Of a stretch of DNA of 41,941 nucleotides, positions 1 to 41,941 are shown piece after piece; the stretch's first letter is position 1; each line of letters begins with the position of its first letter. Position numbers and translations under genes: made by a program. Source of the DNA: Kordiimonadaceae bacterium. Lineage in GTDB: Bacteria; Pseudomonadota; Alphaproteobacteria; Sphingomonadales; Emcibacteraceae. Where the stretch lies: contig JABJKT010000159.1 of the NCBI GenBank assembly GCA_018660225.1, positions 1-41,941 on the forward strand, read 5' to 3'. The notes under the pieces are model-generated. The model did no database searches. It was not told the DNA's origin and saw only the letters and a program-made list of their open reading frames with translations.

Positions 1-19
1 CCCTCAAGTCTTATTTTTG

Positions 20-75
20 ATTACTAACTATAACATAGATAGTTAGTTACTTCAAAAAGTGTAGTTAGTTACTTC
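20..75. promoter_or_regulatory. Inverted plus direct repeat operator array upstream of the first gene
   Basis: ACTAACTA (23-30) and TAGTTAGT (40-47) form a perfect 8-bp inverted repeat with a 9-nt centre. TAGTTAGTTACTTC occurs twice, at 40-53 and 62-75, so the copies start 22 bp apart, about two helical turns. Palindromes of this TAACTA/TAGTTA type are typical of TetR-family operators. No regulator gene lies in the window, so a divergent regulator to the left is inferred. Confidence 0.55.
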
Positions 76-151
76 CTGCCGTGAACTATTGTAAAGAATT
101 GATTGTCTCTAGGGTTATTTGATCAACAGATAAACCAACAGGAGACAAGCT

Positions 152-742
152 ATGAGCATGTTTGAAATACATAAGGAAGAAACAGTAGCCACAGAAATAA
201 AGGATTTATTTCGTGAAAAAGTGGAAGGTCAGGGCTTTGTCCCTAATATTTTTGCAGTCGTTGCAGAATCTATCCCTGCACTTTTAGCCTATGAGAATAT
301 GTCAAAGAAATTCTCAGAGTGCCCATTTACGGCAGCAGAAAAAGAAACCATTGAAATTGTCACGAGTATTGAAAATAACTGCAAATACTGCGTGGCGGGG
401 CATTCGGCTTTTGCGGCCATGCAAGGCGTCCCCGAAGAAATAATCAATGCGCTTCGTAACGGCTCACCCATAGAGGATCCGCGGATAGAAGCATTAGCTA
501 ACTTTACTAGAAAATTCATTAGATCAAGAGGGAAGCTATCCAATAAAGATATCATCCTGTTCTTTGATGCCGGATTTACAAGAGCACAATTAATGGATGT
601 TGCCCTTGGAATAAGCCTGAAGACTTTCACTAATTATATTAGCAACGCGGTCTCGCTTCCACTTGATGCGGCGTTTCAACCATTTGCCTGGTCTGGGCTT
701 GATCAAGGCGAAGACGTTCCATTTTATCAAAACCACATGTAA
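152..742 (+). CDS. Carboxymuconolactone decarboxylase / AhpD-like family protein
   Basis: This 196-residue cytoplasmic protein has the family's redox motif, Cys77-x-x-Cys80 followed by His84 (CKYCVAGH). Single-domain AhpD-like proteins of this size commonly act as alkylhydroperoxidases or thiol-disulfide reductants, and some are decarboxylases. The surrounding helices fit the all-alpha AhpD fold. A GGAG ribosome site at 141-144 supports the ATG at 152. It begins a same-strand run with a methyltransferase and an alcohol dehydrogenase, so a stress or detoxification operon is plausible. The repeat array at 20-75 probably controls it. The family is clear from the motif; the actual substrate is unknown. 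Confidence 0.85.
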   Translation: MSMFEIHKEETVATEIKDLFREKVEGQGFVPNIFAVVAESIPALLAYENMSKKFSECPFTAAEKETIEIVTSIENNCKYCVAGHSAFAAMQGVPEEIINALRNGSPIEDPRIEALANFTRKFIRSRGKLSNKDIILFFDAGFTRAQLMDVALGISLKTFTNYISNAVSLPLDAAFQPFAWSGLDQGEDVPFYQNHM

Positions 743-752
743 GGAGAAAACC

Positions 753-1808
753 ATGTTAAACGAAAAAACTACAGAAGAATTCGCTGGTCTAGTTGTGTCT
801 GATGTCGCAGCAGCAATATCAGGGGTACTAACCAATATCGGCCATAAAAAAGGCCTTTATAAAGCTTTAGCCGGTGCTGGTGCAATCACATCATCTGATC
901 TCGCAGTGAAAACCGGCACCAATGAACGCTACGTTCGTGAATGGCTTAATAACCAGACCGCTGGTGGCTATGTCCACTATAATGAAGATGGTGATAATTA
1001 TTATATGCCAGATGCCTATATTCCAATTCTTGCCGATGAAGAAAGTCCCTTTTTTCTCATTCCGGCTCTTGAAGTGGCGGCGTCCCTTTGGATAGATGAA
1101 GATAAGCTGCTTGATATTTTTGAAAGCGGTGACGGTCTTGAATGGGGCGCTCATCATCATAAACTTTCCTGCGGCAGTGAATCGCTCTTCCGTCCGGGTT
1201 ATAAAACATTTTTAGTTGCAGAGTGGATCGCGGCCGTTAGTGGTTTATCTGAAAAACTAAGCGCAGGCGCTAGAATTGCCGATGTTGGTTGTGGCCATGG
1301 TGCTTCAACCATTCTAATGGCAGAACAGTTCCCGGCATCAAATGTTGTTGGCTATGATCTGCATGACGGATCCATTAAAACGGCAATATCACGTGCTAAC
1401 GACGCTAGCGCCAATGATAATATCGACTTTAAAGTAGCCAGTGCCAAAAATTATCAGGAAAATGATTATGACCTTATCTGCTTTATGGATTGCCTGCACG
1501 ATATGGGCGACCCGGTCGGTGCTGCAAAGCATGCGCGAGAGGCACTTAAGGATGATGGTGTGGTATTGTTGGTAGAACCAGCAGCCGGCGACACTGTACC
1601 TGAAAACATAAATCCTGTTGGCCGTCTTTATTACGGCGTCTCAACGGTAATCTGTACACCTTGCTCCAAATCACAGGAAGTCGGTGCAGCGCTCGGCGCA
1701 CAGGCCGGTGAAAAGCGGCTTTCTGAAGTGATGAAGGAAGCTGGGTTTTCATCAGTGGAACGGGTTGCGCAAACACCCTTTAATATAATTCTCGCAGCAC
1801 GGCCTTAA
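753..1808 (+). CDS. Class I SAM-dependent methyltransferase with N-terminal winged-helix domain
   Basis: The start is placed at ATG 753, 7 nt after AAGGAG (741-746), rather than at an upstream in-frame ATG at 663 that would overlap the previous gene. The 351-residue product has an N-terminal helical/winged-helix region (about residues 12-75, including the NERYVREWL helix). It is followed by a Rossmann methyltransferase domain whose SAM-binding motif I is [11 protein letters not shown] (about 175-185). This architecture matches the Rv2258c-like group, where the N-terminal domain serves dimerisation rather than DNA binding. It lies 10 nt after the AhpD-like gene, so co-transcription is likely. 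The methyl acceptor cannot be read from sequence. Confidence 0.85.
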
Positions 1809-1873
1809 TTCTATTGAACTGCCTAATTTTTTATGTTTTGCTCTGGCTTCAAGTAACCACTGGAAATATAAAA

Positions 1874-2914
1874 ATGAAGGCAGTTCTTTACGAGGCTTAT
1901 AATGCTCTCCCAACCATCCAAAATGTTGCTGACCCGACACCGGTAAATCATGGTGTCGTGGTAAAGGTTATGGCGACCGGGGTTTGCCGAAGTGATTGGC
2001 ATGGCTGGGTAGGCCATGATCCGGATATTAAACTGCCCCACGTGCCGGGTCACGAGCTTGCCGGGATTATTGAAGCGGTCGGTAAAGATGTTAAAAACTG
2101 GAAAATAGGTCAGCGGGTTACGGTGCCATTTGTTGGTGGTTGCGGGCATTGCCCGCAGTGCGACAGTGGTAATCAGCAGGTATGCGATAATCAGTTCCAA
2201 CCCGGCTTTACCCATTGGGGATCATTCGCAGAATATGTTTCTATTCACCAAGCAGATATTAATTTGGTTAGCCTACCAGAGCAAATTTCCTTTGTTACAG
2301 CCGCGAGCCTGGGGTGCCGCTTTATTACATCATACCGCGGCATTGTTGATCAGGGCAAGGTGAGCGCGGGACAGTGGGTGGCCGTTCACGGATGCGGTGG
2401 TGTTGGCCTTTCCGCTATTATGATAGCCAAGGCGTTTGGCGCAAAAGTCATCGCCGTTGATATTGATGATAAGAAACTGGATTTTGCAAAATCAATAGGG
2501 GCGGATGCAACACTTAATGCTAGCTCAGTCGGGAATATACCCGAAGCTATTCATGACGTAACGGGACGGGGCGCTCATATTTCAATGGACGCGCTTGGAA
2601 ATCCGCTAACTTGTGAAAATTCAATTCGCTCCTTAAGGAAACGCGGCAAACATATTCAGGTAGGCCTTCTTGTTGCGGATCAAAGCAGCCCGAAACTGCC
2701 AATGGATATAGTGGTGGCAAATGAACTTGAAATTATCGGCAGCCACGGAATGGCAGCGCACCGCTATCCTGAAATGATGGACATGATAGCCAAAGGCAAG
2801 CTCATGCCTGAAAAATTAATAGGGCGGGAAATAAATCTTGAGGGGGCCATCAATGCATTGATCAATATGGATAAATTTGAAGGAACCGGCGTTACTGTTA
2901 TCTCGGAATTTTAA
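1874..2914 (+). CDS. Zinc-dependent alcohol dehydrogenase (MDR superfamily)
   Basis: The start is set at ATG 1874, where the conserved MKAVLYEAY beginning of the family appears; an in-frame upstream start at 1814 adds 20 atypical residues. The 346-residue protein has catalytic-zinc ligands Cys38 and His60-Glu61 and a complete structural-zinc lobe (Cys90, Cys93, Cys96, Cys104). The NAD(P)-binding glycine motif [10 protein letters not shown] lies near residue 180. It should be a cytosolic medium-chain NAD(P)-dependent oxidoreductase acting on an alcohol or aldehyde. It follows the methyltransferase by 65 nt on the same strand. Its end overlaps the convergent antiporter gene by 4 nt. Substrate not predictable. 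Confidence 0.9.
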
Positions 2915-4185
2915 CTGCCACCAGATTTGACGAAATATGGTTTCCAAAACCGAATACCAAGCGGCACAGATATATTCATGAAGAAAGCCGTAACCATCAG
3001 CGTATAGAAGGCCGCATCTGTTAAAATGTCATTTTGTACATAAGCGATATCCATCACCACAAAGGCAAGTTCTGCCCGCCCGAGCATGCCAAGACCGATC
3101 ATAACGCTTTCTTCAAAATTAAATCCCCCTGTATATCTTGCCGCTACCCCTGCTGAAATTATTTGAACAATGATCAGCGTGATCGTCAGTGCTGCCACGT
3201 AAGGCACTACGGAAACCAACAGATCCCAGTCAAAGATAATTTTGGCACCCAGAGCAACGAAAAATACCGGACCAATCCAGACAAAGGCCACATTATCAAT
3301 AAGCCGTTTGATAGTTTTAAAATCTTCCGGCGCATCGTCATCTTCTTCGACACCAACAATAGCAGTGGGCGCTTTTTTAAAATATTCTTCCCGTAAAATA
3401 AGCCCGGCCATATAAGCGCCCACGGCCGGGTGGAGGCCGAGTGCATGAGAACTGATTGCCACCAGCATAACGAAAATCAAAATGACCAAAGTCCTCTGGC
3501 CGCGCGTGAAGGAAAATATATGATTGATGCCAAATCTGCCCAATCCTGGCACAAAATAAAGTGGACCTTTTGATTCGCTCGGAAGAACCCAGACGGCGAG
3601 AATGGCAACGACGATAAAAAAGCCAACCGCTTTTAACATAATAAGCCCAACGCTTAGCAGCCCGACAGATGCTTGACCACTAGCGATCGGTATAATAACC
3701 GCCACCATTGCCAGTGAAGCAATATCATCGAGCAAGGCCGATGTCATAATGCCTGTTGCGGCGCGGGTTTTATTTAGTCCTTCGCTCTTTAAGGACATTA
3801 AGGTCAGCGACACAGCGGTCGCGGCCATGGCAAGCCCGACTACAAGGGCCATATTAGTGTCTTCCCAGAAATAAAGAGCGAGCAAATAAGCCGTTAAAAA
3901 GGGCGAAATACCCCCAAAAAAAGCAATACCCCAGCTCCGCTTAACGCCAGCTATAAAATTATCAGTACTTTCTTCAAAACCAAGCGCAAACATAATCAGA
4001 ATAATGCCAATTTCTGCAAAAACACGGATAAATTCACCGGGTTCGGTAGGAAGTATGCCAGTGTTGACATAAACCGCGCCCATGAACAGATAAAACAGCA
4101 CCGGCGTAAGCCGTGTGGCCCTCGCCATAAAGTGGGCAAGCAAAACCCCTATCCAGATAATGGTTAAGTTTTCCAGTGTGTGCAT
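2911..4185 (-). CDS. Cation:proton antiporter, CPA2/Kef type, membrane domain only
   Basis: The 424-residue protein is hydrophobic throughout, with about a dozen membrane helices. It carries the CPA2-like segment [14 protein letters not shown], whose acidic pair corresponds to the ion-binding site of Na+/H+ and K+/H+ exchangers. Another recognisable segment is [18 protein letters not shown]. No C-terminal TrkA-N (nucleotide-binding) domain follows, unlike full KefB/KefC, so it resembles the shorter antiporters. It should exchange K+ or Na+ for H+ in the inner membrane. It is monocistronic by context, divergent from the RND operon and convergent with the alcohol dehydrogenase. The ion is not determined. 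Confidence 0.85.
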
Positions 4186-4255
4186 TATTTATTCTGACCT
4201 TTATTGATACCCATTGATGCAATTTATATAGAGGGTTCAGAAATAGAAAGTAAAA

Positions 4256-4278
4256 AACGAGAAATCAACGAGAAATCA
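4256..4278. promoter_or_regulatory. Tandem 11-bp direct repeat, candidate OmpR-family response-regulator site
   Basis: ACGAGAAATCA is repeated perfectly and without a gap at 4257-4267 and 4268-4278. A period of 11 bp, one helical turn, is what tandem OmpR/PhoB-type dimers recognise, and an OmpR-type regulator is encoded at the end of the operon starting at 4365. It lies in the 179-nt divergent region between the antiporter and the pump operon. Regulatory function is inferred. Confidence 0.5.
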
Positions 4279-4364
4279 TAGTCATAAAGAACATTTTGCC
4301 ATTTTCAGTTTCGTTTAAGCTCCATTTGCTATCAAGGATGTAACGAATAAACGGAGTATTGAAA

Positions 4365-5603
4365 ATGTTATATAGGTTGCTTTTTATAGCGCTGGTTACT
4401 TGGCACTATGGTGCTGGAGCACAGCAAAATGAAGCCTTGGAATTTGAAATTACGCCAAGTGAGACAGTGACCGTGCAGGATGTCGTGAACGCAGCATTGT
4501 CACTCTCGCCCGATGGGTTGGTTGTGAGTTCAAAAGAACAAAATGCAGATGCGTTGTCGGCAAAAGCCTCAAGTCTGTTTTCAGACACACCGGCAATTTC
4601 TTTTCAGCTTCAAAATGACCGTTATTTTTCGAACCAGGGCATGCGAGAATATGAAGGCGGCGTTGATTTGCCGTTATGGATGCCCGGCCAAAAGGCCGCT
4701 AGTCGCCAGAAGGCTCGTGTATCATCCCGCGAAGCTGAGGCATATCAAGATTTGGTACTATTCAGCGTGACCGGTCAGGTCCGTGAAATGCTTTGGGAAA
4801 TTACCCTCGCCGATGCCGCTTTACAGCAAAGCAGGGATAATCTAAAAACTGCCGTGGATTTAGATAGGGATATCAGTAAGAAAATCACAGCCGGAAACCT
4901 TCCACGGCGCGATGAACTTCTTAGTCAAAAAGAAATAATGAGCAGAAAAATGGCTCTTGTTGAGGCCGAGGCAGAATATATCCATGCGGCAAGGGAATAT
5001 GAAGCCATTACAGGCCTTTTGGAAATGCCGGCTTATTTTGACGAAGAAGTAAACCATGAAAATGACGGCGAAAGCGTCCCACTACTTGAATTGGCCCAAG
5101 CCAAAGTAGACTTTATGGAAGCGCAGTACAGGGTCAGCAAAAGCAGCTGGAGCCGTGCGCCGACACTATCCGTAGGCGTTAAGCGCGAAAGCGGCTCATT
5201 CCTCGACCGTAATATCGATAGTTTTGGTGTCGGTTTTTCTGTGCCCCTTGGTTCTGGTGTTCATATGACATCAAAACGTGCTGCCGCCGCGGTGGAACTT
5301 GCGCAAGCAGAAAGAGAAAATGAACTAGTAAAGCGTGATCACCGCCTTCATCTGCACGAAGCAGAACATGATCTTGAAGTGTGTGAAATTCAACTTCCCT
5401 ATTCAAGCAGCCATTTTGAAATGGCTCAAGAAAACCTGCGGCTCAGTCAGAAGGCTTTTGATATGGGTGAAAGTGATCTTATTGAACTTCTTAAAGTTCA
5501 GGAACAGTATTTCCAATCATCGGCTGAAAACAGTCAGAAAATTATTGAATGCAAGCGGTCCATTGCCCGCCATAACCAAATTAAGGGAGTTTTACTGCCA
5601 TGA
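4365..5603 (+). CDS. TolC-like outer membrane factor of a heavy-metal-type RND pump
   Basis: The start is ATG 4365, 8 nt after CGGAG (4352-4356); a TTG at 4359 lies too close to that site. The 412-residue product begins with a short hydrophobic signal peptide ending near GAGAQ. It is rich in heptad-like helices, such as AEYIHAAREYEAITGL and LRLSQKAFDMGESDLIELLKVQEQYF, the typical C-terminal repeat of outer-membrane efflux proteins. Short TolC homologues of about 400 residues are common in CzcC/CusC-type operons. The stop overlaps the adaptor start (ATGA), which indicates translational coupling. It should form the outer-membrane channel of the tripartite pump encoded downstream. Confidence 0.85.
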   Translation: MLYRLLFIALVTWHYGAGAQQNEALEFEITPSETVTVQDVVNAALSLSPDGLVVSSKEQNADALSAKASSLFSDTPAISFQLQNDRYFSNQGMREYEGGVDLPLWMPGQKAASRQKARVSSREAEAYQDLVLFSVTGQVREMLWEITLADAALQQSRDNLKTAVDLDRDISKKITAGNLPRRDELLSQKEIMSRKMALVEAEAEYIHAAREYEAITGLLEMPAYFDEEVNHENDGESVPLLELAQAKVDFMEAQYRVSKSSWSRAPTLSVGVKRESGSFLDRNIDSFGVGFSVPLGSGVHMTSKRAAAAVELAQAERENELVKRDHRLHLHEAEHDLEVCEIQLPYSSSHFEMAQENLRLSQKAFDMGESDLIELLKVQEQYFQSSAENSQKIIECKRSIARHNQIKGVLLP

Positions 5604-6700
5604 AAAAAATAATCACTATTGTGGCCTGTTTGTTTATGGCAAGTTTGCAGGCGTCATATGCTCAAGGTCAATTAAAACTGAACCAGTCACAAATAGATAA
5701 TCTTGGTATAAAAACCCAACAGGCTGATCTTATTTCTGCTGTTTGGAGCCGTAGTGTGCCGGGAAAAATAGTTATCCCTAATGCACAAGTCAGGGTGTTA
5801 AACCCGATGCTTCCGGGATTGGTAAATGTTCTTTACGTGGCTGAAGGTGATCAAATAACAGCAGGACAGAAGCTGGCCGAAATTTCAAGCCCGGCTTTTT
5901 TAGAAGCACAGCAGGACTATCTCGAAGCACTATCAAATCAAACCATGATGACAAGAAATCATCAAAAAAATGAAGAATTGATGGAAGAAGGCATCATTTC
6001 TGAAAAATCATATTTAAATGGTCAGGCCGCCCTGCAGGAAGCTGAAGCATCCCTTTATAGAAGCTATCAGTCATTACATTTTTCAGGTTTGAGCGATGAT
6101 GAGATTACCCAGCTTAAAAATTCCCGCGTAATGAAAAGAACAATGGTTATCCCCGCGCCGTTTGATGGCGTTGTGCTGGAGCAAACCGTGAAAACCGGTG
6201 AACATGTAGACGAAGATGTCTCCCTTTATCATGTGGGGCAGATCGATCCGCTTTGGGTAGAAATTCACGTGCCCTATATGATGCGAACATCTATTGAAAT
6301 TGGCAATAAAATCACCATCGAAGGCTCGGATGTTGAGAGTAATATCATCACTATTGGTCAAATGGTTCATGATGATGATCAGGGGATTATTGTTCGTGGC
6401 TTGCTTGAGCAAGGCCAAAACCAGTTTATTCCCGGCCAGTTTATCAAAGCTCATCTCGAGCAAAAAGTTGCCCAAGGTGATTTTTACCGTATTCCAACCG
6501 GCGCTGTGATCCGTAGCGGCGATGAAGTGACGCTCTTTGTCAGGGATCAGAACGGGTTTACTTTAAAACCTGCGCGTATAATTGCCGATGAAGGACAGTC
6601 ACTCGTGGTGGATGCACAGATCAGTTCAACCGATCAGATCGCCATTAAAGGACTAGCCACGTTAAAAGGAATGTTAGAGGGATTGGGGAGTGATGACTAA
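5600..6700 (+). CDS. Efflux RND periplasmic adaptor subunit (membrane fusion protein, CusB/CzcB-like)
   Basis: The 366-residue protein has an N-terminal signal peptide (ending about SYAQ, residue 21). It has the lipoyl/barrel-sandwich half-motifs expected of membrane fusion proteins: PMLPGLVNVLYVAEGDQITAG near 70-90 and IPAPFDGVVLEQTVKTGEHV near 180-200. A helical hairpin lies between them and a beta-barrel region follows (VGQIDPLWVEIHVP). It lacks the long His- or Met-rich extensions seen in some metal adaptors. It overlaps the channel gene by 4 nt and the pump gene by 1 nt. It should bridge the inner-membrane pump and the outer-membrane channel. An AAGGGA site at 5583-5588 supports the start. 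Confidence 0.88.
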   Translation: MKKIITIVACLFMASLQASYAQGQLKLNQSQIDNLGIKTQQADLISAVWSRSVPGKIVIPNAQVRVLNPMLPGLVNVLYVAEGDQITAGQKLAEISSPAFLEAQQDYLEALSNQTMMTRNHQKNEELMEEGIISEKSYLNGQAALQEAEASLYRSYQSLHFSGLSDDEITQLKNSRVMKRTMVIPAPFDGVVLEQTVKTGEHVDEDVSLYHVGQIDPLWVEIHVPYMMRTSIEIGNKITIEGSDVESNIITIGQMVHDDDQGIIVRGLLEQGQNQFIPGQFIKAHLEQKVAQGDFYRIPTGAVIRSGDEVTLFVRDQNGFTLKPARIIADEGQSLVVDAQISSTDQIAIKGLATLKGMLEGLGSDD

Positions 6701-9700
6701 TGCTTAAAAAGCTCATTCAATTCTCGCTGACCCAGCGATTGATTATTCTGCTTCTTTCGGCACTGGTAATTGCCGGAGGATGGATATCATTTGGTAATAC
6801 GCCAATTGATGCTTATCCGGATGTATCAACAACCCAGGTAAAAATTATTTTAAAAGCACCGGGCATGACCCCGGAAGAGATTGAGCAACGTATCACGGCG
6901 CTTATCGAAGTTGAGATGCTTGGCTTGCCTAATCAAAGCATGCTGCGCTCTATTTCCAAATATGCCCTTACTGATATCACCATTGATTTTGAAGAAGGTA
7001 CCGATATTTACTGGGCCCGTCAGCAGGTGTCGGAGCGTTTAAATGCTATAATGGAAGACCTGCCACCCGGTGTTACCGGCGGCATTGCCCCTATGACGAC
7101 CCCGCTTGGTGAAATGTTTATGTTCACCATCGAAGGCGACAGTATGACTTTGATGGAAAAAAGATCCCTGCTTGATTGGGTAATCCGTCCCTCATTGCGC
7201 GGTGTTGCGGGTGTTGCGGATGTTAATGCTCTGGGCGGGCACGTGAAAACTTTTGAAATTATGCCAGATAACGCCGCCTTGCTGGCACAGGGAATCACAA
7301 TTTCTGAACTGATAGAGGCCATTGAAGTAAATAATAAAAATGACGGTGCCGGACGCCTTAATGAAGGCGAGGAAGTGCTACTGGTTCGCACAAGCGGCAG
7401 TATCACTGAATTGGCAGACGTTGAAAATATCATCGTCCGTGAGAGCCAGCATGAGCCGATCCGTATTGGTGATGTGGCGTCAGTTAGTATCGGATCAATC
7501 ACGCGCTACGGCGGTGTTACGGCAAACGGCAAGGGCGAAGCCGTTGAAGGACTTGTTTTAAGCCTGAGAGGCGCCAATGCACAGGATGTCGTCTTTGGTA
7601 TAAATGAAAAAATTGCTGATATCGAAGCCAGCCTACCGGATGATATTTCTATTAATGTATTTTATGACCGCGGTATGCTGATCGATAAGGCGATCGGATC
7701 GGTTTCAACGGCACTTGGTGAAGCCATTATTCTGGTTTTAATATTACTGCTTATATTCCTCGGTGATATCCGTGTTGCGCTTACTGTCGCGCTAATTTTA
7801 CCGCTGGCGGCACTGGCAACGTTCATCTGGATGAACCAGTTTGGTATGTCGGCTAATCTGATGAGCCTTGGCGGACTGGCCATTGCCATCGGCATACTCG
7901 TCGACGCGGCGGTGGTGGTAGTTGAAAATATTGTCACTCATCTGTCCCATGAAAATAAAGGAAAACATCCCCGGCTTCATTTAATATACCGTGCGGTTTG
8001 TGAAGTATCGCTACCCGTGACATCGGGAATGCTGATCATTATTATTGTATTTCTGCCGCTTTTATCGCTGCAGGGACTGGAAGGAAAATTATTTTCACCT
8101 GTAGCGCTTACCATCGTATTTGCCCTGACATCGTCGTTGATTTTATCGCTAACGGTCATTCCGGTAATGGCGTCATACTTACCGAGTAAGACGGCCCACG
8201 CCGATACAAAATTTGTCGTTCTTTTGCAGAAGCTTTATATACCAATGCTTAATTGGTCACTGGCGAACACGAAGAAAGTAGCTCTTTGTTCGGGCGCGTT
8301 GCTGATTGTTGCGGCCTTTATTTATTTTCAAGTCGGTAAAACCTTTATGCCGACAATGAACGAAGGGGATGTGATTGTTCAGTGGGAGAAATTACCGTCC
8401 ATTACGCTCGAAAAATCATTGGAAATTGATAATAATATTGAGCAACTATTACTTAAGAATATTCCGGAAATTGCTGGCGTTGTGGCGCGGGCGGGTTCGG
8501 ATGAAATTGGTCTTGATCCAATGGGGCTTAATGAAACGGACGGATTTCTGGTATTTAAACCCGAAGAAGAATGGCAAGTGGCATCGAAAGAAGAACTGAT
8601 TGCCAACATAGATAAAGTTATGTCAGAAGTGCCGGGTATTGCATACAACTTTACCCAGCCTATTGAAATGCGCGTTTCTGAAATGTTGACCGGTGTGCGC
8701 GGTGATATCGCCATTAAAATTTTTGGTGAAGATCAGGACCAGCTAAATAGTATTGGTGAGCAACTCGTGAGCCTTATAGGCAATATTGAAGGGGCGGATA
8801 ATGTCTATAAACCGGCTAATGAAGGGGCGCAGTATTTAAGACTTAATGTCGATATAATGGCCGCTGGACGGCTTGGTTTATCAGTTGATGAAATAACAGA
8901 GCTGCTCAGGAGTCAAATTGAAGGCTTAAATGTGGGACTTGTTTATGAAGGAGCGCGCCGTACCCCCATTGTTGTTAAAGGCTCGGAAGATATCCGAAAT
9001 TCACCGGCCGATTTTGAAAATTTACTGATAACTCTTCCTGAAGGCAGACGAGTGCCACTTTCTATGGTCACCGAAATTGAACGTGTAGAAGGACCGGTAT
9101 CGGTGCAGCGCGAAAAAAGTTCCCGCATGGTTGTTGTTATCGCCAATGTGGCAAACCGCGATCTGGTCGGTTTTGTCGAAGAGGCCAAGACGCTTACGGC
9201 ACAAAATGTAAATCTCCCCAGTGGTTATACCCTTGAATGGGGCGGGCAATTTGAAAACCAGCAACGGGCCGCGGCAAGGCTAGGTATTGTGGTTCCTGTG
9301 GCGCTTGGGCTTATATTCCTGCTGCTTTTCGTTACCTTCAAATCAATCCGTCAGGCGCTTTTGGTACTTAGTAATATTCCTTTTGCCATGACGGGCGGTA
9401 TTATCGCGCTGTGGCTTTCTGGTGAATATCTTTCCGTGCCGGCCTCGGTCGGCTTTATTGCCCTGCTCGGTATTGCGGTGCTTAATGGTGTGGTGATGTT
9501 AAGCTATTTTAATCAGCTCCATGCTTTAGGAAAATCAATATCTGAAGTGATCACCGAAGGCGCGGTGCGCCGCTTAAGGCCCGTATTGATGACGGCGAGC
9601 ATTGCAGCTTTTGGCCTTGTTCCGTTATTATTTGCTTCCGGTCCGGGATCAGAAATTCAGCGTCCTTTGGCTATAGTGGTTATTGGCGGTTTGGTCACTT

Positions 9701-9780
9701 CAACACTACTCACGCTGATACTACTACCGATTTTATACAGGCGCTTTGGCCATAAAACTGAACAGGAGGCCTTATCATGA
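6700..9780 (+). CDS. RND efflux transporter, heavy-metal (HME) family, substrate class uncertain
   Basis: The 1026-residue pump has the RND layout: one N-terminal helix, a large periplasmic loop, a central block of six helices, and the same again. The HME-family segment PIDAYPDVSTTQV is near residue 35. In transmembrane helix 4 the sequence AIAIGILVDAAVVVVEN keeps Asp402 and Glu409 but lacks the first Asp of the CzcA-type DFG-x-IVDG motif, resembling CusA there. However, methionines at the positions of the three CusA substrate methionines are not clearly conserved (VIVQWEKLP, GLNETDG; one Met shifted in SEMLTGV). Metal identity is therefore open. A GGGGAG site at 6685-6690 supports the ATG. 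It is the core of the operon. Confidence 0.9.
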   Translation: MLKKLIQFSLTQRLIILLLSALVIAGGWISFGNTPIDAYPDVSTTQVKIILKAPGMTPEEIEQRITALIEVEMLGLPNQSMLRSISKYALTDITIDFEEGTDIYWARQQVSERLNAIMEDLPPGVTGGIAPMTTPLGEMFMFTIEGDSMTLMEKRSLLDWVIRPSLRGVAGVADVNALGGHVKTFEIMPDNAALLAQGITISELIEAIEVNNKNDGAGRLNEGEEVLLVRTSGSITELADVENIIVRESQHEPIRIGDVASVSIGSITRYGGVTANGKGEAVEGLVLSLRGANAQDVVFGINEKIADIEASLPDDISINVFYDRGMLIDKAIGSVSTALGEAIILVLILLLIFLGDIRVALTVALILPLAALATFIWMNQFGMSANLMSLGGLAIAIGILVDAAVVVVENIVTHLSHENKGKHPRLHLIYRAVCEVSLPVTSGMLIIIIVFLPLLSLQGLEGKLFSPVALTIVFALTSSLILSLTVIPVMASYLPSKTAHADTKFVVLLQKLYIPMLNWSLANTKKVALCSGALLIVAAFIYFQVGKTFMPTMNEGDVIVQWEKLPSITLEKSLEIDNNIEQLLLKNIPEIAGVVARAGSDEIGLDPMGLNETDGFLVFKPEEEWQVASKEELIANIDKVMSEVPGIAYNFTQPIEMRVSEMLTGVRGDIAIKIFGEDQDQLNSIGEQLVSLIGNIEGADNVYKPANEGAQYLRLNVDIMAAGRLGLSVDEITELLRSQIEGLNVGLVYEGARRTPIVVKGSEDIRNSPADFENLLITLPEGRRVPLSMVTEIERVEGPVSVQREKSSRMVVVIANVANRDLVGFVEEAKTLTAQNVNLPSGYTLEWGGQFENQQRAAARLGIVVPVALGLIFLLLFVTFKSIRQALLVLSNIPFAMTGGIIALWLSGEYLSVPASVGFIALLGIAVLNGVVMLSYFNQLHALGKSISEVITEGAVRRLRPVLMTASIAAFGLVPLLFASGPGSEIQRPLAIVVIGGLVTSTLLTLILLPILYRRFGHKTEQEALS

Positions 9781-10097
9781 ATATTTCAATGCTGACAATA
9801 ATATCACCTGTGGCACTTGAAGATGTGATTATCGACTGGTTGTTGGAGCAAGACGATATAGACGGCTTTAACAGTTTTCCAATCTATGGTCACGGATCCT
9901 CAAAAGAAGCTCATATGTCCATGTCGGAACGTGTGACAGGGAAATCAGCCAGAGTGATGTTTCAGACCCATGTCGAATTGGATGTAGCAAAAAATATTCT
10001 AAAGCGATTAAAGAAGCAATTTGCAAGTGGCGATATTCATTATATGATAAGACCGCTTATTGATGCTGGGAATTTGATGTCATATGATGAAATCTAG
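9777..10097 (+). CDS. DUF3240 family small protein
   Basis: This 106-residue soluble protein without signal peptide is encoded directly after the RND pump, with ATGA overlap and a strong AGGAGG site (9764-9769). Its pattern (MLTIISPVALEDVIIDWLLE, later MSMSERVTGKSARVMFQTHV, ending LIDAGNLMSYDEI) matches DUF3240, a PII-like ferredoxin-fold family found beside Cus/Czc-type pumps. By analogy with PII-type and CutA-like proteins, a cytosolic sensing or modulating role on the pump is conceivable, but no function is established. It overlaps the next gene by 14 nt. Confidence 0.75.
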   Translation: MNISMLTIISPVALEDVIIDWLLEQDDIDGFNSFPIYGHGSSKEAHMSMSERVTGKSARVMFQTHVELDVAKNILKRLKKQFASGDIHYMIRPLIDAGNLMSYDEI

Positions 10098-10434
10098 ATT
10101 TACATCCATAAAAAAAGTCTTAACGGCCATGATTATTTTGCTAATCGGTGGCTCATATGCATATGCTGCACAGCAAGAACAACAATTTGAATCGACCCAT
10201 CTAAGCAAAGAAGAACTTAGCGAAATTCTTAAAAGCGGAGATGTACTTAGCCTCGAAGCTGTTATAGAAAAGATCAATAAGGATAAAAATGACCGCATGC
10301 TCGAAGTTGAGTTACTCAATTATGATGATGTACTAATTTATCAAATTGAAATTTTAAAAACGAACGGTGTTGTGGTAACTTATTATTTAGACGCTAAAAC
10401 AGGTGAAGACGCTTCACGCTTACTGGAGGATTAA
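10084..10434 (+). CDS. Secreted PepSY-domain protein
   Basis: The 116-residue product has a signal peptide (about residues 1-28, ending SYAYAA). A single PepSY-like domain follows, recognisable from the alternating LSLEAVIEKINKDKNDRMLEVELLNYDDVLIYQIEIL segment and the ending YYLDAKTGE. PepSY proteins act in the periplasm and are often linked to two-component systems and efflux operons, where they are thought to modulate protease or sensor activity. It starts inside the DUF3240 gene and stops just before the response regulator, so it belongs to the operon. A role as accessory to the downstream histidine kinase is inferred from position. Confidence 0.8.
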   Translation: MMKSRFTSIKKVLTAMIILLIGGSYAYAAQQEQQFESTHLSKEELSEILKSGDVLSLEAVIEKINKDKNDRMLEVELLNYDDVLIYQIEILKTNGVVVTYYLDAKTGEDASRLLED

Positions 10435-10435
10435 T

Positions 10436-11101
10436 GTGCGCCTATTATTGGTGGAAGATGATCCAAAATTAGGGCCAAGGCTTGCTGATGATCTTAGGCA
10501 GAAAGGCTTTGCCGTTGATCTGGTTGATACTGGTATTGACGCCGAATTTATGGGCGATGAAATACCATATGATGTCATCATCCTTGATATTGGTCTGCCT
10601 GATCTTTCCGGAATAGAAGTGCTGAAAAACTGGCGCGCCAAGGGTAACAGCCTCGCAGTGCTAATCTTAACTGCCCGCGATGATTGGCAGGAACGGGTAG
10701 ATGGCTTTCAGGCAGGCGCTGACGATTATTTGGGCAAACCTTTTCATTTTGAAGAACTTCTAGAGCGAATTAACGCGCTGATCAGGCGGGCAAATCAGAA
10801 AGTTGGAAAATCCCTTTCCGTATCAGGTATGACCCTTGACGAGCAAAAACAATGCGTCAAAACAGAAGATAATCAGGAACACTCGTTAACAGGAACAGAA
10901 TTTCGGTTGCTTCGCTATATGATGATGCATCAAAATGAAATTCTCTCAAAGCAGCAGCTTACAGAGCATATTTATGATGATCATTCCGACAAAGACAGTA
11001 ATGTCATAGAAGTTTACATCAGACGGCTTCGTAATCTTCTTGGTGATGATCTGATCAGAACCAAGCGGGGCCAAGGGTATATTTTCGGGGATGAGCAATG
11101 A
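10436..11101 (+). CDS. OmpR/PhoP-family response regulator
   Basis: The start is placed at GTG 10436, 5 nt after GGAGGA (10425-10430), giving MRLLLVEDD, the classic receiver-domain start. The 221-residue protein has acidic residues Glu7-Asp8-Asp9, phospho-acceptor Asp51 (DIGLPD), the Thr of LILTARD, and Lys in GKPF. The C-terminal winged-helix (about 130-218) contains TGTEFRLLRYMM and VIEVYIRRLRNLLG. It should bind tandem direct repeats and regulate transcription of this operon. The stop overlaps the kinase start by 4 nt. The 11-bp tandem repeat at 4256-4278 is its best candidate target. Confidence 0.92.
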   Translation: MRLLLVEDDPKLGPRLADDLRQKGFAVDLVDTGIDAEFMGDEIPYDVIILDIGLPDLSGIEVLKNWRAKGNSLAVLILTARDDWQERVDGFQAGADDYLGKPFHFEELLERINALIRRANQKVGKSLSVSGMTLDEQKQCVKTEDNQEHSLTGTEFRLLRYMMMHQNEILSKQQLTEHIYDDHSDKDSNVIEVYIRRLRNLLGDDLIRTKRGQGYIFGDEQ

Positions 11102-12414
11102 GCAGTCTTAAATCCCGTCTTAATATTGGTGTTTTTATTATTTCGCTGATTTTTTTTAGCTCTCTTATTATCATTAATGTGGTTTTTTTTAACAGCTTTG
11201 GTGAAGACTTTGTTCAGACGCGTCTTCAGCATGATACGGATGCCCTTCTGGCAAATTTGCGGCCCGACGCAGATGGAAAATTACGTCTTAATGAAGATAC
11301 TCTCAATCCCATATTCCTCCAGCCTTTCTCGGGTCATTATTTTCGGGTTGAAATGGAGCATGAAACTTATTTATCCCGTTCCCTTTGGGATAAAACAATG
11401 TCCGTATCGGAACTGAATGTTGGTGAGACCGCGATTTTTCAAAATGAAGGACCGACGGAGCAGACACTACTTACACTTGAAGGCGGGTATTCAAAAGAAG
11501 GGCAAACCGTCCTGATCGCCGTATCTGAGGATTATACCCCAATTACCGATAGTTTGCAGTCGCTTACGATTGCGCTGGTATTTTTAAATGGCGGGATCAT
11601 TATCTTTTTAATGCTGCTACAGCGCATCATTGTAAATCGGGGCATGGCCCCACTTCGCACAACAACAGAAGAATTATCCCTTATCGGATCAGGAGAGAAA
11701 AGTTTCTTAAATGAAGCCGTTCCTGAAGAAGTGTTGCCGCTTGTTAAGGAAATTAACAAGCTTATGGTTATGGTTGATAACCGTATCAAAAGATCAACAA
11801 CCGCGCTTGGCAATCTGGCCCACGCCCTAAAAACACCGTTGGCGCTTATTGAGCAAAGTGTGACCGGAATTGATGAAGTTAAAACGTCACAAGAAATCAT
11901 TGGTGCGGCTGATCAGATTAAACATCAGCTTAACAGCGAATTAAAGCGTGCGCGCATTATTGGCTCATCCGTTCATGGTCAAAAAATTGATCTTGCTGAT
12001 CTAATGGATCCCTTGATTTCAACGCTAAAAAAAATATATCGCGATAAAGACCTATCCTTTGAATTAGATATTGATCCTGATGCCACCTATATTGGTGACC
12101 GGCACGATATGATGGAACTTTTTGGTAACTTGCTGGATAATGCCTGTAAAAATGCCGTGAGGAAAGTTTCCATCAAGATAAAAACGCAACAAGGTTTGAA
12201 TTTTATCATTGAAGATGATGGCCCTGGCATAAAAGAGGACCTCATTGCCCAGATTGAAAAGCGCGGCACCCGTCTTGACGAGGCAGGTGACGGTCACGGT
12301 CTTGGCTTATCTATAGTGCGCGAGATAATAGATTTAAACAATGCGCGGATAAAATACTCACGGTCCGATCAATTTGGTGGACTAAAAGTATTCATTGAAA
12401 TGCCCGATAAATAA
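11098..12414 (+). CDS. Membrane sensor histidine kinase, partner of the upstream regulator
   Basis: The 438-residue kinase has two membrane helices (about 10-31 and 157-178) flanking a periplasmic domain of about 125 residues. A HAMP-like linker follows. The dimerisation helix carries phospho-acceptor His242 (AHALKTPLA), and the ATPase domain has an N-box (FGNLLDNACKNA), G1 (EDDGPGI) and G2 (GHGLGLSIV). The overall design resembles PhoQ-type sensors. It is the last gene of the pump operon, overlapping the regulator by 4 nt. The signal is presumably periplasmic, a metal or envelope stress, perhaps relayed by the PepSY protein; that part is inference. Confidence 0.92.
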   Translation: MSSLKSRLNIGVFIISLIFFSSLIIINVVFFNSFGEDFVQTRLQHDTDALLANLRPDADGKLRLNEDTLNPIFLQPFSGHYFRVEMEHETYLSRSLWDKTMSVSELNVGETAIFQNEGPTEQTLLTLEGGYSKEGQTVLIAVSEDYTPITDSLQSLTIALVFLNGGIIIFLMLLQRIIVNRGMAPLRTTTEELSLIGSGEKSFLNEAVPEEVLPLVKEINKLMVMVDNRIKRSTTALGNLAHALKTPLALIEQSVTGIDEVKTSQEIIGAADQIKHQLNSELKRARIIGSSVHGQKIDLADLMDPLISTLKKIYRDKDLSFELDIDPDATYIGDRHDMMELFGNLLDNACKNAVRKVSIKIKTQQGLNFIIEDDGPGIKEDLIAQIEKRGTRLDEAGDGHGLGLSIVREIIDLNNARIKYSRSDQFGGLKVFIEMPDK

Positions 12415-12540
12415 AACTCACTTTATAGAGCCGGCGTCAAGTTAACCTTTACAAACCGTTCAATTTATTGTCCAATGCTGTCCATTAGAGTGGGGATACT
12501 CAAATAAATATAATAATTTCAAAATAAGGAGGAAACTTAG
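12415..12540 (+). promoter_or_regulatory. Leader of the first NHL gene with spaced TGTCCA repeats
   Basis: This 126-nt gap has no clear terminator for the pump operon. TGTCCA occurs at 12469-12474 and again at 12479-12484, copies 10 bp apart, a spacing that suits a transcription-factor site. A strong AAGGAGG ribosome site at 12526-12532 sits 8 nt before the next start. Promoter elements could not be assigned with confidence. Confidence 0.35.
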
Positions 12541-13590
12541 ATGAAGATGAATAAAAATTTAGCGAAAGTACTTTTCGGAGCGGCGGTCGTTACGGCTGCG
12601 TTTACCACGTCCGCAATGGCGCAGGGAAATCCGTATGAGCCTATCCAAGGCGAATGGATTGAACTTCCCGATGGCCGCGACTGGGGATCAACCAGTACGG
12701 TTTATTATGCCGGTGATGGCAATATCTGGGTGGCAGAACGCTGCGGCGGTAACACAAACTGTCTTGATACACCTGATGTAGATCCGATTATGCTTGTTGA
12801 TGTGGATGGTAATATCTTAAAAAGCTTCGGTAAAAACATGATCGTTTGGCCGCATGGTCTTCATGTTGATCCGGACGGAAACCTGTGGATTGCTGACGCG
12901 CGCGGTGACGCAGAGCGTATGAAAGGCCATCAGGTTCATAAATTTAGCCCAGACGGCGAGCTTCTAATGTCAATTGGTACAGCCGGCGTTGGTGGACAGG
13001 ATAAATATGTCTTCAATAATCCAAACGATGTGGCAGTGACACCAAACGGTGATATTTTTGTTGCTGATGGTCATGGTGCAGGCGGCAATAACCGTGTTGT
13101 TAAATATAACAGCAAAGGTGAATATATTATGGAATTTGGTGAAACAGGTTCCGAACGTGGTCAATTCCGCGAGCCACATGCTCTTGCCATTAGTTCAGAA
13201 AATAAACTGTATGTTGGTGACCGTCATAACGCTCGTGTGCAAATATTTGACTTCGATGGTAATCACCTTGATCAGTGGACGCAGTTTGGCCGTCCAAGTG
13301 GTCTTTATATTGATGGTAATGACATCCTTTATTCTGCAGATAGCGAATCAAACACCGGATTTCAGCGTAACCCTGGTTGGGAACGTGGCATTCGCATCGG
13401 TAGCGCGATAACAGGTTGGGTAACGGGCTTTATTCCTGATCCAACCCAGGGATATGCTCCCGGCACCAGCGTTGCTGAAGGCGTTACAGCTGACGAGGCT
13501 GGTAATGTATATGGTGCGGAAGTTGCGCAAAGAAGAATGCGTAAATATGTACCAAAATCATATAGAGGCGAACCACGCCGTAGAAATTAA
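12541..13590 (+). CDS. Secreted NHL-repeat beta-propeller, PAL-like but lacking some site residues
   Basis: The 349-residue protein starts with a signal peptide ending near SAMAQ (residue 28). It has NHL repeats with the pattern PNDVAVTPNGDIFVADG / PHALAISSENKLYVGDR. Two blades carry the His that binds zinc in peptidyl-alpha-hydroxyglycine alpha-amidating lyase (WPHGL, EPHAL). The third equivalent position (AEGVTAD) has no His, and the DGY-x-N-x-R motif is altered to DGHGAGGNNR. It is therefore a divergent relative of the two later propellers (15888, 17301), perhaps without lyase activity. The location is periplasmic or extracellular. It has its own strong terminator at 13606-13643. Confidence 0.8.
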   Translation: MKMNKNLAKVLFGAAVVTAAFTTSAMAQGNPYEPIQGEWIELPDGRDWGSTSTVYYAGDGNIWVAERCGGNTNCLDTPDVDPIMLVDVDGNILKSFGKNMIVWPHGLHVDPDGNLWIADARGDAERMKGHQVHKFSPDGELLMSIGTAGVGGQDKYVFNNPNDVAVTPNGDIFVADGHGAGGNNRVVKYNSKGEYIMEFGETGSERGQFREPHALAISSENKLYVGDRHNARVQIFDFDGNHLDQWTQFGRPSGLYIDGNDILYSADSESNTGFQRNPGWERGIRIGSAITGWVTGFIPDPTQGYAPGTSVAEGVTADEAGNVYGAEVAQRRMRKYVPKSYRGEPRRRN

Positions 13591-13605
13591 AATAGACTTT
13601 TTTCT

Positions 13606-13643
13606 AAAAGCCCTCATATTGAACAGTATGGGGGCTTTTTTAA
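13606..13643 (+). terminator. Rho-independent terminator after the first NHL gene
   Basis: AAAGCCCTCATA (13607-13618) pairs with TATGGGGGCTTT (13627-13638), followed by a T-run. It ends only 18 nt before the cupin start at 13660, so the cupin must rely on read-through or on a promoter inside this region. Confidence 0.9.
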
Positions 13644-13659
13644 TTAAAGAAAAAAATTC

Positions 13660-14322
13660 ATGAAACTTAATGCAGATTTTGATCAGTCGGTTGTTATCAG
13701 ACCCGAAGATTATAAATGGGTCCCCTCACCTATGCCAGGTGTGGAGCGGATGATGCTTGACCGTATTGGTGATGAAGTGGCGCGGGCGACGACTATTGTA
13801 AGATTTTCACCAAACAGCGAATTTTCACCGCATACTCATGACGGCGGTGAAGAGTTTTTCGTTCTTGAAGGTGTTTTTTCTGATGAACATCAAGATTATC
13901 CGGCAGGCAATTATATAAGAAACCCGATCGGCACAGCTCATACACCGCGAATCGGTGATGAGGGGGCAACAATATTTGTTAAGCTCTGTCAGTTTGAAGC
14001 GGAGGACCAGAAACAATTCTCAGTTAACACAAATGAAGCCCAGTGGTTTCAGGGCCTTGTTCCAGGATTATCAGTTATGGGGCTTCATGAATATGGCACT
14101 GAGCATGCGGCACTGGTTAAATGGGCGCCAAACACAATGTTTCAGCCCCACCAACATTGGGGCGGCGAAGAAATATTTGTTCTTGAAGGCACCTTTCATG
14201 ATGAGCACGGCGTCTATCCCAAGGGGACATGGCTAAGATCACCTCACCTAAGCAAGCATCATCCCTTTACTAAAGAAGATGGTGCTTTGATTTTTGTTAA
14301 GACCGGGCATTTATCTCTCTAA
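13660..14322 (+). CDS. Double ChrR-like cupin protein
   Basis: The 220-residue protein is two cupin units in tandem. Unit one has His58-x-His60 and Glu64 (SPHTHDGGEEFFVLEG) with His94. Unit two has His164-x-His166 and Glu170 (QPHQHWGGEEIFVLEG) with histidines at 196-201. This is the ChrR/cupin_7 type, in which each barrel binds a metal. The N-terminal zinc anti-sigma domain of ChrR is absent and no ECF sigma factor lies next to it, so an enzymatic or binding role is more likely. The ribosome site is weak. It is convergent with the HupE-like gene, 8 nt away. Confidence 0.8.
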   Translation: MKLNADFDQSVVIRPEDYKWVPSPMPGVERMMLDRIGDEVARATTIVRFSPNSEFSPHTHDGGEEFFVLEGVFSDEHQDYPAGNYIRNPIGTAHTPRIGDEGATIFVKLCQFEAEDQKQFSVNTNEAQWFQGLVPGLSVMGLHEYGTEHAALVKWAPNTMFQPHQHWGGEEIFVLEGTFHDEHGVYPKGTWLRSPHLSKHHPFTKEDGALIFVKTGHLSL

Positions 14323-14330
14323 GATAATAT

Positions 14331-15671
14331 TTATGTTCTTTTACTGATCCATTTTGAAAGTTCATACATCAACCACGATGCGATAGCGATGATGATCGCC
14401 AGCATGCCCCAGCGCATAAGTTCAGCATAAAATGCGGCGTTTATTTCCGGCATGACAAATATATATTCGTTTAAGCGATCATTACGTTCCGTCATCCAGT
14501 GCCAGCCACTATGCGCGACGAGAGCGGAAAGTAGAATAGCACCCGTTTTTTCCGCCACCACATATTTAAACAGCAAATTAAGCGCAGGCAGCACCAGCGC
14601 CAATATAAACAGTTGGCCAATTTCAACACCAAGGTTAAAGGAAAGAAGCGACGTAAAGAGATGTGATCCGGCAAATTGCATGCTATCAGAAAGCAGGAAC
14701 GAAAAGCCGAAGCCGTGGACAAGACCAAAGCCAAAGGCGACGATCCACCTTTTCTCAAGCTTTGCACCGACAATATTCTCAAAGGCCATATAAACAATAG
14801 ATAACGCAATCAACGTTTCAATCAGCGGCGGAAACCATATGGCTTGTGGCGCAAGTCCAAAGGCCGTTGAAATAAGCGTTATGGAATGGGCAATTGTAAA
14901 AGAGGTCACCACCGGGATAAGGGCGCGGAAGCTGCGAAGTGGAATGACAAGGCACAGTAAGAATAGAATATGGTCTATTCCTTCAAGGATATGAAAGAAA
15001 CCAAGTTCACTAAATTCATATAGTGCATGCATTAGGCTCGGGTCCAGCTCAACAACGCCCGGATTACCCATATAATTAAACACACGCTCGCCAGTACCCG
15101 CAGGCATAAATCTAAGCACCGTATTTGTGATGCTCGCCAGCTTATTTAAGGTTGGGTTAATAGAAAATTGAGACTGGTCAGAAGAAATTGGAAATTCATA
15201 AAGAACATCAAGCACGGCCTGACCGTAATAAAGCCTTTCTTCATTTGTAAAAGCAGGCTTATTGATATTTTCAATGGCTGTATCCCAATTCTGGATCGAG
15301 CGGTCCTGCGGTGAAGTGGCACGGTAGGCGGTGATCATTTTATCTTCGATAAGGACGCCATTTTCGTATACTTGCAACTCTTCCGTAAGATAGACATGGG
15401 CCGCGTCAAGAAGTATGGGATCGGCGTTTTCAAAATCAAGATAGCCCGGACCCCAAGTAGGATAGACAAGCTCACTCATGCTTTCGAGCGGAACTCTAAG
15501 TAAAAGTTTAAGGGTATTCCCTTCTGGTTTTACATACATATGTACCGTTACCGACATGGGAATATCATGGGCTTTCACTATTGTCGCCAGCGGTGAAGCC
15601 AGAAAAGAAATCATCATCAAAGCGGTAAAAATAAACCGTTTGGTTATTGTGGTTGGTTTTCTATTGGTCAT
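14331..15671 (-). CDS. HupE/UreJ-like membrane protein with secreted N-terminal domain
   Basis: ATG 15671 is preferred to a TTG at 15698, though no clear ribosome site distinguishes them. The product (446 residues) has a signal peptide ending about VKAHD. An extracytoplasmic beta-rich domain of roughly 190 residues follows, then six or seven membrane helices. The helices carry the HupE/UreJ_2 signatures FFHILEGIDHILFLL, AHSITLI and GFGLVHGFGFSFLL. Members of this family are linked to nickel or other metal import, but the long form in non-hydrogenase contexts has no settled role. It faces away from the NHL gene at 15888 and shares that divergent promoter region. Confidence 0.8.
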   Translation of the reverse strand: MTNRKPTTITKRFIFTALMMISFLASPLATIVKAHDIPMSVTVHMYVKPEGNTLKLLLRVPLESMSELVYPTWGPGYLDFENADPILLDAAHVYLTEELQVYENGVLIEDKMITAYRATSPQDRSIQNWDTAIENINKPAFTNEERLYYGQAVLDVLYEFPISSDQSQFSINPTLNKLASITNTVLRFMPAGTGERVFNYMGNPGVVELDPSLMHALYEFSELGFFHILEGIDHILFLLCLVIPLRSFRALIPVVTSFTIAHSITLISTAFGLAPQAIWFPPLIETLIALSIVYMAFENIVGAKLEKRWIVAFGFGLVHGFGFSFLLSDSMQFAGSHLFTSLLSFNLGVEIGQLFILALVLPALNLLFKYVVAEKTGAILLSALVAHSGWHWMTERNDRLNEYIFVMPEINAAFYAELMRWGMLAIIIAIASWLMYELSKWISKRT

Positions 15672-15774
15672 TATGTGCAAAATATCCTGAATTTTCAAGT
15701 TGTCGAGTTACTTCATAAAAAAACCCGAGCAAAGAGTCAAATTTTAAAGAATGATGTGTAACAGATTCAATGCT

Positions 15775-15887
15775 TGAACGCACTAATGAAATACTGTAAC
15801 ATTTCGCCACGACATAGGGTTTAGCTAGGGAAATCGCTTAAATGTTATGCCAAGCTGAATAAATAATAATTAAAATGGAATAAAATC
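15775..15887 (+). promoter_or_regulatory. Duplicated upstream region, copy 1 (before NHL gene at 15888)
   Basis: This stretch aligns with 17189-17300. It shares CATTTCGCCACG, the AAATGTTATG block and AAGCTGA followed by TAAATAA, in the same order and at the same distance from the start codon. It includes TGTAACA at 15795-15801, 93 nt before the ATG. Conservation outside the coding region suggests promoter or operator sequence kept after duplication. Confidence 0.6.
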
Positions 15888-17099
15888 ATGAAATTAAAAA
15901 ACAAGGTATTGATGGGGGCTGCGTTTGCGGTTTCTCTCATCGGTTTAAGCCTGGGACAATCCATTGTAGGAACAAGTGGCGACGCGACTGCGCAAGCACC
16001 ACAAGCCCCTTCATTCGAAGTTGATCCGTTTTGGCCACAACCACTACCAAATGGCTGGATTTTGGGGAATGTAATCGGTGTTGCTGTTGATGCACGCGAT
16101 CATGTCTATATTGTTCACCGTGCTTGGGGCGAAGGTATCTTTAAACCATTCGCTGAGCTAGGACTTCAGTTAGGTACAAGTATCTGCTGTACACCGGCTC
16201 CTCCTATTGTTGAATTTGATGCGGACGGAAATCTGGTAAGAGCATGGGGCGGCCCTGTTGAAGGCGCACCTTATACTTGGCCCGAATCAAACCACGGTAT
16301 CGAAGTTGACCACAAAGGCAACGTTTGGATCGGCGGAAACGGCCGTGGCGACAGTCATATCCTTAAATTCACAAACGACGGCACATTCATTGCTCAGTAC
16401 GGCACACCTGGTATCGCAACGCCTGACAGCAATGACACATCAAAATTCTCTCGTGTTGCTAAAATCTCCGTTGTTGAAGAAACAAACGAAGCCTTCATCG
16501 CGGATGGTTATGGTAACAGACGTATTGCCGTGCTAGATGCTGATACGGGTGAGTTTAAACGTTACTGGGGTGCTTATGGCGCCAAAGAAATCGTTGATCC
16601 AACTGAAAGATATCGTCATGATCCCTCAACACCACCGTCCAGAACCTTTACTGGTCCTGTTCACTGTGTTGAACCATCAAATGACGGTCTTCTCTATGTT
16701 TGTGACCGTACTTCTGACCGTATTCAAATCTTTGATCGCGCGGGTAACTATAAAAGTGAAATTTTGATCGCCCCTGAAACAGGCTCTCAAGGTTCGACCT
16801 GGGATCTTGATTTCTCACGTGATGAAGCTCAAAAATATATTTACCTAGCTGATGGTCAAAACCAACGTGTTTACATCATTGAGCGTTCTACTATGGAAGT
16901 ACTAACCAAGTTCGGTGGCGGTGGCCGTCAACCTGGTCTTTGGTTTGCTCCACATAGTCTTGCAACCGATTCTAAAGGTAACATCTATACGACTGAAACT
17001 TACGAAGGTAAGCGTATCCAAAAGTTCATTGCTAAAGGAATCACAGCGATTCCTTCAGCGGACCAAGGTGCACTATGGCCAGCGGCCGAGCTTAACTAA
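15888..17099 (+). CDS. Secreted PAL-like NHL beta-propeller, tandem copy 1
   Basis: The 403-residue protein has a signal peptide (cleavage probably near ATAQA, about residue 36) and a six-bladed NHL-type propeller. It shows the site pattern of peptidyl-alpha-hydroxyglycine alpha-amidating lyase: His in NHGIEVD, VHCVEPS and APHSLATD (zinc ligands in PAL), Tyr and Arg in IADGYGNRRI, and Arg in VCDRTSDRI. A Cys-Cys pair (SICCTPAPP, about residues 102-103) is conserved in the twin. PAL cleaves hydroxyglycine amides to an amide plus glyoxylate. No copper hydroxylase partner is visible here, so the natural substrate is unknown. Its 3' half is nearly identical to the next gene. Confidence 0.82.
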   Translation: MKLKNKVLMGAAFAVSLIGLSLGQSIVGTSGDATAQAPQAPSFEVDPFWPQPLPNGWILGNVIGVAVDARDHVYIVHRAWGEGIFKPFAELGLQLGTSICCTPAPPIVEFDADGNLVRAWGGPVEGAPYTWPESNHGIEVDHKGNVWIGGNGRGDSHILKFTNDGTFIAQYGTPGIATPDSNDTSKFSRVAKISVVEETNEAFIADGYGNRRIAVLDADTGEFKRYWGAYGAKEIVDPTERYRHDPSTPPSRTFTGPVHCVEPSNDGLLYVCDRTSDRIQIFDRAGNYKSEILIAPETGSQGSTWDLDFSRDEAQKYIYLADGQNQRVYIIERSTMEVLTKFGGGGRQPGLWFAPHSLATDSKGNIYTTETYEGKRIQKFIAKGITAIPSADQGALWPAAELN

Positions 17100-17124
17100 G
17101 CCGCTTTCGTTCAGTTAGAAAAAA

Positions 17125-17162
17125 TTAAACCCCTGACGATTTATTTCGCCGGGGGTTTTTTT
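17125..17162 (+). terminator. Terminator after NHL copy 1
   Basis: AAACCCCTGACG (17127-17138) pairs, with one mismatch and one wobble, with the arm ending GGGGGTTT (to about 17158), followed by a T-rich tract. It separates the two NHL twins into independent units. Confidence 0.8.
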
Positions 17163-17188
17163 GTTTTGGTTGGATTCTGTAGGACCTT

Positions 17189-17300
17189 GCACGTATCAAC
17201 GAAATATTGTATCATTTCGCCACGTCTAGTGTTCAGCATGGGAAAACGCTAAAATGTTATGTTAAGCTGACTAAATAAAACGAAATAGGGAATTAAGATT
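17189..17300 (+). promoter_or_regulatory. Duplicated upstream region, copy 2 (before NHL gene at 17301)
   Basis: This is homologous to 15775-15887, with TGTATCATTTCGCCACG at 17208-17224 in place of TGTAACATTTCGCCACG, and the same AATGTTATG and AAGCTGA/TAAATAA blocks. Distances to the start are the same. Each twin therefore carries its own promoter-proximal sequence. Confidence 0.6.
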
Positions 17301-18521
17301 ATGAAATTAAAAAGTAAGGTTTTGATGGGAGCTGCGTTTGCTGTTTCTCTCGTCGGTTTAGGCCTTGGGCAACAATTTGTTGGCACGGGTGATGGTGCAA
17401 CTGCACAAGCACCGCAAGCGCCTTCATTTGAAGTTGATCCATTTTGGCCACAACCACTCGGAAATGAATGGATCCTCGGTAACGTGATCGGCGTAGCGAT
17501 TGACGAACGTGACCATATCTTTATCGTTCACCGTGCAAGCGGCGAAGGTATTTTTGGCACAAGAACTGAAATCGGTCTTGCAACGGGTGTTTCTATTTGC
17601 TGTACACCAGCACCACCCATTATTGAATTTGATCCTGACGGTAATGTCGTTAACGCATGGGGCGGCCCGGTTGAAGGTGCGCCTTACACATGGCCATCAT
17701 CAAACCATGGTATAGAAATTGACCATCATGGTAACATCTGGATCGGTGGTAATGGCGGCGGAGACAGCCACATCCTTAAATTTACCCGTGACGGTAAATT
17801 CATTGCCCAGTATGGTACACCTGGTATTGTAGAATCTGATAGTAACGACACAACTCACTTTTCTCGTGTTGCTAAAATCTCTGTTGTTGCAGAATCAAAC
17901 GAGGCCTTCATTGCTGATGGTTATGGTAACAGACGTATTGCCGTGCTAGACGCTGATACGGGTGAATTTAAACGTTACTGGGGTGCTTATGGCGCTAAAG
18001 AAATCGTTGATCCGACAGAAAGATATCGTCATGATCCGTCAACACCACCAAACAGAACCTTCACTGGTCCTGTTCACTGTGTTGAACCATCAAATGACGG
18101 TCTTCTCTATGTTTGTGACCGCTCCAGTGACCGTATTCAAATCTTTGATCATGCGGGTAACTACAAAAGTGAGATTTTAATCGCGCCTGAAACGGGTTCT
18201 CAAGGTTCGACCTGGGATCTTGATTTCTCACGTGATGAAGCTCAGAAATATATTTACCTTGCTGATGGTCAAAACCAACGTGTTTACATCATTGAGCGTT
18301 CTACTATGGAAGTACTAACCAAGTTCGGTGGCGGTGGTCGTCAACCTGGTCTTTGGTTTGCTCCACATAGTCTTGCGACCGATTCTAAAGGTAACATCTA
18401 TACGACTGAAACTTACGAAGGTAAGCGTATCCAGAAGTTCATTTACAAAGGAATTAAAGATATTCCATCAATGGATCAAGGACCATTATGGCCCGCTGGA
18501 GAACTTAACAAACAAAGTTAA
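17301..18521 (+). CDS. Secreted PAL-like NHL beta-propeller, tandem copy 2
   Basis: The 406-residue twin of the gene at 15888 has the same signal-peptide layout and the same site residues: His in NHGIEID, VHCVEPS and APHSLATD, Tyr/Arg in IADGYGNRRI, and the Cys-Cys pair in SICCTPAPP. Differences concentrate in the first half (for example GIFGTRTEIGLATG against GIFKPFAELGLQLG). From about residue 195 onward the proteins are almost identical, and even synonymous positions match over long runs. The variable early region might tune the substrate. It is secreted to the periplasm or outside. It converges on the PQQ dehydrogenase array, with a shared bidirectional terminator between. Confidence 0.82.
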   Translation: MKLKSKVLMGAAFAVSLVGLGLGQQFVGTGDGATAQAPQAPSFEVDPFWPQPLGNEWILGNVIGVAIDERDHIFIVHRASGEGIFGTRTEIGLATGVSICCTPAPPIIEFDPDGNVVNAWGGPVEGAPYTWPSSNHGIEIDHHGNIWIGGNGGGDSHILKFTRDGKFIAQYGTPGIVESDSNDTTHFSRVAKISVVAESNEAFIADGYGNRRIAVLDADTGEFKRYWGAYGAKEIVDPTERYRHDPSTPPNRTFTGPVHCVEPSNDGLLYVCDRSSDRIQIFDHAGNYKSEILIAPETGSQGSTWDLDFSRDEAQKYIYLADGQNQRVYIIERSTMEVLTKFGGGGRQPGLWFAPHSLATDSKGNIYTTETYEGKRIQKFIYKGIKDIPSMDQGPLWPAGELNKQS

Positions 18522-18540
18522 GTGAATTCAGAGAGATTTT

Positions 18541-18580
18541 AAAAAAGCCCCCGGTGATGTATTTCACCGGGGGCTTTTAT
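18541..18580. terminator. Bidirectional terminator between NHL copy 2 and PQQ dehydrogenase 1
   Basis: GCCCCCGGTGA (18547-18557) pairs perfectly with TCACCGGGGGC (18564-18574), flanked by an A-run on the left and T-run on the right. It can stop the plus-strand NHL gene and the minus-strand PQQ gene. Confidence 0.93.
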
Positions 18581-18584
18581 TTAT

Positions 18585-20651
18585 TTAGTCATCAGGTAGT
18601 GCGTAAGCCCTGATCTCACCAACATATGAGCCGCCACTTACGGCAACGACAATATATTGTTTGCCGTCCACACTATATGTCATTGGTGATCCTGATTGCC
18701 GTGACGGCATCCATACTTCACCGACCTGCTCGCCTGTCATTTTATTATAAGCCCGCAGCATTGCGCCGCGTTCACGGTCACCCGGGTTGGTAACAAGCAT
18801 ATCACCGGCAATGGCCAATGTTTTTGTCACCATCATGCCAACGCTACCACGCTGACCGGTACGCGGGATGTCCATTCCTTGAAGCTTAGGATGGTTTCTT
18901 ACATTATCGGGAGTTTCACCGTGGGCAAGGCGCCAAAGGATTTCACCTTTTTTCATGTCTATGGCCGCAATGATGCCGTATGGCGGCTTTAATATTGAAA
19001 GCCCCTCTACATTAAGACGCGGAATAACCACCGGTGGGCCATCATAAACCGGATAGCTCACTTCCTTAGGCGAACCTGGGTTTTGACCTGTACCGCCGGC
19101 AAGCGCCATTCTAAAAGGCTGTCCGCTTCTGCCTTGAAGATAGTTTACATTTGAATAACCATCGGGCGGTGGGGAAAGCGAAATACCACCTATGGCCGAT
19201 ACGTTTGCCGGTGCATAAAGAATGCTAGTTTCAGGGTCAAACGCCCCACCAGCCCAGTTTGTACCACCACCGGAATTGCCCAGCGCTATAGCACCAAGCT
19301 TTCCATTCACATCACCGAGTATTGGTGGGTTATAAAGTGTTGCTTCTTCCCACTCCCAACGTTCAAGCTTTTTTAGGGCCTCAGCGCGCATTTCGGGAGT
19401 AAAGTCGATCAGGTCACCGGGCACATCCATTTCAGAACGGCCATAGTTTAATTTATCCATTACCCGTGGTTGGGTCGGCGAATACCATTCACCGGGCACA
19501 TTTCCAGCAGGGACCGCCACTTCATCAATCGGCCAGATCGGCTCGCCAGTAATGCGGTCAAAAACAAAGAGCATGGCCTGTTTGGTTGGAACCGCAAGAA
19601 TTTCACGCATCCGCCCATCAATTTCAACATCCATAACCATTGGTGCCGCAGAAAGATCATGGCCCCAAATTGGATGATGAACCACTTGGAAATGCCAGCG
19701 ATATTCACCAGTGCTCATATCAACGGCAACAATACTTTCAGCAAACAGATTATCGCCAGGACGGTGGCCACCGTAATAATCTGAAGACGGACTTTCTACG
19801 GACAAATAAACCAACTCATTTTTTTCGTCTGCTGTTATTTGTGTCCACACACCGGTACTGCCATTGCTTTCCCATGAATTATCAAGCCATGTATCATTAC
19901 CAAACTGACCCGGGCGCGGAATAGGATCAAACTGCCATACTAATTTACCGGTTCTCGTATCGAATGCACGAACCAGTCCTTTAGTGTTATTATAATTATC
20001 AATGGTTAGCCCTTCTTTCATGGCATTACCGATAATGATCATATCGCCAACCACTGTTGGTGCTGCATGAAGACCAATTTCGCCTGTCACCAGGTCAATC
20101 TGAACTTCATTGCCCTGAACGGCACCGAGTTTTAGATCAAGAACGCCACTCCCGTTTTCACCAAAATCCGCAATCGGCACGCCGGTATGAGCATTAAGGC
20201 TTACAAGCTTATAACCGGTTGTGACATAAAAAATACGGTCATCACCATTTCCGTCTGACCAATAAGAAAGCCCGCGACCAGATAGCTGCCTTGGGGCCAT
20301 TCCGCCGCGAAGACCTTCGTCCATACTATGCAGCCACTTTAGCTCGCCCGTCTGCGCATCTAGCGCAAAAGCGGTTCTTCGAGTGCCGCCCGTTCCGTAA
20401 AGCATGCCGTCCACCATAAGCGGTGTTACTTCAAGCTTATATTCAGGGCGTGAGCCAAGGTTTTTTGTTGAAAATGACCAGGCCAGTTCCAGATCTTCAA
20501 AGTTATCCGCATTGATCTGATCAAGCGGTGAATAACGAGAGCCTTTTACATCGCCCGCATAGTGGGGCCATTCGCCGTTTGAAGTGTCCTGTGCGTAGGA
20601 CGAAATAAGACCGGCACAAAATGTTGCCAGCAGGGTAAGGGTAAATTTCAT
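18585..20651 (-). CDS. PQQ-dependent dehydrogenase paralog 1, probable catalytic Asp replaced by Gly
   Basis: The 688-residue secreted quinoprotein has a signal peptide of about 20 residues (ending SSYAQ). A propeller related to the membrane glucose/quinate dehydrogenase group follows (SGRGLSYWSDG near 125, TPDNVRNHP, ending RAYALPDD), without the N-terminal membrane domain of Gcd. Where the other four copies read IWDHDLS, this one reads IWGHDLS: Gly330 replaces the Asp aligned with the catalytic base of the family (Asp466 in E. coli Gcd). The Lys of PTKQ (357), aligned with Gcd Lys493, remains. It may be inactive, altered, or a binding protein. It is the last gene of the array and retains an intact reading frame. 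Confidence 0.87.
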   Translation of the reverse strand: MKFTLTLLATFCAGLISSYAQDTSNGEWPHYAGDVKGSRYSPLDQINADNFEDLELAWSFSTKNLGSRPEYKLEVTPLMVDGMLYGTGGTRRTAFALDAQTGELKWLHSMDEGLRGGMAPRQLSGRGLSYWSDGNGDDRIFYVTTGYKLVSLNAHTGVPIADFGENGSGVLDLKLGAVQGNEVQIDLVTGEIGLHAAPTVVGDMIIIGNAMKEGLTIDNYNNTKGLVRAFDTRTGKLVWQFDPIPRPGQFGNDTWLDNSWESNGSTGVWTQITADEKNELVYLSVESPSSDYYGGHRPGDNLFAESIVAVDMSTGEYRWHFQVVHHPIWGHDLSAAPMVMDVEIDGRMREILAVPTKQAMLFVFDRITGEPIWPIDEVAVPAGNVPGEWYSPTQPRVMDKLNYGRSEMDVPGDLIDFTPEMRAEALKKLERWEWEEATLYNPPILGDVNGKLGAIALGNSGGGTNWAGGAFDPETSILYAPANVSAIGGISLSPPPDGYSNVNYLQGRSGQPFRMALAGGTGQNPGSPKEVSYPVYDGPPVVIPRLNVEGLSILKPPYGIIAAIDMKKGEILWRLAHGETPDNVRNHPKLQGMDIPRTGQRGSVGMMVTKTLAIAGDMLVTNPGDRERGAMLRAYNKMTGEQVGEVWMPSRQSGSPMTYSVDGKQYIVVAVSGGSYVGEIRAYALPDD

Positions 20652-20701
20652 TTTTTTCTCTTATCTTTAAATTTATTAATTGGAAAAATGTTGGGATAGT
20701 T

Positions 20702-20729
20702 CAAGGGGGCCGATTAAATGGCCCCCTTG
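20702..20729. terminator. Hairpin after PQQ dehydrogenase 2
   Basis: CAAGGGGGCC (20702-20711) pairs perfectly with GGCCCCCTTG (20720-20729), 10 nt downstream of the minus-strand gene ending at 20739. The minus-strand side lacks a long T-run, so termination may be partial and allow read-through into paralog 1. Confidence 0.7.
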
Positions 20730-20738
20730 TTTATAAAA

Positions 20739-22820
20739 TTAATCATCGGGTAGAGCATAAGCCCTAAATTCACCCGGGTAAGCGCCGCCACTGACGGAAA
20801 CAATTATATATTGTTTGCCGTCAACCATATAAGTCATCGGTGAGCCGGTCTGCCCGGCGGGCATCCATACTTCACCAACTTCGACGCCGGTTTCTTTGTT
20901 ATAAGCGCGCAGCATAGCACCGCGCTCACGGTCACCGGGGTTGGTCACAATTTGATCTGCAAGGATAATCAGTGTTTTTGTCACCACGAGGCCAATTTCA
21001 ATTTTCTGACCTGTACGCGGAATATCCATGCCAGCAAGTTTGGGATGGAAGCGGACATTATCCGGCGTTTCACCGTGGGGGATTTGCCACTTCAATTTGC
21101 CTTCATTCATGTCAATGGCAGCAAGCACACCGTAGGGCGGCTTAAGGATCGATAGTCCTTCTACGTTAAGTGAAGGCATAGGTGGGCGCACGGCAGAAAG
21201 GTCTTCAAATTCGCTTACAACGGGAGGCGCGTCCGGATTCTGTCCGGTTCCGCCGGCGTATCTCATACGAAATGGCTCACCTATACGGCCGGACATATAA
21301 TTCACATTTGAAAAACCTTCAGGCGGCGGTGCGAGTGAAAGATTATCAAGCGATGATGATTGTGCCTGTGCGTAAAGAATACCTGTTTCCGGATCAAACG
21401 AAGCACCGGGCCAGCTTGAACCGCCGCCCGTTGCGCCGATATTAATAGCGCCAAGCACGCCATTTACATCACCAAGCAGTGGCGGATTATATCTGGCATC
21501 ATTATCCCAGTTCCAGCGATCCATTTTACCGAGTGCCTCTGCACGCATTTCCGGTGTAAAATCAATCAGATCATCAGGCAGGTTAAGCTTGCCGCGCCCA
21601 TACATCAAATCCATCGGTGCGTGGGGTTGGGTCGGTGAATACCATTCACCCGGTACGTTTCCTATTGGCACGGCTACTTCCGGAATATCCCAGATCGGCT
21701 CACCGGTTACGCGGTCAAAGGCGTAAATGAATGATTGTTTTGTCGGCAGGGCGATAATTTCGCGCATCTCACCGTTAACTTCAACATCCATAATTAGGGG
21801 GGCGGATGATAAGTCATGATCCCAAATCGGATGATGAACCACCTGAAAATGCCAGCGATATTCACCGGTATTCAGATCAACCGCGACAAGGCTTTCGCCG
21901 AACAGGTTATTACCGGGGCGGTGACCACCATAAAAATCTGATGACGGGCTTTCTATTGGTAAGAACACAAGGCCGTTTTTCTCATCAACTGTTATTTGGG
22001 TCCAGACACCAGTATTACCGTTTCGCTCCCATGAATTATCAAGCCAAGTATCATTTCCAAATTGTCCGGGTCTTGGAATAGGGTCAAACTGCCATATTAA
22101 TTTACCGGTTCTAATATCAAAGGCTCGGACAAGACCTTTGGTATTATTATAATTATCAATGGTCATGCCTTCTTTCATGGCAGAACCAACAATGATCATA
22201 TCGCCAACAACGGTTGGTGTTGAATGAAGGCCTATTTCTCCGCTTACCAGATCGATCTGTACTTCATTGCCCTGAACCACGCCGACTTTAAGATCAAGAA
22301 TACCGTTTCCATCAATGCCGAAGCTATTAATAGGAACGCCTGTGTGGGCACTAAGGGCTATAAGTTTATATCCTGTAGTTACATAATAAACCCGGTCATC
22401 ACCATTTCCATCTGACCAGTATGATAGGCCGCGGCCGGATAGCTGACGCGGGGCAAGGCCGGCACGTAGACCTTCCTCCATACTGTGGATCCATTTTAGC
22501 TCACCCGTGGCACCGTCAAGGGCGATGGCGGCGCGTCTTGTGCCCGCAGTGGCATAGACCATGCCACCTGCCATTAGCGGTGTCACTTCAAGTTTATATT
22601 CAGCGCGCGATCCAAGATTTTTTGTGGAAAAAGACCAGGCAAGCTCCAGATCTTCAAAATTATCAGCATTGATCTGATCAAGCGGTGAATAGCGAGAGCC
22701 TTTAATATCCCCCGTATAATGGTGCCATTCACCACCATCGGTGCCCGGTTCTTGTGCCTGCGCAAAACCGCTAGCCAGCACCGTTAATGCCATTAAAGAT
22801 GTCTTTAAATTAAACTTCAT
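20739..22820 (-). CDS. PQQ-dependent dehydrogenase paralog 2
   Basis: The start is ATG 22820, preceded on the minus strand by AGGGAAGAG; the longer frame to 22871 would run through the upstream terminator. The 693-residue product has a signal peptide ending about GFAQA. It has the full quinoprotein pattern (SGRGLSYWSDG, IWDHDLSSAP with the catalytic-type Asp, LPTKQSF with Lys, ending RAYALPDD). It should oxidise an alcohol or sugar in the periplasm and pass electrons to a cytochrome or quinone. It differs from the others in the central segment RWNWDNDARYNPPLLG and the loop AQSSSLDNLSLAPPP. The leader carries a TGTTACA word (plus-strand 22849-22855). Confidence 0.9.
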   Translation of the reverse strand: MKFNLKTSLMALTVLASGFAQAQEPGTDGGEWHHYTGDIKGSRYSPLDQINADNFEDLELAWSFSTKNLGSRAEYKLEVTPLMAGGMVYATAGTRRAAIALDGATGELKWIHSMEEGLRAGLAPRQLSGRGLSYWSDGNGDDRVYYVTTGYKLIALSAHTGVPINSFGIDGNGILDLKVGVVQGNEVQIDLVSGEIGLHSTPTVVGDMIIVGSAMKEGMTIDNYNNTKGLVRAFDIRTGKLIWQFDPIPRPGQFGNDTWLDNSWERNGNTGVWTQITVDEKNGLVFLPIESPSSDFYGGHRPGNNLFGESLVAVDLNTGEYRWHFQVVHHPIWDHDLSSAPLIMDVEVNGEMREIIALPTKQSFIYAFDRVTGEPIWDIPEVAVPIGNVPGEWYSPTQPHAPMDLMYGRGKLNLPDDLIDFTPEMRAEALGKMDRWNWDNDARYNPPLLGDVNGVLGAINIGATGGGSSWPGASFDPETGILYAQAQSSSLDNLSLAPPPEGFSNVNYMSGRIGEPFRMRYAGGTGQNPDAPPVVSEFEDLSAVRPPMPSLNVEGLSILKPPYGVLAAIDMNEGKLKWQIPHGETPDNVRFHPKLAGMDIPRTGQKIEIGLVVTKTLIILADQIVTNPGDRERGAMLRAYNKETGVEVGEVWMPAGQTGSPMTYMVDGKQYIIVSVSGGAYPGEFRAYALPDD

Positions 22821-22854
22821 ATGCTCTTCCCTAATTATTTTGCTCTTATGTAAC

Positions 22855-22888
22855 AAAGCCCCCAAGATCATATGACCTTAGGGGCTTT
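22855..22888 (-). terminator. Terminator after PQQ dehydrogenase 3, loop GATCATATGACC
   Basis: AAAGCCCC pairs with GGGGCTTT (22881-22888), extended inward by an AAG/CTT pairing around GATCATATGACC. It follows the minus-strand gene ending at 22917 and lies in the leader of paralog 2. The loop is the same as in the terminator at 25075-25112. Confidence 0.8.
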
Positions 22889-22916
22889 GGTGCAAGATTT
22901 TAGAAAGGATTGCTTA

Positions 22917-25034
22917 TTAATCGTCAGGCAGAGCATAGGCCCTGAACTCACCGGAATAAGCACCACCACTGACGGAAACCATAATATATTGTTTACCGTC
23001 GATGCTATATGTCATTGGCGAGCCCGATTGTCCTGCTGGCATCCAAACTTCGCCAACATTCTCACCTGTCATTTTATCATAGGCACGAAGCATTGCGCCG
23101 CGCTCACGGTCACCGGGGTTAGTGATCTGCTGATCACCTACAATGACGAGGGTTTTAGTGACAACCACACCCACATTGGCACGTTGGCCTGTGCGCGGAA
23201 TATCCATTCCTTGTAGTTTAGGATGGTTACGAACGTTATCCGGTGTTTCGCCGTGAGGCACACGCCAAAGAACTTTACCGGCATTCATATCAATCGCTGC
23301 AAGAACACCATATGGCGGCTTGAGTATTGAAAGGCCTTCAACATTCAGGCTTGGTACTGGCACACGCGGACCAGTGTAAACAGGGTAGTTCACTTCTTTT
23401 GGTGCGTCTGGGTTTTGACCTGTACCCGAAGCATTTGCCATGCGGAACGGTTGACCGACCCGGCCGGAAATATAATTCACGTTTGAATATCCTTCCGGTG
23501 GTGGGGTCAGGGTAAGCCTGTCAATAATAGCGGTCGCTGCAGGGGCATAGACAATCCCGGTTTCAGGATCAAACGATGCACCCGGCCAGTTGGTTCCGCC
23601 CGTAGTGGCACCAACATTGATGGCGCCAAGCATACCGTTAACATCGCCAGCTATTGGCGGGTTATACATGGTGCCGTCTTTCCAGACCCAGCGCTCAAGA
23701 TTTTTAAGAGCCTGCTCACGCATTTCAGGGGTAAAGTCAATCAAGCCATCCGGCACAATCATTTCCGCACGACCATACATTAAGTCCTGAGGAGGTCTCG
23801 GCTGAGTTGGTGAATACCATTCGCCCGGTACGTTTCCTTGTGGAACCGCGACTTCGGGAATTGGCCAAATCGGCTCACCGGTTAGGCGGTCAAAGGCATA
23901 AATGAATGATTGTTTTGTCGGCAGGGCGATAATTTGTCTATCAACTCCGTCAATTTCAACATCCATAATAAGTGGTGCAGATGATAAGTCATGATCCCAA
24001 ATCGGATGATGAACCACCTGGAAATGCCAGCGATATTCACCTGTGTTCATATCAACAGCGACAAGGCTTTCACCAAACAGGTTATCACCGGGACGGTGAC
24101 CACCGTAAAAGTCCGATGATGGGCTTTCAACGGCTAGGAAAACAAGTTCGTTTTCTACGTCGACTGTGATTTGTGTCCAGACACCAGCGTTACCGTTTCT
24201 TTCCCATGAATTATCAAGCCATGTATCGTTACCGAACTGACCAGGACGTGGAATGGGATCGAACTGCCACACAAGTTCACCATTTCTGACGTTGTAGGCA
24301 CGAACAAGACCTTTAGTGTTGTTGTAGTTATCAATGGTCATGCCTTCTTTCATGGCTGAACCAACAATAATCATATCACCAACAACCGTTGGTGTAGCAT
24401 GAAGACCAATTTCACCTGTTACCAGATCGATCTGTACTTCGTTACCTTGAACGGCACCGACTTTCAGATCAAGGATGCCGTCACCAGTAGGACCAAATTC
24501 TGCAATTGGAACACCAGTATGTGCATCAAGTGAAATCATTCTGTAACCAGTTGTTACGTAAATAACACGGTCATCACCATTACCGTCTGACCAATAAGAA
24601 AGGCCACGACCGGATAATTGGCGCGGAGCCATGCCGCCGCGAAGGCCTTCGACCATGCTGTGCATCCATTTAAACTCGCCCGTAACACCGTCAAGAGCGA
24701 TAGCGGTACGGCGTGTTCCTGCCGTAGCATATAGCATGCCGTCAACCATAATCGGTGTTACTTCAAGCTTATACTCAGAGCGTGAACCAAGGTTCTTTGT
24801 TGAAAAGGACCAGGCAAGCTCCAGATCTTCAAAGTTATCGGCATTGATCTGATCAAGTGGTGAATAACGGGAGCCTTTAATATCACCCGTATAATATGGC
24901 CATTCGCCATTCGAAGTGTCCATGGCCGCGCGCGGGGCGCTAGCCTCAGGCTCTTCTGCCTGTTGTGGATCAGGTGCGCATCCTGCAGTCAGTATCGCAC
25001 ATGCCAGAAAAGGCGTTAATAAATTAAATTTCAT
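22917..25034 (-). CDS. PQQ-dependent dehydrogenase paralog 3, lipoprotein form
   Basis: The 705-residue product differs from its sisters by a lipoprotein signal, lipobox LTAGC with Cys19, then a linker rich in Gln, Glu and Ala before the propeller (starts about residue 42). It should be membrane-anchored, facing the periplasm. Catalytic-type residues are present (IWDHDLSSAP, LPTKQSF), as are SGRGLSYWSDG and the ALPDD ending. GGGAG stands 6 nt before the ATG. The second residue of the lipid-sorting region is Ala, which does not suggest inner-membrane retention by the E. coli Asp+2 rule. It is adjacent to the cytochrome c gene, which would suit electron transfer. Confidence 0.9.
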   Translation of the reverse strand: MKFNLLTPFLACAILTAGCAPDPQQAEEPEASAPRAAMDTSNGEWPYYTGDIKGSRYSPLDQINADNFEDLELAWSFSTKNLGSRSEYKLEVTPIMVDGMLYATAGTRRTAIALDGVTGEFKWMHSMVEGLRGGMAPRQLSGRGLSYWSDGNGDDRVIYVTTGYRMISLDAHTGVPIAEFGPTGDGILDLKVGAVQGNEVQIDLVTGEIGLHATPTVVGDMIIVGSAMKEGMTIDNYNNTKGLVRAYNVRNGELVWQFDPIPRPGQFGNDTWLDNSWERNGNAGVWTQITVDVENELVFLAVESPSSDFYGGHRPGDNLFGESLVAVDMNTGEYRWHFQVVHHPIWDHDLSSAPLIMDVEIDGVDRQIIALPTKQSFIYAFDRLTGEPIWPIPEVAVPQGNVPGEWYSPTQPRPPQDLMYGRAEMIVPDGLIDFTPEMREQALKNLERWVWKDGTMYNPPIAGDVNGMLGAINVGATTGGTNWPGASFDPETGIVYAPAATAIIDRLTLTPPPEGYSNVNYISGRVGQPFRMANASGTGQNPDAPKEVNYPVYTGPRVPVPSLNVEGLSILKPPYGVLAAIDMNAGKVLWRVPHGETPDNVRNHPKLQGMDIPRTGQRANVGVVVTKTLVIVGDQQITNPGDRERGAMLRAYDKMTGENVGEVWMPAGQSGSPMTYSIDGKQYIMVSVSGGAYSGEFRAYALPDD

Positions 25035-25074
25035 TTCAGTCTCCCGTATTATTGATTTTGTTTTTTTGTAAATA

Positions 25075-25112
25075 AAAAAGCCTCAAAGATCATATGACCT
25101 TTGAGGCTTTTT
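25075..25112 (-). terminator. Terminator after the cytochrome c gene, loop GATCATATGACC
   Basis: AAAAAGCCTCAAAG pairs with CTTTGAGGCTTTTT around the loop ATCATATGAC. A minus-strand T-run follows. It is 27 nt from the cytochrome stop and separates that gene from paralog 3. Confidence 0.93.
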
Positions 25113-25139
25113 CGCAAGTTGCTATTCTAGAAGAGATTA

Positions 25140-25583
25140 TTATTCCGCAGGCTTAAGAGCATTCCATTGAATTCTCTTCAGTTGAGAATTTTGATATGGA
25201 AGAGGTCGCTGACCTTCAGGGAAGTTATTTTTTGACATAATATAGGCTAGAATGTCTGCTTTTATCTTACGTGATGTGCCCTTTGGATCATCAAGTGGCA
25301 TTGTTTCGCGTAGACGTTGGAAGAGAATGCTCACCGGCATACCGTCCCAGTTATAAACAAAAGCGCCCTGAATTAAGGTTGGGGCTTCTTCAATGCCCTG
25401 CATTTGAGCACCGTGACAGGCGGAACAGCGTTCTTGATAGCTTTCTTCACCGCGTACTGCTTGTGCTTTTGTATAAACGCCGTCCCAGACATTGGCGCCT
25501 TGCTGTGCCATAGCAGAATTCTGCATGGTTAGGCCTAAAATACCAGTGGCTACAAAAAGTGAAATTCTATGTGTTAGTTTCAT
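25140..25583 (-). CDS. Secreted monohaem c-type cytochrome
   Basis: The 147-residue protein has a signal peptide ending near SAMAQQ (residue 27). One haem-binding motif Cys-Ser-Ala-Cys-His lies at about residues 53-57, followed by a plausible axial Met (ETMPLDDP). The region around the haem (GEESYQERCSACHGAQMQG) resembles cytochromes paired with PQQ dehydrogenases, where they accept electrons from reduced PQQ. It is the only cytochrome among five dehydrogenase genes and could serve all of them. It has its own leader (TGTTACT at 25671-25677) and a strong terminator, so it can be expressed alone. Confidence 0.92.
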   Translation of the reverse strand: MKLTHRISLFVATGILGLTMQNSAMAQQGANVWDGVYTKAQAVRGEESYQERCSACHGAQMQGIEEAPTLIQGAFVYNWDGMPVSILFQRLRETMPLDDPKGTSRKIKADILAYIMSKNNFPEGQRPLPYQNSQLKRIQWNALKPAE

Positions 25584-25762
25584 TTTAATCTCGTCTTGCT
25601 TGTTTTAAAGTATAATCCTATTCAATGATTATGTCATTTTTTGGATATTATCGTTCAAATTAACTCAGTTTGTTACTTATACACATCTAATATTAAATCA
25701 AACTGAAAATGGCAAGTAAAAGGGGGTTACTTATTAAATAACCCCCTTAAACATTTTAAGTA
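25584..25762. other. Intergenic region between paralog 4 and cytochrome c
   Basis: These 179 nt hold the terminator of paralog 4 (25720-25748) and the presumed promoter of the cytochrome gene. No open reading frame or RNA was recognised. Confidence 0.6.
25720..25748 (-). terminator. Hairpin after PQQ dehydrogenase 4
   Basis: AAGGGGGTTA (25720-25729) pairs perfectly with TAACCCCCTT (25739-25748), 14 nt past the minus-strand stop at 25763, with a short T-run after it in that direction. Confidence 0.85.
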
Positions 25763-27853
25763 TTAATCGTCAGGCAGAGCATAAGCTCTAAACTCACCAG
25801 CATAAGCACCACCACTTACGGAAACAATGATATATTGTTTGCCGTCGATGGCATATGTCATTGGTGAACCTGATTGTCCTGCTGGCATCCAAAGTTCGCC
25901 AACATTCTCACCTGTCATTTTATCATAAGCACGAAGCATTGCGCCGCGCTCACGGTCACCAGGGTTTGTCACCCTTGGATCGCCTAGGATAAGTAAGGTT
26001 TTAGTGACAACAGTTCCAACGCTACCGCGCTGACCAGTTCTTGCAACATCTATACCAGCCAGTTTTGGATGGTTGCGCACATTATCCGGTGTTTCACCGT
26101 GAGCAACGCGCCAAAGTACTTTACCGGCTTTCATGTCTATCGCTGCAATCACGCCATATGGTGGCTTAAGGATATTAAGACCATCAACATTTAGTGAAGG
26201 AACAGCCACACGTGGACCATCAAATACAGGATAGTTCACTTCTTTCGGTGCGTCAGGGTTTTGTCCTGTACCGGCTGCATTTCTCATACGGAACGGCTCA
26301 CCAATACGGCCAGACATATAGTTCACGTTTGAATAACCTTCCGGTGGAGGGGCAAGTGAAATACCGCCAATAGCACCGGTTGTAGCAGAAGCATAAACGA
26401 TACCTGTTTCAGGATCGAATGCACCGCCCGGCCAGTTTGTACCGCCGCCAGCATTACCAAGGTTGATACCACCAAGCATACCGTTAACATCACCAGCAAT
26501 CGGTGGGTTATAAAGTGTGCCGTCTTTCCAGACCCAGCGCTCAAGATTTTTAATGGCTTGTGCGCGCATTTCAGGGGTGAAGTCGATAAGACCATCAGGA
26601 TAATTAAGTTCAGGATTACCGTATAAAAGGTCATCGGATGGACGTGGTTGAGTTGGTGAATACCACTCACCAGGTACGCTACCTTGTGGGACTGCTACTT
26701 CTGGAATTGGCCAAATCGGCTCACCAGTTACGCGGTCAAATACATATACAAATGCCTGTTTTGTTGGTAGGGCAAGAATTTGTCTGTCTGCACCATCGAT
26801 TTCAACATCCATAATTAGCGGTGCTGATGATAGGTCATGATCCCAGATCGCATGATGAACCACTTGGAAATGCCATTTATATGCACCAGTGTTCAGATCA
26901 ACGGCTACGATACTTTCACCAAACAGGTTATCACCAGGACGGTGACCGCCATAAAAATCTGATGATGGGCTTTCTATTGAAAGGAAAACAAGTTCGTTTT
27001 CTTCGTCAACTGTAATCTGTGTCCAAACGCCGGCGTTACCATTTCTTTCCCATGAATTATCAAGCCAAGTATCGTTACCGAACTGACCAGGGCGTGGAAT
27101 AGGGTCAAACTGCCATACTTTCTTACCAGTACGAACATCAAATGCACGAACAAGTCCTTTGGTATTGTTATAGTTATCTATGGTCATGCCTTCTTTCATG
27201 GCAGAGCCAACAATAATCATATCGCCAACAACCGTTGGTGTCGCATGAAGGCCAATTTCACCTGTTACCAGATCGATCTGTACTTCGTTGCCTTGAACGG
27301 CGCCGATTTTCAGATCAAGGATACCATTGCCGTCTGTACCGAAACTATTAATCGGAACACCCGTATGGGCATTAAGGGCAATAAGGCGGTAACCAGTTGT
27401 TACATAATAAATTCGGTCATCACCGTTTCCATCAGTCCAATAAGAAAGACCACGGCCGGAAAGCTGACGTGGGGCCATGCCGCCACGAAGACCTTCTTCC
27501 ATGCTGTGAATCCATTTTAGCTCGCCAGTTGAGCCGTCAAGAGAAATGGCTGCACGACGCGTTCCTGCAGTAGCATATAACATACCGTCAATCATGATCG
27601 GTGTTACTTCAAGTTTATATTCAGAACGTGTACCAAGGTTTTTTGTTGAAAAAGACCAAGCTAATTCCAGATCTTCAAAGTTATCCGCATTAATCTGATC
27701 AAGTGGTGAATAACGTGATCCTTTGATATCACCAGTGTAGTGATGCCATTCACCATTAGCGGTGCCTGGCTCATCTGCTTGGGCAAATTGGGATGATAGG
27801 CCAGTGGCTATCATCGTCAGTGCCATTACAGATTTCTTTAAATTAAATTTCAT
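25763..27853 (-). CDS. PQQ-dependent dehydrogenase paralog 4
   Basis: ATG 27853 follows CGGGAGAAGAAA on the minus strand and gives MKFNLKKSVM, matching the sister genes; an upstream in-frame start at 27913 adds a non-homologous stretch. The 696-residue product has a signal peptide ending near AQADE. The propeller has IWDHDLSSAP (preceded by HA rather than HP), LPTKQAF, SGRGLSYWTDG and the ALPDD ending. The middle of the protein (NLERWVWKDGT) matches paralog 3, but the loop ATTGAIGGISLAPPP resembles paralog 1. It should be a soluble periplasmic quinoprotein using a sugar, alcohol or cyclic polyol, type unknown. Confidence 0.9.
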   Translation of the reverse strand: MKFNLKKSVMALTMIATGLSSQFAQADEPGTANGEWHHYTGDIKGSRYSPLDQINADNFEDLELAWSFSTKNLGTRSEYKLEVTPIMIDGMLYATAGTRRAAISLDGSTGELKWIHSMEEGLRGGMAPRQLSGRGLSYWTDGNGDDRIYYVTTGYRLIALNAHTGVPINSFGTDGNGILDLKIGAVQGNEVQIDLVTGEIGLHATPTVVGDMIIVGSAMKEGMTIDNYNNTKGLVRAFDVRTGKKVWQFDPIPRPGQFGNDTWLDNSWERNGNAGVWTQITVDEENELVFLSIESPSSDFYGGHRPGDNLFGESIVAVDLNTGAYKWHFQVVHHAIWDHDLSSAPLIMDVEIDGADRQILALPTKQAFVYVFDRVTGEPIWPIPEVAVPQGSVPGEWYSPTQPRPSDDLLYGNPELNYPDGLIDFTPEMRAQAIKNLERWVWKDGTLYNPPIAGDVNGMLGGINLGNAGGGTNWPGGAFDPETGIVYASATTGAIGGISLAPPPEGYSNVNYMSGRIGEPFRMRNAAGTGQNPDAPKEVNYPVFDGPRVAVPSLNVDGLNILKPPYGVIAAIDMKAGKVLWRVAHGETPDNVRNHPKLAGIDVARTGQRGSVGTVVTKTLLILGDPRVTNPGDRERGAMLRAYDKMTGENVGELWMPAGQSGSPMTYAIDGKQYIIVSVSGGAYAGEFRAYALPDD

Positions 27854-28140
27854 TTTCTTCTCCCGTTTATATATTTGACCAGACATAATTGTTATGTTGT
27901 AACAAAAAGTCAAGGTTTATTAGACTTTAACAGAGTTAAGTGTAGTTTTTTTAGTTATTTAAGGCAATAAAAAGAAAATACCCCTCAAACATAGACCATC
28001 CAGTGCCCACAAAAAGAAAATTTTATGAGGTGATTCTATATTTATTTATATCTGATATGAGGAGATTTTTGGACAGCGGTGCCGTCCCGGCATAAAAAAA
28101 GTCCAAGGGAGCCATTCTCAGGCCCCCTTGGTATATAATA
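27854..28140. other. Intergenic region between PQQ paralogs 5 and 4
   Basis: These 287 nt contain the leader and presumed promoter of paralog 4 near its start and the terminator of paralog 5 at the left end. TGTAACA is at 27898-27904, with a further TGTTAT-like half beside it. A short frame at 28023-28232 overlaps paralog 5 and shows no coding signs. Confidence 0.6.
28094..28131 (-). terminator. Terminator after PQQ dehydrogenase 5
   Basis: CCAAGGGAGCC (28103-28113) pairs with GGCCCCCTTGG (28121-28131) with one mismatch. On the minus strand it is followed by a run of seven T residues, a standard intrinsic terminator 10 nt past the stop. Confidence 0.92.
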
Positions 28141-30231
28141 TTAATCGTCAGGTAAGCTATATGCTCTAAACTCACCAGCATAAGCACCACCACTAACGGC
28201 AACAATAATATATTGCTTGCCGTCGATGGCATATGTCATTGGCGAACCTGATTGTCCTGCTGGCATCCAAACCTCGCCAACATTCTCACCTGTCATTTTA
28301 TCATAAGCACGGAGCATTGCGCCGCGCTCACGGCTACCAGGGTTAGTCACCAGCATATCACCGACAATCACAAGAGTTTTAGTAACAACCACACCAACCG
28401 TTGATGGCTGACCTGTGCGCGGAATATCTAGACCAGCCAGTTTAGGATGGTTGCGTACATTGTCCGGAGTTTCTCCGTGCGGCACTTTCCAAATCACTTC
28501 ACCTTTATTCATGTCGATCGCAGAGATCACACTGTAAGGCGGTTTAAGAATAGAAAGACCTTCAACATTCAGGCTTGGCACAGCAACGCGCGGACCAGTG
28601 TAAACAGGATAGGTCACTTCTTTCGGCGCGTCAGGGTTTTGACCTGTACCGGCAGCATTTCTCATGCGGAACGGTTGACCAATTCGCCCAGCGATATAAT
28701 CCACATTTGAATAACCTTCGGGTGGAGGTGTCATTGAAAGGTTGGCAATGAATATATTACCAGCAGGGGCATAGACAATACCTGTTTCAGGATCGAACGA
28801 AGCACCCGGCCAGTTTGTACCACCGTTTGTTGCACCGATATTGATAGCACCAAGCATGCCATTTACATCGCCGAGAAGTGGTGGGTTATACATACCACCA
28901 TTATCCCAGTTCCATAGATCCATCTTATCAAGAGCCTCTTGACGCATTTCAGGCGTAAAGTCAATTAGGTCATCAGGCAGAACAAGTTTACCACGACCAT
29001 AATGCAGGCTCTCTGGTGGCATAGGCTGGGTAGGTGACGTAAACTCGCCCGGGATCGTACTTTGTGGGACGGCCACTTCAGGAATTGGCCAAATCGGCTC
29101 ACCGGTTAGGCGGTCGAAGGCATAGATGTATGCTTGCTTAGTCGGAAGGGCGATAATTTCACGCATTTTTCCATCAACTTCAACATCCATAATAAGTGGT
29201 GCAGATGATAAGTCATGATCCCAAATCGGATGATGAACTACTTGGAAATGCCAGCGATATTCACCAGTGTTCATATCAACAGCAACAAGGCTTTCACCAA
29301 ACAGGTTATCACCAGGACGGTGACCACCGTAAAAGTCAGATGATGGGCTTTCAACGGCTAGGAAAACAAGTTCGTTTTTCTCGTCTACTGTGATCTGTGT
29401 CCAGACACCAGTGTTACCGTTTCTATCCCATGAATTATCAAGCCATGTATCATTACCGAACTGACCAGGACGGGGAATAGGATCAAACTGCCAAACTAGT
29501 TCACCGCTGCGAACATCATACGCACGAACAAGACCTTTGGTATTATTGTAGTTATCAATGGTCATGCCTTCTTTCATGGCAGAGCCAACAATTACAATAT
29601 CGCCAACAACCGTTGGTGTTGCATGAAGACCAATTTCACCGGTTACCAGATCAATTTGAACTTCGTCACCCTGTACAGCGCCGACCTTAAGATCAAGGAT
29701 GCCGTCACCAGTGGGGCCGAAACTGCTAATAGGAACACCCGTATGGGCGTTTAGGGAAATCATTCTGTAACCAGTTGTTACGTAAATAACCCGGTCATCA
29801 CCATTGCCGTCTGACCAATAAGAAAGACCGCGACCGGAAAGCTGACGTGGAGCCATGCCGCCGCGAAGACCTTCTGCCATGCTGTGAATCCATTTTAGCT
29901 CACCAGTTGAGCCATCAAGAGCAATTGCGGCGCGTCTTGTTCCGGCAGTTGCATAAAGCGTGCCGTCAATCATAATCGGCGTTACTTCGAGTTTATACTC
30001 AGAGCGTGTACCAAGATTTTTTGTTGAAAAAGACCAGGCGAGTTCCAGATCTTCAAAGTTATCCGCATTAATTTGATCAAGCGCAGAATAGCGAGATCCC
30101 TTAATGTCCCCAGTGTAGTGGTGCCATTCACCATTTTCGGTGCCTAGCTCGTCTGCTTGGGCAATACCAGATGTCAGGCCAGTCGCCAGCATCGTAAGTG
30201 CTATTACAGATTTTTTAAAGTTAAGCGTCAT
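28141..30231 (-). CDS. PQQ-dependent dehydrogenase paralog 5
   Basis: The 696-residue product starts at ATG 30231 after GGGAGAGAAGC on the minus strand. It has a signal peptide ending near AQADE. The propeller keeps IWDHDLSSAP, LPTKQAY, SGRGLSYWSDG and ends RAYSLPDD. Its first third matches paralog 3 (VIYVTTGYRMISL, FGPTGDGILDLK) while the centre matches paralog 2 (YGRGKL..PDDLIDF, WNWDN, NPPLLGDVNG), a mosaic. It also has an unusual VPQSTIPGEFTSPTQP where the others have PGEWYSPTQP. It is the first gene of the array and lies divergent to the TonB receptor. TGTTACA is in its leader at 30269-30275. Confidence 0.9.
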   Translation of the reverse strand: MTLNFKKSVIALTMLATGLTSGIAQADELGTENGEWHHYTGDIKGSRYSALDQINADNFEDLELAWSFSTKNLGTRSEYKLEVTPIMIDGTLYATAGTRRAAIALDGSTGELKWIHSMAEGLRGGMAPRQLSGRGLSYWSDGNGDDRVIYVTTGYRMISLNAHTGVPISSFGPTGDGILDLKVGAVQGDEVQIDLVTGEIGLHATPTVVGDIVIVGSAMKEGMTIDNYNNTKGLVRAYDVRSGELVWQFDPIPRPGQFGNDTWLDNSWDRNGNTGVWTQITVDEKNELVFLAVESPSSDFYGGHRPGDNLFGESLVAVDMNTGEYRWHFQVVHHPIWDHDLSSAPLIMDVEVDGKMREIIALPTKQAYIYAFDRLTGEPIWPIPEVAVPQSTIPGEFTSPTQPMPPESLHYGRGKLVLPDDLIDFTPEMRQEALDKMDLWNWDNGGMYNPPLLGDVNGMLGAINIGATNGGTNWPGASFDPETGIVYAPAGNIFIANLSMTPPPEGYSNVDYIAGRIGQPFRMRNAAGTGQNPDAPKEVTYPVYTGPRVAVPSLNVEGLSILKPPYSVISAIDMNKGEVIWKVPHGETPDNVRNHPKLAGLDIPRTGQPSTVGVVVTKTLVIVGDMLVTNPGSRERGAMLRAYDKMTGENVGEVWMPAGQSGSPMTYAIDGKQYIIVAVSGGAYAGEFRAYSLPDD

Positions 30232-30696
30232 GCTTCTCTCCCATTTAAAAATTACAAAACTTGTGTTATGTTACATTGAGTGTAAGCCAATATAATTGGC
30301 ACAGTTATATTGAGAAAAGAACAAATTGTACACAGTAAATGATGCTAACAAAGCTGAAATTATTCAATATTATCCAATTAAGTTTCTAATTTTCAGCTTG
30401 GTTTCATCTTAAATATTTAAAAGACTATGAGAATTTAAAAAAACAATGGGTTAAGAGTATTATTCTGGTATAAATTTAATAGATTAAGTAACGAGTGCTT
30501 TATTTTTTAAAATATATATGGAAAATGAGTTAAATGGATGATAGATACATTGTAACATATTCAGCTTCGCTAATATTGAATATCTATCGAGTACGGGTAG
30601 AGTAAAGAGTTTTACCTTATTATTTCAGGGAAGAAAAATTGAAAATACGGAGAGGGTGTTTTCATTTAAAGTGGGCAACAAGAAAGAACTAAAAAT
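30232..30696. promoter_or_regulatory. 465-nt divergent control region between PQQ paralog 5 and the TonB receptor
   Basis: This AT-rich region has no convincing reading frame. It contains TGTTACA (30269-30275, facing paralog 5) and TGTAACA (30551-30557, facing the receptor). A 9-bp perfect inverted repeat AAGCTGAAA/TTTCAGCTT lies at 30351-30359 and 30391-30399. A second inverted pair ATATTCA/TGAATAT lies around 30556-30584. At least two divergent promoters must lie here. The length exceeds what two simple promoters need, so an untranslated leader or several regulator sites are possible. Confidence 0.55.
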
Positions 30697-32769
30697 ATGA
30701 AATTGAAGAATTTAGCTTTACTGGGCACAAGCATTTTCAGCCTGGTACCAGCCTTTGCAATGGCGCAAGACATCGCAGAAGAAGAAATTATAACAGTAAC
30801 TGGCACAAGAAGTGTACGGCTGGCAACAGATGTTGTTGGTAATCAGGCTTCCGTATCGGGATCTGAAATAGAATTTCTAAGTCCCACTCATATAAATGAG
30901 GCCCTTCAGGGCATAGCGGGTGCGAATATTTCCAGAAATAACGGCCAAGAATCCCTTATTTCACTACGCTCACCAATTTTTACCGGCGCAGGGGCATGCG
31001 GTGCTTTCCTGACGGCTCAGGACGGCGTTCCGCTTAGGGCCGCCGGCTTTTGTAATGTTAACGAGCTATTTGAAAGCTTTTCCGAGCAGGCAGGCCGCAT
31101 TGAAATAGTGCGTGGTCCGGGCTCAGTGCTTTATGGCTCAAACGCCATGCATGGTATTATTAATATCGTTTCTAAAGGAGTGGGAGACGCCAGCTCATCT
31201 GCCAGTATGGAAGCAGGTTCATGGGGCTATCTTAAATTTAATGCCTCCGGCGCTTTTAAGGATGGTAACAATGGATTTCGAGTAACCGGCAGCGTCATGC
31301 ATGACGGCGGTTATATTGAAGAGAGCGGATTTAACCAGCAAAAAGGTATGCTAAGGCATGAATATGATGATGGGAACTGGGAGATTACAACAAATTTCAT
31401 GGTTACTAACCTGGATCAGGAAACCGCAGGTTATCTTGTCGGACTTGATAGTTATAAAGATCCCGCCCTTGCTAAAACCAATGCAAATCCAGAAGCTTAT
31501 AGAAAAGCTAAGTCCTTTCGCTACTGGTCCACAATTTCAAAAGATATAACGGACAATGTGCGCTGGCAGTTCTCGCCTTATGTAAGATCATTGGATATGG
31601 AATTTCTGATGCATTTCCTTCCCGGTGCACCGCTAGAGGAAAATGAACAGAAAAGCGCAGGCTTTCAAAATGGCTTTTATATAAATGAAGGCAGTAATTT
31701 TGAAATTATAGCCGGTTTTGACGGCGAAATGGCAAAAGGGGAGCTGAAGCAAACCCAGGCAAATGCCATAACAGGCAGCGCGTTTCTCGCCGGAACAATT
31801 CCAGCGGGAAAACAATATGATTATGAAGTGAACACAAAACTGATCGCTGGTTTTGTACGCGCTGATTTTGATGTTAATGATCAGCTCTCTGTTATCGGTG
31901 GTGTTCGTGCAGAGCATATGAAATATGACTATAACAACAGAATGAATAGTGGTCGCGTTGATGAAAATGGTGACACATGTGGTTTTGGCGGTTGTCGCTA
32001 TACCCGCCCTGGGGACCGTGAGGACAGCTTTAATAATGTCTCATTCGAAGCGGGACTTCTTTATAAAATTGATGACAATAACAGCTTTTTCAGTCGTTTC
32101 AGCCGCGGTTTTCGCGCACCGCAAGCGGCAGAGCTTTACCGTCTTCAAACCTCACAACTTGTTGCTGATATTGATAGCGTGAAGCTGGACAGTTATGAAG
32201 CAGGCTTGCGCGGTAAAATTGACGCGTTCACATACGAAGTTTCAGCCTTTTATATGAAAAAAGACAATGTAATTTTTCAGGATAACCGCGTAAATGTCGA
32301 TAACGGAAAATCCAAGCATACGGGTGTTGAAGCGATGTTTGAATATCAGTTCCCAATTGATGTCAGCATCCGCGCGAGCGGTAGTATCGCCAAACATGAG
32401 TATGATTTCGACCAATTTACCGGCGATATAAACTGGAATGGACTGGATATCGATACTGCTCCCAATGATTTTGGTAGCATTCAATTAAACTGGGCGCCTG
32501 CTGATAAAGTTAAAGCAGGGCTTGAGTGGATCTGGATGGGCTCATACGCTATGGAGCCAACCAACGCGTTTATTTATGAAGGTCATAACTATTTTAATCT
32601 GCGCGTTGAAGCCGAAGCGATGGAAAATGTTGATGTATTCTTACGGGTTATGAATATAACCAACGTAAGATACGCCGAACGCGCTGACCATGCCGCCTTT
32701 GGTGTTGGCGAGCGTTATTTCGTCGGTAGGCCACGCGGATTTTATGGTGGGGCCCGCGTCAGGTTCTAA
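30697..32769 (+). CDS. TonB-dependent outer membrane receptor
   Basis: The 690-residue protein has a signal peptide ending near FAMAQ. A TonB-box-like IITVTGTR segment (about residues 31-38) follows, then a plug domain (RIEIVRGPGSVLYGSNAMHGIINIVSKG, about 133-160) and a beta-barrel ending in aromatic ARVRF. The plug contains two cysteines in GACGAFL and GFCNVNE that could form a disulfide. It should import a scarce or large compound across the outer membrane using TonB energy. Its position beside the PQQ array and two acylases suggests a substrate handled by those enzymes. The ribosome site is weak. A terminator follows at 32791-32827. Confidence 0.92.
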   Translation: MKLKNLALLGTSIFSLVPAFAMAQDIAEEEIITVTGTRSVRLATDVVGNQASVSGSEIEFLSPTHINEALQGIAGANISRNNGQESLISLRSPIFTGAGACGAFLTAQDGVPLRAAGFCNVNELFESFSEQAGRIEIVRGPGSVLYGSNAMHGIINIVSKGVGDASSSASMEAGSWGYLKFNASGAFKDGNNGFRVTGSVMHDGGYIEESGFNQQKGMLRHEYDDGNWEITTNFMVTNLDQETAGYLVGLDSYKDPALAKTNANPEAYRKAKSFRYWSTISKDITDNVRWQFSPYVRSLDMEFLMHFLPGAPLEENEQKSAGFQNGFYINEGSNFEIIAGFDGEMAKGELKQTQANAITGSAFLAGTIPAGKQYDYEVNTKLIAGFVRADFDVNDQLSVIGGVRAEHMKYDYNNRMNSGRVDENGDTCGFGGCRYTRPGDREDSFNNVSFEAGLLYKIDDNNSFFSRFSRGFRAPQAAELYRLQTSQLVADIDSVKLDSYEAGLRGKIDAFTYEVSAFYMKKDNVIFQDNRVNVDNGKSKHTGVEAMFEYQFPIDVSIRASGSIAKHEYDFDQFTGDINWNGLDIDTAPNDFGSIQLNWAPADKVKAGLEWIWMGSYAMEPTNAFIYEGHNYFNLRVEAEAMENVDVFLRVMNITNVRYAERADHAAFGVGERYFVGRPRGFYGGARVRF

Positions 32770-32790
32770 AAAAATTACAACTATAAAATT

Positions 32791-32827
32791 AAAAAGGCTC
32801 GAATTCGCGGAATTCGGGCCTTTTTTA
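32791..32827 (+). terminator. Terminator after the TonB receptor
   Basis: AAAAAGGCTCGAATTC pairs with GAATTCGGGCCTTTTTT around a GCG loop, followed by T residues. The nested GAATTC arms make a very stable hairpin. The first acylase starts 80 nt later, so it may have its own promoter. Confidence 0.93.
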
Positions 32828-32905
32828 ATGGATCAACCCTTTACAGTCACCAAGATGATGGCTATGGTCTGGCCAGATTTCAGTTAATTTAGGGACAGTA
32901 AACCA

Positions 32906-35098
32906 ATGAAAAATATACTTCTTTTATCGCTGTTAGTTCTAACAGCATGTTCATCACAAGATGGTGGACAAACAGGGGAAACAAGTAATGAAACAGTTGC
33001 GGCTGTTTCAGACGAAGTGGCGCGCTGGGAAGCGCAGGCTGCAAATATTACTATTATTCGTGATGAATGGGGCATCCCACATATTTACGGTAAAACCGAT
33101 GCGGACGCAGTTTTTGGCGTTATGTACGCACAGGCCGAAGATGATTTTAACCGCGTTGAAGTGAACTATATGAACGCCATGGGTCTTCTTGCTCAAGCGG
33201 AAGGCGAAAGTCAGATTTTTAAAGATCTTCGTATGCGCCTTTTCATTCAACAGGATGAAATGAAGCGTCTTTACGGTGAAGCACCTGAGTGGTTAAAAAC
33301 ACTTATGAATGCCTATGCGGACGGTCTTAATTATTATCTATATAAGAACCCTGAAACGCAGGCCAAAGTGATTAAACGCTTTGAGCCATGGATGGCACTT
33401 TCTTTCTCGGAAGGCAGTATCGGCGGTGACATTGAAAGTATTTCCATCAATAATCTGGAAAATTTCTATGGCGGTACCACGAAAATGGCTGAAGCACTGC
33501 GTGATCTTGATCTTGAACCACGCGGCTCTAACGGCATGTCCATTGCACCAGAAAAAACAGTGAATGGTAATGCCCTGCTTTATATTAATCCTCACACAAC
33601 ACATTATTTCCGTGAAGAAGCCCATATGGTAAGTGAAGAAGGCCTTAATGCTTATGGCGCACTAACATGGGGCCAGTTCTTTATCTATCAGGGTTTCAGT
33701 GAATATAACGGCTGGATGCATACATCGGGTAGATCCGATGTGATTGATGAAGCTTTAGAAACCATCATCGAAAAAGACGGTAAACTATTCTATCAATATG
33801 GTGAAGAGGAACGTGAAGTAACAGTGTCCACTGAAACCATTGAATACAAAACGGACAGTGGTATGGCATCGCGTGATTTTACTATTTATCACACGCACCG
33901 TGGCCCGATTATTCGTGAACAAGACGGCAAATGGGTCAGCGTTCAGCTGATGAATATTCCGCTTACAGCTCTTAACCAGTCATATACAAGAAGCAAAACA
34001 ACGTCTTATGATGAGTTTTATGAAATGATGAGACTAAAATCAAACTCATCAAACAACACGGTTTATGCTGATAAAGACGGTAACATTGCCTATTTCCACG
34101 GTAACTATCATCCAATTCGTAATACGGAATATGATTTTAACAATCCGGTAGATGGCAGTAATCCTGATACGGACTGGAAAGGATTACATCCTGTTGAAGA
34201 AGCTATTAACCTACTGAACCCTGGTTCAGGCTGGCTTTATAATTCAAATAACTGGCCGTTCTCTGCGGCTGGTCCGGACCATAGCCCGAAAAAAGAAGAC
34301 TATCCGAGCTATATGTCTGTGAACTTTGAAAACCCGCGCGGTGATCATGCGCTTGGACTTTACCCGGGCATTAATGACTTCACAGTGGAAAGCCTTATTG
34401 AAGCCGGCTATGACGGACTTCTTCCATCATTCCAACGTTTCGTTCCTGTGCTTAAAGCAGCTTACGATGCGGCCCCGGACGAAAATCTAAAGGAAGCCGT
34501 TGATATGCTGGTTGCTTGGGATAAGCGTTCAAGTATGACATCAGTTGAAACGTCACTTGCTCATCATTTCGGTAATGAACTTTTCAGATATCAACCGCCT
34601 CGTGGAAGTGTTGGTCCGTACGATTCATACGAATATGCTGAAAAACAGATTACAGGTGATCAATATCTTGCTGCGCTGACGGCGGCTATTGCCAGAATGG
34701 AAGCTGACTTTGGCACATGGAAAGTTGCATGGGGCGATATGAACCGTTTCCAACGTAACGATAGCAGCATTCGTCAAACATTTGATGACAGCAAACCAAG
34801 CTATCCTGTTAAACTCGGCTCCGGTCGTTGGGGAGCTCTTGCCTCCGTTGGTACGCGCCAATATCCGGGTACTAAAAACTGGTACCCTACAAGTGGTAAT
34901 AGCTTCATCGCATCCGTTGAATTTGGTGACAAGGTTCGCGCTAAAGCGCTAATGGCTGGTGGTCTTAATAAAGATCCAGCTTCACCACACTTCTTTGATC
35001 AGGGCGAAATGTATGGAACGGGAACTTTCCGTGATGTTCATTATTACCGTGAAGATGTTGATGCCAATATTGAACGTCAATATCATCCGGGTGAATAG
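32906..35098 (+). CDS. Penicillin-acylase-family Ntn hydrolase, lipoprotein (acylase 1)
   Basis: The 730-residue protein has a lipoprotein signal (LLVLTACSS, lipid Cys about residue 15). It has the family start ITIIRDEWGIPHIYGKTDADAVFGVMYAQAEDDF. The autocatalytic cleavage site is Gly207-Ser208 (RGSNGMSIAPEKT); the mature beta chain would begin with the nucleophile Ser208. INPHT downstream fits the acylase pattern. SNG at the nucleophile is typical of the AHL/cephalosporin/PvdQ-like branch. It should hydrolyse an amide in an acylated compound in the periplasm, membrane-anchored. It has its own terminator (35119-35157). Substrate is unknown; quorum-signal, lipopeptide or antibiotic side-chain amides are possible. 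Confidence 0.9.
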   Translation: MKNILLLSLLVLTACSSQDGGQTGETSNETVAAVSDEVARWEAQAANITIIRDEWGIPHIYGKTDADAVFGVMYAQAEDDFNRVEVNYMNAMGLLAQAEGESQIFKDLRMRLFIQQDEMKRLYGEAPEWLKTLMNAYADGLNYYLYKNPETQAKVIKRFEPWMALSFSEGSIGGDIESISINNLENFYGGTTKMAEALRDLDLEPRGSNGMSIAPEKTVNGNALLYINPHTTHYFREEAHMVSEEGLNAYGALTWGQFFIYQGFSEYNGWMHTSGRSDVIDEALETIIEKDGKLFYQYGEEEREVTVSTETIEYKTDSGMASRDFTIYHTHRGPIIREQDGKWVSVQLMNIPLTALNQSYTRSKTTSYDEFYEMMRLKSNSSNNTVYADKDGNIAYFHGNYHPIRNTEYDFNNPVDGSNPDTDWKGLHPVEEAINLLNPGSGWLYNSNNWPFSAAGPDHSPKKEDYPSYMSVNFENPRGDHALGLYPGINDFTVESLIEAGYDGLLPSFQRFVPVLKAAYDAAPDENLKEAVDMLVAWDKRSSMTSVETSLAHHFGNELFRYQPPRGSVGPYDSYEYAEKQITGDQYLAALTAAIARMEADFGTWKVAWGDMNRFQRNDSSIRQTFDDSKPSYPVKLGSGRWGALASVGTRQYPGTKNWYPTSGNSFIASVEFGDKVRAKALMAGGLNKDPASPHFFDQGEMYGTGTFRDVHYYREDVDANIERQYHPGE

Positions 35099-35118
35099 GA
35101 CCTGAAAAAATAAAATGA

Positions 35119-35157
35119 AGTGGGCTGGACATAATGATTTGTCTGGCCCATTTTTTT
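35119..35157 (+). terminator. Terminator after acylase 1
   Basis: TGGGCTGGACA (35121-35131) pairs with TGTCTGGCCCA (35140-35150), with two central wobble pairs. A run of seven T residues follows. Confidence 0.9.
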
Positions 35158-35201
35158 GCCTATAAGAAAAGAACTGGCATTTGCAAAGAAGGAAACAAAG
35201 A

Positions 35202-37553
35202 ATGAAAAAATGGCTGATCCGCTTATCAATATTTTTAAGTGTCATATCGTTAAGTGCAATTTTGGTCATATATATGGGCTTTAGAGCAAGCCTGCCAAAA
35301 CTGGAAGGCCAAGTTGAAACGGCAGCTATTAAAGCCAGTGTGATAGTGGAACGTGATGTCCAGGGTAATGCTACCATTTCAGCGGACCATAGAACCGACC
35401 TTGCTTTTGCCACAGGATATATTCATGCGCAGGAGCGCTTTTTTCAGATGGATTTATCAAGGCGTATGGCCGCCGGCGAGCTTTCAGAACTTTTTGGCAG
35501 TATCGCCGTTGAGACAGATAAAGCAAACCGTCTTCACCGTTTTCGAAGCCGCGCAATTATAGCACTTGAACATGTGACTGAGGAAGAAAGAGACATTCTT
35601 GATCATTATGTAAGTGGCGTTAATGCCGGACTTAATGAACTAGGCTCAAAGCCATTTGAATATTGGCTGTTGGACGCTGAACCTGAACTATGGGCCGCAG
35701 AAGATACATATCTGGTTGCCGATGCCATGTTCTTTGATTTACAAAGCTCAAACGGGAATTTTGAATGGCAAAACCACTTAGTCAGAAAATCAATGGGTGA
35801 AGATGTAGCAGAGTTTATTCTTCAGGAGCGCACAGAATGGGATGCTCCACTTCAGCCAAATGAAGTGCCTTATATAAAGCCGGAAATTCCAGCTGCACCA
35901 AAAATGGAACAGAATATTGCCGCTGATTTTACATATGACGATGCACCAATGCTCGGCAGTAATAACTGGGCCGTAACCGGTGCGCTTACGCAAAGCGGGG
36001 CGGCAATGGTGTCCAATGATATGCATCTTAGCATTCGTGCGCCGTCGATTTGGTATAAACTCCGCCTTAAGCTAAATGATGGATCACTTGATATAACCGG
36101 CGTGTCGCTTACCGGTGCACCGATTGTGATTGTTGGCAGTAATGGGTCGGTTGCCTGGGGCTTTACCAACACTAATATTGATACATCGGATATTATTGAG
36201 CTAACCATAAATCCGCAAAATGAAAATCAGTACCTTACCAAAGACGGTTATATGGATTTTGAAACGATCAGCGAAACAATTAATGTCAGCGGTGGTGGAT
36301 CACCGGAAATGCTCATCATTAAAGAAACCATATGGGGCCCGGTAATAGACAAAAATACCGACAAAAAATACGCCTACCGCTGGGTGGCGCATATGCCGGA
36401 TGGGGTCAATATGTCGCTGATCGGTATGGAAAAGGTCAGATCGGTAAAGGATGCCATGAGCATCGCCAATCAAATGGGAATTCCGGCTCAAAATGCTATG
36501 CTGGTCGATAAAGACGGTAACGCTGGCTGGACCATTTTCGGAAGAATTCCGCGCCGCCCTGAAGGGGACTTCGGCGCAATTAAAAACTGGTCAACCGGTG
36601 AATATGACTGGAACGAATGGTATAGTTCTGCGGAATATCCAAAAGTATATAATCCGGAAAACGGCAGGCTTTGGACAGCCAATACTCGGGTCGCTTCAAA
36701 TGCAGATTTAGCCAGAGTTGGCACTAGTTCTTATGCCCTTGGCGCAAGAGCAAAACAGATTAGAGACAGGTTGATGGCCTTGCAAGCGCCACTGGTTGAA
36801 GAAGATCTTTATAAAATAATGCTTGATGATGAAGCCATATTTCTTAGCCGCTGGCAAAAACAACTTGAAGGTGTTTTATTAAAAGCTGACGATGCATCGT
36901 TCCAACCTTATTTGGAACAAGTGGTAAATTGGGGCGGGGCTGCTGATAAAAATTCCATTGGATTTAGGTTAGTGAGAAACTACCGCATTCAGGTTTATGA
37001 AACACTTTTTGCCCATATATCCGGGACTTGTGTTTCTTACGATAAAAACTGCAATTATGACCGTGCAACCAATCAATGGGAAGCACCGCTGTGGCAGCTG
37101 GTCTCTGAAATGCCAGCTGATTGGCTTCCTGGCGGATATGATAATTGGCAATTTTTCTATGAAAAGGCAGCTTTTGATGCATGGAAGCCCGTCATAACGG
37201 GAGAAATTAATCTGCAGGATTATACATGGGGCAACAGAAATACCACTGAGATCAAACATCCGTTAAGTGCCGCCGTTCCCTTTCTTGGTAAGCTAACGGA
37301 TATGCCAGCCGTGCAGCAATCAGGTGACACAGCAAATATGCCGCATATTTCAGGACGTGTGCAGGGCCAATCGGAGCGAATAGTGGTAAGCCCAGGCCAT
37401 GAAGAAGACGGTATTATGAACCTGCCCGCTGGACAGTCGGGTCATCCGTTATCGCCTTATTACGGTGCGGGGCATGATGATTGGCTTAACGGTAATATGA
37501 CACCATTTCTGCCGCAGGAAACAAAATGGAAGCTGGAATTTAGTCCTGGTTAA
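35202..37553 (+). CDS. Penicillin-acylase-family Ntn hydrolase, membrane-anchored (acylase 2)
   Basis: ATG 35202 is chosen because AGAAGGA (35186-35192) lies 9 nt before it and MKKWLIRLSIFL begins a signal anchor; a TTG at 35181 precedes the ribosome site. The 783-residue product has one N-terminal membrane segment (about 5-27). It has the family landmarks RDVQGNATISADHRTDLAFATGYIHAQERFFQMDLSRR, cleavage site Gly252-Ser253 (LGSNNWAV, nucleophile Ser253) and SNDMHLSIRAPSIWY. This is the classic GSNNWAV type, so it belongs to a different branch from acylase 1. The 3' end overlaps the convergent ABC ATPase gene by 14 nt. Confidence 0.92.
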   Translation: MKKWLIRLSIFLSVISLSAILVIYMGFRASLPKLEGQVETAAIKASVIVERDVQGNATISADHRTDLAFATGYIHAQERFFQMDLSRRMAAGELSELFGSIAVETDKANRLHRFRSRAIIALEHVTEEERDILDHYVSGVNAGLNELGSKPFEYWLLDAEPELWAAEDTYLVADAMFFDLQSSNGNFEWQNHLVRKSMGEDVAEFILQERTEWDAPLQPNEVPYIKPEIPAAPKMEQNIAADFTYDDAPMLGSNNWAVTGALTQSGAAMVSNDMHLSIRAPSIWYKLRLKLNDGSLDITGVSLTGAPIVIVGSNGSVAWGFTNTNIDTSDIIELTINPQNENQYLTKDGYMDFETISETINVSGGGSPEMLIIKETIWGPVIDKNTDKKYAYRWVAHMPDGVNMSLIGMEKVRSVKDAMSIANQMGIPAQNAMLVDKDGNAGWTIFGRIPRRPEGDFGAIKNWSTGEYDWNEWYSSAEYPKVYNPENGRLWTANTRVASNADLARVGTSSYALGARAKQIRDRLMALQAPLVEEDLYKIMLDDEAIFLSRWQKQLEGVLLKADDASFQPYLEQVVNWGGAADKNSIGFRLVRNYRIQVYETLFAHISGTCVSYDKNCNYDRATNQWEAPLWQLVSEMPADWLPGGYDNWQFFYEKAAFDAWKPVITGEINLQDYTWGNRNTTEIKHPLSAAVPFLGKLTDMPAVQQSGDTANMPHISGRVQGQSERIVVSPGHEEDGIMNLPAGQSGHPLSPYYGAGHDDWLNGNMTPFLPQETKWKLEFSPG

Positions 37554-38322
37554 TGCGCGACGTGGGGATAATAAAAACTTCGCCATTTTTTTCCAGACGG
37601 GTCGCTTTAACCTGATAAGCCTTTAGCAGATTTTCATCGCTTAGAACATCTTCGGGGAGCCCTTTTGAAATGATTTGTCCTTCGTTGAGGAGTATCAGTT
37701 CATCACAGTATTTCTGGGCAAAATTAACATCATGAAGCACCAGTAAAACCCCATGACCAGTTTCGGCCAGCTCTTTTAAAATATCCATAATTTTCATCTG
37801 GTGATAAGGGTCCAGTGCTTCGATTGGCTCATCCGCCAGTAAAAATTCGCAGCCCGTAACAATTGCCCGGGCCAGCATGGCGCGCGCTCTTTCCCCGCCT
37901 GATAATGTGGTGGTACTGCGCGAGACAAGATGATCGACATCGGTTTTTTTCATGGCGTCCAAGGTAAGTGTCTGATCAAGGGTGCTGGTTGATTGCCACG
38001 GCGATAAATGCGGAATACGCCCTAGTGATACAAGATGACCAACCGTCAGCGGCCAGTGGACGGGGGCGCCTTGCGCTGCATAGGATATTTTCTGAGCCCG
38101 TTCTTTTATGCTCCAACTATTAATATCTTTACCGTCCAGCGATATATCGCCGCTTGCACCGTCAATAAGCCCTAATATGGATTTAATCAGGATGCTTTTC
38201 CCTGCGCCGTTTGGGCCGATCAACCCGACCAGCTTACCGCTCGGCACTTCAAAGGACACATCCGATAAAATGCGGTTTTCTTCCAGCGTGACATTTAAGT
38301 TATTTATGCTGAGGACCGTCAC
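37540..38322 (-). CDS. ABC transporter ATP-binding protein, BtuD/FecE type
   Basis: The 260-residue ATPase starts at a GTG (38322) overlapping the permease stop (GTGA). It has Walker A GPNGAGKS, Q-loop AAQGAP, signature LSGGERARAMLARA, Walker B FLLADEP and the switch His in LVLHDVNFA. It is of the class that energises siderophore, haem and cobalamin import. It pairs with the permease, binding protein and outer-membrane receptor encoded upstream on the same strand. No export-type fusion or extra domain is present. The C-terminal coding end overlaps the end of acylase 2, which is unlikely to affect either protein. Confidence 0.92.
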   Translation of the reverse strand: MTVLSINNLNVTLEENRILSDVSFEVPSGKLVGLIGPNGAGKSILIKSILGLIDGASGDISLDGKDINSWSIKERAQKISYAAQGAPVHWPLTVGHLVSLGRIPHLSPWQSTSTLDQTLTLDAMKKTDVDHLVSRSTTTLSGGERARAMLARAIVTGCEFLLADEPIEALDPYHQMKIMDILKELAETGHGVLLVLHDVNFAQKYCDELILLNEGQIISKGLPEDVLSDENLLKAYQVKATRLEKNGEVFIIPTSRINQD

Positions 38323-39287
38323 CTCATCGCCCTCCTTGTTTTATAAACAATATAAAGGAACATGGGCGCACCGATAATCGCCGTTACGACCCCTAGCCGT
38401 AATTGCCCGGCACCAAAAGGGATGCGGGTAAATAGATCAGCACTGATCAGCAAAATCGCCCCCATCAGCGCCGAAGGAATAAGCAGCTTACCTGGCGCGT
38501 AGCCAATAAGGCGTCTGACAATATGCGGAACAACCAGCCCAACAAAACCGATAGCACCGCATACGGCAACCACGGCACCAACGGATATGGCGCCGCCTAA
38601 AATTATTTTTAACTGCATTTTTTTTGTATCAATACCCAGTGTCCTTGCCGTGTCATCACCAAGGCTGCAGGCATCAAGCCCGTGCGATATGCCAAGGTGC
38701 AAAGCCCAGCCAATAAGAATGAACGGCAGCGATATCAAAATATCAGCAATAGTTCTGTTTTCAAGCGAGCCAAGCATCCACATCACCATATCCTGCAGTG
38801 TCATGGGGTTGGGTGCAAAATTCATCGTTAACGATATGGCCGCCGTGGCCAGTGAACTGATGCCGATACCGGCGAGAATTAGCGTAAGCACACTACTGTC
38901 GCGCGCGGCGATCAGCACAAGGATAAAGGTGGCAATCATAGCGCCCAATATAGCCATAATTTGGATGGCCGCCGGGAACAAGTCAGTTAGTCCCATATAA
39001 ATGGCAATCACCGCCCCTAGTCCCGCCATAGAAGAAACACCAATGATACCGGGATCGGCTAGCGGGTTTCTAAGCATGCCTTGTAGTGATGCGCCGGATA
39101 GACCCAGTGTAGCACCGGCAAGAAGTCCCATAAAGACCCTTGGCAGTCTTAGTTCAACGATAATGATTGTTGTTGCTTGATCGGCATTTCCAAGTAAGGC
39201 CGAAAAAACTTCTGCCGCTGAAAATGAAACGCTGCCGATAAAGAGCGATAAAAAGCAAAGTGCGCCCAGCAAAATGCCAAGCAACAA
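38319..39287 (-). CDS. FecCD/BtuC-family ABC permease, start uncertain
   Basis: The protein has roughly eight to ten membrane helices and the family signatures LRLPRVFMGLLAGATLGLSGASLQGMLRNPLADPGIIGVSS and GAIGFVGLVVPHIVRRLIG. These identify a permease for siderophores or corrinoids. The given start is a TTG (39287). The frame stays open upstream through codons for INQKKLPLL with no ATG, so initiation may occur at an upstream ATT or ATA, or at this TTG by coupling to the preceding gene, whose stop is 38 nt away. It overlaps the ATPase by 4 nt. The true N-terminus is probably a few residues longer. Confidence 0.88.
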   Translation of the reverse strand: MLLGILLGALCFLSLFIGSVSFSAAEVFSALLGNADQATTIIIVELRLPRVFMGLLAGATLGLSGASLQGMLRNPLADPGIIGVSSMAGLGAVIAIYMGLTDLFPAAIQIMAILGAMIATFILVLIAARDSSVLTLILAGIGISSLATAAISLTMNFAPNPMTLQDMVMWMLGSLENRTIADILISLPFILIGWALHLGISHGLDACSLGDDTARTLGIDTKKMQLKIILGGAISVGAVVAVCGAIGFVGLVVPHIVRRLIGYAPGKLLIPSALMGAILLISADLFTRIPFGAGQLRLGVVTAIIGAPMFLYIVYKTRRAMR

Positions 39288-39325
39288 AGGGAGTTTCTTT
39301 TGATTTATTAAGGGGGAGGAATAAA

Positions 39326-40192
39326 TTATTTTTCTCCCTTTTTATTAAAGGACTGATCGGTAAAATTTCGGATATATTCGGCCGCTTCAATGGAAAATAA
39401 CCCACTACAGGATAAAACATCTCCCGGGACAGAAACGGTTGGAATTTTGCTTATCATTTTCCTAATCTCAGGATGGCGTGTCAGACTCCAATGGGAAATA
39501 TGGACATCATCCTGATCAAAAAAACTACTGATGATCAAATCCGGCGGACTGACCAGCATTAATTCAAGCGATAACGGCTGCCAGTTTTTAATATTATGCT
39601 TTTCAGCGAAACTATTAAGCCCTGAAAGTTTAATAATATCATCAATGAACGTTCCAGTGCCAGCGGTAAAGCCGCTCGGTGTTAGATACGCAACGGTGAT
39701 GTTTTGGCGGCTCTTATTTTCAAGGTTTTCCAGTCTTATTTGGTAATTTTCAATGATTTCATTTGCTTGGTCAGAACGGTTTAAAACGTCGCCGTACATG
39801 GCGAGATTTTCGAAATGGGTATTTATGCCGCGCCCATATTTCGGAACTACCGTATTGATGTCGTACCGCATTAAAAATGGCAGCACATTATAGGCACCGT
39901 CTGTACCAATAACAATCTCGGGCTTCATGGCAATAATTTGTTCGGCGGTGGCCGCAAACCTCTTAAGTCCTGCTGCTTTTTTTCGGTAAAATGAATGTTG
40001 ATCGGTGGCTGAATTTGATACGGCGATAATCTGCGACGGGTCCGCTAGGGCCAGAAGATATTGATCGGCGCAATAATCAATAGATACGGCTTTAGGCAGT
40101 TCTGCCCTGGCAAAACTACCCATCAGGATGATGAATGCTACCGCCCAAAGAATGGGGGATTCTTTTTTTAGAATAGGCAAGGTAGCATTCAT
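39326..40192 (-). CDS. Periplasmic substrate-binding protein, BtuF/FepB type
   Basis: ATG 40192 follows AAGGAAC by about 9 nt on the minus strand; a TTG three nt upstream is also in frame. The 288-residue product has a signal peptide ending about FARAE. Family landmarks include SIDYCADQYLLALADPSQIIAVS near residue 40, IIAMKPEIVIGTDG and VSPPDLIISSFFD. It belongs to the helical-backbone binding proteins for cobalamin and iron chelates. The Cys-Ala-Asp-Gln segment is common in BtuF-like proteins that sit beside BtuB-like receptors. It would deliver the ligand to the permease and ATPase encoded next. Confidence 0.88.
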   Translation of the reverse strand: MNATLPILKKESPILWAVAFIILMGSFARAELPKAVSIDYCADQYLLALADPSQIIAVSNSATDQHSFYRKKAAGLKRFAATAEQIIAMKPEIVIGTDGAYNVLPFLMRYDINTVVPKYGRGINTHFENLAMYGDVLNRSDQANEIIENYQIRLENLENKSRQNITVAYLTPSGFTAGTGTFIDDIIKLSGLNSFAEKHNIKNWQPLSLELMLVSPPDLIISSFFDQDDVHISHWSLTRHPEIRKMISKIPTVSVPGDVLSCSGLFSIEAAEYIRNFTDQSFNKKGEK

Positions 40193-40220
40193 CAAACTTG
40201 TTCCTTAAAACTTGGCCCTT

Positions 40221-41941
40221 TTAAAACTTAGCTCTAGCACCGATATAGCCAGAGCGGTCCGCAGTACCGTAACCATATACCTGCTGATATTCCACATTAA
40301 ACAGATTATCAATTCGGCCATATAATTCAAACATTTCATTAATTTGGTAAGTGGCCCTGAAATCTGTTCTGGTCCAGCTATCGGTATCCGGGGAAAAGGG
40401 ATCGGTCGTTTTATCGTTATAGCTAACACTAAAGGATACATTGAGTGGCGGCATTACCTGCCAGCGAATTTCGCCGTATGCCATGTTGCGGGGAACGCGC
40501 GGCAATGCTTCCTCGCTTAAGCTATTTACGGCGTCAGTATAAGTATAATTAGCACTAAATGATATTTCCTCGCTAAGGACGGCATCGATAAAAATCTCAA
40601 ACCCTTTTGTTCGGGCCTGCGCAATATTGTCATATCCCGCCGTGAAGCTGAAATCGACAAGGTTGGTGACTTTTTGATCAAAATAAGTGGCGCCAATTAT
40701 AATATCGTCGCTTATTATTTCTTGTTCTACACCAATTTCCCAGCCTTTTGTTTCTTCCGGTTTTAAATCCGGGTTTGGCTCTGTAAGGCCGCAGAATGAG
40801 CATATATAGGTTAGCTGAAATACGCTTGGCGCTTTAAAGCCTTCGGCCCAGTTTGCAAAAACTTTAGTGCCGCTCTGATCCAGATAATATGCAGCCGTTA
40901 GGCGCGGTGAAAAGGTATCGCCGTATTGATTATGATGATCATAACGCCCGCCACCGGTCACGGTGAGGTTTTCTATGCCTTGAAAACTAATTTCTGAAAC
41001 GATGCTATCAATATTAAATTTTTCTGGTGAAGCGCTAGTCGCTTTTGTTTCTTCATGCTGAAGACCAACAGAAAGACCAAGGGCGTCATTATATTTATAA
41101 TGGCCAAAATAATCGACATTTAGCCGGTCACCATTGCCAACCTCGGACTTTACCAAATCCGCTTCATTTTCCCGCAAGCTCTTTGAATATTCAAAAGAGA
41201 ACGTGTTGGTAAATTTACCGTCCAAAAGGTCAAGGTGATTTCGTGAGGCGATTAAATAGTCGGTAGAATGGTCAATGCCGTCACCATCAACAGGTCCGAA
41301 GCTATCAAATTCATTTCGTGCTTTTGAATATCTGGCAATTAAGTCGGTCGTAAATATTTCGGATAAGTTTCCTGTTACTTTTGAATGAATTGAAATATTA
41401 CGGTAGGCATCCTGCTCACTATTACCGTCATTCTCATCTGCTTTTGATATGCCGTGCGATGTAATGCCGCGGGCCGATAAACTATAATTCAGTTTTTCAT
41501 CACCGCCGTAAATATTGGCCCCGCCGTTCAATGTATTAAAGGACCCTCCTTCAATAAAAGCGCTGCCACCAAACCCTTGCTCACCGGATTTGCTGATCAC
41601 ATTGATCACCCCGCCCATAGCATCCGAGCCATAAAGAATAGACTGTGGCCCGCGAAGCACTTCTACCCGTTCAATGGCGTTTACATCATAATTGGCAAAA
41701 TTGGCGCTACCATCAACCGTTGACGGATCGTTCACCTGAACGCCATCGATTAAAATTGTCACCTGTTTGGCACCGCGAATACGTAGTGATGAAATGCCGC
41801 CAAAACTGCCATTTTGATTAATGGATACGCCCGGTACAGTGCTCAGCGCATCCTGCAGAAATGTGATCTGTTTTAACTCGAGGTCTTCTGCTGATATTAC
41901 AGAAATACTGCTGCCAATATCTGAAATTGGTTTTTCGTATC
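40221..41941 (-). CDS. BtuB-like TonB-dependent receptor, 5' end beyond the window
   Basis: The frame remains open from the stop at 40221 to the right window edge: 572 residues are visible and the N-terminus is missing. Visible plug landmarks are LQDALSTVPGVSINQNG, SSLRIRGAKQVTILIDGVQVNDPSTVDG and VEVLRGPQSILYGSDAMGGVINVISK. The barrel ends YIGARAKF with a C-terminal Phe. IDGVQVNDPS and the barrel resemble BtuB, and the downstream binding-protein, permease and ATPase genes fit a corrinoid importer, though an iron-chelate receptor is not excluded. A cobalamin riboswitch, if present, would be to the right of this window. Confidence 0.88.
   Translation of the reverse strand, partial: YEKPISDIGSSISVISAEDLELKQITFLQDALSTVPGVSINQNGSFGGISSLRIRGAKQVTILIDGVQVNDPSTVDGSANFANYDVNAIERVEVLRGPQSILYGSDAMGGVINVISKSGEQGFGGSAFIEGGSFNTLNGGANIYGGDEKLNYSLSARGITSHGISKADENDGNSEQDAYRNISIHSKVTGNLSEIFTTDLIARYSKARNEFDSFGPVDGDGIDHSTDYLIASRNHLDLLDGKFTNTFSFEYSKSLRENEADLVKSEVGNGDRLNVDYFGHYKYNDALGLSVGLQHEETKATSASPEKFNIDSIVSEISFQGIENLTVTGGGRYDHHNQYGDTFSPRLTAAYYLDQSGTKVFANWAEGFKAPSVFQLTYICSFCGLTEPNPDLKPEETKGWEIGVEQEIISDDIIIGATYFDQKVTNLVDFSFTAGYDNIAQARTKGFEIFIDAVLSEEISFSANYTYTDAVNSLSEEALPRVPRNMAYGEIRWQVMPPLNVSFSVSYNDKTTDPFSPDTDSWTRTDFRATYQINEMFELYGRIDNLFNVEYQQVYGYGTADRSGYIGARAKF

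Follow-up and report, generated by a model that had tools for sequence, protein, structure and literature searches.

PQQ is a vitamin-like cofactor that dehydrogenases of the quinoprotein type normally need. Several systems related to the one reported here have been described. In Pseudomonas, the ped cluster combines two PQQ alcohol dehydrogenases, PedE and PedH, with the c-type cytochrome PedF, alongside transporters, regulators, and an operon for PQQ biosynthesis (PMC12997753). Putative lanthanide-type glucose dehydrogenase (GDH) groups from the ocean have no membrane domain and occur in low numbers per genome, and their D-x-D motif has been read as a mark of lanthanide binding (PMC11996626). 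Escherichia coli has an arrangement of Gcd with PqqU for PQQ scavenging, PqqU being marked by the signature Y/F/W99, R304, and R365, and a survey inferred that Alphaproteobacteria mostly make their own PQQ (PMC12124388).

We analyzed a 41,941-nucleotide stretch of DNA from a Kordiimonadaceae bacterium, referred to here as the window. Positions 18585 to 30231 hold five intact quinoprotein open reading frames on the minus strand (P1 to P5; Table 1), each with a full-length PF01011 match, which confirms the five intact, same-strand tandem PQQ-type genes reported in the first-pass annotation. A c-type cytochrome gene absent from that annotation interrupts the array between P4 and P3. The array copies are 73 to 77% identical to P1 at the protein level, and a sixth copy lies elsewhere in the genome (contig C8, 25904 to 27973). 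For P2 and P4, the probable start is a later MKFNLK, at residues 18 and 21 of the longest ORF, respectively. Judged by eye, P3 has a putative lipobox (LTAGC) and the others have Sec-like N termini, as had been proposed. We also found a GC-rich hairpin 3' of each of the six array genes (counted with no shuffled control), which suggests separate induction of the copies. The hairpin behind P1 is also situated where the convergent NHL2 gene ends, and it may serve either gene.

Table 1. Features of the quinoprotein array and its flanks (positions in the window)
Feature	Position	Strand	Evidence or remark
NHL1, secreted NHL-repeat propeller protein	15888..17099	+	PF01436
NHL2, secreted NHL-repeat propeller, convergent with P1	17301..18521	+	PF01436
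Hairpin after P1, 15-pair stem	18543..18578	-	also at the end of NHL2
P1 quinoprotein, 688 aa, Sec-like N terminus, Gly330	18585..20651	-	PF01011, E 1.2e-161
Hairpin after P2	20702..20729	-	
P2 quinoprotein, 710 aa as longest ORF	20739..22871	-	PF01011
Hairpin after P3	22854..22889	-	
P3 quinoprotein, 705 aa, lipobox-like N terminus	22917..25034	-	PF01011; lipobox by eye
Hairpin after cytochrome gene	25074..25113	-	
Periplasmic cytochrome of the c type (147 aa) with a single CSACH haem motif	25140..25583	-	PF00034, PF13442
Hairpin after P4	25720..25748	-	
P4 quinoprotein, 716 aa as longest ORF	25763..27913	-	PF01011
Hairpin after P5, then T run	28103..28131	-	
P5 quinoprotein, 696 aa	28141..30231	-	PF01011
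TonB-dependent receptor, divergent from array	30697..32769	+	PF00593/PF07715
PA1, penicillin-amidase family hydrolase	32906..35098	+	PF01804, E 1.3e-108; syntenic
PA2, penicillin-amidase family hydrolase	35181..37553	+	PF01804, E 8.8e-141; syntenic

The genome is a 219-contig assembly of a metagenome bin, and arrays elsewhere often stop at contig ends, so we considered whether the array was an assembly artefact. The longest exact run common to any two array copies is 60 nt, and a like layout is present in other assemblies, including a complete, single-contig genome of the genus with three tandem copies. Thus, the assembly has probably neither collapsed copies nor falsely multiplied them, and the artefact reading, which we take to be almost certainly wrong, is refuted in the main. 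Overall, 11 of the 13 genus genomes carry at least two adjacent copies. The setting is shared as well, with a TonB-receptor/acylase block at one end and NHL-propeller genes at the other; the receptor is in the same place in all 10 genus genomes where that array end is visible. Beside the stand-alone quinoprotein copies, we found no common theme among the neighboring genes. The array had been called unusual, which our sampling bears out: of 114 other Alphaproteobacteria, at least 1 had three PF01011 genes inside 5 kb, a minimum because no more than 10 candidates were scored per genome. The first-pass reading would have fallen if such arrays were both common and described in the lineage; half of this holds, since they are common in the genus, but a literature search found no published description.

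By the curated cutoff, P1 to P5 are members of the PF01011 PQQ dehydrogenase superfamily, matching profile positions 1 to 595 with 534 to 550 bits (cutoff, 26.7; E values of 6.2e-160 to 7.8e-165). The best-scoring named family for all five is TIGR03074 (glucose/quinate/shikimate), at 342 to 354 bits against a cutoff of 832.65, and the proteins align with it only from model positions 134 to 149 onward. They have no N-terminal membrane domain; the N termini are single signal-like stretches by eye. The methanol/ethanol family TIGR03075 scored 200 to 219 bits (cutoff, 480.05), the acido-empty-quinoprotein group A family TIGR04528 scored 211 to 237 bits (cutoff, 650), and all five proteins fell far below the cutoff of every named NCBIfam PQQ dehydrogenase family. 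These scores and the match to an "empty quinoprotein" model leave PQQ binding a prediction. The sequence matches of P5 were all PQQ dehydrogenases, as were the best 30 of 50 Foldseek matches to the predicted fold of P1. The AlphaFold model of P1 is of no more than fair quality (mean pLDDT, 73), with residues 444 to 448, 454 to 460, and 487 to 537 below 50.

The five proteins had been described as having near-identical landmarks. This is mostly so: SGRGLSYW and PTKQ are present in all five, IWDHD in four (IWGHD in P1), and ALPDD in four (SLPDD in P5). E. coli Gcd has ALPDD near its C terminus and WDMD where the array copies have WDHD; therefore, two of the four landmarks partly belong to the wider family. 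The description conceals a loss, however. P2 to P5 retain a Glu, an Asp pair, and a Lys aligned with Gcd D354, D466/D468, and K493, and they share the D-x-D pattern with Gcd as D-H-D, whereas P1 has G-H-D. Gly330 of P1 (codon 19662 to 19664) thus occupies the position of Gcd D466, which we take to be the catalytic Asp, as we also presume the roles of other Gcd residues such as K493. The same Gly is present in copies from seven other genomes of the genus, which form one clade with P1 (support, 100/100). Outside the genus, the catalytic position is Asn in 11 of 18 aligned proteins and Asp in the other 7, including all 4 from the same order. Without this Asp, P1 is probably changed in its dehydrogenase activity or devoid of it, and yet it is still under selection.

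We then considered the age of the copies. In the protein tree, P2 groups with copies of genomes G003 and G007 (100/100) and P5 with copies of G002, G008, and G011 (100/99); the pairing of P4 with the first-position copy of G003 is weak (82/29), and P3 branches by itself at its clade's base. That P1, P2, and P5 group with copies of other genomes indicates that the duplications mostly predate the species, and the "active diversification" proposed in the first-pass annotation is not supported. Median dN/dS was 0.045 to 0.054 across five classes, one of them the Gly clade, with the P2 class resting on one pair and dS near saturation in most comparisons. Median values of about 0.05 in tandem secreted quinoproteins bear out the other half of that proposal, a periplasmic oxidation capacity rather than decay. 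Among P3, P4, and P5, dS is 0.79 to 0.91, versus ortholog-class medians of 1.56 for P4 and 1.79 for P5. In addition, long runs of identical synonymous codons link P3 with P5 and P2 with P3 (permutation p of 0.004 and 0.001; only these two of the 10 pairs reach p<0.01, and correcting for 10 tests brings the values to about 0.01 and 0.04). We read the lower dS and the codon runs as later exchange between copies. Recent amplification is rejected on the protein tree, though the dS result points the other way. From these comparisons, the copies look like old, specialized paralogs with some gene conversion.

The same homogenization and low dS would fit a gene dosage role, in which all copies catalyze one reaction and persist because together they supply more of a single periplasmic dehydrogenase. 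Such a role does not fit well with clades of P1, P2, and P5 that span genomes, and the codon runs concern few pairs. Moreover, over residues 391 to 510 of P1, amino acid difference is 0.33 to 0.34 between window copies but 0.09 to 0.10 within four ortholog classes. We regard dosage as fairly unlikely. This region, which follows PTKQ, varies most between copies and far less within each copy's orthologs; therefore, it is likely the determinant of substrate specificity. The low-pLDDT stretches of the P1 model fall within or beside it. A different rival holds that some or all copies work without PQQ, as empty propellers with another periplasmic role. The TIGR04528 match, the lack of PqqC and PqqE matches in the genus, and the Gly and Asn residues at the catalytic position agree with it, but the TIGR03074 model scores higher, P2 to P5 retain the Asp pair, Lys, and Glu, and a cytochrome gene lies within the array. 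We consider it quite improbable.

We think it rather likely, instead, that the array encodes old, functionally separated periplasmic quinoprotein dehydrogenases that oxidize several different alcohols, sugars, or polyols with scavenged PQQ. These enzymes, relatives of the membrane glucose dehydrogenase catalytic domain, would be soluble or lipid anchored. PQQ, taken from outside the cell, would sit on the propeller axis with a Ca or lanthanide ion, and the first Asp of IWDHD in P2 to P5 would help to oxidize the substrate. Electrons would pass to the in-array cytochrome and from there into the respiratory chain. This cytochrome, which scores 25.0 bits with PF00034 (cutoff, 21.3) and 24.3 bits with PF13442 (cutoff, 27), is a likely electron acceptor of the array enzymes. 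Relatives of it lie inside the arrays of six other congeners, and in locus L032 the gene next after the distant quinoprotein homolog encodes a related small cytochrome. The array of G009, a complete-looking two-copy array from receptor to NHL gene, has no cytochrome gene. This absence, the weak placement of P4, the low dS among P3, P4, and P5, and the prevalence of Asn at the catalytic position outside the genus count against specialized dehydrogenases.

Neither PqqC nor PqqE was over the cutoff in any of 40 genomes (this one and 39 relatives); PQQ synthesis was judged by these two proteins. Across the class, PqqC was over the cutoff in 31 of 190 genomes and PqqE in 8 of 58. PQQ is therefore probably scavenged. 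On these profile searches, the lineage seems unable to make it. PqqU was over the cutoff in none of the 40 genomes, and E. coli PqqU gave only N-terminal (plug-region) matches in the genus, in 6 of 13 genomes; in the present genome, the match was a BtuB-like gene in the window. The TonB receptor beside the array was rejected as a PqqU on its NF041535 score (50.1 bits against 1200) and on the missing signature, with Gly at 99, a gap at 304, and Asn at 365 in a MAFFT alignment of ten orthologs whose barrel part is unsure. Its AlphaFold model (mean pLDDT, 47) was too poor for a fold search. One could still propose that the locus forms a self-contained module for scavenging PQQ and oxidizing with it, in which the receptor would be an importer of PQQ (or metal-PQQ) that belongs outside the PqqU family and P1 would be kept for a nondehydrogenase task, for instance keeping or passing on PQQ in the periplasm. 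We regard this as a long shot; more likely, the receptor and the acylases bring in and trim a substrate. Of the 34 sampled alphaproteobacterial genomes that matched PF01011 strongly (this one included), 17 had no PqqC over the cutoff, so Alphaproteobacteria may rely on scavenged PQQ, or on some unknown importer, more often than thought.

These data add an alphaproteobacterial genus with several quinoproteins and without PqqC or PqqE matches. They also provide a conserved natural panel of paralogs that vary at the catalytic-position residue, useful for probing its role. The arrangement resembles E. coli Gcd with PqqU in having PQQ-type enzymes with no synthesis pathway found, but it differs in that no PqqU was over the cutoff in the 40 genomes and the array-linked receptor is without the signature. 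It shares with the ped cluster multiple PQQ dehydrogenases together with a c-type cytochrome, although ped has two alcohol-type enzymes and the array has five GDH-like tandem copies with no PqqC or PqqE found. The putative ocean lanthanide-type GDHs, compared here by their description, are likewise GDH-like without a membrane domain, and P2 to P5 have D-x-D; the ocean GDHs are reported to be few per genome, whereas this genome has six copies, five in tandem, and P1 has G-x-D. With membrane glucose dehydrogenase (Gcd/mGDH), the array proteins share WDxD, the Lys of K493, and the near-C-terminal ALPDD, but they score under half of the 832.65 cutoff and are without the N-terminal membrane domain. 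Gcd H262, N607, and D730 are not kept in P1 to P5; therefore, their pocket is not the one found in glucose dehydrogenase. The nearest solved structures by both sequence and fold are those of quinohaemoprotein or type I PQQ alcohol dehydrogenases (8gy2, 1kb0, 1yiq, and 9m2c), at about 20% identity, and the small cytochrome of the array is a separate protein.

We found the five intact same-strand quinoprotein genes of the first-pass annotation, P1 to P5, each matched end to end by PF01011. The landmarks described there as near identical held in part: IWDHD is present in P2 to P5, but P1 reads IWGHD and the end of P5 reads SLPDD. P2 to P5 are 73 to 77% identical to P1 in protein sequence; the DNA of the copies is in register, with a 300-nt core up to 95% alike, and the longest identical run between any two copies is 60 bases. 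The window is one entire contig of a 3.04-Mb assembly (219 contigs, 94.6% completeness). Elsewhere in this assembly, contig C8 holds a sixth quinoprotein copy, C32 a more remote PF01011 protein, and C205 a weak match. A GC-rich hairpin lies 3' of all six array genes (P1 to P5 and the cytochrome gene; counted without a shuffled control). Thus, the array appears unlike one plain operon. By pattern scan, two of these six places are terminator-like, after P5 and after P1, the latter on the opposite strand, where it ends NHL2, a secreted NHL-repeat propeller gene; the region has fewer such sites than shuffled sequence (6 versus 12.2).

Array genes and neighboring features in the window
Feature	Position	Strand	Description
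Putative efflux-type block	4359-12414		outer-membrane factor, membrane-fusion protein, RND pump, two-component system (names by reading)
NHL1/NHL2	15888-18521		NHL-propeller genes, tandem duplicates
P1	18585-20651	minus	intact ORF, end-to-end PF01011 match
P2	20739-22871	minus	intact ORF, end-to-end PF01011 match
P3	22917-25034	minus	intact ORF, end-to-end PF01011 match
c-type cytochrome gene	25140-25583		between P4 and P3; 147 aa, one CSACH motif; PF00034 above cut-off, PF13442 below
P4	25763-27913	minus	intact ORF, end-to-end PF01011 match
P5	28141-30231	minus	intact ORF, end-to-end PF01011 match
Putative corrinoid/metal-chelate uptake genes	37540-41762		after the acylases; read as btuD, btuC, btuF, btuB

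Using the five-copy alignment as the query, we searched 40 genomes (our own and 39 others) and found a match at E <= 1e-50 in 16; of these, 13 belong to the same genus, our own included. The named records of this genus are metagenome-assembled genomes (MAGs) under the labels Emcibacteraceae, Kordiimonadaceae or Alphaproteobacteria. Two or more copies side by side, with a cytochrome gene allowed between them, are present in 11 of these 13; in the other two (G004 and G006) copies are truncated by contig ends. At least three were seen in five (our genome G000, G001, G003 with a fragment counted, G011, and G012), and the single contig of G012 holds three tandem copies and one elsewhere. Copies with different neighbors lie away from the array in G000 (C8), G001, and G007 (L092); that of G001 is probably one gene split over two contig ends. 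Outside the genus, 3 of 27 genomes had a match (G013, G028, and G037), and none of the 27 had two adjacent copies in this search. A tblastn search of places matching two short peptides gave proteins outside the genus at 35 to 41% identity and one locus, L039, with two adjacent copies. PF01011 matched at E <= 1e-40 in 34 of 115 sampled Alphaproteobacteria. The first-pass annotation had called such arrays unusual and proposed counting those of three or more: besides our genome, at least one of the 115, G065, has three PF01011 genes inside 5 kb, a lower bound with up to 10 candidates scored per genome. These three tandem genes lie at G065:C30:19807-24438, and the G065 genome has PqqC and PqqE.

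The neighborhood is conserved. In all 10 genomes that show the P5 end (G000, G001, G003, G004, G005, G006, G007, G009, G010, and G012), a TonB receptor gene and PA1, a penicillin-amidase-family acylase gene, face it, and PA2 follows PA1 in all nine whose contig extends far enough. The NHL end is visible in 10 genomes (G000, G001, G003, G005, G007, G008, G009, G010, G011, and G012); one or two NHL-propeller genes directly face the array in nine, the exception being G005, where a 293-aa ORF with no counterpart among the window proteins intervenes, and a HupE-like gene then comes in all 10. NHL1 and NHL2 share 78 to 79% DNA identity across their matching stretches, and some congeners have only one. 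Array cytochrome genes were found in G000 and six congeners (G001, G003, G005, G007, G011, and G012), and contig ends truncate some of them. The two-copy array of G009 looks complete and has no such gene; in the other five genus genomes contig ends interrupt the array. The putative btu genes are syntenic in several congeners, and their BtuB-like and BtuD-like proteins reached no family cut-off among the matches listed.

We aligned the proteins with the E. coli glucose dehydrogenase Gcd and compared them at its residues D354, D466/D468, K493, H262, N607, and D730. P1 to P5 keep Glu at the D354 position and Lys at K493, and H262, N607, and D730 are not kept in any of the five. The D466/D468 positions hold an Asp pair in P2 to P5 and Gly/Asp in P1; the C8 copy has Ser at the D354 position. 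At D466, the 18 aligned proteins outside the genus have Asn in 11 and Asp in 7: those of other orders and phyla (L026-L041, n = 14) have 11 Asn, IWNYD-type, versus 3 Asp, and four from the same order (L055, L056, L057, and L070) all have Asp. The Asn-type proteins of L026-L041 are possibly a large group of altered quinoproteins. In a structure of P1 predicted from a 27-row alignment (mean pLDDT, 73), the 30 best PDB matches were all PQQ dehydrogenases.

Neither PqqC (TIGR02111) nor PqqE (TIGR02109), both PQQ synthesis proteins, was above cut-off in any of the 40 genomes. Weak PqqC matches in three genomes outside the genus scored 42 to 65 bits against a cut-off of 240; weak PqqE matches occurred in 39 of 40 genomes and likewise in 14 of 14 controls. 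Applied to class-level genomes, the same searches gave above-cut-off PqqC in 31 of 190 and above-cut-off PqqE in 8 of 58. Thus, they are able to detect these genes. Among the 34 Alphaproteobacteria with a strong PF01011 match, 17 had no PqqC over cut-off (6 listed without a match and 11 inferred to be among 139 unlisted no-match genomes), and some of these absences may be assembly gaps, G047 for example having a partial PqqE. The PQQ importer PqqU was above cut-off in none of the 40 genomes, with up to 22 candidates scored in each. We also considered the window TonB receptor as PqqU, and it lacks the PqqU signature. The survey in which the PqqU signature was defined reported PqqU in one alphaproteobacterium and inferred that Alphaproteobacteria mostly make their own PQQ (PMC12124388). 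If the genus uses PQQ, the cofactor may diffuse in through porins or be taken up by an importer of a new kind.

In a protein tree of 41 rows, P1 (100/100), P2 (100/100), and P5 (100/99) lie with strong support in clades that include copies of other genomes. P4, whose pairing with a G003 copy is weak (82/29), falls outside the P2-P3-P5 clade (98/99), at whose base P3 stands alone. These placements put most duplications before the species compared; the proposed active diversification was therefore not borne out. The Gly-type clade comprises P1 and seven copies (G001, G004, G005, G008, G009, G010, and G011), with six of its eight members at the NHL end. The G005 member is cut by a contig end, and a second contig carries, at the NHL end, a 95.7%-identical fragment (420 bases); other genes precede the G004 member. 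The NHL-end copy carries Asp in G007 and G012. The Gly clade has a median dN/dS of 0.045, and four other classes have medians of 0.049 to 0.054; these values support only "constrained," because dS was beyond measure in many pairs (15 of 28 Gly-clade pairs and 2 of 3 P2-class pairs). Among P3, P4, and P5, dS is 0.79 to 0.91, below the within-class values for P4 (1.56) and P5 (1.79); P1 and P2 stand at 1.4 to 1.7 from other array copies. Taken alone, dS would argue that P3, P4, and P5 are a younger group. Two pairs, P3/P5 (p 0.004) and P2/P3 (p 0.001; 2000 permutations), have a patchy distribution of synonymous identity, which suggests some gene conversion between array copies; p was 0.066 to 0.50 in the other 8 of 10 pairs and 0.0475 to 0.84 in five between-genome control pairs.

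Across P1 residues 391 to 510, the window copies differ 3.2 to 3.9 times as much as copies within four ortholog classes. Judged from sequence, we think it fairly probable that the array is an old set of functionally separated periplasmic quinoprotein dehydrogenases that would act on different substrates with scavenged PQQ. Alternatively, the copies may catalyze the same reaction and be kept to raise the amount of enzyme. We consider such a dosage effect unlikely; because the orthology of P4 is weak, it gains some strength and the reading as specialized paralogs loses some.

A published study describes putative lanthanide-type GDHs with D-x-D in the ocean, few per genome, and different genomes that carry up to 70 lanthanide-type PQQ dehydrogenases (PMC11996626). 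The Pseudomonas ped cluster combines PQQ dehydrogenases with a c-type cytochrome (PMC12997753). Thus, large repertoires and clusters are already known. Our literature search found no published description of a GDH-like tandem array that is syntenic, carries its own cytochrome, and has a Gly-type member. The locus is real, conserved, and somewhat unusual, and it belongs to an enzyme superfamily that is already known.
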